Source: an uncultured Butyrivibrio sp. (lineage in GTDB: Bacteria > Bacillota > Clostridia > Lachnospirales > Lachnospiraceae). Taken from it: DNA of 47,695 nucleotides. Positions 1 through 47,695 of the stretch are shown one piece after another. A program made the position numbers and the translations under genes. The notes under the pieces were generated by a model. That model ran no database searches. It was not told the DNA's origin and was given only the letters and a program-made list of their open reading frames with translations. Where the stretch lies: contig CAMNOS010000005.1 of NCBI GenBank assembly GCA_946546925.1, forward strand, positions 1 to 47,695, written 5' to 3'. Position 1 is the first letter of the stretch. Each line of letters begins with the position of its first letter.

Positions 1-51
1 CGCCAAACGGTTTTCAAGACCGCCTCGTTATGACCGCTTCGATATCGCTCC
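1..51 (-). tRNA. tRNA-Ser (anticodon UGA), 3' part outside the window
   Basis: On the minus strand the sequence starts GGAGCGATATCGAAG and continues through a D-arm and an anticodon arm whose loop reads CUUGAAA. This is the UGA anticodon at 14-16, flanked by a 5-bp stem. The GGAG acceptor start and the CGAAG...GGUCAUAACGAGG pattern are typical of bacterial tRNA-Ser. Only the first 51 nt are present; the variable arm, T-arm and 3' acceptor lie beyond base 1. It reads UCN serine codons. Confidence 0.9.
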
Positions 52-113
52 GAGTAAACTCATCTTACTTCCTGATAAGTTCTAATGCTTTCTGCATCTT
101 GCGCAGCGCAAAA

Positions 114-145
114 ATTATATTAACAAACCCCAGGGTATAAGTCAA
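114..145 (-). promoter_or_regulatory. Probable sigma-A promoter of the tRNA-Ser gene
   Basis: On the minus strand a TTGACT -35 box (140-145) precedes an AT-rich -10 region. It can be read as TAATAT with a 17-bp spacer or as TATAAT with a 20-bp spacer. It lies about 60 nt upstream of the mature tRNA 5' end. The leader contains a small palindrome, TTGCGCAGCGCAA (99-111). I saw no clear terminator for the glycosyltransferase gene that ends at 196. Confidence 0.5.
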
Positions 146-195
146 GCATCTTTTTAAATTTTTTTCTATAAACTTTTGTTTATTTTTTATTCAGC

Positions 196-1287
196 TTATT
201 TTTTAGCAAAATACAGCTTGTTATAGATAGCCACAATCTTGTCAACAATTCGCTCAGCGCTGTACTTTTTCAGAACTTTTTCCCTACCGTTTTTCACCAG
301 TAAATCAACATCAATTTTTCTATCCATAATTTTCAAAATACCCTGTTCCAGACTGACAGAATCTTTTGGATTGACAAGAATTCCATCTTTTCCGTCCTCA
401 ACAATCTCAAGAATGCCGCCCACACCGCTTGCCACTACACAGCAACCATTGAGCATTCCTTCTATCACCGCAAGTCCGAAGCCTTCAAAATATGACGGAA
501 CCGCAATAATTCCGCAATCATCAAACGCCTTCTTCTTATTCTGCCCGTCGATCCATCCAAGATACTTCACATAGGGAGCCCTCTTTTCCACCTCTTTGAT
601 GTAATCTGTATCCTCAAATATCCCGCCTAAATACAGCTTCACTAAGGGTCTGTCAATGTGTATCCTGTCTATTGCCTCAAGAAGCTCACCAATTCCCTTG
701 TCTTTGCAGATCCGTCCGAGAAACAGAACCTTGTCGGTGTCATGAGCCCTGATATTCTGACATGAATCGTCTAAACTCCCGCCACTAACTGCCCCTGTCA
801 GAATCCCGTTTGGCATCACAACTATCTTGTTCTCATCAGTAAGTCTGCCAAAGAAGTCCTTCCATGACCGGGTAAGCACAAGCAACACATCCGCCATGTC
901 CAGGACTTTTCGTATGTATCTTTGTCTTTTTGTACTTATCTGGTTTTCGAAATAATTTATGAAATCCCCACCGTGCTGATGGAATACTATCTTTTTGCCA
1001 TGTCTCTTTGCCGCTCTGACAAAAAAAGATTTCCGCATAAAACTGCTGTCAGATGATGCATGGATATGAACTATATCAGAATCCTTCAGCGAAAAGAGAA
1101 ACCTAAAATAAGCCAGAACAGCCACAATGAGCTTTCCGGCCTTTGAGCCCTCCTTCATGGTCCCTATGTATTTAAGTTCAACCCTGTCCTTAAGCCCCGC
1201 ATCATAATAGGTGTTCACCATTGCAGAAATACCGCCGTGAACACCTCTGTCGGGGCCAACCATCAGGACTCTGATCTTATCATTCAT
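196..1287 (-). CDS. GT4-family glycosyltransferase (GT-B fold)
   Basis: A 363-residue protein that should transfer a sugar from a nucleotide donor to a cell-surface glycan or lipid acceptor; donor and acceptor are unknown. The N-terminal GT-B domain begins with RVLMVGPDRGVHGGISAMV, a glycine-rich acceptor-side loop. It carries HIHASSD and FHQHGGDF motifs. The C-terminal domain has FLGRICKDKGIGELLEAI and the nucleotide-sugar signature EGFGLAVIEGML near residues 270-280, followed by VVASGVGGILEIV. These are typical of GT4 (glycosyltransferases group 1). No signal peptide or transmembrane segment is seen, so it is probably cytosolic or peripheral. The ATG follows AGGAGATAAGG. The gene lies 17 nt downstream of ispD and is the last of the run before the tRNA. 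Confidence 0.85.
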   Translation of the reverse strand: MNDKIRVLMVGPDRGVHGGISAMVNTYYDAGLKDRVELKYIGTMKEGSKAGKLIVAVLAYFRFLFSLKDSDIVHIHASSDSSFMRKSFFVRAAKRHGKKIVFHQHGGDFINYFENQISTKRQRYIRKVLDMADVLLVLTRSWKDFFGRLTDENKIVVMPNGILTGAVSGGSLDDSCQNIRAHDTDKVLFLGRICKDKGIGELLEAIDRIHIDRPLVKLYLGGIFEDTDYIKEVEKRAPYVKYLGWIDGQNKKKAFDDCGIIAVPSYFEGFGLAVIEGMLNGCCVVASGVGGILEIVEDGKDGILVNPKDSVSLEQGILKIMDRKIDVDLLVKNGREKVLKKYSAERIVDKIVAIYNKLYFAKK

Positions 1288-1304
1288 GAAAAAGCCTTAT
1301 CTCC

Positions 1305-2024
1305 TCATTCACCGCGACGTTTTCTGTCAAGTATAGCCTCAGCCACGACAATATCTTCAGGTGTCGTGATCTTGATGTTGTCGTATGACCCTTCCACGAG
1401 TTTTACCTTAGTGTCCGTAAAATATTCGACAACCATGGCATCATCGGTTATATTGACACCTCTAGCCATAAGTTCACCCTCTTCCCGGTCAAGGCGCATG
1501 TAGAGATCCAGGATCATCTTAAAAGAAAAAGTCTGGGGAGTCTGTATCGTCCAAACCAGGTTTCTGTCAGGTGTGGAAGCTGCAAAGCCCTTTTCATCCG
1601 CAATCTTAACAGTGTCTTTGGCCGGCATACCTGTAGCACATGCTTTAAATTCCTTAACTGCAGCAAGATTCCTCATGATCATATCCCTGTTGACAAACGG
1701 CCTTGCCCCGTCATGAATAAAAGCATAGTCGCAGCTAGGGTCAGCTGCCAATAGTCCGAGTCTTACGCTGTGATACCTGGCAAGTCCGCCCTCCACAACG
1801 GCTGTGACTTTGTCAAAACCATATTTTTCCACGATATCTTTTTTGACCAGTTCGACATCTCCACGTGGCACCACAAGCACGATATCGTCGACGATGCTCT
1901 CCTCGAATGCCTTCAGAGAATAATAGATCAGTGGCTTTCCGCCGATCTCAATGTACTGCTTTTTAACTTCACTTTTCATTCTGCTGCCGGAACCACCTGC
2001 CAGCACCACTGCAACTGTCTTCAT
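1305..2024 (-). CDS. ispD: 2-C-methyl-D-erythritol 4-phosphate cytidylyltransferase
   Basis: IspD couples CTP to 2-C-methyl-D-erythritol 4-phosphate in the MEP isoprenoid pathway, giving CDP-ME for undecaprenyl and quinone precursors. The 239-residue protein has the expected length. It opens with VVLAGGSGSRMKSEVKKQY, the CTP-binding G-rich loop with its basic residues (Arg15, Lys22). It then shows the IHDGARPFV motif near 104-112, the VWTIQTPQTF motif and the late TDDAMVVEY metal/substrate motif. The start is supported by GGGAGGT five bases before the ATG. TarI/IspF-like cytidylyltransferases share the fold. Because the polysaccharide locus is far away and the sequence is close to IspD, I prefer IspD to a ribitol-phosphate enzyme. 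Confidence 0.9.
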   Translation of the reverse strand: MKTVAVVLAGGSGSRMKSEVKKQYIEIGGKPLIYYSLKAFEESIVDDIVLVVPRGDVELVKKDIVEKYGFDKVTAVVEGGLARYHSVRLGLLAADPSCDYAFIHDGARPFVNRDMIMRNLAAVKEFKACATGMPAKDTVKIADEKGFAASTPDRNLVWTIQTPQTFSFKMILDLYMRLDREEGELMARGVNITDDAMVVEYFTDTKVKLVEGSYDNIKITTPEDIVVAEAILDRKRRGE

Positions 2025-2042
2025 ATCGTACCTCCCTCACTT

Positions 2043-3182
2043 TTATTTCACGCTCTCACGACCATGGAACCGCCTCTCCCTGTCACCTAAAGGAAGATTC
2101 GGAACCGCATTCATATCAAGGCCAAAACGCACGCCTTTTTTGTACTCATAATAAGCTGCCGCGCCAATCATTGCAGCATTATCCGTGCAAAGAACAGGCG
2201 AAGGTCTGTAAAAGCTCAGATTCTCCTCGCTGCATCTTTTTTCGCACAGCTCCCTAAGAGCCGTGTTTGAAGCTACACCGCCGGCTATCGCAAGCTTATC
2301 ATAGCCATATTCCCTGCAGGCTTTAATCGCATGCTCAACAAGAACTTCAACCACAGCTTTCTGGAATGATGCCGCAACATCATTTGTATTTAATTCCTGC
2401 CCCTGCATTTTGGACTGGTTTATCAGGTTCAGGACAGATGATTTTAATCCGGAAAAAGAGAAATCATATTCAGCATCGGGAATTTTGGCCTGCGGAAAAG
2501 AAAAGGCTTCAGGATTGCCATCTCTGGCAGCCTTATCAATCTTGGGCCCGCCGGGGTATCCGAGGCCGATAGCCCTTGCAACCTTGTCAAAAGCCTCTCC
2601 TGCTGCATCGTCTCTTGTCTGACCGATAATTTCATATTCTCCGTAGTCCTTGACGACTACAAGATGAGAATGCCCACCGGATACCACAAGACAGACAAAG
2701 GGCGGTTCAAGATCCTTATTCTCGATAAAATTGGCACTTATATGCCCCTCTATGTGATGTACCCCTATAAGGGGCTTTCCAGTGGCAAAAGAAATAGCCT
2801 TGGCCTCAGAAACGCCCACCAAAAGAGCGCCCACAAGCCCCGGCCCATAGGTCACCGCAATCGCATCGATATCATCAAGGGTCAGGCCCGCCTCTGAGAG
2901 TGCTGCCCTTATGCACCCGTTTATCTTCTCAACGTGCTTTCTGGATGCGATCTCAGGAACAACACCGCCGTAGATTGTATGAAGCGCGATCTGAGAAGAA
3001 ATGATGTTGGACAGAACTTCTCTTCCGTTACGCACAACCGCTGCTGCGGTCTCATCGCAGGAGCTCTCAATAGCAAGAATTGTCACATCGCCATCAACAG
3101 CTTCAGCAAATTCACCTTCCTTGACGGACATGAATATCACGCCGTCTTTTTCAATATTCTTATCTATCTGCATATGCCGCAA
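2043..3182 (-). CDS. tsaD: tRNA N6-threonylcarbamoyladenosine transferase TsaD
   Basis: TsaD (Gcp/Kae1) transfers threonylcarbamoyl from its AMP adduct to A37 of ANN-decoding tRNAs, acting with TsaB and TsaE in the cytosol. Visible motifs are [14 protein letters not shown] near residues 37-50, the HIEGH metal site, VSGGHSHLV, and the C-terminal [14 protein letters not shown] with TDNAAMIG. Those two are ASKHA nucleotide-binding motifs. The start is uncertain. The longest form begins with TTG at 3182 just after GAGG, an ATG lies at 3173, and another ATG at 3131 would give 362 residues. Typical TsaD begins close to the ILAIESS motif, so the N-terminal 17-30 residues may not be translated. The partners tsaB and tsaE lie 2.5-4 kb upstream in the same direction. 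Confidence 0.93.
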
Positions 3183-3209
3183 AAACCTCGCATTATAAAT
3201 GTACTGCCG

Positions 3210-4106
3210 TCACCTTTTAAGGCCGCCTCCGAACTTAACCAGAGCATCTGCCTCTTTCTGTCTGTTGGCACTGTTATCAAAGAGAAAAGAGATATCGTCC
3301 TTACTGGTAAGCTGCTCAACATCTTCCGGCACAGTCACATCACCGGGATGGAAAAGTATCTCCATATCGGAAAGCCCCCTGTCTGCCATGATGTCAGCGC
3401 CGGCATTAATACACTCTTTTACGCTGTCATAGAACATGTGCCCGGAGAGCATTACCCCCATAAACAGCTTATTTTCTACGCCCAGGCTTCTGAGTTCCAT
3501 GGCGTATTTGCGCTCATTGCGTCTGCTCAGGGCATTAAGCACCAGAACTTTGATGACGTTTATAGTTTTGATGCCGCTAATCTTTCCTGCACTTCTCCTG
3601 TAGATATCAAGATCTTCCTTGGGAAATCTGATATACGAAACCTGTAGATTGTTCTTTTTGATTACATCCATGATGGCATCAAAAATAAGCGGAAGCATGT
3701 GGTAGTGAACATGTCCGTCAATCCTGAATCTGCCATCATTCATGTACTGCTCGCAAGCAGTAAGCTGCGCCTCCACCTCCCGCCTTATCGCCTTGTAGTA
3801 AAAGCGTCTGATAACAGGCACAAAGCCCAGAATAAGGAGCTTGCCAAAGCCTATATTAAAGTTGCCGTTCTTGTCTGTCAGGCGCTTAGCCTTGTCGCCC
3901 GTAAGCGGCCTTCCTTCCACAAAGTTCAGATGCACGGTGACAAAGAGCTTCTTCCTGAAGTCCTTTATTTCATCCATGCATTCAGCCAGATAAGGGCTGT
4001 TGGGCATAATACTTATCCCGTTGAGTGCTCCGTTGTGATAGCAGTGCATAATGTGCCTGCTCTGGGTCTTAAACAGACCGTAGTCATCTGCATGATATTC
4101 GATCAT
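3210..4106 (-). CDS. ChbG/HpnK (YdjC) family carbohydrate deacetylase
   Basis: The 298-residue protein starts with MIEYHADDYG, the metal-binding HADD motif of the YdjC/ChbG fold. It continues with VHLNFVEGRPLTG and DGHVHYHMLPL, which supply further metal and catalytic histidines. Family members remove N-acetyl groups from small glycans such as chitobiose or a hopanoid-linked GlcNAc. The substrate cannot be read from sequence. A C-terminal EILFHPGDV motif fits the family. The start codon sits two bases after the stop of the upstream anchored protein, with GGAAGAAG as ribosome site, so the two are probably co-translated. It may deacetylate a cell-wall or recycled amino sugar, but this is inference. 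Confidence 0.8.
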   Translation of the reverse strand: MIEYHADDYGLFKTQSRHIMHCYHNGALNGISIMPNSPYLAECMDEIKDFRKKLFVTVHLNFVEGRPLTGDKAKRLTDKNGNFNIGFGKLLILGFVPVIRRFYYKAIRREVEAQLTACEQYMNDGRFRIDGHVHYHMLPLIFDAIMDVIKKNNLQVSYIRFPKEDLDIYRRSAGKISGIKTINVIKVLVLNALSRRNERKYAMELRSLGVENKLFMGVMLSGHMFYDSVKECINAGADIMADRGLSDMEILFHPGDVTVPEDVEQLTSKDDISFLFDNSANRQKEADALVKFGGGLKR

Positions 4107-4107
4107 A

Positions 4108-4689
4108 TTATTCTTCTTCCTTCAATGTCCATCCGAGTATCTTCCAGTTACCTTTTTCTTCATCTCTTCTGAGGATAAACGAATAGTAATTAGCCGTTGT
4201 TCCGTTGCTTGCATGACGAAGGTTAAAGAGGCAGTCCACATTGCACATCTTCCTGCCGTTGACTGTGACCTCATCCGGTTCTTTTGTCTGCACAACAAAG
4301 GCAGAAATCGAATAATCCCCGTCCCGTCTCTCCTTGACTTCGTTTCTTATCGACTGGGCAAAATTGGGGTTGTTTGCAAGAAGGTCCTCGTCCATAAGTC
4401 CCTGCACCACCGCGATCATCTGATCCCTCTGCTCATCTGAATAGGTCTCCCTGTATAGCACCTGCATTGATTTGGCGTAGAGCTCTACAACCTTTCTGGC
4501 ACTGGCAGGGTAGTTTTTTTCAAGATTGGTAGTGGTAATCTCGTCAACAACGGTTATCTCATAGGTCTCTTCATTGCTTGTGCTCTTATTCCTTGTAAAA
4601 AGAAAATACAGCCCAAGGACAACTATTGCCCCAAGCACTACCAAGACCACCGACTTTATTACCGCAGATGAAGTACTGCCTTTTTCCAT
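4108..4689 (-). CDS. Small membrane-anchored protein of unknown function
   Basis: A 193-residue protein with one N-terminal transmembrane segment (about residues 10-31). A positively charged FTRNKST stretch follows it, and then a soluble domain of about 155 residues, which may lie outside the membrane. The soluble part has an alpha-helical region (NYPASARKVVELYAKSMQ) and a C-terminal beta-rich part ending NWKILGWTLKEEE. That shape resembles small NTF2/lipoprotein-like folds, but I cannot assign a family. The start is backed by AGAGGGGG before the ATG. It lies just upstream of the deacetylase gene, with only one base between stop and start, so a joint envelope role is possible but unproven. 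Confidence 0.75.
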   Translation of the reverse strand: MEKGSTSSAVIKSVVLVVLGAIVVLGLYFLFTRNKSTSNEETYEITVVDEITTTNLEKNYPASARKVVELYAKSMQVLYRETYSDEQRDQMIAVVQGLMDEDLLANNPNFAQSIRNEVKERRDGDYSISAFVVQTKEPDEVTVNGRKMCNVDCLFNLRHASNGTTANYYSFILRRDEEKGNWKILGWTLKEEE

Positions 4690-4743
4690 ATCCCCCTCTT
4701 TTCTCCCCGCAACTTAAAGCAGGGAACTGTTCATATATCAGAA

Positions 4744-5664
4744 TTACTCTGTAAACTTAAGCTCAACACTTCTTCCGTCCTTGGCAGCTATCGCCTGGGG
4801 GAAGATCTTCTTAGTGTCCTCCATGAACTCCTTGGGATTGACAAGCGAAGGGCTGTAGTGGGTAAGCCACATTTCTTTCACGCCGGCATCCCTCGCCATT
4901 CTGGCCGCCTCGTAGAAAGTCATATGCTTGTTTTCTCTGGCCTTCTGCAGCTTGTCAGCTTCTCCATACATTCCTTCACAAATGAAAAGATCTGACCCTT
5001 CGGCATTCCGGACAATCCTGTCCATAGGTCTTGTATCGGTGCAGTATGTGAGCTTTATCCCCTTGCGCTCAGCACCGAGCACCATATCCGGTGTATAAAC
5101 CCTTCCGTCATCCAGGGTTATCGTTTCTCCCTTTTGCAAGCTGTTCCAGTACATTCGGTCAATTCCCGCGCTGTTTGCTGCATCCACATCAAACTTCCCC
5201 TGTCTTCTAAGGTTCATTGAGTAGCCGTAACAGGTTATGTTGTGGTTGACCTTGAAAGCTGTGACAGTAAAAAAGGGCATGCCATCTATTTCAAAAGAAA
5301 TCTCGTCATCTGTTATCTCTTTGAACAATATTTCAAACGGAAGCTCCGGCGCAATGACTCTTAAGGAATTAACAACCCTCTCAAGTCCCTTGGGTCCGAC
5401 AAGAAGAAGCGGCTCTGTCCTCTCAGCATTCCCCATTGTGAGGAGAAGCCCCGGAAGTCCGGATATGTGGTCTGCATGGAAATGTGTAAAGCAAACCACA
5501 TCTATCGGCTTGGCACTTATTCCTTTCTTTTTCATGGCTATCTGTGTAGCCTCACCGCAGTCGATAAGGACGCACTTTCCGTTGTATCTCACGATCAGTG
5601 ATGTGAGAAATCTGTTGGGAAGGGGCATCATTCCGCCCGTTCCAAGTAAACATACATCTATCAT
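4744..5664 (-). CDS. rnz: Ribonuclease Z (tRNA 3'-processing endonuclease)
   Basis: RNase Z cuts the 3' trailer of tRNA precursors that lack an encoded CCA. The protein has 306 residues, typical of the short bacterial form. It carries the metallo-beta-lactamase zinc motif HFHADH at residues 61-66, LIDCGEATQ near 34-41, a later CTDTRP motif and a C-terminal LTHYSPS. The insertion that forms the flexible exosite arm is present in the middle. The start ATG overlaps the tsaB-rimI stop (ATGA, 4 bp), with AAGGAAAG upstream, so translation is coupled to the tRNA-modification fusion gene. An arylsulfatase-like beta-lactamase fold is the only alternative and fits less well. Confidence 0.92.
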   Translation of the reverse strand: MIDVCLLGTGGMMPLPNRFLTSLIVRYNGKCVLIDCGEATQIAMKKKGISAKPIDVVCFTHFHADHISGLPGLLLTMGNAERTEPLLLVGPKGLERVVNSLRVIAPELPFEILFKEITDDEISFEIDGMPFFTVTAFKVNHNITCYGYSMNLRRQGKFDVDAANSAGIDRMYWNSLQKGETITLDDGRVYTPDMVLGAERKGIKLTYCTDTRPMDRIVRNAEGSDLFICEGMYGEADKLQKARENKHMTFYEAARMARDAGVKEMWLTHYSPSLVNPKEFMEDTKKIFPQAIAAKDGRSVELKFTE

Positions 5665-6917
5665 GAATCTTTCCTTTTCCAGTAGATCACTGCGTCATCT
5701 TTGGGCTCTTCATAAAAACCGGGGCGCACTCCCTCGCTCTTAAATCCAAGTTTCTCATAGAGACCTATAGCAGGCGCGTTGGAGGCTCTTACTTCCAGAG
5801 TGTAATCCTTAATTCCTATGCCTGCGCCACGCTCAATAAGCTGCCTGAGCATCTTGTAAGCACAACCCATTCGCCTTACGTCGCCCGATACTGACACATT
5901 GGTTATCTCTCCCTCTCCGGAGATATTCTGAACGCCGCAAAGGCCAACAATCCTTCCGGCCATCTCGGAAACAAGATAGATGGTATCATCCCTTGTCATG
6001 GCTTCAAGAAGCTGTTTCATGGTCCAGGCTTCCCTGCCAAGATACATATTTTCAAGTTTCCACGCATCTTCAACATCCTCAGCAGTCATCTCTCTGATGC
6101 GTATCCTTCCGGGTGTACTGCGATTTAACGCCCTGCGCTCTTTTATTTCTTTACCCTTCAAGCCATCACTGCCACCGCCTGATGAGTTCTCTTTTTCCTG
6201 AGCCTCACGCTCCGCCTGGGAAAGGCGCAGGTATTCAGGTGCAAACTCATCGGACGAGACAAACAGTCCTTCTTTGGCATACTCAGCTGCAAGTGCGCAA
6301 AGAGAGGCCGCGCTCTGGCGGTTCATGTTGAGAGGTGCAACCGAAAACGGCACCCCAAGAAGCTCTTCAAGCCTGTCGTGATACACAGGCACGCCGTCTC
6401 CGAGAAGGATAACAGGCTTCCCCATAGCATTCAGGCGCTCTGCAATGTCTTCCACAGATGTGGCAAACTGCTCCTTTATGACCTTCATGGAAAAAGATCT
6501 CTCGGAATTCTTTTCCTCGGTATCAGTGGGTACAAAGGTGTAGATACCCGTATAGACCTGATTCCTTTTGGCATCCATCATAGGGCAGATTATCTTCTCA
6601 TTGCCGTACAGATTGTAAGCAAGAGCATCCACAGTGGGAATCGGGATAATTGGCTTATCTATTGCCAGTGCAAGTCCCTTGGCAGTAGCGCTCCCTATCC
6701 TCAGCCCGGTAAAGGATCCCGGTCCCCTGGCGATTGCAATGGCATCAACGCTCTTAAGGTCAAGGTTGATCTTGTCTGCAATATCAGAGATCATTGGCAT
6801 CAGGATCTGTGAGTGTGTAGTCTTGTATTGAATTGAAAACAAAGCTGTGAGGATGTCGCCATCAGATATGGCAACACTTCCTACAAGCCCTGAAGTATCT
6901 ATCGCAAGTATCTTCAT
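5661..6917 (-). CDS. tsaB: TsaB-RimI fusion: t6A dimerisation subunit plus ribosomal-protein N-acetyltransferase
   Basis: A 418-residue fusion. Residues 1-235 are TsaB: ILAIDTSGLVGSVAI at the start, the ARGPGSFTGLRIG motif near 63-74, and PEYLRLSQ near 228. TsaB is the inactive paralogue of TsaD that scaffolds the t6A37 synthase. Residues 236-270 form a charged, glycine-containing linker. Residues 271-415 are a GNAT acetyltransferase with the RRMGCAYKML acetyl-CoA loop near 348-357 and ASNAPAIGLYEKLGFK near 378-393, the RimI signature. RimI acetylates the N-terminal alanine of ribosomal protein S18. The gene starts ten bases after the tsaE stop with AAGGA and overlaps rnz. Many clostridia encode tsaB and rimI as neighbours; here they share one chain. 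Confidence 0.92.
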   Translation of the reverse strand: MKILAIDTSGLVGSVAISDGDILTALFSIQYKTTHSQILMPMISDIADKINLDLKSVDAIAIARGPGSFTGLRIGSATAKGLALAIDKPIIPIPTVDALAYNLYGNEKIICPMMDAKRNQVYTGIYTFVPTDTEEKNSERSFSMKVIKEQFATSVEDIAERLNAMGKPVILLGDGVPVYHDRLEELLGVPFSVAPLNMNRQSAASLCALAAEYAKEGLFVSSDEFAPEYLRLSQAEREAQEKENSSGGGSDGLKGKEIKERRALNRSTPGRIRIREMTAEDVEDAWKLENMYLGREAWTMKQLLEAMTRDDTIYLVSEMAGRIVGLCGVQNISGEGEITNVSVSGDVRRMGCAYKMLRQLIERGAGIGIKDYTLEVRASNAPAIGLYEKLGFKSEGVRPGFYEEPKDDAVIYWKRKDS

Positions 6918-6926
6918 AGTTTGTCC

Positions 6927-7364
6927 TTAATGTTTGGTCATAGTAATGAGTCTGTAGTCAAAGCCCTTTTCCAGGTTCTTTTCTATCACTATCTCGGTGT
7001 AATGCTCCGGAAGCAGTTCCTCAATGAGGTTAGCCCACTCAATAATGCATATACCGTCTCCGTAGAAACAGTCCTCGTACCCAATCTCATCCATCTCACT
7101 TACATCACCGATCCGATATACGTCAAAATGGTAGAAGGGCATTCTCCCCTCATCATATACCTGCAGTATAGTGAAAGTCGGGCTGCTGACAGGCCCTGTA
7201 ATTCCAAGCCCCTTTGCCACGCCCTGAGTGAGGACAGTCTTGCCCACTCCAAGGTCTCCAATCAATGTATACACGCTTCCCGGAGCAGCACTCTCGCCAA
7301 TTCTCACGCCGAGGCTGTAAGTCTCCTTACTGCTGTTAGTCTCATATCTGGTTACTATCTCCAT
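6927..7364 (-). CDS. tsaE: tRNA t6A biosynthesis ATPase TsaE
   Basis: TsaE is the ATPase that resets the TsaB-TsaD complex during t6A37 synthesis. The 145-residue protein shows a P-loop at about residues 36-43 (GDLGVGKT). It then has the conserved SPTFTILQVY, the HFDVYRIGD motif and the IIEWANLIEELLP motif. All are diagnostic for the YjeE/TsaE family, and the length is normal. The ATG is preceded by AAAGGAG. Being first in a run with tsaB-rimI and rnz, it should sit near the promoter of that unit. I did not find a convincing promoter in the 60 bases between it and the upstream terminator. Confidence 0.95.
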   Translation of the reverse strand: MEIVTRYETNSSKETYSLGVRIGESAAPGSVYTLIGDLGVGKTVLTQGVAKGLGITGPVSSPTFTILQVYDEGRMPFYHFDVYRIGDVSEMDEIGYEDCFYGDGICIIEWANLIEELLPEHYTEIVIEKNLEKGFDYRLITMTKH

Positions 7365-7424
7365 ACAAACTCCTTTGGCTTATCGCATACCAATCCAAGA
7401 TTATCTTAACATATTTATTGCCGC

Positions 7425-7455
7425 AAAAAAAGCGCCGCAGGCACTCCCGCGGCGC
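7425..7455 (-). terminator. Rho-independent terminator of the HD-GYP gene
   Basis: On the minus strand GCGCCGC pairs with GCGGCGC (7 bp, all G/C) around a 10-nt loop and is followed directly by seven T. It lies 18 bases past the HD-GYP stop codon and should insulate the downstream tsaE gene. Confidence 0.88.
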
Positions 7456-7472
7456 GAAATGAACAGTTCGGT

Positions 7473-8558
7473 TCAGATTATCTCCTGAATATAAACTCCA
7501 GGACACTTGCTGAGGTCGATATAGTCGTCGGCGACCTTGATGGTCGGACGTGACAGTGCATTGCTGTTGATAAATATGATCTCACCCACCTCACCCGTAT
7601 TGAGTCGCACTGTGTTTCTGAGATAGGTATTAACAATGTTATGCAAAAAAGCAATGATCATCTCCGGATCATAGCGCTGAAAGCCCTCGTCCTCAAACAT
7701 TGATATGGCTATGAAAGGACACAGCGGTCCGCGGTAATACCTTGCACTCGTCATTGCATCATATACATCTGCTATTGCAACTGCCTTTGCATATTTATCT
7801 ATCTGTGGTCCTCGAAGCTTAAGGGGGTATCCGGTGGCATCATTCCTCTCATGGTGCATCAGCGCCGCATTCTTGACGTGGTTGCTGATGTTGAGTTCCT
7901 TAATAGCTTCGTATCCCTTCTGAGGATGAGTCATAATGATCCTGTACTCGTCATCCGTAAGGCGTCCTGGCTTGGTAATGATGGAATCCGGAATAAGGAG
8001 CTTACCTATGTCATGGAAAAGCCCCGCCTGTGTGGCTATCTCCACCTCCTCAGGACTCCATCTGAGCCACTGCGCAAGGATGTTGGTGATGAGCGCAACA
8101 TTTATGCAGTGTGTATAAGTCGCATCATCATAGAGCCTCAGATTATGGAGCATGTCAAAAATGTTTGAGGCGGTCCTTCCCTGTCCCAGAAGTGAATATA
8201 TGGGGGTCATCATATCATCAAGATCAAGCTCTTTGTTGCCCTTGAGAATATCATTTATAGTGTGCTCATACTTGTGGGCACACTCTTCAAAATCCTGTTT
8301 GAATTCTTTGAAATCTTCAGACTGCTTAAGGCGCTCGGAATAAGTGAGCTCTGTGACGGCAGCGTCGGTAACAGGCGCCGTTTCCGCAGGCTCATCCTCT
8401 ATAAGAACATCGATTATCGAGTAGAAGGCCAGCCTTGCAATATCCTTCTCGTTGAGCACCGTCCCCTTATCCAGTAGGCGGATATTTGATTCAAAAGAAA
8501 GAACATCGCTGGCCAGGACCATACCCGGCATGAGTTTTTTGGTAATTACTCTCTTCAT
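7473..8558 (-). CDS. HD-GYP domain phosphodiesterase (probable c-di-GMP hydrolase)
   Basis: HD-GYP proteins degrade cyclic-di-GMP and so link second-messenger levels to surface behaviour. With the start chosen here the protein has 361 residues. The N-terminal part is about 120 residues with a PGMVLASDV motif common in this group. The HD-GYP domain spans roughly 125-330: His150, the HD pair 182-183, His211, the HHERNDATGYP motif at 235-245 and Asp264/Asp267. The GYP motif is intact although the usual HHExxDGxGYP has Ala for the first Gly. No membrane segment or receiver domain is seen. The start at 8558 is fixed by a consensus promoter at 8590-8618, which lies inside any longer reading frame, and by the ribosome site AGGAA. 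Confidence 0.88.
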   Translation of the reverse strand: MKRVITKKLMPGMVLASDVLSFESNIRLLDKGTVLNEKDIARLAFYSIIDVLIEDEPAETAPVTDAAVTELTYSERLKQSEDFKEFKQDFEECAHKYEHTINDILKGNKELDLDDMMTPIYSLLGQGRTASNIFDMLHNLRLYDDATYTHCINVALITNILAQWLRWSPEEVEIATQAGLFHDIGKLLIPDSIITKPGRLTDDEYRIIMTHPQKGYEAIKELNISNHVKNAALMHHERNDATGYPLKLRGPQIDKYAKAVAIADVYDAMTSARYYRGPLCPFIAISMFEDEGFQRYDPEMIIAFLHNIVNTYLRNTVRLNTGEVGEIIFINSNALSRPTIKVADDYIDLSKCPGVYIQEII

Positions 8559-8589
8559 AGATTCCTCGTAATTTCGCCATATATATCTG

Positions 8590-8618
8590 ATTATAAGTAA
8601 GCTAAAAAAACTTGTCAA
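8590..8618 (-). promoter_or_regulatory. Consensus sigma-A promoter for the HD-GYP gene
   Basis: TTGACA (8613-8618, minus strand), a 17-bp spacer and TATAAT (8590-8595) match the consensus at all twelve positions. The predicted transcript starts about 25 nt before the ATG. Its -35 lies six bases from the -35 of the oppositely directed ribU promoter. Confidence 0.85.
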
Positions 8619-8624
8619 ACGCAC

Positions 8625-8653
8625 TTGACAGCCCTAATCTTAAGTAATAACAT
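8625..8653 (+). promoter_or_regulatory. Promoter of the FMN riboswitch-ribU transcript
   Basis: TTGACA (8625-8630), a 17-bp spacer and TAACAT (8648-8653). The predicted start near 8660 lies just before the first riboswitch helix, as needed for the aptamer to fold co-transcriptionally. Confidence 0.75.
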
Positions 8654-8672
8654 TACCTCAGAAAAAATAATA

Positions 8673-8791
8673 ATTCTTCGGGGCAGGGTGTGATTCCCAA
8701 CCGGCGGTATAGTCCGCGACCCGCTGCAATCTGCAGCGGCTGATCTGGTGAGATTCCGGAACCGACAGTATAGTCTGGATGAGAGAAGAAT
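8673..8791 (+). promoter_or_regulatory. FMN riboswitch (RFN element)
   Basis: The sequence carries the conserved RFN landmarks in order: GGGGCAGGGTG, ATTCCCAACCGGCGGTA, AGTCCGCGACC, a variable GC-rich hairpin, CTGGTGAGATTCCGGAACC and GACAGTATAGTCTGGATG. The closing P1 helix pairs ATTCTTC (8673-8679) with GAAGAAT (8785-8791). FMN binding would repress the riboflavin transporter downstream. A terminator 23 bases further on provides the output. Confidence 0.95.
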
Positions 8792-8813
8792 GCACAATAT
8801 CTGTTTTTTGATG

Positions 8814-8847
8814 CCCCAGGTCTCTTTATATGACTTGAGGTTTTTTT
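8814..8847 (+). terminator. Riboswitch-controlled intrinsic terminator in the ribU leader
   Basis: CCCCAGGTC (8814-8822) pairs with GACTTGAGG (8832-8840) in a 9-bp stem with one C-A mismatch and one G-U pair. The loop has nine nt and seven T follow. Placed between the FMN aptamer and the ribU ribosome site, it is the likely expression platform (transcription attenuation). Confidence 0.8.
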
Positions 8848-8905
8848 GTGCAAAAAGCGGCATATCTTCCATGCCAAAATATCCCTCGAAGGGAAAGAAG
8901 GAGAA

Positions 8906-9688
8906 ATGAAAAACTTACAAAACACCTTTGAAATGATAGGAAGCAGCACCTATCACTTTGTAGCACTCATCGTGCTCATCATTGTGGCTTTTGCCATCGG
9001 ATACATCTTTGAGAAACAGGCTCAGAAAAGAGAGCGCGATGGTACCAGAACATCCGAGAGCATGTTCAGTACAAGAAAGATTGCCATTATCGGCGTTTTC
9101 TCTGCAATTTCTTTTGTACTTATGCTATTCGAATTCCCGCTTCCGTTTGCACCCAGTTTTTACAAGTTTGATTTCAGCGACATCCCCGCACTCATCGGAG
9201 GCTTTGCGGCAGGTCCCATGGTCGGAGTCATGATCGAGTTCATCAAGGTTGTCCTCAATATCATAATCCAGGGTCCTACACCCGGTTTTGTCGGAGAAAT
9301 AGCCAACTTCGTTGTAGGCTCCGCTTTCATTATTCCTGCAACTGTCATCTACAGATTCCACAAGACCAGAAAGTCAGCTCTCATAAGCTGCATCGCAGGT
9401 ACGCTTACCATCACACTTGTTGGCTCCACACTCAATGCATTCTTCCTGCTTCCGGCTTACGCAATAGCATACGGTGTTGACATCGACTATTTCGTTGCAG
9501 CAGGAACCGCCATCAATCCTGCTATTACCAACGTATTTACTTTCTGCGCACTTGCTGTTGCTCCGTTTAACCTCTTAAAGGGTGCTTTGGACAGCGTACT
9601 TACTTTCCTTGTCTACAAGCAGCTCAGCCCCATCTTAAAGGGCAACAACTCCGCAGTTCGCAAGGTCGCAAAAGCAGAAGAAGCATAA
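8906..9688 (+). CDS. ribU: Riboflavin ECF transporter S component RibU
   Basis: RibU is the substrate-binding membrane subunit of an energy-coupling-factor importer. It captures riboflavin and works with a shared EcfT/EcfA1/EcfA2 module encoded elsewhere. The 260-residue protein has an N-terminal membrane helix (about 15-33) and a charged stretch. A five- to six-helix core begins near ARKIAIIGVF-like TRKIAIIGVF and contains FYKFDFSDIPALIGGFAAGP, the family hallmark. The N-terminal extra helix is longer than in minimal RibU. The start at 8906 follows AAGGAG; an in-frame TTG at 8846 lies inside the leader terminator and is rejected. Control by the FMN riboswitch confirms the substrate class. 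It is the only plus-strand gene. Confidence 0.95.
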   Translation: MKNLQNTFEMIGSSTYHFVALIVLIIVAFAIGYIFEKQAQKRERDGTRTSESMFSTRKIAIIGVFSAISFVLMLFEFPLPFAPSFYKFDFSDIPALIGGFAAGPMVGVMIEFIKVVLNIIIQGPTPGFVGEIANFVVGSAFIIPATVIYRFHKTRKSALISCIAGTLTITLVGSTLNAFFLLPAYAIAYGVDIDYFVAAGTAINPAITNVFTFCALAVAPFNLLKGALDSVLTFLVYKQLSPILKGNNSAVRKVAKAEEA

Positions 9689-9734
9689 CAAAGCATAAAT
9701 ACCCAAAATCACATTAAGCCATAAAGAAAACCGC

Positions 9735-9766
9735 AAAAAAGCGCCATGGAACGGTCTCCATGGCGC
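9735..9766. terminator. Bidirectional terminator between ribU and murA
   Basis: A perfect 10-bp stem (GCGCCATGGA/TCCATGGCGC, 9741-9766) with a six-base loop lies between the convergent ribU and murA ends. On the minus strand it is followed by six T, so it is strongest for murA. On the plus strand TATATTTAT follows. Confidence 0.88.
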
Positions 9767-9786
9767 TATATTTATCGCTATTGCGA

Positions 9787-11076
9787 TCAGGCATGCTTAA
9801 GCTTGAACTTCTGGACGTCTCTGTCGTCGTCAACCTTCTCTATCTGAGCTCCGAGCTCTCGCAGTTTAATGTCGAAATCCTCGTATCCACGCTCGATGTA
9901 CTTGATCTCCTCCACAGTGGAATATCCTTCTGCAGTCAGGGCAGCAATAACAAGTGCTGCTCCGGCTCTTAAGTCAGGAGCAGATACTGTTGCACCTGTG
10001 TATCTCTCAACTCCTTCTATTATAGCTGTGCTTCCCTCAACCTTGATATTGGCTCCCATCCTGGTGAGTTCATCCACATATTTGAATCTGCTTTCAAAAA
10101 TGCTCTCGGTGACAATACTTATGCCGCTTGCAAGGCCCAAAGCTACTGTTATCTGAGGCTGCATATCCGTAGGATATCCGGGATAAGGCAGTGTCTTGAT
10201 ATGTGTATTCTGAAGTCTTCTGGTTGCAACTACTCTTACAGCATCATCAGACTCATGAATCTGGCATCCCATCTCTACAAGCTTGGCACTTATAGACTCC
10301 AGATGCTTGGGGATAACGTTCTTGACTGTGACATCACCCATAGTAGCAGCTGCTGCCAGCATAAAGGTCCCCGCTTCGATCTGATCGGGGATAATTGTGT
10401 ACTCTGTGCCGTGGAGCTTCTCTACGCCTCTGATGCGGATAACATCGGTACCTGCACCCTTTATATTGGCTCCCATACTGTTTAAAAAGTTGGCAACATC
10501 TACGACATGAGGCTCCTTGGCAGCATTCTCAATAATAGTCTTGCCTTCAGCCATTGCTGCCGCCATCATGATATTGATAGTCGCACCTACACTGACAACA
10601 TCAAGGTAGATATGCTTACCCACAAGCTGTTCAGCTTCAGCCTTAATTATTCCCTGAATAGTCACCTTAGCCCCAAGAGCCGTAAAGCCCTTGATATGCT
10701 GATCAATAGGACGAAGTCCAATATGACATCCTCCGGGAAGTGCTACTCCGGCCTGCTTATACTTGCCAAGAAGAGCTCCAAGAAGATAATACCCTGCTCT
10801 TATCTTCTTGATATAATCATTTTCAATTGAGTAACTGCGAATCTGAGAAGCGTTGATCTTGACCGAATGTCTTCCTGTTCTCTCGACATAGGCGCCGATA
10901 CTCTCGATGGCCTTGAGCATGGCATTGGTATCGGAAGCGTCAGGCATATTGTCAATATAAACAGTCTCATCCGTCATTGTGGCCGCAGCAAGTATAGCCA
11001 GCGCCGCATTTTTGGCTCCGCCTATCTCGACCTCGCCAACAAGGGGATTACCGCCTTTTATCACATATCTTTCCAT
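9787..11076 (-). CDS. murA: UDP-N-acetylglucosamine 1-carboxyvinyltransferase
   Basis: MurA transfers enolpyruvyl from PEP to UDP-GlcNAc, the first committed step of peptidoglycan synthesis in the cytosol. The 429-residue protein has the catalytic Cys117 in LPGGCHIGLRPIDQH, Lys22-Asn23 in GGAKNAA, and the YPTDMQPQ motif near 304 that carries the general base Asp. Cys117 is the fosfomycin target, so no intrinsic Cys-to-Asp resistance is present. Length and inside-out alpha/beta barrel repeats are normal. Gram-positives often carry two MurA paralogues; this could be either one. It lies 72 bases downstream of the M23 gene with its own promoter and ends in a strong terminator. Confidence 0.95.
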   Translation of the reverse strand: MERYVIKGGNPLVGEVEIGGAKNAALAILAAATMTDETVYIDNMPDASDTNAMLKAIESIGAYVERTGRHSVKINASQIRSYSIENDYIKKIRAGYYLLGALLGKYKQAGVALPGGCHIGLRPIDQHIKGFTALGAKVTIQGIIKAEAEQLVGKHIYLDVVSVGATINIMMAAAMAEGKTIIENAAKEPHVVDVANFLNSMGANIKGAGTDVIRIRGVEKLHGTEYTIIPDQIEAGTFMLAAAATMGDVTVKNVIPKHLESISAKLVEMGCQIHESDDAVRVVATRRLQNTHIKTLPYPGYPTDMQPQITVALGLASGISIVTESIFESRFKYVDELTRMGANIKVEGSTAIIEGVERYTGATVSAPDLRAGAALVIAALTAEGYSTVEEIKYIERGYEDFDIKLRELGAQIEKVDDDRDVQKFKLKHA

Positions 11077-11111
11077 AGAAATCTCTCTTCGTTAATCTTG
11101 AACAAGTAATA

Positions 11112-11140
11112 GTTATACCACAATAAAGCATATTTGTAAA
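11112..11140 (-). promoter_or_regulatory. Probable murA promoter
   Basis: On the minus strand TTTACA (11135-11140), a 17-bp spacer and TATAAC (11112-11117) lie in the 72-bp gap before murA. Each hexamer has one mismatch to consensus. It would allow murA expression independent of the M23 gene upstream. Confidence 0.65.
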
Positions 11141-11148
11141 ACATGACG

Positions 11149-12744
11149 TCAGTTCAAGTAATTAAGCGGATTTACCTGAGAGCCACCAATAAGTATCTCA
11201 AAATGAAGATGCGGTCCCGTCGATACACCGGTATTACCCGAAAGAGCAATCCTCTGTCCCTGGCTCACAGACTGTCCCACAGAAACAAGCACCTTGGAGA
11301 GGTGTCCATATCTGGTTTCCCTGCCATCAGGATGTCTTACATATACACAGTATCCATAGCCGCTTCCCCATCCTGCTCTTGTCACGGTTCCAGTAGAAGA
11401 AGCAACTACCGAAGTTCCAACAGGTGTAGCCCAGTCCACTCCCTTATGATAAGTGCTGGCGCCCTTTGTGGGTCTATTTCGCCTTCCAAAGCCAGAGGTC
11501 AGTCTTCCACCTGATATAGGCTTGATATATGTAGGCGGAACTATGGTTCCCCTCTCCACGATCTTGGGTACGGCCATGTAGGTGATCTCTTCCTTGACGA
11601 TCTCCCTTCCGTTTTCACTGTTATCTGTATAGGTCACAAGAGCAACCACTTTTCTGTGCCCAGCAGAGGGTTCCTGGATCACTTTGGACTGTGTCGTATA
11701 CCAGGTATCATTGGGCACGTACTGAACCTCTGCCTCATAGTCCTCTTCATAATACTCCTGAACTGTATATGAAACCGAGAGCTCAGGCTCCGGTACAGTA
11801 ACTATAAGGTTATCCTGCACTCTGATGGTCGTCTTGTCACTTTCAAGCGACTCATTCATAGCAACAAGATCGTCAACCGTAAGGTCAAACTTCTGGGCGA
11901 TGAGACCTAATGTATCACCTGCCTGAACCTCATATATCTGATTGGTCTCCTTGTCCTTGGTAACATCATCTATGGCGGAATTAAGATCCGCGATCTCGCT
12001 GTCCGGGAGATAGCACTCAACAATCTCAACCTTGTCCGCAAAATCCATGCTCATAATACCAAGGTCGTAGTCGGCAAAGTCTTTGTCATAGTTGATTGGC
12101 TTGGCATCATTGACGGTCTTGGTAAGGTCAGCCATAAAACCGGCCTGCGGCATACTTGTCGTGGTCTCTGCAATCTCTTCTTCTCTTTTTACTTCTTCCT
12201 TACTCTGCACCTGCGGTGTCAGGACATTTACCTCTCTGTCTGTGTCAACCACAAGATTAACCTCATATAAGCGCGAAGAGTCAAAATTATAAAGAGCTGT
12301 TGAAAGAAGCTTCATCACATCATCAATAGATGCAAGATTCACCGAATATTCGTTGATTTTGAGGGTATATGCCCTGTTTAATGTGCTTCTCTCACTGTTC
12401 TTCAGAACTGCAGTCATCGAACGAGCAATCCTTGATACAGAATCAACTTCTCCCCAGAGCACATTGCCGCCCTCTATCTCAAGGCTTGCATTGGACAGGA
12501 CAAGTTCATCGCTCCCCTTTGCAATGCTCCTTCTGGCAGCCCTGTACGCTTCATATGCGTCCTCCATGGAGCCTGCAGTTCCAACCACCGTATTATTGAG
12601 TTTAATTGAAAAGATATTGTCCTCACCCTTCTCAAACTTCACAAGACTTGGCATAAAGAGTATCCATACCACTATTACAACCAAGGCAGAATGAAGGAAC
12701 CATATTCTTATCTTTCTTCTAAAAACCGTATTTGTAAGTCCCAT
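11149..12744 (-). CDS. Membrane-anchored LysM-G5-M23 family peptidoglycan endopeptidase
   Basis: A 531-residue wall hydrolase. There is a single N-terminal membrane helix (about 14-34). A region of about 230 residues of unknown fold follows, then a LysM domain (about 269-317, YEVQAGDTLGLIAQKFDLT), a G5 domain (about 324-400) and a C-terminal M23 domain (about 408-528). Zinc ligands and catalytic residues are visible: His433 and Asp437 in YHKGVDWA, His481 in RYGHLS, and His512/His514 in PHLHFE. It should therefore be active and cleave peptide cross-links outside the membrane. Its ATG directly follows the TAA of the coiled-coil gene, so translation is coupled. The layout resembles sporulation or growth-associated M23 proteins of clostridia; the precise role is inferred. 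Confidence 0.9.
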   Translation of the reverse strand: MGLTNTVFRRKIRIWFLHSALVVIVVWILFMPSLVKFEKGEDNIFSIKLNNTVVGTAGSMEDAYEAYRAARRSIAKGSDELVLSNASLEIEGGNVLWGEVDSVSRIARSMTAVLKNSERSTLNRAYTLKINEYSVNLASIDDVMKLLSTALYNFDSSRLYEVNLVVDTDREVNVLTPQVQSKEEVKREEEIAETTTSMPQAGFMADLTKTVNDAKPINYDKDFADYDLGIMSMDFADKVEIVECYLPDSEIADLNSAIDDVTKDKETNQIYEVQAGDTLGLIAQKFDLTVDDLVAMNESLESDKTTIRVQDNLIVTVPEPELSVSYTVQEYYEEDYEAEVQYVPNDTWYTTQSKVIQEPSAGHRKVVALVTYTDNSENGREIVKEEITYMAVPKIVERGTIVPPTYIKPISGGRLTSGFGRRNRPTKGASTYHKGVDWATPVGTSVVASSTGTVTRAGWGSGYGYCVYVRHPDGRETRYGHLSKVLVSVGQSVSQGQRIALSGNTGVSTGPHLHFEILIGGSQVNPLNYLN

Positions 12745-13287
12745 TTAAATAATTCCCAAACGCACTAAAATATTAAAGGCGAGATCAGCCGCCACAAGAA
12801 GCATGGTAATGATAACAAGCGGAGTGACCGCGCTGTTCTTGGTCTCAACCCCGACCTGTATAGTCTCAAGCTTGGCCTCCAGGCTCCTTATCTCTTCATA
12901 ATTCTTCTCAATCTTCCTGATAAGAGAGACAACATCAACATTGCTTCCCTCGATCATCTCTTCAAGAGTCTTTAAATGCTGTTTTTCCTCTTCCTTAGTC
13001 TTCTCCACAACAGCCTGAACATTTCTGTAAATCTGAACGCCAACATCGTGAATTCTGACATCATTTTCATCTATTCTTCTGGACAGCAAAGCAAGTTGCT
13101 CATTGGCATCATCGATTGCTTTTCTGTGCTCTTCTTCACTGCGGCGAAGTTCTTCAAGCTGAGCCTTATACTGTTCGGCCTCCTGCCTGGTTCTTGCCGC
13201 TTCCATCGCTTCTGCCTGAGCATTCGCTCTTATGATATCCTGTGAACCAATCCCGTTATCACCCAGTCTGTCCATAAAGTTTTCCAT
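12745..13287 (-). CDS. Tail-anchored coiled-coil protein, function unknown
   Basis: A 180-residue protein with no signal peptide. Heptad-like, Glu/Lys/Gln-rich sequence runs from about 20 to 148, broken near 82-95 (HDVGVQIYRNVQAVV). It ends in one hydrophobic helix (about 154-176) and LVRLGII. That makes it a C-tail-anchored protein with a cytosolic coiled coil. The start at 13287 is preferred because GGAGGGG lies eight bases upstream; an in-frame ATG at 13305 has no such site. Its TAA abuts the ATG of the LysM-G5-M23 peptidase. I do not recognise a family. A scaffold or regulator for that peptidase is a reasonable inference from gene coupling only. Confidence 0.8.
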   Translation of the reverse strand: MENFMDRLGDNGIGSQDIIRANAQAEAMEAARTRQEAEQYKAQLEELRRSEEEHRKAIDDANEQLALLSRRIDENDVRIHDVGVQIYRNVQAVVEKTKEEEKQHLKTLEEMIEGSNVDVVSLIRKIEKNYEEIRSLEAKLETIQVGVETKNSAVTPLVIITMLLVAADLAFNILVRLGII

Positions 13288-13613
13288 GCAATTCCCCTCC
13301 AACATGGTCCTAACATTCCTTAGGACGGTTTAATATTTTCATGATCTGCTTTACACTACCCATCTTTGCTTCTTATGAATTATTCCTCATCAAGCTTATC
13401 ATTTATTATGCAAATTAGACAAGTTTGTATTGTTTCCAAAGTATTTTTTGGACGCTTTCACTATTTGTTCATGGCACGTTCATAGTTTGTTCATAATTGT
13501 TTTGTATATTTATAACAGTCACAAGAACGTGATGTCAACAAACAGAAAGATAGATTTTTTCATAATAGGCCGGGCGCAGAAATGTGTTCGGCCACTCCTC
13601 ATTTTAGGGGCAA
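13288..13613. other. 326-bp gene-free region with phased repeats and small hairpins
   Basis: This is the largest gap without a gene. It holds a perfect 7-bp hairpin GTCCTAA/TTAGGAC (13307-13326) just before the coiled-coil gene. It also holds an array of GTTCAT hexamers 11 bp apart (see separate entry), AT-rich promoter-like sequence on both strands, and a weak GGCCG/CGGCC hairpin (13568-13593) downstream of relQ without a good T-run. A 63-codon plus-strand frame here has no ribosome site or coding character and is not called. Confidence 0.6.
13456..13494. promoter_or_regulatory. Candidate regulator-binding array: GTTCAT repeats at 11-bp spacing
   Basis: GTTCAT occurs at 13467, 13478 and 13489, exactly 11 bp apart, with a weaker TTTCAC one step earlier at 13456. 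Direct repeats with one-helical-turn phasing are the usual target of OmpR/PhoB-type response regulators. On the plus strand a TATATT box begins ten bases after the last repeat, as in PhoB-activated promoters that lack a -35. On the minus strand the array lies about 180 bp before the coiled-coil gene. The regulator and regulated gene are unknown. Confidence 0.45.
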
Positions 13614-14267
13614 TTACTTAACTGCTTCTACAGCAAGGATCTCATCGTTAAGCTGAAGCATCTTCTCATCCAGATCAGCAACCATGGTTGCACATTCATG
13701 CAGCTCAGAATTGATATGATTTGGAGCCTTTCCCTCAAACTTGTACTGAATCTTATGCTCAAGAGACGCCCAGAAATCCATGGCGACCGTCCTTATCTGT
13801 ATCTCCACCTTGACATAGACAATGCGATCCGACAGATACACAGGAAGAGACACGATCATGTGATAGCTCCTGTAGCCACTAGGCTTGGGGTTCATTATGT
13901 AATCCTTGACCGTCTGCACACGGATATCACTCTGATTGCTTATCATCTCAGCAATTCTGTATATATCGGATGTAAAGGAACAGATTATGCGTATTCCGGC
14001 AATGTCATTCACATAGCGAACCATGTTCTCAATGGTGGACTCATATCCGTTTCTCTTGAGCTTTTTGACTATGCTCTCCGGAGCCTTAACCCTGGCCTTA
14101 ACGTGCTCAATGGGGTTATACCTGTGAACCTCCTGAAACTCCTCGTTGAGTATCTCTATCTTGGTCTGTATCTGCTTGAGGGCAGAATTATAAAGAAGGT
14201 TCACTTCCTCCCAGGTATTAATGTCATCCTGTACTTTTATATCAAGTCCTGAAAGATCTAATTCCAT
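13614..14267 (-). CDS. relQ: Small alarmone synthetase (RelA/SpoT-type (p)ppGpp synthetase, RelQ-like)
   Basis: The 217-residue protein has only the synthetase domain, with no HD hydrolase and no TGS/ACT domains, which defines a small alarmone synthetase. Motifs include HVKARVKAPESIVKKLKR (residues 55-72), DIAGIRIIC (88-96), NPKPSGYRSYHMIV (126-139) and VEIQIRTVAMDFWASLEHK (154-172) with the catalytic Glu and the acidic pair. It makes (p)ppGpp or pGpp from ATP and GTP/GDP and should respond to envelope or nutrient stress. The C-terminal helix matches RelQ rather than RelP proteins. Its start overlaps the end of the GT2 gene by 10 bp, with AAGGAG upstream, so it is expressed with the surface-glycan operon. 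Confidence 0.9.
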   Translation of the reverse strand: MELDLSGLDIKVQDDINTWEEVNLLYNSALKQIQTKIEILNEEFQEVHRYNPIEHVKARVKAPESIVKKLKRNGYESTIENMVRYVNDIAGIRIICSFTSDIYRIAEMISNQSDIRVQTVKDYIMNPKPSGYRSYHMIVSLPVYLSDRIVYVKVEIQIRTVAMDFWASLEHKIQYKFEGKAPNHINSELHECATMVADLDEKMLQLNDEILAVEAVK

Positions 14268-15196
14268 TTGTAAAAATACTCCTTGTTGGAAGCAAAGGCT
14301 ATCCTGAGCCCTTGTGGAAGCTTTTTATAGTTGCGTCCAAGCCTGTATCCCAGAAACCTGAAGCCGCACATAATAATGTAGTGTGGTATGAGATATGACT
14401 TGCCTATGTGCCTGAAGTGACTTATGGTCTCTCTCACCATCTTTTTACCTTCAGTCTCGGACCTTACCGTGGCGAAGATTTCCGGATGCTCGGTCTGTGA
14501 TACACCCAGGTCAAAATTCCTGTGGAACTGCTGCATACAGGTGTAGTTGTGCGAGTGTATAACTCCCGCCTCCGGAACATAGCATATGGCATAACCTTTC
14601 TGACACGCGCCACCGGCATATACCATATCTTCATTGAAGATGGTCTTCTTAGTAAATCCGCCCAGCTTGTCAAAGACAGCCCTGTTGTACATTGCGCACA
14701 CATTGGAACAAAAATAGGTCTTAATCCCAAGTCGTCCTATATCCGCCTGCGTCTTCTTCACAGGCTCATTGGGATAGTTGAACTTTCTTGAATAGCGCTC
14801 TGCCAGATTGCAGTCTGTTCTTGGATACTGCCTTCCGTATGCTGCAGCCACATCACTGTCCATGGCTTTCAAAAGGTTCGAAATAAGGAAATTGTCCCTT
14901 GGGTGCGCATCCTGAGTCATCATCAGGAAGTAGTCTGCCTCAGAAAGAGCAACTCCCCTGTTCCTGGTATCTCCGTGGTCGAATTCTCTTTTGCTCACAT
15001 GTCTCACTATAATATTATCATATCTAAGGCTCGGGTCTTCACCTGATTCTCTGACAAGTCTGTCCCAGTACTCCTTCTCAGTGTTCATGATAATGATCTT
15101 CATGGGGCGCACGGACTGCTTCTCAAGGCTGTCTATGAGGCGCCAGAAGGCTATATCAGGTTTGTAAGAGGGTATGATTACATCTACTGTGCTCAT
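14258..15196 (-). CDS. GT2 glycosyltransferase, rhamnosyltransferase-like
   Basis: A 312-residue GT-A enzyme with VDVIIPSYKP at the start, HGDTRNRGVALSEADYFLMM near 75-95 and TQDAHP as its metal-binding motif (the DXD equivalent). Later it carries FNEDMVYAGGA (catalytic base region) and HSHNYT. The HGxTRN...TQDAxP pattern is typical of bacterial GT2 proteins annotated as rhamnosyltransferases. Rhamnose or a related deoxysugar is therefore a likely donor, in line with rfbABC in this locus. The C-terminal 80 residues are basic and amphipathic, suggesting peripheral membrane binding. It starts with AGGATG close to the ATG and overlaps relQ. The exact acceptor is unknown. Confidence 0.85.
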   Translation of the reverse strand: MSTVDVIIPSYKPDIAFWRLIDSLEKQSVRPMKIIIMNTEKEYWDRLVRESGEDPSLRYDNIIVRHVSKREFDHGDTRNRGVALSEADYFLMMTQDAHPRDNFLISNLLKAMDSDVAAAYGRQYPRTDCNLAERYSRKFNYPNEPVKKTQADIGRLGIKTYFCSNVCAMYNRAVFDKLGGFTKKTIFNEDMVYAGGACQKGYAICYVPEAGVIHSHNYTCMQQFHRNFDLGVSQTEHPEIFATVRSETEGKKMVRETISHFRHIGKSYLIPHYIIMCGFRFLGYRLGRNYKKLPQGLRIAFASNKEYFYKWN

Positions 15197-15256
15197 TAAT
15201 CATCCTTTAAAACAGGGCTCGGCTCATTCTGAACCCAGCCCCGTCAAATTGTCATA

Positions 15257-16684
15257 TTATTTTGAAAGATATTTGCTTACATCACCGGCAATTCGCTCTG
15301 AGTACCTGGATACTCCTGTTGACACCTCATATTCCATATCATCGAACAGGAACTGATGAAGCCACTTAACATTGCTCTGAAGATCTACGGGAAGAACGCA
15401 GCTTCCTGCCTTGCCCATAGTACCTGTTGCACGCATTTCCTCGTTGGGGAAGCCGTTGTTATCAACAACAGTGTAGTTGGCAATATTCTTGAGAAGATCA
15501 AGTATCTCTGAAAGATCCAGCGATGTATATGTTTCACCGAATGCCTTGTTGGCAACTGTCTCAAGCTGTGAGTAGCTCATACCCTTGGCCTTATCGAGAC
15601 ATGCCATAAGGACTGTTCTCTGCCTCTCGGCACGTCTGAAGTCGTCTCCGGCCGTGTACCTGATTCGGCAGTAAGCTGTAGCCTGAAGTCCGTTCAGCGT
15701 CTGAACACCGGAACTTGTAACAGGCGTATAGTTGAGCTTGAGCTCTGTAGCCATAGTCGACTGATAGTTGTTGAGGTGTGATATCTCAGCATCAGTTACA
15801 TCTATTGAAACACCGCCTAAGGCGTCAACAACGTCTGTAAGACCTCTGAATCCGATTGTTACAAAGTCCTGAATATCCATATCCAGGTTCATGTTGAGCA
15901 TTGATATAGCCTGTTCGGGACCGCCCTGGGCATATGCCGCGTTACACTTGGTATAAGTATCATTACTTAGATTCAGATATGTGTCACGATAAACAGAACA
16001 GAGCTTGATATCACCGTTGGCATTGTTGATGGATGCGATCATGATCGTATCCGACCTGGTATTCTTGGTGAGCTCCTCTTCTCTGGAGTCAACACCGAAT
16101 AGTGCTATATTGGTGTATCCGGACATCTGCTGGTTGGTGGCAACATTCTCATCGATACTCTGTGAGATGGTCTCCTCATTGAGGTTGACCTTACCGACCT
16201 TGGTCACATCAACCTTGAAGAAAAGAGTATATGCCACATAGACCAGTATGCATGCAACCATCACTTCTGCAACCAGAAGGATTATTGCCTTGGAGCTGCT
16301 CTTCTTTTTCCTGCTGCCGCCGGATGTGTTCCTTGAGCCTCTTGATCCGCCATTTCCACCATTCCTGCCGCTTCCCGAAGAATGGGAGCTTCTTGATGAT
16401 GGACCGGATGAAGATCTTGATGAAGAACTTCTTGAAGCAGAACTCCTTGAGCTGTTCCTTCCTGAAGAAGCTGCATGGCGTCTTCCCGATGCGCCTGCAG
16501 AACCGGAGCGTCTCACCGGTCTGTCATCATACTCGTCATCATAGCCATCGTCGTATCCGTCATCATATCTGTCATCGTAGTCGTCTTCGTATCTGTCGTC
16601 GTAGTCGTCTTCGTATCTGTCACTACTCCTTCGAGAAGGTCTCCTCTCCTCTCTCTCGTAGTACTCCTCATCTCTTGTTGACAT
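15257..16684 (-). CDS. LytR-CpsA-Psr (LCP) family glycopolymer transferase with acidic Tyr-rich cytosolic tail
   Basis: LCP enzymes move lipid-linked glycopolymers onto peptidoglycan at the outer membrane face. The 475-residue protein has a cytosolic N-tail of about 131 residues, one membrane helix (about 133-156) and an extracellular LCP domain (about 185-400). Pyrophosphate-binding residues are visible: Asp199 and Arg201 in GVDSREE, Arg210 in RSDTIMIAS, Arg233 and Asp234 in VYRDTY, Lys246 in KCNAAYAQGG, and RTVLMAC-type arginines later. The tail is unusual: four 8-residue Asp/Tyr repeats (23-54), then a Ser/Gly/Arg-rich stretch. The ribosome site is AAGGAG. Its place beside the priming transferase suggests it anchors the polymer made by this locus. 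Confidence 0.93.
   Translation of the reverse strand: MSTRDEEYYEREERRPSRRSSDRYEDDYDDRYEDDYDDRYDDGYDDGYDDEYDDRPVRRSGSAGASGRRHAASSGRNSSRSSASRSSSSRSSSGPSSRSSHSSGSGRNGGNGGSRGSRNTSGGSRKKKSSSKAIILLVAEVMVACILVYVAYTLFFKVDVTKVGKVNLNEETISQSIDENVATNQQMSGYTNIALFGVDSREEELTKNTRSDTIMIASINNANGDIKLCSVYRDTYLNLSNDTYTKCNAAYAQGGPEQAISMLNMNLDMDIQDFVTIGFRGLTDVVDALGGVSIDVTDAEISHLNNYQSTMATELKLNYTPVTSSGVQTLNGLQATAYCRIRYTAGDDFRRAERQRTVLMACLDKAKGMSYSQLETVANKAFGETYTSLDLSEILDLLKNIANYTVVDNNGFPNEEMRATGTMGKAGSCVLPVDLQSNVKWLHQFLFDDMEYEVSTGVSRYSERIAGDVSKYLSK
16523..16618 (-). repeat. Four 24-bp tandem repeats inside the LCP gene
   Basis: The four units encode variants of RYEDDYDD (residues 23-54 of the LCP protein): the first two are identical in protein sequence, and the third and fourth have Gly/Glu changes. 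On the plus strand they appear as a GTCGTCT/ATCGTATC-like ladder. Such in-frame repeats can expand or contract by slippage without breaking the gene. Confidence 0.8.
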
Positions 16685-16775
16685 TACAAAATCTCCTTAA
16701 TTATCCCAACAAACTTATTCATTATTGCAAAATTGCACCAATATATTTAACCACATATTTTTGCAATATACAAGT

Positions 16776-16814
16776 ATAAAAGAATGCATACCGATACCAT
16801 CAGTATGCATTCTT
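16776..16814 (-). terminator. Intrinsic terminator overlapping the end of the priming-transferase gene
   Basis: AAGAATGCATAC pairs with GTATGCATTCTT in a perfect 12-bp stem (16780-16791 with 16803-16814) around an 11-nt loop, followed on the minus strand by TTATACTT. The 5' arm is formed by the last four codons of the gene and the loop begins with its TGA stop. It separates that gene from the LCP gene. Confidence 0.75.
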
Positions 16815-18206
16815 ATTTATAAATCCATGTCTTATTGTACCCAGCATTATCTTGAAATCAAATGCCATGGTCCAGTTCTCTATGTAATAGATATCGTAGT
16901 CGATCCTCTTTCTTATGGACGTGTCGCCTCTGTAGCCGTTGATCTGTGCCCATCCGGTCAGTCCCGGGCGAACCTGATGCTTGACCATATAGCGCGGGAT
17001 CTGTTCCTTGAACTTCTCAACAAACTGAGGCCGCTCGGGGCGCGGCCCGACCAGGCTCATCTGTCCGATAAAAATGTTGAAGAACTGCGGCATCTCATCA
17101 ATGCTGGTCTTTCTCAGGAGTCCGCCTATCCTGGTAACTCTGGGATCCCCCTTGGTGGTCCAGCCTTTCTTCTCCTCGGCATCTGTCTGCAGATACATTG
17201 TCCTGAACTTGTACATCATGAACGGAACTCCGTTGAGTCCTATTCTCTCCTGCTTGTAGATGATAGGGCCTTCGCTGGTAGCCTTGACAGCAATAGCAGC
17301 AACAAGCATTATCGGCGAGAAAATGATGATGGCAAAAAGAGACCCGACGATGTCAACCAGTCTCTTGGCAAGCCTGTTGAATGAATTGGTGAGAGGCACA
17401 TATCTGATATTGATGACCGGGATTCCCTGAACATCCTCCGTGTAGGGGTTGCTGGGGAAAAGAGACTGATAATCCGGAATAAACTTGGTGTGGACTCCGG
17501 ACTTCTCACACTCCGCAACCAGTTCTTCCAGCCTGTCGTAGTAGTCAAGCGGAAGGGTTATTGTGATCTCATCGTAGTTGTTATGGTCAAGGAAATCGGT
17601 GAGCTGGTCGATCTTTCCAATGACCTTGATCCCATGGTAACTGGTATCTAACGGGACAAAGTCATCAAGCACGCCTGCTATAACATAGCCCCACTGGGGG
17701 TTGTCCAGAATCCTTGATATATATGCCTCTGCTGCCCTGGAATATCCAACCAGCAGAATATGCTTGATATTGTACCCTTTCTTCCTGATAAATCTGAGGA
17801 ACTTCCGCAAGAGCCAGTGCGCTATCGTAGTCAGCGTCGTGTTCGACACAAAGAATATTGCGATCATGGACCTCGAGAAGTTGGGCTCATTAACTATGTA
17901 CAGCACAACCAGAAAGCCGATAACGCCCATGATATTGGCCTGGACTATATCCACAAATTCCTGCCAGAGCCGCAGCGCCCTTCTGGAGGTGTAGAGCTGA
18001 ACCATATAATATAGAAGAAGGTATGCGGGAACAAGGAAATAGAGCGCAGAAAAATAAACCGGAAGCGACAGTCGTCCGCCGGGATTCTTATCTGCAAAAA
18101 CCGATTCGAATTTCAGATAGTAGGACAGCGCGTAGGAACCGACTACCAACAGCCCGTCCACGATAACGTGCGCCCTGTTAAGATGTACCTGATTATCCTT
18201 TATCAC
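16800..18206 (-). CDS. Undecaprenyl-phosphate sugar phosphotransferase (WcaJ/WbaP-type priming enzyme)
   Basis: This enzyme starts repeat-unit synthesis by moving a sugar-1-phosphate from UDP-sugar to undecaprenyl phosphate in the membrane. The 468-residue protein has four N-terminal membrane helices (about 12-150) and a CoA-binding-like Rossmann region (about 150-275, HILLVGYSRAAEAYI). A C-terminal catalytic domain (about 280-468) has KRLVDIVGSLFAIIIFSP, GVPFMMYKFRTMY, DEMPQFFNIFIGQMSLVGPR and RPGLTGWAQINGYRGDT. These are the complete polyprenyl glycosylphosphotransferase motifs. The start is GTG at 18206. Glucose or galactose is the usual sugar for this long form. The gene is preceded by its own probable promoter and ends in a terminator. 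Confidence 0.93.
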   Translation of the reverse strand: MIKDNQVHLNRAHVIVDGLLVVGSYALSYYLKFESVFADKNPGGRLSLPVYFSALYFLVPAYLLLYYMVQLYTSRRALRLWQEFVDIVQANIMGVIGFLVVLYIVNEPNFSRSMIAIFFVSNTTLTTIAHWLLRKFLRFIRKKGYNIKHILLVGYSRAAEAYISRILDNPQWGYVIAGVLDDFVPLDTSYHGIKVIGKIDQLTDFLDHNNYDEITITLPLDYYDRLEELVAECEKSGVHTKFIPDYQSLFPSNPYTEDVQGIPVINIRYVPLTNSFNRLAKRLVDIVGSLFAIIIFSPIMLVAAIAVKATSEGPIIYKQERIGLNGVPFMMYKFRTMYLQTDAEEKKGWTTKGDPRVTRIGGLLRKTSIDEMPQFFNIFIGQMSLVGPRPERPQFVEKFKEQIPRYMVKHQVRPGLTGWAQINGYRGDTSIRKRIDYDIYYIENWTMAFDFKIMLGTIRHGFINKNAY

Positions 18207-18239
18207 AATACTTTTCCGTACTTTCCCATAATTAGTTAT

Positions 18240-18268
18240 ATTCTATACTAATTTTACTCTATGGGCAA
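18240..18268 (-). promoter_or_regulatory. Probable promoter of the priming-transferase gene
   Basis: On the minus strand TTGCCC (18263-18268), a 17-bp spacer and TAGAAT (18240-18245) precede the GTG start by 34 bases. The -10 has one mismatch to consensus and the -35 matches at four of six positions. Confidence 0.5.
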
Positions 18269-18285
18269 ATAGTTATGGATAATAC

Positions 18286-19266
18286 TCAGACTGACAGCGC
18301 TCTCCTGGCACAGTTCACCCACAGTTCAATCTGAAGCCTCAATGCATTTAAGATCTCCGTCCTGCCAAGGATAACCTTTTTTCCGGGATTCTTTGCGATC
18401 TTTTTAAGCCCCGCCTTAAGACCTTTAATGTGTGCTGTTCCAAGCCCCTGTCTTGTATAGAAGATATGCTTGATGACTATGCCTGCAATTATCATCGGGA
18501 AATTGATAAATATCTGCAGCATTGGCATATTCTTGTAGATCAGATAAATATTGTTGCCCGCAGTCAGTTCAACCTTGAATTCGTTATATCTTGATCCGCT
18601 TGTTGCGCTTCCCGCATGGTATACGACCGCCTTCGGTTCCATGACATTGGCAAAGCCTTTAAGCCGCGCCCTGTATCCGATATCAACGTCCTCCAGGTAA
18701 CAGAAGTGTTCAGGATCAAAATACCCGACACTGTCAAAATACTCCCTTCTGTACATCGCTGCACCGGCGCAGGCACTGGTGATCGACTGTCTCTGTGCAA
18801 AGCGCCTGTTGTCAGCATCTTTCCCCGGGGTAAAAGCCCACCCCAGAGCGCAGTAAAGATCTCCGCAATCATCGATGTTGTGTGGATCTTTCATCTGCAG
18901 CATCTTGGCCTGTGCGGAAAAGAGCTTTTTCTTCCCATCCATTGCCCTGACAAGCATTTCAACAGCCTGTTCCGCGCACACTGTATCATTGTTGAGTAAA
19001 AAGACATACTCTCCCTTTGAGGCTCTGATACCAACATTGACAGCATTGGCAAAGCCGGTGTTCTCTCCCAGAGTGATCACACCAAGTCCGAAATCCTTCT
19101 CATTACCCCAGGCTGCACTTATGTGCTCAGGGCTGCCGTCAGTTGAGCCGTTATCCACAACGAGAACATCAAAATCCATGTAAGTCTGCCTTTTTAAAGA
19201 TCTAAGGCAGTCATCTATATATTTAATTCCATTGAAATTGGGTATTACTACCGTCACTCTCGGCAT
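18286..19266 (-). CDS. GT2 glycosyltransferase, single-domain
   Basis: A 326-residue GT-A protein opening VTVVIPNFNGIKYIDDCLRS, with VVDNGSTDGS (residues 36-45) and LLNNDT as the nucleotide-sugar and metal motif near 94-99. CYLEDVDIGYRARLKG holds the catalytic-base acidic pair near 188-203. A hydrophobic segment near 245-268 (MLQIFINFPMIIAGIVI) suggests membrane association. The set of motifs matches WbbL-type dTDP-rhamnose transferases, so rhamnose is a plausible donor given rfbABC here; this is inference. It lies 55 bases downstream of the next GT2 gene with an AAAGG ribosome site. Confidence 0.85.
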   Translation of the reverse strand: MPRVTVVIPNFNGIKYIDDCLRSLKRQTYMDFDVLVVDNGSTDGSPEHISAAWGNEKDFGLGVITLGENTGFANAVNVGIRASKGEYVFLLNNDTVCAEQAVEMLVRAMDGKKKLFSAQAKMLQMKDPHNIDDCGDLYCALGWAFTPGKDADNRRFAQRQSITSACAGAAMYRREYFDSVGYFDPEHFCYLEDVDIGYRARLKGFANVMEPKAVVYHAGSATSGSRYNEFKVELTAGNNIYLIYKNMPMLQIFINFPMIIAGIVIKHIFYTRQGLGTAHIKGLKAGLKKIAKNPGKKVILGRTEILNALRLQIELWVNCARRALSV

Positions 19267-19321
19267 ACAAAAAGCCTTTCTGTTCAGTTCATTGCAAGAC
19301 TGTCTCAGTCACAAGAAGGAC

Positions 19322-20758
19322 TCAGATATCCAGACGTTTTATAACCTTCGGATCCCACATGACTCTGAGACAGCGCCTGTGTACTTCCTCTCCGAAAGCC
19401 ACGCTCATTGAAGCAATTTCTTCTTCAGTGAAATTCTCCCACATCCTGTCGGATGATGTGTCAGCCTCTTTTCTGTCCTTCTTGTCGCGGACGAGGTGGA
19501 AGGTGTCCACGTATTTCACACCGGTGATCTGTTCAAATACCGGGATAAGTTCACTCCTTACAGCGATACATCTTATATCGACTGCATATCCGTCCTGCTG
19601 CAGGACAGCTCTGTGCTGAAGTCCGCCCGAGAAGCCTTCCGGGAGACCCTTATACACCAAGGTCTTATCCTTTTTATACATCCCTCCGCACAGTCTGTTC
19701 TTCTTATCAATTATCTTGCCGCCCACGCATCCAAGGTCAGGGCGCGACAAAAAGATATCTCCCTCATAATCAAGTCTGTAGAAGCCCACATGTTCAAGGT
19801 CTTTGGCCTCTGCCGCAAGGGCATAAGTATCTGCAAACTTCTGAAGTGCCTTCCGTCCGGCCTCATAGGCATAGGTCTTACTGGCAGGATTGGAGGCGGT
19901 AGAATCTTCATGGCATCGCCAGTGATACAGAACCTTCCCTATATGTACGATCTGGCTTGAAGCCTGAGGCATCAGAAGTACGGCCTCTGCGCAGACCCTG
20001 AGAAAAAGATCGTAGTCCTGAGCCCCGTCATAGTCCTTGCGCAGCTTGTGCCTCTTGATCAGGTCTGACCGTATCATTGTAAAATGACAGATATAATTGT
20101 TGGACATAAGGTAGTCCATATTAAAAGCGGGCTTCTCGTGATGCTCATAAAAGCGCCTGCCCTCCCCATCCATCTTATCCTCATCGGAGTAGATAAGCCT
20201 TATGGGGAGGCCCGCATATTTCACCAGCTTATTCTTGGACATGCTCTTTCTGATGACTCTCGACATCTCATAGAGCGCATCAGGCGTCAGCACATCATCA
20301 TGGTCAAGCAGTCCTATGTAATCGCCGCTTGCCTTCTCAAGTCCCCTGTTGGTGTTCTCAGAAATACCGGCGTTCCTCTCAAGATGGAAATACCTTATCC
20401 TCGGATCCACTTTGGTATACTCCTCAATCACCTTCAGAGGTTCCGGGGATGCGTCACACAGTATCAGCTCCCAGTTGCCGTAGGTCTGGGCGACCACCGA
20501 ATCTATCATCTCTCTCAGATACTTCTCAGGGGTATTATAAAGAGGAACAACTATGCTAAAGCGAAGGTAGCATCCCGACTCTGCAAGGAACTTGTACTCC
20601 TCACGCTGCTCTTTTAACACTTCATCTGTCAGGGGAACGAAAGTGTAGTCATCATTTTTGTTGTCTGACATTCTCTCAAGGGCAGCAAAAAATGCGGCCC
20701 TTCCACCATTGCGTTTTGCGTATGCAATTGTTTTGGAGACCGCATTTTTTATATTCAT
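19322..20758 (-). CDS. GT2 glycosyltransferase with C-terminal accessory region
   Basis: A 478-residue protein. Residues about 60-290 form a GT-A domain: FSIVVPLYNTPEKYLREM, LLDHDDVLTPDALYEM (the D-H-D-D metal motif) and YDGAQDYDLFLRV with the acidic base. KVLYHWRCHEDSTASNP closes it. The remaining 180 residues lack a second complete GT2 domain. They contain FLSRPDLGCVGGKIIDKK and LCGGMYKK, which resemble the middle of a GT2 fold. So the gene may be a shortened relative of the tandem-domain proteins upstream. The GLLDHDD and YNTPEKYLR motifs are very close to those of the 685-residue protein, suggesting duplication within the locus. Donor and acceptor are unknown. Confidence 0.82.
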   Translation of the reverse strand: MNIKNAVSKTIAYAKRNGGRAAFFAALERMSDNKNDDYTFVPLTDEVLKEQREEYKFLAESGCYLRFSIVVPLYNTPEKYLREMIDSVVAQTYGNWELILCDASPEPLKVIEEYTKVDPRIRYFHLERNAGISENTNRGLEKASGDYIGLLDHDDVLTPDALYEMSRVIRKSMSKNKLVKYAGLPIRLIYSDEDKMDGEGRRFYEHHEKPAFNMDYLMSNNYICHFTMIRSDLIKRHKLRKDYDGAQDYDLFLRVCAEAVLLMPQASSQIVHIGKVLYHWRCHEDSTASNPASKTYAYEAGRKALQKFADTYALAAEAKDLEHVGFYRLDYEGDIFLSRPDLGCVGGKIIDKKNRLCGGMYKKDKTLVYKGLPEGFSGGLQHRAVLQQDGYAVDIRCIAVRSELIPVFEQITGVKYVDTFHLVRDKKDRKEADTSSDRMWENFTEEEIASMSVAFGEEVHRRCLRVMWDPKVIKRLDI

Positions 20759-20798
20759 CTTATTCTGTTCCTTTTCAATACTTAAGTCTTATATATGA

Positions 20799-22538
20799 TC
20801 AGCCCACTACCTTCTTAACTGCATCTGTGAGTTCATCCTGGAGCTTGGCTGCATCCTCGAGGTTCTTGCCCTTAACGCCCATGTAGAACTTGATCTTGGG
20901 CTCTGTTCCTGAAGGTCTTGCACAGCACCATGCATCATTATCAAGTGCAAAGTAAAGTACGTTGGAAGTAGGAAGTCCTGTGTCACCCTCTGCTCCGGTA
21001 GCCATGTCAACAGTCTTGTGGGTCTTGTAATCCCTGAACTGCTCAACCTTCCACTGTCCAAACTCCTTGGGAGGATTGGAACGAAGTCTGTCCATAAGAG
21101 CTGCGATCTGCTCAGCGCCTTCCTTGCCCTTCATGGTGATGGAGTACTGACCTTCCTTGTAGTAGCCGTACTTCTCATAAATATCGATCATGGCATCCCA
21201 TACGCTCTTGCCCTGCTTCTTGTAGAAAGCAGCAAGCTCGCAGAGCATCATAACTGCCACAACGGCGTCCTTGTCTCTTGCATGTGTTCCTGCAAGGCAG
21301 CCATAGGACTCCTCAAGACCAAATACATAGTTGTTGCACTGGCCGTTCTGTTCAAAGAGCTTTATCTGCTCTCCGATATACTTAAATCCGGTCAGGACCT
21401 CAATGTACTTAAGCCCGTAGTTCTCAGCAACCGCCTTGGCCATATTGGTGGTAACAATGGTTGTAACAAAAGCAGGATTCTCAGGCATTGTACCTGTTGC
21501 CTGTCTCTCTCTGAGAATATAGTCACCGATCAGCATTCCTGACATGTTGCCTGTGAAAGCAACATACTCGCCGGTCTTAAGGTCCTTGGCATAAATGCCA
21601 AGTCTGTCTGCATCGGGATCTGTAGCAAGAACGATATCCGCATCCTTCTCTTTAGCCAGCTTAAGAGCCAGTTCAAAGGCCTTGGGATCCTCAGGATTAG
21701 GATAAGCAAGAGTTGTGAAATCGGGATCCGGTTCTTCCTGCTCAGGAACCACGAATACATTCTTGAAGCCAAGCTCCTTCAGGACACGTCTTACAGGAAG
21801 ATTACCTGTTCCGTGGAAAGGAGTGTAAACGATGGTGAACTTGTCAGCCATCTCATCGATAACATCCTTGTGGATGATCTGCTTCTTGAGCTCTACCATG
21901 TACTTGTCATCAATTTCCTCACCAAAGGTCTCATAGAGGCCTGCTGCAATGGCGTCTTCCTTGGACATGGTCTTAACTTCGTGATAATCAGTGATAGCAA
22001 CTACTTCATCGATAATACCGGTATCGTGTGGCGGTGTAACCTGTGCGCCGTCTTCCCAGTATACCTTGTATCCGTTATATTCAGGAGGATTGTGGGATGC
22101 TGTAACCATAACGCCGGCTATGCATCCAAACTCTCTGAGTGCAAAAGAAAGCTCAGGAGTAGGCCTTAAGATATCGCTGACATAGGCCTTGATGCCATTG
22201 GCTGCCAGACAAAGCGCTGTCTCATCCGCAAACTCAGGTGAAAATCTTCTGCAGTCATAGGAAATTGCAACACCCTTCTTAGGTGCGTCAGGTCCACCGT
22301 GTTTCTTGATATAATTGGCAAGACCCTGAGTTGCTTTTCTTACAGTGTACTTGTTCATTCTGTTGGTGCCGGCTCCGATAACACCTCTAAGTCCACCTGT
22401 GCCAAATTCCAGTTCTCTGTAAAATCGGTCCTCAACCTCTGCCTCATCATTCCTGATGGCCAAAAGCTCTTTCTTGGTCTCATCGTCGAAATACTCGTCA
22501 TTTAACCAGTATTCCAGCTGCTTTGTTGCTTCGCTCAT
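20799..22538 (-). CDS. Phosphoglucomutase/phosphomannomutase (alpha-D-phosphohexomutase)
   Basis: Interconverts hexose 6-phosphate and hexose 1-phosphate, supplying glucose-1-phosphate for dTDP-glucose (rfbA) and UDP-glucose synthesis. The 579-residue protein has Ser148 in the phosphoserine motif TASHNPPEYNGYKVYW, the Mg-binding ATDPDADRLG near 310-320, a sugar-binding GLEESYG motif and the C-terminal phosphate-binding RPSGTEPKIKFY. It matches the PgcA-type long phosphoglucomutases of Firmicutes in size and order. The ATG follows AAGGAGGGA, one of the strongest ribosome sites here, with a separate promoter just upstream. The location among glycosyltransferases fits a precursor-supply role. 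Confidence 0.92.
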   Translation of the reverse strand: MSEATKQLEYWLNDEYFDDETKKELLAIRNDEAEVEDRFYRELEFGTGGLRGVIGAGTNRMNKYTVRKATQGLANYIKKHGGPDAPKKGVAISYDCRRFSPEFADETALCLAANGIKAYVSDILRPTPELSFALREFGCIAGVMVTASHNPPEYNGYKVYWEDGAQVTPPHDTGIIDEVVAITDYHEVKTMSKEDAIAAGLYETFGEEIDDKYMVELKKQIIHKDVIDEMADKFTIVYTPFHGTGNLPVRRVLKELGFKNVFVVPEQEEPDPDFTTLAYPNPEDPKAFELALKLAKEKDADIVLATDPDADRLGIYAKDLKTGEYVAFTGNMSGMLIGDYILRERQATGTMPENPAFVTTIVTTNMAKAVAENYGLKYIEVLTGFKYIGEQIKLFEQNGQCNNYVFGLEESYGCLAGTHARDKDAVVAVMMLCELAAFYKKQGKSVWDAMIDIYEKYGYYKEGQYSITMKGKEGAEQIAALMDRLRSNPPKEFGQWKVEQFRDYKTHKTVDMATGAEGDTGLPTSNVLYFALDNDAWCCARPSGTEPKIKFYMGVKGKNLEDAAKLQDELTDAVKKVVG

Positions 22539-22579
22539 TCTCTTCCCTCCTTAAGTTCAATACAATTGACTCAAAAGAA

Positions 22580-22608
22580 ATTATAACACGTTAAATGAAT
22601 TATCTCCA
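22580..22608 (-). promoter_or_regulatory. Probable promoter of the phosphohexomutase gene
   Basis: On the minus strand a perfect TATAAT (22580-22585) lies 17 bp downstream of TGGAGA (22603-22608, four of six matches), in the 94-bp gap before the gene. It would give the mutase its own transcript inside the polysaccharide locus. Confidence 0.55.
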
Positions 22609-22632
22609 CTGGACCCGGTACAGATTTCTATG

Positions 22633-24690
22633 TTACTGATTTCTCAGGCTCGAGTAGCCCTCCACGTTCAGACTGAAGTCGCTTCTGTCCAGAGAGAAAT
22701 TGGGGTTGTAGTATGGGTCCCCCTTCTCAATAACTTCCTTCCACTTGCTGCGGAAATGCTCGGACTCCTTGTTGTAGCGCTCAGCATTTTTGCCCTCAAG
22801 GTCGAGGCCTCTTGACAATGATTCATAGTGATAGAGCTCCGCAAAGGGAGTGAACACGTTGAGATACCCTTTTTCTCTGAGCTTCAGGCAGAAGTCCACA
22901 TCATTGAGGCTGACTGCAAAGCCCTCGTCAAAGCCTCCCACTTCGTCGTACTTGGCCCGGGAGATCATAAGGCATGCGCCGGTAACAGCGCTGACATCCT
23001 GGGCATAGCAAAGGCGCCCCATGTAGCCAAGATTCATGCCTGCCTGTCCGTAGTGTGAATGTCCTGCTGTTCTGTGGGCTCCAAGGCCTATAACAACACC
23101 GGCATGCTGGATCTTCCTGTCAGGAAAGTAGAGCTTGCCGCCAACTGCGCCTACATCACTTCTCTGGGCATACATCAGAAGCTCCTCGATCCAGTTTACG
23201 GTAATGACCTGCGTATCATTGTTTAAAAGAACTATATACTCCCCGGAAGACTGTCTTACTCCGTAGTTAACAACAGCAGAATAGTTAAAGCCATCCTGAC
23301 TTATACTGTTTTGGGAAGCCCATCCGGTGTAGTCCACAACCTTTACAATATCCTTAAGAGCTCCGTTTGCAAGTTCCTCATAGTAACTGCGAATCTCAGA
23401 GCCTTTGGAGTTGTTCTCCACCACGATGATCTCGTAGTTGTCGTAAACAGATTTCTCGTATATGGAATCTATGCACCTCTTGAGATCCTGCGCATGCTCG
23501 CAGTTGGGAATAACTATGGATACCCTGGGCGTTCCCTGAACCTCATAGGTGATCTTAAATATGGTCTCAAAGGCCCTGGTGCTTGTAATCTTAAAGTGAT
23601 CATAGCCGTGTCTTCTGAGGTGATCCGCAACAGCTCCCTTGGCTGCCTCTATGGCATAAGGCTTTGCCGAGATGTCAGATGCCACAGAGCCCGCATGGCT
23701 TCTCCAGTAGTACAAAAGCTTTGGCACATGCACTATGTGCTGTGCCCTGTCAGTAAGGCGCAGTATCATATCGTGGTCCTGGCTTCCGTCAAATTTGGTC
23801 CTGAACAGCTCCGTTCCGTCAAGAAGTGTCCTCTTAAATACACTGAAATGGCAGATATAGTTATTGGCACGAAGGTTGTCAATGGCATAGTCGGGCTTGA
23901 AGTGCATGGTGATCATCCTGTTGATGTCATCACCCTTAAAGGTGGTCTCATCACAGTAGATATAGTCCGCATCCTGCTCATTTATGGCCTTGACATACCA
24001 GTACAGAACCTCCGGATGAAGAATATCATCGTGGTCAAAAAGACCTATGTATTCTCCGGTTGCAAGTTCAAGACAATGATTAGTATTGCCTGCGATGCCT
24101 TCATTTTTCTCAAGCTTCTGATAGACGATCCTGCATGATGATCCCGCCGCATCTGCAAGTGCTCTTGCATCCTTCTGATATTCCTTAACAATCGAAAAGA
24201 CCTGTGCCTGATGTTCCGGATCAGACCCATCTGCAAGGCAGAGCTGCCAGTTGTGATATGTCTGTGTCAGCACTGATTCCACCATGTCCCTGAGGAACTT
24301 CTCCGGTGTGTTGTACAGCGGTACCAGAATGGATATCAGAGGCATCTTCTCAAATACAGCGCTCTCCTGCTGCCTTCTGGTCTCTTCAGACGGAAAGCTC
24401 TCAGTGCCGTAATGGATCATGGCCTTTTTCTCTATCTGCTTGTACTTAATCTTGGCAATGACCCCTCTCAAAGACCCTTGATTTCTGATGCGGTCCCTCT
24501 GCCTGATGACCCAGTGCATGGCGTTTCTTGCAGGAGTCGAAGCCTTCCAGATAGGATTGCTCTTGATCCTGTTCAGTTTAAACTCCAGCTCCTGATTCTT
24601 GTCTTCAAGCTCGGCTATTCGGCCGGCCAGGTCTGCAGTCTTTAATTTTTCCCGCTCATAGGCGGCTTTGTAGTCAAGTTCATCTGACAT
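22633..24690 (-). CDS. Tandem-domain GT2 glycosyltransferase
   Basis: A 685-residue protein with an N-terminal coiled coil (about 5-45) and two full GT-A domains. Domain 1 (about 117-375) has ISILVPLYNTPEKFLRDMV, GLFDHDDILHPEVLYWY and FDGSQDHDMILRL. Domain 2 (about 392-650) has VSIVIPNCEHAQDLKRCIDS, VVENNSKGS, VLLNNDTQV, and FAVSLNDVDFCLKLREKGY with the catalytic acidic pair. Such double enzymes can add two different sugars in turn or build a repeating disaccharide. The coiled coil may serve in assembly or as a spacer. The start has ATGAGGAAAG upstream. The leader contains a copy of the 3' end of the neighbouring gene (see the 17-bp repeat entry). Confidence 0.88.
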   Translation of the reverse strand: MSDELDYKAAYEREKLKTADLAGRIAELEDKNQELEFKLNRIKSNPIWKASTPARNAMHWVIRQRDRIRNQGSLRGVIAKIKYKQIEKKAMIHYGTESFPSEETRRQQESAVFEKMPLISILVPLYNTPEKFLRDMVESVLTQTYHNWQLCLADGSDPEHQAQVFSIVKEYQKDARALADAAGSSCRIVYQKLEKNEGIAGNTNHCLELATGEYIGLFDHDDILHPEVLYWYVKAINEQDADYIYCDETTFKGDDINRMITMHFKPDYAIDNLRANNYICHFSVFKRTLLDGTELFRTKFDGSQDHDMILRLTDRAQHIVHVPKLLYYWRSHAGSVASDISAKPYAIEAAKGAVADHLRRHGYDHFKITSTRAFETIFKITYEVQGTPRVSIVIPNCEHAQDLKRCIDSIYEKSVYDNYEIIVVENNSKGSEIRSYYEELANGALKDIVKVVDYTGWASQNSISQDGFNYSAVVNYGVRQSSGEYIVLLNNDTQVITVNWIEELLMYAQRSDVGAVGGKLYFPDRKIQHAGVVIGLGAHRTAGHSHYGQAGMNLGYMGRLCYAQDVSAVTGACLMISRAKYDEVGGFDEGFAVSLNDVDFCLKLREKGYLNVFTPFAELYHYESLSRGLDLEGKNAERYNKESEHFRSKWKEVIEKGDPYYNPNFSLDRSDFSLNVEGYSSLRNQ

Positions 24691-24881
24691 ATTCTTTCCT
24701 CATGTCCTTGCGTCTAATTTAATGTTTATTACGTGATGAGAATACGGATCGCTCCGCAAAAAGCGCTCTCGCGATCCTACACGCATGCGGAAATCGTTCC
24801 GCTCACTTCACTCGCGTAACTTCTTTCCTTATGCGTGTTTCGTCCGCAAAGGCATGATGCACTCTGTGCAAGCACAGTGCC
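24691..24881 (-). repeat. Palindrome-rich intergenic element with 17-bp direct repeats
   Basis: The 191-bp gap between two GT2 genes is bounded by a 17-bp direct repeat CCTCATGTCCTTGCGTC (24698-24714 and 24880-24896, 182 bp apart). A 14-bp inverted repeat (ACGTGATGAGAATA at 24731-24744 against 24900-24913) lies close to these. Inside are several hairpins: GGATCGC/GCGATCC (24746-24777), GCGGAA/TTCCGC, ACACGCAT/ATGCGTGT, and CTGTGC/GCACAG with a 2-base loop. No reading frame is convincing. It looks like a repetitive or MITE-like element, or a structured mRNA spacer between the two genes. Confidence 0.6.
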
Positions 24882-27002
24882 TCATGTCCTTGCGTCCTTT
24901 ATTCTCATCACGTTGGGGATCCAGTTTATCAGTTTGGTGCGGCTGGTCTTGTCCACTGCCAGCATTCCTATCTGATAGTAGCCGGGGGGCAGAAGGCCCT
25001 TCTCTATTCTGAGCTTGTACCCCGTGAGGTCTACGTTGACCTGGTCCTGAAGCCTTATCTTTATGTCGGGCCGGTACCAGATATATGGAGCAAAGCTGTA
25101 GACTTTGGGGCCTACAGGACCTGCTCCGTCCTCAAATCTCTCCACCAGGCGAAGAAGGATCTTTTTCTCAAAGCAGGCATTGTCTGAACCTATGACAAAG
25201 CTGTACCCTTTAAGGAAATATCCTTCTGTATTTCCCTCTGCTGTCGGGCCGTACAGCCAGTTGTCCATTGAGCCGTTGTACTCGCAGCCAACTCTAAGGC
25301 ACTGATCCTCTCTTGCTCCTTTTATGCCCCTCTCGTGGATCGTGACCGCGCCGTATGGAAGATCCTGAACGGCTGTATAGTCTTCTCTTGGGATGATGGC
25401 CGAAATGGTCTCATCCTCGGTAAGGTGCGGTGAGTAGAAAGGATCAATGTTATACAGATGGGCATGCCTTGTCATGAGAAGATCTCCCTCCCGGGAAAGT
25501 CTCTCCATCTTCTGGGGATCAAGATTATCAAGTCCCCTGGTGAGGGACTCGTGGTGATTCAGGTAAATGTGGTTACAGCACACATTATAGTAGCCCTTCT
25601 CATGGATCTTGTAGCACAGGTCCACGTCGTTAAAGGCAACAGCAAGGTCCTCGAAAAAACCTCCCGCATCCAGGAATTTCTTCCTGCTGACCATAAGACA
25701 TGCTGCCGTAGCCCCGATTGTGTTGTGTATTCCTCTGTTATAGCCAAAGTAATGGCTCTTATTATCGTGCATTTTCTGGAGCTTGTGAACAGGGCCACGC
25801 CTTACGTTGGCAATCCCTGCATGCTGAATTAGGTCAGTTCCGGGATAGATGAGCTTTGTCCCGACGACTCCCACATGCTTGAGCTGAGCCTGAGACAGCA
25901 TCTCACGCATCCAGCCTTCTTTGACACATTCTATGTCATCATTCATGAAAAGAAGATACTCGCCGGAAGAATTCTTAACGCCCTCGTTACACATATTTGA
26001 AAAGTTGAAGTCCTGGAGCCTGTAGATATAATTTATCTTCACAAGCCCGTTCTTTCTCTCTGCGCGGCTTGCGTAAACTCCGTATTTTACACGGTTTGTC
26101 GCGCTCGAACCGTTGTCCAGTACAACAATGTCATATTTAATGTTGTCGTCACCGCTAGTTGCGATTATTGAGTCAAGGCACTGCCTGAATAATTCAGGAT
26201 GGTCCTTGGATGGGATGATAATGCTGACCGTTGCCGGTGCAAGCAGCATATGCTTTGATGAATGGAATGCCCTGCCATAGAAGATATCCTGCTCAGGACT
26301 TCTGTGAAACAGAACTTCCCTGATATGGCCGATTGGAAACTCCAGCCCCACTCTTTTTGCAAAGGCATGCTCATGTATTGCAAGCATGCAGAACAGGACA
26401 TCTGCAGACAAAAGAGATGCCTCCAGCCCCACCTGCTCTATAGTGCCCCTTTTGCCCGCTGTACCTCCAAGCATCTTGACCGCATTGTCATATTCACCGG
26501 CACAGGCGTGCATGGCAGTTGCTCTGCAGGCAAAAAAGCTCCCGATGTAATATCCGTTCAGGTACGAGTCCGGAGACCAGTCAGGCTTGAAATACGGGTG
26601 AATGTACTTACCGCCTGCCCCAATTTCGTCCTCGTCACCATAAACAACGTTGTGCTCTGGATGGGCAATAAAGTACTGTTTGATCACTTCCGCAGCCCGC
26701 CTTGAAAGCTTCCCCTTGGGACTTACAAACAGATACACAGTGTTGTCATCGCTTTTATTGTTCTGAACCTCCCACACCTTGCCGTACGGAACTACCCTGA
26801 CGTGTGGCGACGGAAGTCTTTCCGCAGTTTTCTCTGCGCCGTCTTCCCCTTCATACACTAAAGGCGCAGCTGCGACCGGCACCGGTTCTTTTTCCACTGC
26901 ATGCTGCCACTTGTCATAGGCAGAGGATTTGACGGCAAGAAGCTTATTGTATTTTTTAATCTGTCTTTTTACCAGCGATGTCTTGGCCAGCTCTTTTAAC
27001 AT
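24882..27002 (-). CDS. GT2 glycosyltransferase with a degenerate first domain and C-terminal beta domain
   Basis: A 706-residue protein. Residues 1-40 are basic and helical. Residues about 85-245 look like the second half of a GT2 fold, with VVYGDEDEIG, HPYFKPDWSPDSYLNGYYIG and a HRSPEQ end, but no N-terminal nucleotide-binding half. Residues about 258-510 form a complete GT-A domain: VSIIIPSKDHPELFRQCLDS, VVLDNGSS, FMNDDIE (354-357 region) and FNDVDLCYKIHEKGY. Residues about 520-706 form a beta-rich accessory domain (PPGYYQIGMLAVD), perhaps carbohydrate-binding. The stop overlaps the 17-bp direct repeat. It starts six bases after the methyltransferase-kinase gene with AAGGGGAT. Confidence 0.85.
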   Translation of the reverse strand: MLKELAKTSLVKRQIKKYNKLLAVKSSAYDKWQHAVEKEPVPVAAAPLVYEGEDGAEKTAERLPSPHVRVVPYGKVWEVQNNKSDDNTVYLFVSPKGKLSRRAAEVIKQYFIAHPEHNVVYGDEDEIGAGGKYIHPYFKPDWSPDSYLNGYYIGSFFACRATAMHACAGEYDNAVKMLGGTAGKRGTIEQVGLEASLLSADVLFCMLAIHEHAFAKRVGLEFPIGHIREVLFHRSPEQDIFYGRAFHSSKHMLLAPATVSIIIPSKDHPELFRQCLDSIIATSGDDNIKYDIVVLDNGSSATNRVKYGVYASRAERKNGLVKINYIYRLQDFNFSNMCNEGVKNSSGEYLLFMNDDIECVKEGWMREMLSQAQLKHVGVVGTKLIYPGTDLIQHAGIANVRRGPVHKLQKMHDNKSHYFGYNRGIHNTIGATAACLMVSRKKFLDAGGFFEDLAVAFNDVDLCYKIHEKGYYNVCCNHIYLNHHESLTRGLDNLDPQKMERLSREGDLLMTRHAHLYNIDPFYSPHLTEDETISAIIPREDYTAVQDLPYGAVTIHERGIKGAREDQCLRVGCEYNGSMDNWLYGPTAEGNTEGYFLKGYSFVIGSDNACFEKKILLRLVERFEDGAGPVGPKVYSFAPYIWYRPDIKIRLQDQVNVDLTGYKLRIEKGLLPPGYYQIGMLAVDKTSRTKLINWIPNVMRIKDART

Positions 27003-27008
27003 ATCCCC

Positions 27009-29174
27009 TTAATCCCACTCCTCGTCTTTGTAATACCTGGCTTCGCGCTTTTCTTTGAGCTTTCTCCCGATTCTCCCAAGGATATTTTCTTTTTGAACAA
27101 CTCCGGCAGTCTCCTGTGTGTGCACAGACTCAGCAATTGCATCTGCAGAGTTCCTTGGAATTATCGTTGTCAAAAGAGAAAGCCTTAAATGATTTCTCGA
27201 CTTCCCACCTGCCGTCTCCTCAGAAACTCCGAATTCAATGTTCGGATCATCGGAATTGAAAACAAATGTGTCATCTGATATCCACTCCCCATTTACCGGA
27301 TGAATGGAAATGTTGGTTGACGAATCAGAGAGCGACCTGTCATTCCAGGTGGCATCCTGAATCGTGACAATACACGGAGCAAATGCCGGGTCAACCCTGA
27401 CCATCCTGCAATCCGGGGATACCTTGATGTCAAGTTCTATAACATTGTTGTCATCGTACTGCTCCTCAGGGAAAACTGACTCGTCCTCCGAGTACCCTTC
27501 ACCCTCGTCAAAGTATATCTGAACGCAGTCATCAGGTCTGGCAGCATCAGCGCCGCCCTGAAGTTCCTTAGGAACGATCGTCTTTCTTCCTATTCCACGC
27601 CAGATCTCAACCATGGATTTTCTGCTGCCCGTAACATATTTCTGGAAAGCATACTCCTCCTCAAGAAGCTCCTGCATCTCTTTGTCAGAAAGACCAAGGC
27701 GCTTTAATACCGGCTTGGGATCGAAGTGCTCCCTCTTCCTGTCTTCAAGCCTGTAACAGTAGAGTGCCCTCCATACCTGCTCCTTGACCGGAATGCATTT
27801 TCCATAGGTCCACTCGTAATCTATTATTGTCCATATCGGACCATTGACCATGACATTGGAAAAGATAAGGTCGTAATCAGATACGGGATAATCCGGCTTG
27901 TATCCAATTCTCTTTATATACTCATTGAGCAGTGCCTCAAAGGCCGCACTGTCATCCCTGTCAATGCACTGATCAAGCAGCGCCGAAAGCGGAACGCCAT
28001 TGACAAAAGAAAAGATAGCACAGCCCTCCTGTTCACTGATCTGGCAGTCATTGATCTCAAGGTCTCCGCCTCTGAACTTCTCATAGAGTCCCAGATACGC
28101 ATCCCTGAGTCCGTAGACGTGCTCTTTGGCAGCCTCTGTCAGAGGGAACTTCTTGATGACCTTCCTGCCTGCAATATCAGTTGCAATGTCAGTCCTTATC
28201 TTGAATTCATCAACCCTGTCGTTGGAATACTTGCAGTAGATGGTATCAAAACCGGGTCCCAGAATGACTTCAAAGGAATTGGCAAACTCCGGATACATGC
28301 CCTCCCGTACGAGTTCTTCGTAGGCATGCTTTTCATTGAACAGAACAAGCCTGTCCCTGTCGAAGTTCCTGACGTTGTCCAAAAGCTCGCCGTGTCCGGG
28401 AAGATACTTATCCGAATGTAAAAGAGTCATAAGCTTGTAGTCAGGATAAGGATAGTAGAAGTGATACTCATTCATCCCGCATTTCTTGAAAATGTTGATG
28501 AGACCGTTCCTGGAAAAAGTCCTTGCGACGGAATCAGCGGAATACCCTTCGATTCCCGTAAAATAGCTGCCCAGATGATCCTCGGCGCAGCCTGCGAAAT
28601 ACTTAAGGCCAAGTCTGTTCTCAATGGCGATAACGATCCTTCCGCCTCTCTTAAGGTGGCGCTTAAGCATCATAAGAAACTTCTCATAGGGGCTGTCAGT
28701 CCCGATGTATCCCTGACCGTACTCAAAAACTCCTATGAGGAAAATATAATCAAAATCTCTTGAAAGATCAGGCTCTATATCCCTGAAATTGCCCACGTGA
28801 ATAGTGACATTGTCACAGTCGGCGTTTCTCGTTGCGTTGATTTCCGAGCGGCGGCGGGACAGATCGCAGGCCACGACTTCACCGGCCTTTTTGGACAGCA
28901 TGCCCGTTATTGCGCCGCACCCTGAACCCACTTCAAGGACCTTGGATCTGGGATCCATAGGTATCCACTCAACGATATTAGAGCGCTGTTCAGACAGATG
29001 ATACAGTATAGGCCAGCTGTTCCTCTCCTCTATCACCTTCTGGTAATCCTCTTTTTTATATTTTTTGACTATTTCAAGAAGATCGTTCTCAATGCTTCCG
29101 TCACTGTAGAGATCTACTCCCGAATAGTGCTTGAAATTAAGGCTCACGCCCCCAATCTTAACTTCTTCTGTCAT
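27009..29174 (-). CDS. Methyltransferase/kinase-like bifunctional protein with beta-sandwich C-terminus (possible chain terminator)
   Basis: A 721-residue three-part protein. Residues about 55-250 are a class I SAM methyltransferase: VLEVGSGCGAITGML (motif I, 79-93), VVACDLSRRR (101-109), FDYIFLIGVFEYGQGYI (141-157) and GGRIVIAIENRLGLKYF. Residues about 320-530 resemble a phosphotransferase of the APH/protein-kinase superfamily: GRKVIKKFP with a candidate ATP-binding Lys, DYDLIFSN (433-440; catalytic Asp435 and Asn440) and IDYEW (451-455; metal Asp452). Residues about 575-690 look beta-rich. The start overlaps the wzt stop by four bases (ATGA). Methyltransferase plus kinase coupled to Wzt is the arrangement of the O-antigen terminator WbdD; similarity to that is by architecture and context, not proven homology. 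Confidence 0.75.
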   Translation of the reverse strand: MTEEVKIGGVSLNFKHYSGVDLYSDGSIENDLLEIVKKYKKEDYQKVIEERNSWPILYHLSEQRSNIVEWIPMDPRSKVLEVGSGCGAITGMLSKKAGEVVACDLSRRRSEINATRNADCDNVTIHVGNFRDIEPDLSRDFDYIFLIGVFEYGQGYIGTDSPYEKFLMMLKRHLKRGGRIVIAIENRLGLKYFAGCAEDHLGSYFTGIEGYSADSVARTFSRNGLINIFKKCGMNEYHFYYPYPDYKLMTLLHSDKYLPGHGELLDNVRNFDRDRLVLFNEKHAYEELVREGMYPEFANSFEVILGPGFDTIYCKYSNDRVDEFKIRTDIATDIAGRKVIKKFPLTEAAKEHVYGLRDAYLGLYEKFRGGDLEINDCQISEQEGCAIFSFVNGVPLSALLDQCIDRDDSAAFEALLNEYIKRIGYKPDYPVSDYDLIFSNVMVNGPIWTIIDYEWTYGKCIPVKEQVWRALYCYRLEDRKREHFDPKPVLKRLGLSDKEMQELLEEEYAFQKYVTGSRKSMVEIWRGIGRKTIVPKELQGGADAARPDDCVQIYFDEGEGYSEDESVFPEEQYDDNNVIELDIKVSPDCRMVRVDPAFAPCIVTIQDATWNDRSLSDSSTNISIHPVNGEWISDDTFVFNSDDPNIEFGVSEETAGGKSRNHLRLSLLTTIIPRNSADAIAESVHTQETAGVVQKENILGRIGRKLKEKREARYYKDEEWD

Positions 29175-30514
29175 TTTTCATTCTCCAAAACCGCATCCTT
29201 CACTTCACAGGTCGATCCCATGTCGTAGTAGCCGACTGTATTCTTGTCGGAGACAACCGTAACATTGAGCGCATCGTAAAGTCTGTGATAGACCGTAAAG
29301 TCGTTCTGCTCAAAACCTGTGACTCCAAAGCTCAAGAGGTATTCCCCTCCCTGCAGCGACATCTTCTGGGTAAAAGAGATGTCTTTAACATCACCTGCAT
29401 TTACGGGGTCAAGAAAAGCTTTCTCCACCATGGAATTGGTCCCCGTTATCTCTATTCCCATGATGTTCTTGAATGTAAAGGCAAATATTGGCGCCGCCAC
29501 ATCTTTGGTGAATTTAACCCTCATGTGGACAGTGAAATCAGCCCCCTTTATTATTGAATTCACACGCCTGCCGGAATCGTCTGTCACATAGTAATCCGTT
29601 ATTGATGCTGCCCCGTCGCCGTATTCCAGAAGATCCGGGTTTTCTGCCTCATTTGCAGGTGCAGCCCAAGGCTTTGCGGATTCACTTTTCTGAGTCCTGT
29701 CCGCAGCTCTGGCTGCAGCATCTCTTATCTCCTCGTCATCGAGAAGATTTGCGGTATCACTCTTTGGAAGCGGATACTGCCCGACCAGTACCTGCTTGTA
29801 GATATCTATCATCTTCTTGGGGGTTCCCTCTCCAAGAAGAACTCCCTGATTCAGAAGGACCGCCCTGTCACAGTACTTGCTGATGCTGGACAGATCGTGT
29901 GACACAAAGAGTATTGTCTTTCCCTGTTCCTTGAATTCCTCAAACTTGTGATAGCACTTAGCCTGAAAAAAAACATCTCCGACGGAAAGCGCTTCGTCGA
30001 CGATAAGGATCTCAGGATCAATGTTGATGGCAACTGCAAAAGCAAGCCGGACAAACATACCGCTGGAGTAGGTCTTGACAGGCTGATAAACATAATCTCC
30101 GATATCAGCAAACTCCAGGATCGCATCAAGCCTCTTTGTGATCTCCTCCTGAGAAAACCCGATCATCATACCGTTTAAGTAGATGTTATCTATGCCGTTG
30201 TACTCCATGTTGAAGCCGGCGCCAAGTTCCAAAAGTGCCGAAATATGTCCGTCAACATTCACCTCGCCGGATGTGGGGGAAAGAACTCCTGTAATAATCT
30301 TGAGGATTGTCGACTTTCCCGATCCGTTAGTCCCGATGATCCCGACAGTCTCTCCTTTTTTCACCGAGAGCGTAACATTGTTGAGCGCAAGATGTTCCTT
30401 GTACTTGCGCTTTCTTGCAAGTCCGAGGGAATCTTTCAGCCGGTCCATGGGTTTATCATAAAGCTTATATATTTTTGTCAGATTTTTAACTTCAATTGCT
30501 GTATCCTGAGTCAT
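29171..30514 (-). CDS. wzt: Polysaccharide ABC exporter ATPase with C-terminal cargo-binding domain (Wzt-like)
   Basis: A 447-residue protein. The ATPase domain (about 1-245) has Walker A GTNGSGKST (61-69), the signature YSSGM (149-153), Walker B ILIVDEA (169-175) and an H-loop in FVSHD. The form is close to the TagH/RfbB/KpsT group. Residues about 300-447 match the position and character of Wzt C-terminal domains: a beta-sandwich beginning ITDYYVTDDSGRRVN and ending near VTVVSDKNTVGYYD. In E. coli O8/O9a systems this domain binds the modified non-reducing end of the polymer before export. The acidic/Ala linker is about 260-300. It pairs with the permease 96 bases upstream. Confidence 0.9.
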   Translation of the reverse strand: MTQDTAIEVKNLTKIYKLYDKPMDRLKDSLGLARKRKYKEHLALNNVTLSVKKGETVGIIGTNGSGKSTILKIITGVLSPTSGEVNVDGHISALLELGAGFNMEYNGIDNIYLNGMMIGFSQEEITKRLDAILEFADIGDYVYQPVKTYSSGMFVRLAFAVAINIDPEILIVDEALSVGDVFFQAKCYHKFEEFKEQGKTILFVSHDLSSISKYCDRAVLLNQGVLLGEGTPKKMIDIYKQVLVGQYPLPKSDTANLLDDEEIRDAAARAADRTQKSESAKPWAAPANEAENPDLLEYGDGAASITDYYVTDDSGRRVNSIIKGADFTVHMRVKFTKDVAAPIFAFTFKNIMGIEITGTNSMVEKAFLDPVNAGDVKDISFTQKMSLQGGEYLLSFGVTGFEQNDFTVYHRLYDALNVTVVSDKNTVGYYDMGSTCEVKDAVLENEK

Positions 30515-30610
30515 ACCAATTCCTGTTCTTCAGCGATGTAAAATCAACATTCCTTCAACCATGTGATTATGTTTGAAGACATAAACTTATAAATGGTTAT
30601 CTGATCATTG

Positions 30611-31609
30611 CTATAGTACATCCGCAAAATGGGGCTTACTGCGCTTGAATATCAGTGTTCCCAGACAGAAAGCAGCTACCACAAAGATCCAGAAATATGT
30701 AGATGAGTAGAAGTGCTCAAAAAACCAGGTGTCACCGTAAATGGAATTTCTGAAGCCCTCAACGATGTAAGTCATTGGATTGAGCTTGACAAGCCACTTG
30801 TATTTGTCGGGAACAATGTCAATATTCCAAAGAATCGGAGTAGCCCACTGAAAGAGCTGCAGACCTATGGATATTATCTGCAGAAGATCCCTGAAGAATA
30901 CCACGATGGCGCAGGTGGCATAGCTGAGAGAGAGCACAAGAATGAACTCGCAGCCCATGTAATATATTATCTGCAGCCAGTATATAGTCGGATAATAGCC
31001 GTATATGCAGGCTATCAGCATCAGCACAAACGTGAAAAACACATGAATGAACATGGCTGCTATTATTTTGATGATCGGCAGTATGCTTATTTTGAAGAGA
31101 ACTTTTTTAACCAGATAGTTGTACTCAAGAAGCGATGTGGTTCCGTTGGTAAGAGCTTCTGAAAAAAAGAACCAGGGAACAAGTCCGGCCGTAAGAAAAA
31201 GCACATAAGGAACCTCTGCTCCGCCTGAAACCGCCTGCGCTCTGGACTGAAATACGATGTCAAAGACAATGTAGTACATTACAACAGTGACTACAGGTTG
31301 GGCAAGTGCCCAGACAATTCCCATGTATGAACCTGCATAGCGCTTTTTGAAATCATTGATTGCAAGACGTTTGATCAGGTTCCTTGAATGGAAGAGTTCC
31401 ACAGGCAGCACAAGTAATCTGTCATACCACAAATACACCAAAATGCAGCTGATACCGATAAGTAAACAGCCGCATATTTTTTTGAGCATGGCAGTATGCG
31501 CATCCTCCAATGGATTATTATGAAAGATCAACAGAAGCGCCAGCATGAGGGCCAGTGCATAGAAAATCCCAAGTACCACCGACTTGGAAGATCTCAACTT
31601 CTCTCCCAT
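30611..31609 (-). CDS. wzm: Polysaccharide ABC exporter permease (Wzm/TagG-like)
   Basis: The 332-residue membrane protein exports a lipid-linked glycan together with the Wzt-like ATPase. Two extra N-terminal helices (about 8-30 and 42-62) precede the usual ABC-2 core. The core is marked by LIKRLAINDFKKRYAGSYMG, VWALAQPVVTVVMYYIVF and four further helices, with LNPMTYIVEGFRNSIYG before the last one. The start chosen is the ATG at 31609, whose A is the last base of the rfbC stop (TGATG). A GTG at 31633 is possible but would overlap rfbC by 25 bases. GGGGAGGA lies about 14 bases upstream. The start choice is uncertain; function is not. Confidence 0.9.
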   Translation of the reverse strand: MGEKLRSSKSVVLGIFYALALMLALLLIFHNNPLEDAHTAMLKKICGCLLIGISCILVYLWYDRLLVLPVELFHSRNLIKRLAINDFKKRYAGSYMGIVWALAQPVVTVVMYYIVFDIVFQSRAQAVSGGAEVPYVLFLTAGLVPWFFFSEALTNGTTSLLEYNYLVKKVLFKISILPIIKIIAAMFIHVFFTFVLMLIACIYGYYPTIYWLQIIYYMGCEFILVLSLSYATCAIVVFFRDLLQIISIGLQLFQWATPILWNIDIVPDKYKWLVKLNPMTYIVEGFRNSIYGDTWFFEHFYSSTYFWIFVVAAFCLGTLIFKRSKPHFADVL

Positions 31610-32154
31610 CAAAGCTCTTTTATTCCTCCCCACCTGGTATCCTTATCAGAGAAATTAAGCTCCACGCCCTCCTGAAGAGGCCAGTCAATTCCTATATCCG
31701 GATCGTTCCAGATAAGTCCTCCCTCGTCGTTGGGATGGTAAAAATCCGAACATTTGTAAGCAAATTCTGCGTAATCAGAAAGCACAAGAAAGCCGTGTGC
31801 AAATCCCTTTGGAATAAAGAACTGCTTCTTGTTCTCAGCACTTAATACAACGCCAAACCACTTGCCGTATGTAGCAGAACCTTTTCTTAAGTCAACAGCA
31901 ACGTCAAAGACCTCGCCGTTTATGCAGCGAACCAGCTTGTCCTGAGGAAACTCCTTTTGAAAATGAAGGCCTCTGAGCACCCCTTTTTTGCTGGCAGACT
32001 GATTGTCCTGAACAAACTCACAGGTGATGCCGGCTTCCACAAAGTCATTCCTGTTGTAAGTCTCTACAAAATAGCCTCTGGCATCGCCGAACACCTGAGG
32101 TGTTATGACCTTTAGTCCCTCTATCTCACATGTTTCTACAGTTATCTTTCCCAT
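31609..32154 (-). CDS. rfbC: dTDP-4-dehydrorhamnose 3,5-epimerase
   Basis: RfbC (RmlC) epimerises dTDP-4-keto-6-deoxyglucose at C3 and C5, the third step to dTDP-L-rhamnose. The 181-residue protein has the cupin motifs ARGYFVETYNRNDF, QSASKKGVLRGLHFQ with catalytic His64, the KLVRCINGEVFDVAVDLRKGS stretch read as separate strands, GFAHGFLVLSD, and NDPDIGIDWPL near the end. Length is normal. The ATG is preceded by AGGAGAAACG, an 11-base spacing that is a little long. It is followed by the exporter permease with a TGATG junction, so polymer precursor synthesis and export are translated together. rfbD, needed to finish dTDP-rhamnose, is not in the window. Confidence 0.93.
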   Translation of the reverse strand: MGKITVETCEIEGLKVITPQVFGDARGYFVETYNRNDFVEAGITCEFVQDNQSASKKGVLRGLHFQKEFPQDKLVRCINGEVFDVAVDLRKGSATYGKWFGVVLSAENKKQFFIPKGFAHGFLVLSDYAEFAYKCSDFYHPNDEGGLIWNDPDIGIDWPLQEGVELNFSDKDTRWGGIKEL

Positions 32155-32229
32155 CTTGTATCGTTTCTCCTATATAAATAATTTCTTAATATATCAAAAA
32201 TTCAAAGTCCTCTGAAGACTTCCAACGGG

Positions 32230-32799
32230 TCAGGGAGTACCTACAGGCGTGCCTGAAATCGTCTGATCTGCGGGGATGTACTGCCCAAAGCCACCGGCCG
32301 GCGCCTGCGGCACTGTAGTAAGATAGCCCGATGCACCTGTGGCATCATCCTGAAAGCCTGCCGGCAGGTCCGGATTGGGATTAGTAAGCTCTCCGACTAC
32401 AGCCATCCCGGTACCTGAAGGGCGGTCAGAGGGTTCCTGCCCGTCTTCATCCCCTACTATACCATCATCCACTGCAAGCTCACCCGTAGCATCATCGGTC
32501 TGATCCGATGCTCCGGAAGACTGCTTTATCACAACGACAGAAGGTATCTTCTCAGTCTCATCAAAAAAGTCCTCATCCAGAAGAAAACCGCTCAGGTTAT
32601 CACCTATCTGATCCCCATAAACAGTTTCAGTGGACGCTTCCTCCTCTGAGACAGCTTCTGTTACTGTTTCCGTTTTTTCCTGACCCCAGCCAAAAAGCCT
32701 GTTAATTTTGTCGGCATTTGTGGCATATACAATGACCATGATCAGGATAAAAGCGCTTATCATGGTAAGTACTGCCAGACCAAAGACTCTTCTATTCAT
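32230..32799 (-). CDS. Single-pass membrane protein with acidic, Pro/Gly-rich outer tail; function unknown
   Basis: A 189-residue protein. One membrane helix (about 7-26, FGLAVLTMISAFILIMVIVY) is followed by about 160 residues of low-complexity sequence. First comes a Glu/Thr-rich part (TETVTEAVSEEEAS), then an acidic stretch (VGDEDGQEPSDRP), and a Pro/Gly/Thr-rich C-terminus. No enzyme motif is visible. The start is fixed by GGGGGGAGA before the ATG at 32799. It sits between rfbA and rfbC, which are otherwise consecutive steps of one pathway. An extracellular spacer or assembly factor for the polymer export complex is possible, but I cannot assign a family. Confidence 0.65.
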   Translation of the reverse strand: MNRRVFGLAVLTMISAFILIMVIVYATNADKINRLFGWGQEKTETVTEAVSEEEASTETVYGDQIGDNLSGFLLDEDFFDETEKIPSVVVIKQSSGASDQTDDATGELAVDDGIVGDEDGQEPSDRPSGTGMAVVGELTNPNPDLPAGFQDDATGASGYLTTVPQAPAGGFGQYIPADQTISGTPVGTP

Positions 32800-32819
32800 T
32801 GTCTCCCCCCGGGCAATGC

Positions 32820-33689
32820 TCACAGTCCGTTAGCAACTTCAACAAGATATTTGCCGTAATCGGTCTTCATCAGCGGCTCAGCGAGCTTAAGAAGCTGCTC
32901 CTTGTCAATGAAACCTCTCTTGAACGCAATCTCCTCGATACAGGAGATGTACAGTCCCTGCCTCTTCTGAAATGCGCAGACAAAATCAGATGCATCAAGA
33001 AGGGAATCATGACTTCCCGTGTCGAGCCATGCAAATCCACGACCCATAGTCTCAACAGAAAGTTCGCCTCTTCTTAAGTACTCGTTGTTGATGCTTGTTA
33101 TTTCAATCTCACCCCTTGGTGACGGCTTGACATTTCTTGCGATCTCAACAACCCTGTTGTCATAGAAGTAAAGGCCCGGAACAGCATAATTGCTCTTTGG
33201 CTTCTCCGGCTTCTCCTCTATACTGATCGCTTTGCCGTTTTCATCAAACTCAACAACACCGTATGCCCTTGGATCTCTTACGTAGTAGCCGAAGATTGTA
33301 GCACCGCTTGTTCTTGATGCCACTTCTCTAAGAAGCTTGGAAAAGCTCTGTCCGTAAAAGATATTGTCGCCAAGGACAAGAGCTACTGAATCGGAACCGA
33401 TAAAGTCTGCGCCGATTATGAAGGCATCCGCCAGTCCTCTCGGCTGATCCTGTACAGCATATGAAAATTTCATGCCAAGCTGCTCTCCACTGCCAAAAAG
33501 TTCCTCAAAGGCCGGCAGATCCCTGGGCGTTGAAATTATAAGAACCTCTCTTATTCCTGCCAGCATAAGTGTTGACAGCGGATAGTATATCATCGGCTTG
33601 TCATATACAGGCATCATCTGCTTTGACATAGCTCTTGTGAGCGGATACAGTCTTGTTCCCGATCCTCCCGCAAGTATTATACCCTTCAT
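32820..33689 (-). CDS. rfbA: Glucose-1-phosphate thymidylyltransferase
   Basis: RfbA (RmlA) makes dTDP-glucose from dTTP and glucose-1-phosphate. The 289-residue protein starts [17 protein letters not shown] with the nucleotide-binding G-rich loop. It has [27 protein letters not shown] with the metal-binding Asp, [37 protein letters not shown], and [16 protein letters not shown]. All are diagnostic, and the size is typical of the homotetrameric long form. The start at 33689 follows AAAGGAG; the longer in-frame extension lacks one. It lies 45 bases downstream of rfbB, with a hairpin between them. Confidence 0.95.
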
Positions 33690-33713
33690 ATAGAACTCCT
33701 TTCTTTTCGATAC

Positions 33714-33736
33714 AAGGATTGCTCCGCACAATCCTT
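33714..33736 (-). repeat. Small palindrome between rfbB and rfbA
   Basis: AAGGATT pairs with AATCCTT (7 bp) around GCTCCGCAC, overlapping the rfbB stop codon. No T-run follows, so it is probably not a terminator. Its core (TGCGGAGCAATCC, minus strand) differs at one base from TGCGGAGCGATCC in the element at 24691-24881, suggesting a shared repeat family or mRNA-processing hairpin. Confidence 0.55.
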
Positions 33737-34817
33737 ATACCGTGTACATCTTTTCGTAGTATTTCTCATAGTCGCCGCTTGTTACATGTTCCATCCACTC
33801 TGAATTGTCAAAATACCACTTGATGGTCTTGCGGATGCCATCTTTGAACATTGTCTCAGGCTCCCAGCCAATCTCTGCCTTGATCTTGTCAGGAGCGATG
33901 GCGTAGCGGCGGTCATGGCCTTTTCTGTCTTCAACATAAGTGATCAGGTCATAGTTCAGATGTTCCTTCCTCGGGTCAGAGTCATCGAGTTCCTCGCGAA
34001 GTATGTCTATGATAGTCTTAACTATCTCAATGTTCTGCTTCTCATTGTGTCCGCCAACATTGTATGTTTCAAAAAGACGTCCCTTCTCCTGCACCATGTC
34101 TATAGCCTTGGCATGATCCTCAACATAGAGCCAGTCCCTGACATTCTTGCCGTCACCGTAAACGGGAAGCTTCTTGCCTGCAAGGGCATTGTGAATGATG
34201 AGCGGGATCAGCTTCTCCGGGAACTGGTAAGGTCCGTAGTTGTTGGAGCAGTTGGTTATGTTCGCCGGGAACTTATATGTGTCCATATACGCCTTCACAA
34301 GCATGTCTGAGCTTGCCTTACTTGCGGAGTAAGGGCTGTGAGGTGAATATGGTGTTGTCTCATAGAAGAATGCATTGGGATCATCGTCCAGAGATCCGTA
34401 GACCTCATCCGTAGATACATGAAGGAACTTCTTGCCCTGCCTGTATGTTCCGTCCTCGTTCTCCCAGGCCTTTTTGGCGGCATTGAGCATTGTAGCCGTA
34501 CCAAGAACGTTGGTCTCAACAAATATCTCAGGATTTACAATGGATCTGTCAACGTGGCTCTCAGCCGCAAAATGTACAACTCTGTCGATGTCGTTCTCTG
34601 CAAAGATCCTGTCTATAGCTGCCCTGTCGCAGATATTGGCCTTTACAAAGGTATAATTGGGGTTGCCCTCCAGATCCTTGAGATTCTCAAGATTCCCTGC
34701 ATAAGTAAGGGCATCCACATTGATGATGCGAATCTCGTCACCATATTTTTTGAACATATAATGAATATAATTTGAGCCGATGAACCCGGCACCTCCGGTT
34801 ACAAGATAGGTTTTCAT
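33735..34817 (-). CDS. rfbB: dTDP-glucose 4,6-dehydratase
   Basis: RfbB (RmlB) converts dTDP-glucose to dTDP-4-keto-6-deoxyglucose with bound NAD. The 360-residue extended SDR protein has TGGAGFIGSNY (7-17), VVHFAAESHVDRSI, HVSTDEVYGSL with the catalytic Asp/Glu, PYSASKASSDMLV with the Tyr-Lys pair, and NCSNNYGPYQFPEKLIP. The start at 34817 is supported by AAAGGAAAAG and by the family N-terminus MKTYLVTGG; the longer frame would cross the promoter. It is the first gene of the rfbB-rfbA-rfbC-wzm-wzt run, behind a terminator and a probable promoter. Confidence 0.95.
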   Translation of the reverse strand: MKTYLVTGGAGFIGSNYIHYMFKKYGDEIRIINVDALTYAGNLENLKDLEGNPNYTFVKANICDRAAIDRIFAENDIDRVVHFAAESHVDRSIVNPEIFVETNVLGTATMLNAAKKAWENEDGTYRQGKKFLHVSTDEVYGSLDDDPNAFFYETTPYSPHSPYSASKASSDMLVKAYMDTYKFPANITNCSNNYGPYQFPEKLIPLIIHNALAGKKLPVYGDGKNVRDWLYVEDHAKAIDMVQEKGRLFETYNVGGHNEKQNIEIVKTIIDILREELDDSDPRKEHLNYDLITYVEDRKGHDRRYAIAPDKIKAEIGWEPETMFKDGIRKTIKWYFDNSEWMEHVTSGDYEKYYEKMYTV

Positions 34818-34852
34818 ATCTTTTCCTTTCTTTTCATAGTTAATCACAGTAC

Positions 34853-34881
34853 AGTATAACACATTCCCTCTTATAACACAA
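34853..34881 (-). promoter_or_regulatory. Possible rfbB operon promoter
   Basis: On the minus strand TATACT (34853-34858) is preceded by TGT, making an extended -10 (TGTTATACT). A weak TTGTGT lies at 17-bp spacing (34876-34881). It starts right after the GH25 terminator, where a new promoter would be needed. Confidence 0.5.
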
Positions 34882-34907
34882 AAGGCAGGAGCCAAAAGCC
34901 CCCGCCT
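34876..34907 (-). terminator. Intrinsic terminator of the GH25 gene
   Basis: On the minus strand AGGCGGGGGC pairs with GCTCCTGCCT (34883-34907; ten pairs, two of them G-U) around a five-base loop, followed by TTTTGTGTT. It lies 34 bases past the stop codon. Confidence 0.82.
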
Positions 34908-34940
34908 CTTTGCAATTTCTTTAAAAGAATTCCCAAATCG

Positions 34941-37900
34941 TCAATTGTAGAGAATGTTCATATCGACATTACCTGATATTCCGGCCACCGAACCCTTCGA
35001 TGTGTACTGCCACATATCATATCTTGTGGCTGTATAAGACACAGATGCCGCATACTGGGCAAGCCAGATCTTATATCCTGTAAGCTGCGCGGTATTGATC
35101 TTCTGTGTAAACCAGGTCTTGTTGGCATAGACGCCGGCCCTGTAGCCTACGCTCTGAATCGTTCCGCAAAAAGCCTTTATGTTGGCTGTTCTCTGGCTTA
35201 CACTCACAGCATCACCTCGTCCGTTACTTCCTTCCACGTCAATGTATATAGGGAAACTGAGACTGTATCCCCTGCAGAGATTGATACACATTGAAGCCTC
35301 TTCAACAGCCTCAACTTCATTGACCGCCTGTGAAAAGAAATATACACCTACCCGAAGGCCTGCTGCCGAAGCGCCCTGAATGTTGGCCCTGAACTTCGGA
35401 TCCTCGATAAGTGCGCCTGCCGACGAACCTCTGTATCCACACCTGATGATAACGAAGTTAACTCCGGAGTTCTTCACCTGACTCCAGTTAATATTGCCGT
35501 TCCACTTGCTGACATCGATTCCCAGCATGCCTGATGATGAAGAAAGCGCTCCGTCACTTCCAAAAGTGTACTTGGCACCCTGAATGACCTGCTCTCCGGT
35601 AACGTAATTGCCGTTCTTGTCAAAATAGTAGGTCTTGCCGTCAATGTTCTGCCATCCGGTGTATTTGTAGGAAGTGGCTGCCTTTCTTATATAAAACTTG
35701 CTGCCCTTATAGTAGTCGTCGTAAGTAGCCTCGACATATTTGCCATCAGAGTCCTTGACATATACGGTTCTGCCATCCTTGTCTTTAAGTGTCCCCGAAC
35801 CCTTTACAACCTTTACTGTGATCTTGGCGTCCTTAAATCCGGAGCAGCTGGCTCTTACAACTGTTTCACCCGCCTTGACACCGGTTATCGTACCATCGGA
35901 AACAGTAGCTATACCGGTATCGTCAGATGAGTAGCTCACAGAAAGAGATGTGTCTTTTGGCGAAAGCTTGAATGTCTGTCCCTGTACAAGAGTGACCTTG
36001 GTCACATTCATTGAAAGAGCAGCATCCTCGTCCTTAGCCTTTACAGTAATCTCGCACTTTGCATCGTTATATCCGTCTGCATAGGCAGTGATCGTACAAG
36101 AACCGGCCGCAATTGCAGTCACCACGCCGTCGCCCGATACCTTTGCCACGGATTCGTCGTTTGATTTGAACTTAACTTCTTTGGGCCCTTCAGCCGAAAG
36201 CTTACCTGTCTCCCCCACTTCAAGGGTCAGGCTGCCTGCGCTTAATGAGATATCTCCCTTTGACTCCTCCTCTTCTTCCTCTGCGGCGCCTTCAACAGAA
36301 ACTGAAATAGAGGCACTTTCGTAGCCATCTGCTGTCACAGTAATCGTCGCAGATCCTGCGCTGACAGCCTTTACAGTCTGATCATCGAGTTCAACACCGC
36401 TTCCGGAAAGGCTTACGTCATAATCCTCAGGTCCGGAAACAATAAATGACTGACTCTCTCCGACCTTGAGGCTTATGCTGGACGGGGTTAACTTGATGCT
36501 CTTTTTTTCAGCTTCCCCGGTATCTTCAGATGAGCTCTCATCGCTGCTTTCTTCGTTTTCCAACTCAGACTCACCTTCATCAGACTGATCAGAAGATTCC
36601 TCCGAGGTTCTTGCCCGCGTCGCAGACATTCTTTTCACGCTGCCAAGTGTAAGCTTTGAGCTTGATGAAGGATCGGCAATATCAGACTTGTCGATGGACT
36701 CATAGCTGTACTCGCCGTCTCCGCCATCACCGTCGACCGGTGTCTTGGAACTCTCAACATATTCAACAGTATCCTGAAGCTGAGACTCTATAACTGCCCC
36801 CACAGCAGTATCTTCAACAGCGGCGTTGACCTGTGATTCCTTCTTGATCTCATTGGAAACATCCACTGCCTTCATCTCGACCGTGTCCTTGATCTTGAGG
36901 GACTTGGTCTCAGTTTCAAGCTTATATTCAGAATACTCGGAAGAAAGAGTTTTGGGCGTCACCTTGTAGGTTCCTGCGGTAAGGTTGTTCTTGTATATGA
37001 TTCCGTCCTTGTCATGATCATCATAGGTGACTTTGCTTCCGTCGGGAGTTACAACCTCGACCTCAAAATGCACATTGGATACAAGTTTGCTGCTCTCTGA
37101 GTTGATGAACTTTATCTTCATGTCACTCTTGATGGTCGTGAGGGTCATCTGGACGACCACTCCCTCAGCCACATCAGAGATTTCTTCTTCCTCTTCTTCC
37201 TCCTCAACTATTTCTGCAGCGTAAGCCCTTGCCTTCTCTGCATCAGCAATAGCAAGAAGCCCGTACGCACCGACAGCATCACTCACCTGGAGATTTGCCC
37301 CCACTTCTGCAAAAGAGCCAATCTCGGCACTGTACTCTCTGGCTTTGGAGTAGAGAACCATTGTGGTGATCGCACCGGCAACAAGAAGTATCGCAACAAT
37401 CGCTGCAGCTCTTTCTGCCACAGAAGATTCCCTGACAAAATCCAGGATCTTGGCACCGACTACCGCAATTGGATTCTCAGAGTTTCTGCTCTTTCTTGTG
37501 CTGTGTCTGTTCTGGTATCCCTGACCACCACGCCTTCCGGCATCGCTCTTGTACTGCCCGGTGCGCTCCCAGCGGTATGCTGCAGCAGCTGCTTTCTCAT
37601 CGTAGTCGTAGCTCTCTTCATCCTCGTAGTCGCCGTAGTCCTCTTCAAACTCTTCATCTTCGTAGGAATCGGGATCTTCGTCTTCATCCTCGTAGTCATC
37701 TGATTCTTCCCTGTAATCCTCATCGGATTCGCCATCATATTCACGGTATGCTTCAGGCTCAGAGTCTCCATTTTTCTCATCTACTGCTTCTGCGGCGTAC
37801 TCTGCCTCATCGTAGTGTTCCCCGTAATCCTCTTCGAACTCATCATCGGGGTAGTCATCCTCATCATAGCCCTCATAATCCTCGTCTGAATAGTCTTCAT

Positions 37901-38006
37901 CCGAATAGGCCTCTTCATCAAATTCTTCATCAAGATCGATGAAGTCATCTTCCCTCTTTTGTACTTTTTTATGTTTTCTGTTAAACAGCATCAATTTCTT
38001 TTTCAT
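34941..38006 (-). CDS. Large GH25 muramidase with acidic cytosolic tail and three Ig-like domains
   Basis: A 1021-residue single-pass protein. Residues about 19-137 are extremely rich in Asp, Glu and Tyr. A basic stretch (about 150-180) and one membrane helix (about 200-219) follow. The outer part has a Glu-rich linker, a beta domain (about 285-380), a Ser/Glu-rich stalk, three BIG2-type Ig-like domains (about 502-572, 584-656, 662-735), a wall-binding-type repeat (about 778-822, YTGWQNIDGKTYYFDKNGN) and a C-terminal GH25 domain (about 827-1021). GH25 features are GIDVSKWNGNINW (Asp831) and the catalytic IYIDVEG (Asp923, Glu925). It should cleave the glycan strand of peptidoglycan. AGAGGAG precedes the start. 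The long tail is not typical of GH25 proteins. Confidence 0.92.
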   Translation of the reverse strand: MKKKLMLFNRKHKKVQKREDDFIDLDEEFDEEAYSDEDYSDEDYEGYDEDDYPDDEFEEDYGEHYDEAEYAAEAVDEKNGDSEPEAYREYDGESDEDYREESDDYEDEDEDPDSYEDEEFEEDYGDYEDEESYDYDEKAAAAAYRWERTGQYKSDAGRRGGQGYQNRHSTRKSRNSENPIAVVGAKILDFVRESSVAERAAAIVAILLVAGAITTMVLYSKAREYSAEIGSFAEVGANLQVSDAVGAYGLLAIADAEKARAYAAEIVEEEEEEEEISDVAEGVVVQMTLTTIKSDMKIKFINSESSKLVSNVHFEVEVVTPDGSKVTYDDHDKDGIIYKNNLTAGTYKVTPKTLSSEYSEYKLETETKSLKIKDTVEMKAVDVSNEIKKESQVNAAVEDTAVGAVIESQLQDTVEYVESSKTPVDGDGGDGEYSYESIDKSDIADPSSSSKLTLGSVKRMSATRARTSEESSDQSDEGESELENEESSDESSSEDTGEAEKKSIKLTPSSISLKVGESQSFIVSGPEDYDVSLSGSGVELDDQTVKAVSAGSATITVTADGYESASISVSVEGAAEEEEEESKGDISLSAGSLTLEVGETGKLSAEGPKEVKFKSNDESVAKVSGDGVVTAIAAGSCTITAYADGYNDAKCEITVKAKDEDAALSMNVTKVTLVQGQTFKLSPKDTSLSVSYSSDDTGIATVSDGTITGVKAGETVVRASCSGFKDAKITVKVVKGSGTLKDKDGRTVYVKDSDGKYVEATYDDYYKGSKFYIRKAATSYKYTGWQNIDGKTYYFDKNGNYVTGEQVIQGAKYTFGSDGALSSSSGMLGIDVSKWNGNINWSQVKNSGVNFVIIRCGYRGSSAGALIEDPKFRANIQGASAAGLRVGVYFFSQAVNEVEAVEEASMCINLCRGYSLSFPIYIDVEGSNGRGDAVSVSQRTANIKAFCGTIQSVGYRAGVYANKTWFTQKINTAQLTGYKIWLAQYAASVSYTATRYDMWQYTSKGSVAGISGNVDMNILYN

Positions 38007-38060
38007 TCACAGCTCCTCTATATCTTGTATGTGCAGAAAATAGTCGCACAATATAGTACC

Positions 38061-38089
38061 ATCTTACAATAATTAGCGGATACAATCAA
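38061..38089 (-). promoter_or_regulatory. Possible promoter of the GH25 gene
   Basis: On the minus strand TTGATT (38084-38089), a 17-bp spacer and TAAGAT (38061-38066) lie in the 97-bp gap before the GH25 start. Each box has four matches to consensus. Confidence 0.4.
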
Positions 38090-38103
38090 CGAAACAGTCT
38101 GTA

Positions 38104-39108
38104 TCAGTTCCCCTCAGGATATATCACCGATACAAAGTGATCAGCCATCTTGGCGTTGCAGTCCGCAGTGACATGAAGATTGTCGAGAAGCCAGCTCCAG
38201 TCCTTGTCGTCGTGCATCATTCCGTAATAATTATCAATAAAGGTAACCCCTGTGCCCCCCGAAACATCTATCATGAACTGCAGATAAGTGGTGAGTCTTC
38301 CGTTTCCGAAGTCATACTCATCGCCCGAAACCGGCGCACCGGAAGAATCATAGGCATAACACATAGGAAATGACAGACATACGATCCTTATAAACGGGTA
38401 CTTCTCCTTAAGCGCAGAGATACCGGCATTAAGCGCACCGCTGTATGTAACAGGATCCAAAGGATCATCCGGGTTCATGCCTATCCTGAGATTCACATAG
38501 TCCTGGGCATCATAGAAGATGACCAGAGTATCTACCGTATTCATGTCAAGTGCTTCAAGAGCATCCGTATGCTTATAGTAGGATGAATCCTCGAAAGATC
38601 CCACAGCTCCCTTCAAAAGAGAAAAGTCACGATCCGCAACTGCCTTGCTGACGTTGTAGAAACTGAAGGCATCCAGAGGATATGCCCCGTCGAAACCAGC
38701 ATTTTTCAGTGCAACGCAGCTTCCCGGGAAGCCACCGTTTATGCAGGTTGCGCCCGTCTTTTGCTCCACCTGCTGTATGAACCCTTCCGGATTGTCTTCG
38801 CCATAATAAGTCAGAATATCATTGCCAAGGAAAAGAATCGTCTCCTTGCCGTCATCTTCATGAAGAGCCTTCTTATCCTCCGGAAGTAAAAAGACCTGAT
38901 CAAGGACCTCAACCTCAAAGTCCCCCTCCACAACACCTTCCGTCTCAACGGTTCCCGCATTCCACTTAAGAAGCTTGTACACCGAAAAGGCAATTACCAA
39001 CGCTATCACGGCTATTATAGTTATGTGCACCCACATAGGAACCGATGAGTGACCGCCTGCATTTCTCCTCTTATCCGGATTTCTCCTGTTATCCTGATCT
39101 CTCCTCAT
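38104..39108 (-). CDS. SGNH-like membrane-anchored protein lacking the serine nucleophile
   Basis: A 334-residue protein with a basic N-tail (RRDQDNRRNPDKRRN), one membrane helix (about 27-45) and an outer domain of about 270 residues. The fold is recognisable as SGNH/GDSL: ETILFLGNDILTYYG (block I), CINGGFPGS (block II), DTLVIFYDAQDYV (block III) and DNLHVTADCNAKMADHF (block V, Asp-x-x-His). In block I the expected G-D-S reads G-N-D (residues 95-97), so the catalytic serine is absent. It may be a pseudoenzyme or bind acyl or glycan without hydrolysis. The start at 39108 follows AGAGG. It lies next to a complete SGNH gene and an MBOAT gene. Confidence 0.72.
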   Translation of the reverse strand: MRRDQDNRRNPDKRRNAGGHSSVPMWVHITIIAVIALVIAFSVYKLLKWNAGTVETEGVVEGDFEVEVLDQVFLLPEDKKALHEDDGKETILFLGNDILTYYGEDNPEGFIQQVEQKTGATCINGGFPGSCVALKNAGFDGAYPLDAFSFYNVSKAVADRDFSLLKGAVGSFEDSSYYKHTDALEALDMNTVDTLVIFYDAQDYVNLRIGMNPDDPLDPVTYSGALNAGISALKEKYPFIRIVCLSFPMCYAYDSSGAPVSGDEYDFGNGRLTTYLQFMIDVSGGTGVTFIDNYYGMMHDDKDWSWLLDNLHVTADCNAKMADHFVSVIYPEGN

Positions 39109-39115
39109 ATCAAAA

Positions 39116-39143
39116 CCTCTTTTCTCCTCTTTTCTCCTCTTTT
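39116..39143 (-). repeat. Tandem 10-bp purine repeat carrying ribosome-site-like sequence
   Basis: On the minus strand AAAAGAGGAG is repeated 2.8 times directly upstream of the ATG at 39108, giving three AGAGG cores. Only the last has proper spacing. Slippage in this tract would change the leader but not the reading frame. Confidence 0.6.
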
Positions 39144-39179
39144 CACACAGCAAACCATCACAGTATATGTGTTAAGTCT

Positions 39180-40295
39180 TCACCAGTCCTTTGAAAACAG
39201 ATCGTCAAAATCAAAGCCCTCAACAATCTCTTTCATCCTTGACAGAGCCTTCTCCATTTCTTCGGATGAACGGATCTCGTAGCTGCCGTCATTAAAACAT
39301 TCTACCATAAATCTGTTTATCTCGGGTTTGTAGTGGGAATAATCCGCATAGTTGTTGAGGTCTGTGACCTCATCCATTGTCTGGAAATAGAAAACCCTCA
39401 CATTGTCGTACCTTAGCAGTTCATCCGCAACAAACTTATACTGGGCCAGAGCAGCATCATAGAAGTTTTCCTGCTTTAAATTGTGCCAGTACAGAATGCT
39501 GTAGGGCGGGAAAAAGAAATAGAACTCAGTTTCAGGATGCGCCTCTACAAAGGGCAGTATGTTTACCTCGAGGTTTTCTCTTGTCGCAGGAAGAACGTCA
39601 CCTTCAGTGATCACCTCATCTGACTTTGGCGGCTCCTCATAGGTATGCATGACCCACTGAATGTTGTAGTAATCAGGTGTCCACCAGCTCTTATATATCT
39701 CCGACAGGTCCGAACCCTTTCCCTGCACAATGGGCCTTAATATATACTGGAACAGCACATCCTTATTAAGCACATAGTTCACATCATTGAGATAGCTGTC
39801 GTCATACAGATACTCCGGGAGAGGATACTTGGTCTCGTTCACATCCGCCGTCATTGTAGGAATGTCCATCGCAAAAAAGACCGCCCCCATGTCCTGCGTC
39901 GTTCTTGCGCGGGTACTCTCATCAAAAACGATTGAAAGAATATTGTAGTCATCCCTCGGATAGGCTCCGCTGTAGCTGAGCTTGACCGTATCGTAGCCGA
40001 GGAGCTCTTTAAAATCATCCGTGTCAAAGTTCACCGTCATGGAAGATCCTATGATGCAGCCGTTGTAGTCCATGTTGGCAGCCATTCCCGGGTTCTGTGC
40101 AAGCTGGTTCTCAACCACATAGGGGAAATCCTTAAGCGGCCTGTGGTAATGGAAAAAAGGATCCACGTACACAACAATTGCCGCAACCGCCAAAAGGGCT
40201 GCAAGCACAACCACGATCAGCCCCAAAAGCAGCCGCCTGTATTTATTTTCACTTTGAATATTCTTCTGTTTTTCCAAAATACATCTCCATACCAT
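39180..40295 (-). CDS. SGNH-fold partner of MBOAT (putative surface-glycan O-acyltransferase component)
   Basis: A 371-residue protein with one N-terminal membrane helix (about 21-44) followed by VDPFFHYHRP and an outer domain. CIIGSSMTVNFDTDDF (Ser84/Ser85) is the nucleophile block, and DYSHYKPEINRFM near the C-terminus gives the Asp-x-x-His pair. This is the SGNH pattern seen in AlgJ/AlgX/DltD-like acyl-transfer partners. The ATG at 40295 overlaps the MBOAT stop (TGATG), which argues for that start although no strong ribosome site precedes it; a TTG a few codons later has GGAG. It probably takes acyl groups passed by the adjacent MBOAT and places them on a glycan. The glycan is unknown. Confidence 0.78.
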   Translation of the reverse strand: MVWRCILEKQKNIQSENKYRRLLLGLIVVVLAALLAVAAIVVYVDPFFHYHRPLKDFPYVVENQLAQNPGMAANMDYNGCIIGSSMTVNFDTDDFKELLGYDTVKLSYSGAYPRDDYNILSIVFDESTRARTTQDMGAVFFAMDIPTMTADVNETKYPLPEYLYDDSYLNDVNYVLNKDVLFQYILRPIVQGKGSDLSEIYKSWWTPDYYNIQWVMHTYEEPPKSDEVITEGDVLPATRENLEVNILPFVEAHPETEFYFFFPPYSILYWHNLKQENFYDAALAQYKFVADELLRYDNVRVFYFQTMDEVTDLNNYADYSHYKPEINRFMVECFNDGSYEIRSSEEMEKALSRMKEIVEGFDFDDLFSKDW

Positions 40296-41782
40296 CAGAA
40301 ATTCATATACAAAAAGGTGCTGACACCGGCGAAGCTCACAATGCTCCACACCAGAAGAAAAGCCGTTGCCAGAGTAGTCCTGATGCCGATCCTGCATCTT
40401 TTTGTTATCACAGGAGCGCTCGGCGCAAAAAAGATGATTGCCGCACTCCCTATAAGGAACAGCCACAGGCACAAATCCCATACAAAATTAAATTTCATAA
40501 GAGGGGTAACCTTAATAACATACCAGAGTTCATCGAGCTGAAAGCAGGAAGAGAGCTGGGTTGCGATTGCTTTTCTTCCGCCTGTAAAAATCCGCCCGAT
40601 AAGAGCTGCCCCATCTTCTATTGACGGTGCCCTGAAGAACACCCAGGCCGCTGTCACATACATAAAGGTAAAGAGTACTCCGAGAACCGAACGGACTGAA
40701 GATGCACTCTTTTTCCCCGCTCTCAACACAGCTCTGGTGATAACAAAAAGCACTCCGTGCATTGCTCCCCAGAGGATAAAATTCCATCCGCTGCCATGCC
40801 AGAGGCCGCTCAGGAGAAAGACTATCATAAAGTTCAGATACATCCTGGCAGCGCCCTTCCTGTTTCCTCCCAGTGGTATATACACATATCCTGTCAGAAA
40901 TCCCGTCAGAGTGATGTGCCATCTCTTCCAGAAATCCACGATATTCACAGCCTTGTAGGGCGAATCAAAATTGGCCGGCAGATCAAAGCCCATCATCATG
41001 GACATGCCCGATGCCATATCGCAATATCCCGAAAAGTCAAAATAGAGCTGAAAAGAGTAAAACACTGCAATCAAAACGGCTTCAAGGCTTCCAAGTGATG
41101 CAATATTCTCAAAGCCATAATCAACAGCCTTTCCGAATGTGTCCGCCAGTATCACCTTCTTGAAAAGTCCCATGGAAAAGAGAAAAAGCCCCCTCATAAC
41201 TGCCTCATATAGGCCATATCCGAAGTCCCTTTTGCCGTGGTCTTCCACCGGCTCTGTGCAACAAATCGCAGTTTCCAGCTCCTTCTTAAAACTGTTATAT
41301 CCCATAAGCGGCCCCTGAAGAAGCTTGGGGAAGAAAAGAATGTACGCAAGATAATCCAAAAGCGTCAGCTCACAGGTCTCTCCTTTGTATATATCAGCCA
41401 AAAGAGATATCTGATTGAACGTATAAAAGCTGATCGCAACAGGGAAGAATAATCCCGAGAATTTAAAAAACAAAAGTGATGCCACATTTGCAATGATAGC
41501 AGCTGCAGCGACACATTTGCCCGGATAAGATTTTCCGCCATGCTCTTTCAAAGAATTCAGAATAATCCTCGAAGCAAGGAAGTTCACTCCAATGCTCACA
41601 GCAAGAACCAGAAAGTTCTTCCATCCAAACGGCACATAAAAAAGAAGTGACCCTGCAGCAATGATCCACTTGCACACCCACTTCAGACCGGGATTATTAT
41701 ATGATGCCTTCCTGAAGGCAAAAAACAAGAGCAGGAAGGCAGGCAGAAACGCCAGAACAAAAGCATATGAATTAAAAAGCAT
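40295..41782 (-). CDS. MBOAT-family O-acyltransferase (AlgI/DltB-like)
   Basis: A 495-residue polytopic protein with about ten membrane helices. It carries the MBOAT core WKRWHITLTGFLTGYVYIPL, GGNRKGAARMYLNF, and the catalytic-His region LSGLWHGSGWNFILWGAMHG. AlgI-type MBOATs move acetyl (or other acyl) groups from a cytosolic donor across the membrane to an SGNH partner. Its stop overlaps the start of such a partner. The start at 41782 follows GGAG with nine-base spacing; the longer TTG form is unlikely. It is the second MBOAT in the window and differs from the one at 45970, so the two may use different acceptors. Confidence 0.9.
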   Translation of the reverse strand: MLFNSYAFVLAFLPAFLLLFFAFRKASYNNPGLKWVCKWIIAAGSLLFYVPFGWKNFLVLAVSIGVNFLASRIILNSLKEHGGKSYPGKCVAAAAIIANVASLLFFKFSGLFFPVAISFYTFNQISLLADIYKGETCELTLLDYLAYILFFPKLLQGPLMGYNSFKKELETAICCTEPVEDHGKRDFGYGLYEAVMRGLFLFSMGLFKKVILADTFGKAVDYGFENIASLGSLEAVLIAVFYSFQLYFDFSGYCDMASGMSMMMGFDLPANFDSPYKAVNIVDFWKRWHITLTGFLTGYVYIPLGGNRKGAARMYLNFMIVFLLSGLWHGSGWNFILWGAMHGVLFVITRAVLRAGKKSASSVRSVLGVLFTFMYVTAAWVFFRAPSIEDGAALIGRIFTGGRKAIATQLSSCFQLDELWYVIKVTPLMKFNFVWDLCLWLFLIGSAAIIFFAPSAPVITKRCRIGIRTTLATAFLLVWSIVSFAGVSTFLYMNF

Positions 41783-41811
41783 GTTAGTCTGCTCCGCAAA
41801 TACCAAAAAAA

Positions 41812-42600
41812 TCAGCCGTGACCCATTACCTCAGGGTCAGCATATATATTGTATTTATCAACAACACCCACGACCTTAAGACCGCACATGGAAAGTTCCT
41901 TATCAATCTTCCTGTCATTAGCAAGGATGATATAGCTGCAGCCTGTTTTCCTCGTAGCTTCCAAAAGAAGGTCTGCATCTATCGTCTCAGGCTTTTCCAT
42001 CACCTCGTAGACCTCATTGTAGTAATCCCACTGGGTAGCCAGCATCTCACGTCCATAGGGCATGAGGATATTCGTGTCATACTGCCTCACAAAATGCACC
42101 AGTTCCGAAGGAAAAGCCGCTCTGACTCTCGGCTCTCCCTCTTGAGGAGCAATAACGTCGCAGATATCAATCACATTCTGTGGTATGTGATAGAAATTCT
42201 CTGCCACCGACATATACCGGTTGATGTAGACAAGAGAGCCGGACAGCACAATAACTGCCAGGCTGCATACAAGAGCAATTCTCTGTTTTGCCCTGCTTCC
42301 AAGATCAAATGCGAACTTGCACAATGCATATCCCACGACAACATAGGACGGAATCAGCCACAAGAGCCTGTAATAGGTGTCACTCCCGTCATCAAATGCA
42401 GCAACGTAGAGCATCTTGGTCACAGGCAGAAGGAATCCGGCAAGGACCAGAAGCGGCAGAATGCCAAGTAGTAATTTCTTTTTCATATTTTTCTCAAAAA
42501 CAGTGATGTAGATTGCTGCCGCCACGAGAAGAAGCGCCTGAAGCGGGTTGCCAAAATAGAGTTTGAAGCTGACCCAACATTCCATGAATATTCCGTACAT
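41812..42600 (-). CDS. Membrane protein with C-terminal soluble domain, possibly the second half of the neighbour
   Basis: A 262-residue protein. There are about four hydrophobic segments in the first 130 residues (around 17-34, 42-62, 78-98 and 109-128). A soluble C-terminal domain (about 135-262) has AFPSELVHFVRQYDTNILMPYGREM and TGCSYIILANDRKID. The start has AAGAGGTAA before the ATG and lies 17 bases after the stop of the larger polytopic gene. The C-terminal domain resembles the soluble end of GT-C or DUF6077-type proteins in layout, but I am not sure of the family. The two genes could be a natural split of one longer protein. Confidence 0.65.
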   Translation of the reverse strand: MYGIFMECWVSFKLYFGNPLQALLLVAAAIYITVFEKNMKKKLLLGILPLLVLAGFLLPVTKMLYVAAFDDGSDTYYRLLWLIPSYVVVGYALCKFAFDLGSRAKQRIALVCSLAVIVLSGSLVYINRYMSVAENFYHIPQNVIDICDVIAPQEGEPRVRAAFPSELVHFVRQYDTNILMPYGREMLATQWDYYNEVYEVMEKPETIDADLLLEATRKTGCSYIILANDRKIDKELSMCGLKVVGVVDKYNIYADPEVMGHG

Positions 42601-42617
42601 ATATTACCTCTTTAAGT

Positions 42618-43814
42618 TTACGACTGAAACAGAGAAAAATAGATTGCAAGATAAACAAGATTGGGAATGATGCATAAAAACGCACCCACAAGCACAGTCC
42701 ATCTCTTTGACAAAAACAGAAGTACCAGTGTCAGAATCCCAATGAGTGCACTTCCGAATATAACGCCAAGAGAGCTGCAGACTCCAGAGAACATGCAGAT
42801 CATTCCAAGCATTATCCAGGGTGTGACTCTGAGCCTTCGCTCCGCATAGAGATCATATCTGCGATATGAGCCTTCCCTTATCACAAGCTCTTTTATCGCC
42901 CTTATCTCCTCTATCATCCACAGGAACATCCAGAAGATCATGGGAAATACAAGGTTCGCCACAAGTGCCTTCCCCTGCCAGGTACGCATGAGTAAAAAAG
43001 TTGCCGGCGTATAGATCGACACATTTCCGAACATCAGTAGAAGTGCTGTCACAACCATGAACACAGGTGTTACCTGCTGCCTGTCCCTTAACAGTATCCT
43101 TGCGATCTCGGCATATACAAGATAGACAAAGGGGATGACAAACAGCGGCATTACGGTGTGAGATACAATCGTTGCATGGATACCGCTCATCCTTGCAAGG
43201 AAGGCGATCCACATGGTTATCACCGCAAGTGCATGCCTTATATCAAGTGAGGTTGAAGAACCGGTGTAAGGCAGTATAGTGTTCATAACATCCGCCTGCT
43301 GTGCAAGAAGCGACTCAACAACATAATATGCATCATCGCCGTCAAAACTCGCCATTACAACAGACATCACCAACTGCAGCACCATAAGTGCGAGGAATAT
43401 CCCCCAGTAAATCCTGCTCTCAAGCGAATAATTGTGCTTAAAGAGTTTAAGGTCTGCTCTGGGATTGAGATAATCCCTGATCTCGCCGTGGTCCTCTCCC
43501 GGGAAAAGAGTCAGAAAATGCATATTCCTCTTTGTAAGAAGGATAACACTCCTTACTATCCCCAAAAGAGCCAGTAAAAGAGAAATCGCCATAAAAATGT
43601 ATGTACAGTATGAAAAAGCACTGAACACCACTGTGAGCATACTGCTTATGGCCACAAGCTCAAATACCGAAATATAGACGAGAAATCCCAGAATGAAGGT
43701 TATAGCCACAGTTCTTCTGTGCCTTGGGAGTATGAAATTGAATAAGAGCCCTGTGCATAACGGCACCACTAAAAGCCAGATCACAAGGCTCAGGAAAGCT
43801 AAAACCGGATTCAT
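42618..43814 (-). CDS. Polytopic membrane protein, possible DUF6077-type/GT-C-like
   Basis: A 398-residue protein with about ten membrane helices and a charged loop (about 105-130) between helices 3 and 4. The loop after helix 4 contains ASFDGDDAYYVVESLLAQQ, an acidic pair on the outer side after an early helix. That position recalls the catalytic loop of GT-C glycosyltransferases, although no clear DXD motif is present. I think it belongs to a DUF6077-like family seen in Lachnospiraceae glycan loci, but this is memory-based and uncertain. The ATG follows GGAG. It is seven bases downstream of udk and upstream of the 262-residue membrane protein. Confidence 0.65.
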   Translation of the reverse strand: MNPVLAFLSLVIWLLVVPLCTGLLFNFILPRHRRTVAITFILGFLVYISVFELVAISSMLTVVFSAFSYCTYIFMAISLLLALLGIVRSVILLTKRNMHFLTLFPGEDHGEIRDYLNPRADLKLFKHNYSLESRIYWGIFLALMVLQLVMSVVMASFDGDDAYYVVESLLAQQADVMNTILPYTGSSTSLDIRHALAVITMWIAFLARMSGIHATIVSHTVMPLFVIPFVYLVYAEIARILLRDRQQVTPVFMVVTALLLMFGNVSIYTPATFLLMRTWQGKALVANLVFPMIFWMFLWMIEEIRAIKELVIREGSYRRYDLYAERRLRVTPWIMLGMICMFSGVCSSLGVIFGSALIGILTLVLLFLSKRWTVLVGAFLCIIPNLVYLAIYFSLFQS

Positions 43815-43820
43815 GAAGTC

Positions 43821-44441
43821 TTACTCCGCCATCATAAGTTTAAGGTGTTCTGTGAGGATGCCGATACCGGTGGTGTTCTCCCCACCTCTTGGAATAATTA
43901 TGTCGGCATACTTTTTGCTTGGCTCTACAAACTGCTCATGCATGGGTTTAACCGTCTCTCTGTACTGGGTGAGGATGGACTCAATGCTCCTGGCCCTCTC
44001 CATCATATCCCTTCTTATCCTGCGCATAAGCCTCTCGTCGGCATCGGTGTCGACAAAGACCTTGATATCCATAAGTTCACGCAGCGCCCTGCTCTCAAGA
44101 ATAAGGATTCCCTCGAGGATTATTACTTTTTTGGGGACAACATGCACCGTTGCATCTGACCTGTTGTGGATCGTGTAGTCATAGACAGGCATGTCGATCT
44201 CCTTATTGTCTTTAAGCCTCTTAACATCCGCTATCATCAGGTCTGTATCGAATGAGGCAGGATGGTCATAATTGAGCCTGCTCCTGTCTTCATAAGAAAG
44301 GTCATCGTGTGCTTTGTAATAGGAATCGTGATTGATGACAACAATGTCATCACCAAACTTCTCCTTGATCTTCTTCACTATGGTTGTCTTGCCTGAAGCG
44401 GTTCCTCCTGCAATTCCTACAATGCATGCTTTTTCACTCAT
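43821..44441 (-). CDS. udk: Uridine kinase
   Basis: Udk phosphorylates uridine and cytidine with ATP or GTP for pyrimidine salvage. The 206-residue protein has the P-loop GIAGGTASGKTT (9-20), NHDSYYKAHDDLSYE, NYDHPASFDTDLM, VYDYTIHNRSD, and the LID region DADERLMRRIRRDM. Length and motifs match bacterial Udk rather than phosphoribulokinase. The start at 44441 follows GAGGAGG. It is embedded between an SGNH gene and polytopic membrane genes, an unusual place; a role in UDP-sugar supply would be speculative. Confidence 0.93.
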   Translation of the reverse strand: MSEKACIVGIAGGTASGKTTIVKKIKEKFGDDIVVINHDSYYKAHDDLSYEDRSRLNYDHPASFDTDLMIADVKRLKDNKEIDMPVYDYTIHNRSDATVHVVPKKVIILEGILILESRALRELMDIKVFVDTDADERLMRRIRRDMMERARSIESILTQYRETVKPMHEQFVEPSKKYADIIIPRGGENTTGIGILTEHLKLMMAE

Positions 44442-44460
44442 ATGCTCTGCCTCCTCGTTA

Positions 44461-45957
44461 TTACCCTTTGGTATAGTTACTCCCGTAAGATTTGTAGTAG
44501 TTGTGAGATAATACTTCTCCGGACTCACTGTCATAAGTGATTATCTGTATGTCATATTCATACTTTGAATCATCATATAAAAGATTGGTATCCGGATCCT
44601 CATCTGTATAGAACACCCTGAACAGGTGCTCAACAGGCTCATAGTGCACTGTTCCGAGGCTCGTTGTAACCCCGTCAAGTGTCTCTTTTCCGCTTGCCTC
44701 ATACACATTGCCTGACGCGATATCGTTGATAAGGATATAAGGCCCGTCAGTATGGAATATCTTGGGCGTCACAGTGAATTCATGCAGCACCCTCTGCATC
44801 TGGGTGTCTCCAAACGCCTGGGAACCATCATTGATATATATTATGGAACTCACATTTTCCGCACCGCACAGGTAATTGAGCTGCTGATATATACTGTCCG
44901 ACTCAAGAGCCATGTCGTATATTATGTCATGAAACTCATCGGCTCTGTCCTGCCAGTAGCTGTAGTTCTCATCACCTCTGTGGTCGGTAAATTCCGCCTC
45001 TTCCAGAAGTGCCTCACCTATACACTTCGTAGCCTTTACCGAGCCCATCGCATTCATGTGACCTGTATCATTGAGCTCAGTATAAAGATTTACAACTCCC
45101 ATTTCCTGCATATTGACCAGTGATACGCCATATTCATCGCAAATAGCAGACGCGCTGTTGACAGCTCTTTTGTCATCTGTGGATGCACTGCAGGTGAGGA
45201 AAGTAACAATAACCTTAATGTCCCTCTTCTGGCACTCTTCTATTATCCTGCGAAGATACCTCTCACCTACGGTATCTCCGCCAAGGCCCTCTCCCTCAGG
45301 CGGATCTGGATAGATTCCGGGAGCCAGCTCCATTCCATAGCGCATCTCCGCTCCGAAAAGAGTGTTCCTGTCACCGTCTCCCCAGACTGCCTTATAGTCG
45401 TTGCTGTCAAGAGTATCCCACCTGTTGTGGTAGACATAGAAGGGCTCGTAAAACTGTTTTCTGATCTCTTCATCACGGATCAGATCATTTATCGCCTGTA
45501 TCTTGAGCTTATTGAGTGGCCAGCAGTCCATGTTGAGATGAAGCTGCGCCACAGAGCTTGCCCTCTCTTCATCGCTGCTGTCTTCATACATCTCATCCAG
45601 ATACTGATAGTCCTTCTGCATAAGATATGTATCAACAACCACACATTTAGGTGTGCAGTACTGCAGAGCCTCCATCATCTCCCAGTAGGTTGCCTGCATG
45701 ACGGAGCCGTGGCCTCCCATGTTGTAGGAGGTTATCCCGTACTCACCAAAAAGGACAGCCGGATTCATGGCGTTTATGACATGCGAAGATCCGATAAACA
45801 TGACTTCAATCTGATCTTTCCCTGCCATATCAAAAAAGTCTGCGTATTTATATTCACTTTCCTTGCTTCTGAGTACTATCATCGTCCCGACAACACATAT
45901 GCCCGCGACACAGATAAAAGCAAGGGTCTTTAATATGCTCGAAAGCCTGATCTTCAT
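44461..45957 (-). CDS. SGNH-fold partner of the second MBOAT (DltD/AlgJ-like)
   Basis: A 498-residue protein with an N-terminal membrane helix (about 9-29) and a large outer domain. EVMFIGSSHVINAMNP (Ser57/Ser58) followed by YNMGGHGSVMQATYW is the DltD-like nucleophile block, and NDTGHMNAMGS gives the Asp-x-x-His pair. The last 120 residues (about 375-498) are an extra beta-rich domain (IIYINDGSQAFGD, ILINDIASGN) not needed for the SGNH fold. It begins 12 bases after the MBOAT gene with AAGAAGG, so the two form an acyl-transfer pair. The acceptor might be the locus polysaccharide or a teichoic-acid-like polymer. Confidence 0.82.
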   Translation of the reverse strand: MKIRLSSILKTLAFICVAGICVVGTMIVLRSKESEYKYADFFDMAGKDQIEVMFIGSSHVINAMNPAVLFGEYGITSYNMGGHGSVMQATYWEMMEALQYCTPKCVVVDTYLMQKDYQYLDEMYEDSSDEERASSVAQLHLNMDCWPLNKLKIQAINDLIRDEEIRKQFYEPFYVYHNRWDTLDSNDYKAVWGDGDRNTLFGAEMRYGMELAPGIYPDPPEGEGLGGDTVGERYLRRIIEECQKRDIKVIVTFLTCSASTDDKRAVNSASAICDEYGVSLVNMQEMGVVNLYTELNDTGHMNAMGSVKATKCIGEALLEEAEFTDHRGDENYSYWQDRADEFHDIIYDMALESDSIYQQLNYLCGAENVSSIIYINDGSQAFGDTQMQRVLHEFTVTPKIFHTDGPYILINDIASGNVYEASGKETLDGVTTSLGTVHYEPVEHLFRVFYTDEDPDTNLLYDDSKYEYDIQIITYDSESGEVLSHNYYKSYGSNYTKG

Positions 45958-45969
45958 ATATTAACCTTC

Positions 45970-47364
45970 TTAAAACTGCTGATAAATAAAGCTTGATGCA
46001 TTGTAGCCGGCTCCCCAGATACCAAATACCAGGATTGCCACAATGGCTGCGATCATTATCGCCCACCTGTACCAGAATCCCTGCTTGAGGATCAGCTTTC
46101 TGATCTCGAATCCGTTATACGTAAGTACATCAACTATGCCCAAAAGTATAAGTCCGCATATCAGCGCGTTCAGATTAAGTTCGGAAAGTCCGTAGTTTTT
46201 AAGTGTAGAATCGGTAAACACCCAGGGGGTAAACTGAAAGCTCTTTTTGATGATCTCCAAAGCCTGCTCAAGCGTGGAAGACCTGAAAAAGATCCAGGCC
46301 AGGTTCACAAGAAGGAATGTCAGAATGCCCTTTATCGTCCTGTGTGAGATTCCCTCCCTGTTGATCTTGAGAACAGCCACAATCCTGTCTCTTATCGGCA
46401 TTGTGAGAACTCCCACAATCTGATAGAGGGCGTGCAAAAGCCCCCAGACAAGAAACGTCAGTGCAGAACCATGCCAGATTCCACTCACCGCAAAGACGAT
46501 AAGGATGTTTATGTATTTCCTCACAAGTCCCTTCCTGTTGCCGCCAAGCGGAATGTAGACATAGTCACGAAGCCATGTCGAGAGGGATATATGCCACCTT
46601 CTCCAGAATTCTGCAATGCTGCCCGAAAGGTAAGGGCAATCGAAGTTCTTCATCACATCTATTCCCAGAATCTGTGAAACACCTATTGCAATTGCAGAGT
46701 ATCCAGCAAAGTCACAGTAAATCTCAAATGAGTAAAACAGTGTGGCAATCGCTACAACCGTTCCCGGCGTAGAGCCCGCCTTCGGGTAAACAGTATTAAC
46801 AAAAATTGCCAGCCGGTCCGCCAGTACGAGCTTTAAGAAGTATCCCCACAGGATCTGAAGAAATCCATCCCTGAACCTGTCAAAATCAACAGTCGCAGGC
46901 TTTTCAAACTGAGGCAGCATGTTCCCCGCTCTCTCGATAGGTCCCGAGATAACCTGTGTAAAAAACGAAACAAACAGCGCCAGTTTTAGAAAATTCTTCT
47001 CAGCCTGAATCTCTCCCTTATATACATCAATAAGATATCCGATGGATTTGAGCATGTAAAAGGAGATACCCACAGCACCCAGAATCCTGCCGCTTCTAAA
47101 CACAAACATAGCCACAGCTTCCATGATCACAGCCGCAATGAAGACAGCCTTGGAAAATCCTGATTTCCTGTCTATCAGAAGTCCTGCTGCGTAAGTGACA
47201 ACGACCGTTCCCGCCATAACAGCAGCCGCCTTCAGATCTACACTCAGGTAAAAGAAAGCGCTGATAACAAGAAGCCATATGTATCTGAACTTATCCGGAA
47301 TATAAAAATTAATGATTGCCACAATTGGCAGTAACAGCAAAAACGAGAAGGATACAAACTGCAT
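45970..47364 (-). CDS. MBOAT-family O-acyltransferase (AlgI-like), second copy
   Basis: A 464-residue polytopic protein with about ten membrane helices. It has WRRWHISLSTWLRDYVYIPL, GGNRKGLVRKYIN and the catalytic-His motif VSGIWHGSALTFLVWGLLHAL. VKIYKGE-like DVYKGEIQAEKNF precedes GPIERAGNMLPQF, as in other AlgI proteins. The start at 47364 is chosen because GGGGAT lies nine bases upstream; an ATG at 47379 has no ribosome site and sits against a terminator. Together with the downstream SGNH gene it should transfer an acyl group (acetyl most often) to an extracellular glycan. Confidence 0.9.
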   Translation of the reverse strand: MQFVSFSFLLLLPIVAIINFYIPDKFRYIWLLVISAFFYLSVDLKAAAVMAGTVVVTYAAGLLIDRKSGFSKAVFIAAVIMEAVAMFVFRSGRILGAVGISFYMLKSIGYLIDVYKGEIQAEKNFLKLALFVSFFTQVISGPIERAGNMLPQFEKPATVDFDRFRDGFLQILWGYFLKLVLADRLAIFVNTVYPKAGSTPGTVVAIATLFYSFEIYCDFAGYSAIAIGVSQILGIDVMKNFDCPYLSGSIAEFWRRWHISLSTWLRDYVYIPLGGNRKGLVRKYINILIVFAVSGIWHGSALTFLVWGLLHALYQIVGVLTMPIRDRIVAVLKINREGISHRTIKGILTFLLVNLAWIFFRSSTLEQALEIIKKSFQFTPWVFTDSTLKNYGLSELNLNALICGLILLGIVDVLTYNGFEIRKLILKQGFWYRWAIMIAAIVAILVFGIWGAGYNASSFIYQQF

Positions 47365-47379
47365 GAAACTTATCCCCAT

Positions 47380-47408
47380 AAAAATGTAGGCGGCATAAGT
47401 GCCGCCTA
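47380..47408 (-). terminator. Intrinsic terminator or attenuator directly before the MBOAT gene
   Basis: TAGGCGGCA pairs with TGCCGCCTA (47387-47408), a perfect 9-bp stem with a 4-nt loop, followed on the minus strand by CATTTTT. It begins seven bases past the oxidoreductase stop and ends at an MBOAT in-frame ATG, leaving no room for a separate promoter. Confidence 0.78.
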
Positions 47409-47414
47409 ACAATA

Positions 47415-47695
47415 TTAGTCTACTTCAACCTCTTCCTCTTCGGAAGCCTTGCTCTCATCAGACTCATGATATTCTTTCTCAGTGTTCACATTCCAGATAT
47501 TGCTTCTGTCAGTCTCTCCACTGAGGATATTCCTGACTGTCTCAAAGGAAGTGCACATTGAGTGGTCAATGTTGTTATATCTGTGCTGACCGTTACGGCC
47601 TACACAGTAGAGGTTATCAATGGTATTGAGGTAAGCGATGAGCTTGTCCATCTCCTCATAGGTGTCAAAGTAAGCAGGATATGCCTTCTTGACCC
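47415..47695 (-). CDS. FAD-dependent oxidoreductase, UDP-galactopyranose-mutase-like (C-terminal part)
   Basis: Only the last 93 codons are inside the window; the frame runs open through base 47695. The visible part reads AYPAYFDTYEEMDKLIAYL and then DNLYCVGRNGQHRYNNIDHS. This is the C-terminal FAD/substrate-binding motif (GRNGxHRYNNxDHSM) of amine-oxidase-like enzymes that include UDP-galactopyranose mutase-type proteins in glycan loci. The final 22 residues are very acidic (SDESKASEEEEVEVD) and probably disordered. The product may convert a UDP-sugar for the polymer, but whether it is a true mutase cannot be judged from this fragment. Confidence 0.7.
   Translation of the reverse strand, partial: VKKAYPAYFDTYEEMDKLIAYLNTIDNLYCVGRNGQHRYNNIDHSMCTSFETVRNILSGETDRSNIWNVNTEKEYHESDESKASEEEEVEVD

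Follow-up and report, generated by a model that had tools for sequence, protein, structure and literature searches.

A probable Gram-positive chain terminator of the Klebsiella O7 methyltransferase-kinase type, encoded next to a cap-binding Wzt

Introduction

Capping of a polysaccharide chain by phosphorylation followed by methylation has so far been proven in bacteria such as Klebsiella. For ORF6 of Klebsiella pneumoniae O7 (MN173773.1), both kinase and methyltransferase activity were proven in vitro, a D441A substitution gave no product, and an Ig-like CBM was predicted to follow the kinase (JBC 2024, PMC11231755). A methyltransferase and a kinase are likewise combined in WbdD of Escherichia coli O8/O9a and Klebsiella O3; as described in the accessible part of PMC3482155, its presumed methyl-phosphate cap is read by Wzt, the protein carries a C-terminal coiled-coil ruler and its system is built on mannose. 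A Gram-positive precedent is WsaE of Geobacillus stearothermophilus, which the accessible part of PMC2943079 presents as a rhamnan terminator composed of a methyltransferase and two GT domains, encoded by a gene overlapping wzt and adding a 2-O-methyl cap, with no kinase described there. At the transporter, the Wzt-CBD of Aquifex aeolicus binds the cap, with Trp362 stacking on its methyl group (accessible part of PMC9445017). Here we compare these systems with a lachnospiral locus in which a methyltransferase-kinase-like protein is encoded directly after wzt.

Results

The window, by which we mean the whole 47,695-nucleotide stretch analysed, comes from a rumen bacterium and carries all features given below with coordinates on its minus strand. 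A preliminary description of this DNA had placed the start of a 721-residue protein inside the stop codon of wzt. This was confirmed: the terminator candidate P0001 (27009..29174; 721 aa; methyltransferase, kinase-like and C-terminal domains, assigned from the ORF, Pfam and homology) and the Wzt P0002 (29171..30514; 447 aa; ABC ATPase and Wzt_C, from the ORF and Pfam) share positions 29171..29174, where the plus strand reads tcat, so that the ATG start and the TGA stop overlap as ATGA. Upstream of wzt are a Wzm permease (30611..31633; ABC2_membrane in Pfam) and the genes rmlC (31609..32154), rmlA (32820..33731) and rmlB (33735..34895), which scored above the cut-offs of TIGR01221, TIGR01207 and TIGR01181, respectively. 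The rmlABC genes adjoin the terminator and export genes, and the genome carries rmlD on another contig, C2. Beyond P0001 follow two GT2 proteins, GTa (24882..27002) and GTb (22633..24690), then a member of the phosphoglucomutase/phosphomannomutase family (20799..22538; Pfam), the GT2 proteins GTc (19322..20758) and GTd (18286..19266; both from Pfam), a WcaJ-type undecaprenyl-phosphate glucose phosphotransferase assigned to initiation (16800..18206; TIGR03023 above cut-off), an LCP-family glycopolymer transferase assigned to attachment to the wall (15257..16684; PF03816, and TIGR00350 above cut-off) and the GT2 protein GTe (14258..15196; domain scan). The presence of the initiation and LCP genes points to a wall polymer as the probable product, unlike the LPS of Klebsiella O7. 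As noticed earlier, no Wzy was seen: Wzy and Wzx families had no match among 30 window proteins scanned with Pfam and 20, partly the same, scanned with NCBIfam, with a few window ORFs outside the scan. Two DltB-like MBOAT proteins, other possible tailoring enzymes, are also encoded in the window. A literature search found no glycan structure for the window organism; the R. gnavus glucorhamnan, with its 1,2- and 1,3-linked rhamnose, is one polymer that a locus of this kind might conceivably make.

The class I methyltransferase of P0001, recognised in the preliminary description, was supported by Pfam and by conservation in 138 sequences. The domain spans residues 1-305 (28260..29174), with a Methyltransf_12 match at residues 80-180 (E 2.2e-9), and it keeps motif I (EVGSGCG, 81-87), EDH (198-200) and PDYK (244-247). 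Both motif I glycines are retained in 131 of the 138 aligned sequences; motif I is lost in L061 and L171, and one of its glycines is replaced in L035, L065 and L170. All five of these lineages still carry D-x4-N and D-x-E-W, the kinase motif described below. No GT domain was detected in P0001 with Pfam or NCBIfam.

Over most of its length, P0001 is collinear with O7-type proteins across the methyltransferase, the kinase and the domain that follows. In a 7-sequence database, blastp aligned residues 23-642 with residues 28-634 of a 1457-aa protein of P. asturiensis at 26% identity (E 2e-43). Furthermore, hhalign matched the terminator profile A1, built from the window protein and 29 relatives from a 200-genome survey, to the O7-type profile A5 with probability 100 and E 8e-64 over residues 22-652; another alignment, A2, was made without nine loci (L072, L077, L080, L081, L088, L089, L114, L129 and L145). 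We classify the P. asturiensis protein as O7-type by its sequence because the published ORF6-O7 residues Y28, Y66, G91, G93, E112 and Y158 fall on identical numbers in it, and the comparison of P0001 with ORF6-O7 runs through these published numbers and the P. asturiensis protein instead of the ORF6-O7 sequence. All six residues are invariant in A5, and the spacing from D-x-D-D to N-x-D is 257 in the P. asturiensis protein versus 255 published for ORF6-O7. These SAM-site residues correspond to Y23, Y58, G83, G85, D104 and Y152 of P0001, with D104 as the one exception, where O7 has E.

The motifs DYDLIFSN (433-440) and IDYEW (451-455), also pointed out before, lie in a kinase-like domain at residues 306-545 (27540..28259), delimited by sequence alignment and profiles. 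Within this domain all 33 rows of the kinase alignment A3, the window included, share K342, D435, N440, D452, E454 and W455. The pattern D-x4-N ... D-x-E-W was present in 35 of 36 relatives examined, the exception being C. braakii with E for the second D, and K342 has no conserved Lys counterpart in three Gram-negative proteins. When the kinase regions alone were compared (A3 against A4), hhalign gave probability 98.4 and E 4e-15 and aligned D435 with the O7-type Asp; by way of P. asturiensis D443, the codon at 27870..27872 would thus specify the equivalent of the catalytic D441 of ORF6, at nearly the same residue number. Searches of single Gram-negative proteins with the kinase HMM gave weak values in tiny databases (P. 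asturiensis 2e-7, E. coli 3e-5, C. braakii 0.045). No Pfam kinase model matched P0001 and NCBIfam named no kinase there; over the 33 kinase regions, Pfam found APH in one and choline kinase in one. Searched against the PDB, the kinase profile best matched eukaryotic protein kinases, with weak similarity to JAK kinases at E 0.0009 (2.4e-5 when the profile covered the whole protein). The C-terminal domain (residues 546-690; 27105..27539) falls where ORF6 is predicted to have its Ig-like CBM. Searched alone among 4 sequences, it matched the P. asturiensis protein weakly (E 5.6e-5), and no counterpart was detected in the other two O7-type proteins. The tail behind it is some 31 residues long, so that a coiled coil is absent from P0001 by length.

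P0001 thus resembles the N-terminal half of ORF6, with its methyltransferase, a kinase of about 220-240 residues and a further domain at the CBM place. The two systems also share a rhamnose polymer, a Wzm/Wzt partner and a related GT2 pair. Unlike ORF6, P0001 belongs to a Gram-positive host and is a separate polypeptide that carries neither coil nor GT modules. Compared with O7-type proteins, GTa showed 28-32% identity to their GT half (Pfam and blastp) and GTb 38-39% to their C-terminal half over about 565 aa. By sequence comparison and Pfam, GTb consists of an N-terminal coil of about 45 residues, a WKxSTPxR segment and two GT2 modules. As this other O7 half, with its short coil and two GT2 modules, is encoded apart from P0001, two genes downstream, the terminator lacks the coiled-coil ruler that WbdD and O7 carry within the one polypeptide; the coil is located on the GTb polymerase and not on the terminator. 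The coil-like stretch (GTb residues 5-45; 24556..24678) was judged from heptads by eye, as a coiled-coil score failed to separate O7-type linkers, used as positive controls, from shuffled sequences. Of 90 GTb-like ORFs, the 34 measured were those with the start motif.

A survey of wzt neighbours in the Lachnospiraceae found the pair to be conserved. At E <= 1e-10, a terminator match was present in 102 of 200 family genomes (one per genus), more than chance would produce, and Wzt_C was present in 99 of these 102 versus 22 of the 98 others. In raw counts that ignore phylogeny, 99 genomes had both, 3 the terminator only, 22 Wzt_C only and 76 neither. Two genomes tallied as Wzt_C-only, G081 and G178, are threshold misses, since the ORF immediately following wzt there bears a kinase; in the terminator-only genomes G076, G186 and G188, no cap-domain Wzt was found in the DNA stretch retrieved. 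A Wzt with the C domain lies directly upstream of the terminator in 72 of 78 loci (80 minus 2 without a called terminator ORF) and in 35 of 39 loci of a second set, three loci being common to both. Relatives seldom show the exact ATGA overlap: the same four bases overlap in only 3 of 80 (L131, L146 and L147), most others having a spacer and 7 rows lacking the wzt end.

The extra C-terminal domain of Wzt, which the preliminary description had linked to cap recognition, proved to be a genuine Wzt_C (PF14524; Wzt residues 297-432; 29219..29626; E 1.9e-40). Its best PDB match was E. coli O9a Wzt-C (2R5O; E 3e-23). The window Wzt retains Asn313 of Aquifex, but the place of the methyl-stacking Trp362 is taken by Arg411 (codon at 29282..29284, by alignment), and O9a Wzt-C also has Arg in this column. 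Counted as sequences, with phylogeny ignored, Arg occupied this place in all 116 Wzt encoded at terminator loci (113 distinct sequences), including those beside a degenerate methyltransferase, and in 3 of 3 O7-type Wzt. In 20 other lachnospiral Wzt_C domains examined, the residue was Tyr (13), Phe (6) or Trp (1). These counts cover 19 of the 22 Wzt_C-only genomes (G007, G124 and G160 were left out) and three second Wzt_C copies from terminator-positive genomes (G034, G094 and G110); in L179 and L194 the sequence ends just after wzt, with the next gene out of reach.

Discussion

A protein predicted to combine a methyltransferase with a phosphotransferase and coupled to a cap-binding Wzt is best explained as a chain-end capper. 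We consider it probable that P0001 represents, in a Gram-positive bacterium and in split form, the methyltransferase-kinase terminator known from Klebsiella O7, capping for Wzt-read export, and its most likely function would be to place a methyl-phosphate cap, read by Wzt, on a terminal rhamnose. This view draws on the domains, homology and conservation observed, on the order and co-occurrence of the genes and on the covarying pocket. Regarding chemistry, acceptor sugar, reaction order, length control and wall attachment, we infer the following course. The WcaJ-type transferase would start a lipid-linked, rhamnose-rich glycan in the cytoplasm, which GTa, GTb and other GT2 enzymes would extend. 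The kinase domain, with D435 as its catalytic residue, may then phosphorylate the non-reducing terminal rhamnose, and subsequent methylation of this phosphate by the methyltransferase domain would stop extension. Binding of the capped end by Wzt_C, with Arg411 in place of the Aquifex Trp, would license export by Wzm/Wzt, and the LCP protein would attach the exported polymer to the wall.

The preliminary description had taken WbdD as its model for a chain terminator. The capper coupled to Wzt_C and the conservation of the pair stood, and neither of two contrary results, a Wzt C-terminal region unrelated to Wzt-C or a pair missing from related loci, was obtained, but the model was not supported. 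An orthologue of WbdD, that is, a member of the E. coli O8/O9a family with a eukaryotic-type kinase and a polymannose substrate, would account for the same order of methyltransferase and kinase, for a Wzt_C nearest in the PDB to that of O9a and for the eukaryotic protein kinases at the top of the kinase-profile matches. None of the 60 kinase-profile PDB matches up to E 10 was named WbdD, however; these searches, judged by molecule name and not by direct comparison with the WbdD sequence, detected no kinase relation. With P0001 collinear with the O7-type proteins, rhamnose genes in place of mannose genes and no C-terminal coil, this already disfavoured reading is very improbable. Two wzm-wzt searches matched 226 and 229 E. 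coli genomes, and the O9a wbdD was not among the three regions opened: L154 is a locus with a GT99 gene, L155 has no P0001-like protein and L156 encodes an O7-type protein.

WsaE shares with P0001 a Gram-positive host, a terminator gene overlapping wzt, a rhamnan and GT modules in the locus, and its methyl cap is predicted to be Wzt-read (both from the accessible part of PMC2943079). Combined with the lack of a Pfam kinase match in P0001, this could suggest a pseudokinase or a sugar-binding domain in place of an active kinase, and mere O-methylation of the terminal rhamnose. This we regard as unlikely, as none of the 33 rows departs from D435, N440 and D452, which are presumed to serve catalysis and metal binding, the lineages with a lost or altered motif I keep D-x4-N and D-x-E-W, and the Wzt pocket has Arg, unlike the methyl-cap Wzt of Aquifex. 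Those same lineages, which also keep the Wzt Arg, together with the incomplete in vitro methylation by O7 (PMC11231755), would fit an export signal of phosphate alone, with a methyltransferase that acts elsewhere or weakly here; as P0001 keeps motif I, EDH and PDYK, and both glycines persist in 131 of 138 sequences, we hold this to be quite unlikely. Finally, the site of modification is not dictated by any sequence feature, and with the MBOAT proteins as possible tailoring enzymes in the window, (methyl)phosphate might be added to repeat units along the chain and not to its end alone, Wzt_C recognising something else. Such internal tailoring is made improbable by the place of the terminator immediately behind wzt (72 of 78 loci in one set, 35 of 39 in the other), by its tight co-occurrence with Wzt_C, by the covarying cap pocket and by the homology to a proven terminator, O7 ORF6.

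Length control of wall polysaccharides in Gram-positive bacteria is still largely an open question. If the O7-type reading is true, about half of the sampled genomes (102 of 200), from relatives of bacteria abundant in gut and rumen, would cap and export a surface rhamnose polymer, using methyl-phosphate capping as known from Klebsiella O7 but with the terminator freed from the ruler. The reading also predicts the chemistry of the polymer end, as well as which residue of the transporter recognises it. We tentatively suggest, as a possibility that we rate somewhat below even, a cap code in Gram-positive exporters: Arg at the Wzt position of Aquifex Trp362 would go with a kinase-bearing terminator and a (methyl)phosphate cap, and an aromatic residue with a kinase-less methyltransferase and a methyl ether, while the terminator would act in trans, with a measuring coil on the polymerase and a length control unlike that of the terminators in the O7 paper. 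An apparent counterexample to this code was L205, where a methyltransferase-only gene stands beside a Wzt with Arg. It is no evidence against the code, because the next gene there codes for 546 aa in which a kinase-like loop can be made out by eye, TRDLIPRNILV ... IVDFD (kinase HMM E 0.17), along with an LRLDP domain and a coil. As a separate observation, the locus L190 looks WsaE-like.

Relationship of the terminator candidate to O7-type proteins

The reading frames of the terminator candidate P0001 and of the Wzt were both found where the preliminary description had placed them. P0001 (721 aa) occupies positions 27009-29174 on the minus strand and starts inside the wzt stop codon, the claimed ATGA overlap being visible in the sequence. 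Pfam bore out the proposed class I methyltransferase at residues 80-180 of P0001 (E 2.2e-9), as well as the extra C-terminal domain ascribed to Wzt, a 447-aa protein matching ABC_tran and Wzt_C, the latter at residues 297-432 (E 1.9e-40). No kinase family of Pfam or NCBIfam matched P0001.

Annotated plasmids searched for relatives of P0001 yielded five records, and in both of the two strong ones the matching gene directly follows wzt. O7-type proteins of Pseudomonas asturiensis (1457 aa) and Citrobacter braakii (649 aa) were obtained in this way, and a third such protein (1279 aa) is encoded on an E. coli chromosome. Rhamnose and ABC-transporter polysaccharide clusters were also seen on plasmids of C. 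braakii (L153, conjugative) and E. coli (L155). In the P. asturiensis protein, a methyltransferase is followed first by a kinase-like domain and a further domain, then by a linker and two GT2 modules, the same layout as described for Klebsiella O7 ORF6 (PMC11231755). According to that paper, a rhamnose acceptor was phosphorylated and partly methylated in vitro by the N-terminal half of ORF6, and the D441A variant was inactive. The published SAM-site residues (Y28, Y66, G91, G93, E112 and Y158; PMC11231755) recur in kind and number in the P. asturiensis protein, in which D441 corresponds to D443. P0001 is collinear with this protein over residues 23-642 (26% identity, E 2e-43 in a seven-sequence database), and its counterparts of the O7 residues are Y23, Y58, G83, G85, D104, Y152 and D435. 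When the profile of the P0001 family was compared with that of the O7-type proteins, the match extended over residues 22-652 (probability 100, E 8e-64), and the kinase region alone was matched with a probability of 98.4 (E 4e-15).

Six residues do not vary in an alignment of the kinase region (33 rows, including P0001): K342, D435 (the presumed catalytic Asp), N440, D452, E454 and W455. Of 36 proteins inspected, with the Gram-negative ones among them, 35 contain D-x4-N followed by D-x-E-W; the exception is the C. braakii protein, in which Glu replaces the second Asp. In the PDB, the kinase profile matched JAK kinases best (E 0.0009), in alignments that include the catalytic loop, and WbdD did not appear by name among its 60 PDB matches up to E 10. 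Two results count against the kinase reading: the Pfam families APH and choline kinase each matched only one of the 33 kinase-region members, and K342 has no conserved counterpart in the three Gram-negative proteins.

Apparent division between terminator and polymerase

The capping chemistry is already known from Klebsiella O7 and O3, and a Gram-positive methyl cap from Geobacillus WsaE (PMC2943079). The orthologues named in the O7 paper belong to alpha- and gammaproteobacteria, cyanobacteria and Methanoculleus, and the word Gram-positive is absent from its main text (PMC11231755). A literature search of limited reach found no methyltransferase-kinase terminator reported in Firmicutes. O7-type and WbdD proteins carry a coil in the same polypeptide, whereas a coil was looked for in P0001 and is absent, and P0001 is therefore not classed as a plain member of either group.

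Over ~565 residues, the GT2 protein GTb (22633-24690), which is encoded downstream of P0001, shares 38-39% identity with the C-terminal GT half of O7-type proteins; the second GT2 protein, GTa, is 28-32% identical to this half. GTb begins with ~45 heptad-like residues and a WKxSTPxR stretch, a start that by eye resembles the linker ahead of the GT modules in the E. coli O7-type protein. The motif is present in 29 of the 34 GTb-like ORFs measured, lying 45-57 residues from the start in 26 of these. Because GTb matches the O7-type GT half and has its own coil-like and WKxSTPxR start, O7 ORF6 appears to be split after the further domain and ahead of the coil, apparently leaving the terminator free and the coil with the polymerase GTb.

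Other arrangements occur among the fetched loci. Separate genes encode the methyltransferase and the kinase in L052, L056, L058, L063 and L064, the kinase gene of L058 also bearing two GT2 stretches, while L055, L061 and L065 combine methyltransferase, kinase and GT domains in a single ORF, and L060 has a 1890-aa ORF with methyltransferase and kinase. Another division of the same modules was seen at L205:4713-7390, adjoining a Wzt with Arg in its pocket: a methyltransferase gene precedes a 546-aa gene whose product combines a divergent kinase-like loop with a CBM-like stretch and a coil, the coil here being on the kinase protein. The CBM-like C-terminal domain of P0001, which recurs in other near-wzt proteins (L184, L187, L190, L202 and L206), seems to be a portable module.

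The Wzt pocket and the possible nature of the cap

In the cap-binding domain of Aquifex Wzt, the methyl group of the cap is held against Trp362 (PMC9445017). All 116 Wzt aligned from terminator loci have Arg at this column, as do three O7-type Wzt. Of the 116, 113 are distinct sequences; 104 lie no more than 300 bases from a terminator ORF and 12 were not so placed. In a comparison set of 20 other Wzt_C domains, of which 17 come from terminator-negative genomes and three are second copies in positive genomes, the residue is Tyr (13), Phe (6) or Trp (1). Arg is also present in 2R5O, the Wzt-C of E. coli O9a, which the Wzt_C profile matched best in the PDB (E 3e-23), and the O9a cap is a methyl phosphate (PMC3482155). 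An E. coli Wzt next to a GT99 gene has Gln, and among the Wzt fetched from other families of the phylum Arg is seen in L197, L198, L202 and L205 and His in L196. Sequence past wzt was available for 18 aromatic-pocket loci, and the scan of the gene after wzt covered 16 of them, all but L181 and L182. In eight of these (L180, L184, L185, L187, L190, L191, L192 and L195) it encodes a methyltransferase that has no Pfam kinase domain; the other eight have no methyltransferase as the gene after wzt. The kinase HMM matched weakly in L191 and L195 (E 0.003-0.008 among 20 sequences). The L190 gene (4152-7631) is WsaE-like, with methyltransferase and GT2 modules. A pairing of aromatic residues with methyl caps and of Arg with phosphate-bearing caps would agree with this pattern, but a contrast of one clade versus another is no proof of it, and in half of the scanned aromatic-pocket loci no methyltransferase occupies that place.

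A pure methyl cap is less likely, since the kinase motif is kept in lineages in which motif I of the methyltransferase is damaged. Both motif I glycines are retained in 131 of 138 aligned methyltransferase domains; motif I is gone in L061, L171 and L174, and one glycine is replaced in L035, L065, L170 and L200. L035, L061, L065, L170 and L171 have the kinase motif; in L174 and L200 it was not picked up by a pattern search. A phosphate-only cap would fit, and is possible, in some lineages with a degenerate methyltransferase motif. In L171 (9216-12905), L061, L065 and L170, a degenerate SAM motif and an intact kinase motif were observed next to a Wzt with an Arg pocket.

Gene order and distribution

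Conservation of the wzt-terminator pair in related loci, a check named in the preliminary description, held: immediately upstream of the terminator, 72/78 named and 35/39 unnamed loci encode a Wzt that bears the C-terminal domain, three loci being common to both sets. Four of the remaining 10 are at a contig end, five have wzt one gene further off, and in L067 no wzt was called. Among 200 genomes (one per genus), 99 had both terminator and Wzt_C, three the terminator only, 22 Wzt_C only and 76 neither (Fisher p 7e-31, phylogeny ignored). GTb lies at most three genes downstream of the terminator in 65/78 named and 30/39 unnamed loci. Near the terminator were also rmlA (60/78 and 28/39), rmlB (56/78 and 30/39) and rmlC (60/78 and 30/39); rmlD of the window's genome is on a separate contig. 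The WcaJ-type initiation enzyme and the LCP transferase of the window both scored above NCBIfam cut-offs.

P0001 matches (E <= 1e-10) were found in 102 of these 200 genomes, which are from Lachnospiraceae, some being the methyltransferase part alone. The named genome collection holds at least 546 stretches encoding relatives; the best 80 of these, from which the named loci were taken, are mostly from Lachnospiraceae, Butyrivibrio or Acetatifactor, and the nearest relatives among them are from Butyrivibrio (84-85% identity). Phylum-wide, 13 of 398 genomes had matches, the window's own counted, nine of them from other families; in three cases from other families the methyltransferase forms part of a fusion ORF of ~1260-1557 aa.

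Directly upstream of rmlB, the window encodes a 1021-aa protein (34941-38006) with a GH25 muramidase, Big_2 and choline-binding-type repeats, and similar proteins are found near rmlB in many fetched loci. Two DltB-like MBOAT proteins (40530-41806 and 45970-47412) scored below the NCBIfam cut-off for DltB itself; between or beside their genes are DUF6077, a GDSL-like protein and unnamed ORFs, a group that suggests O-acylation of a surface polymer. A uridine kinase gene (43821-44534) is located amid the surface-polymer genes.
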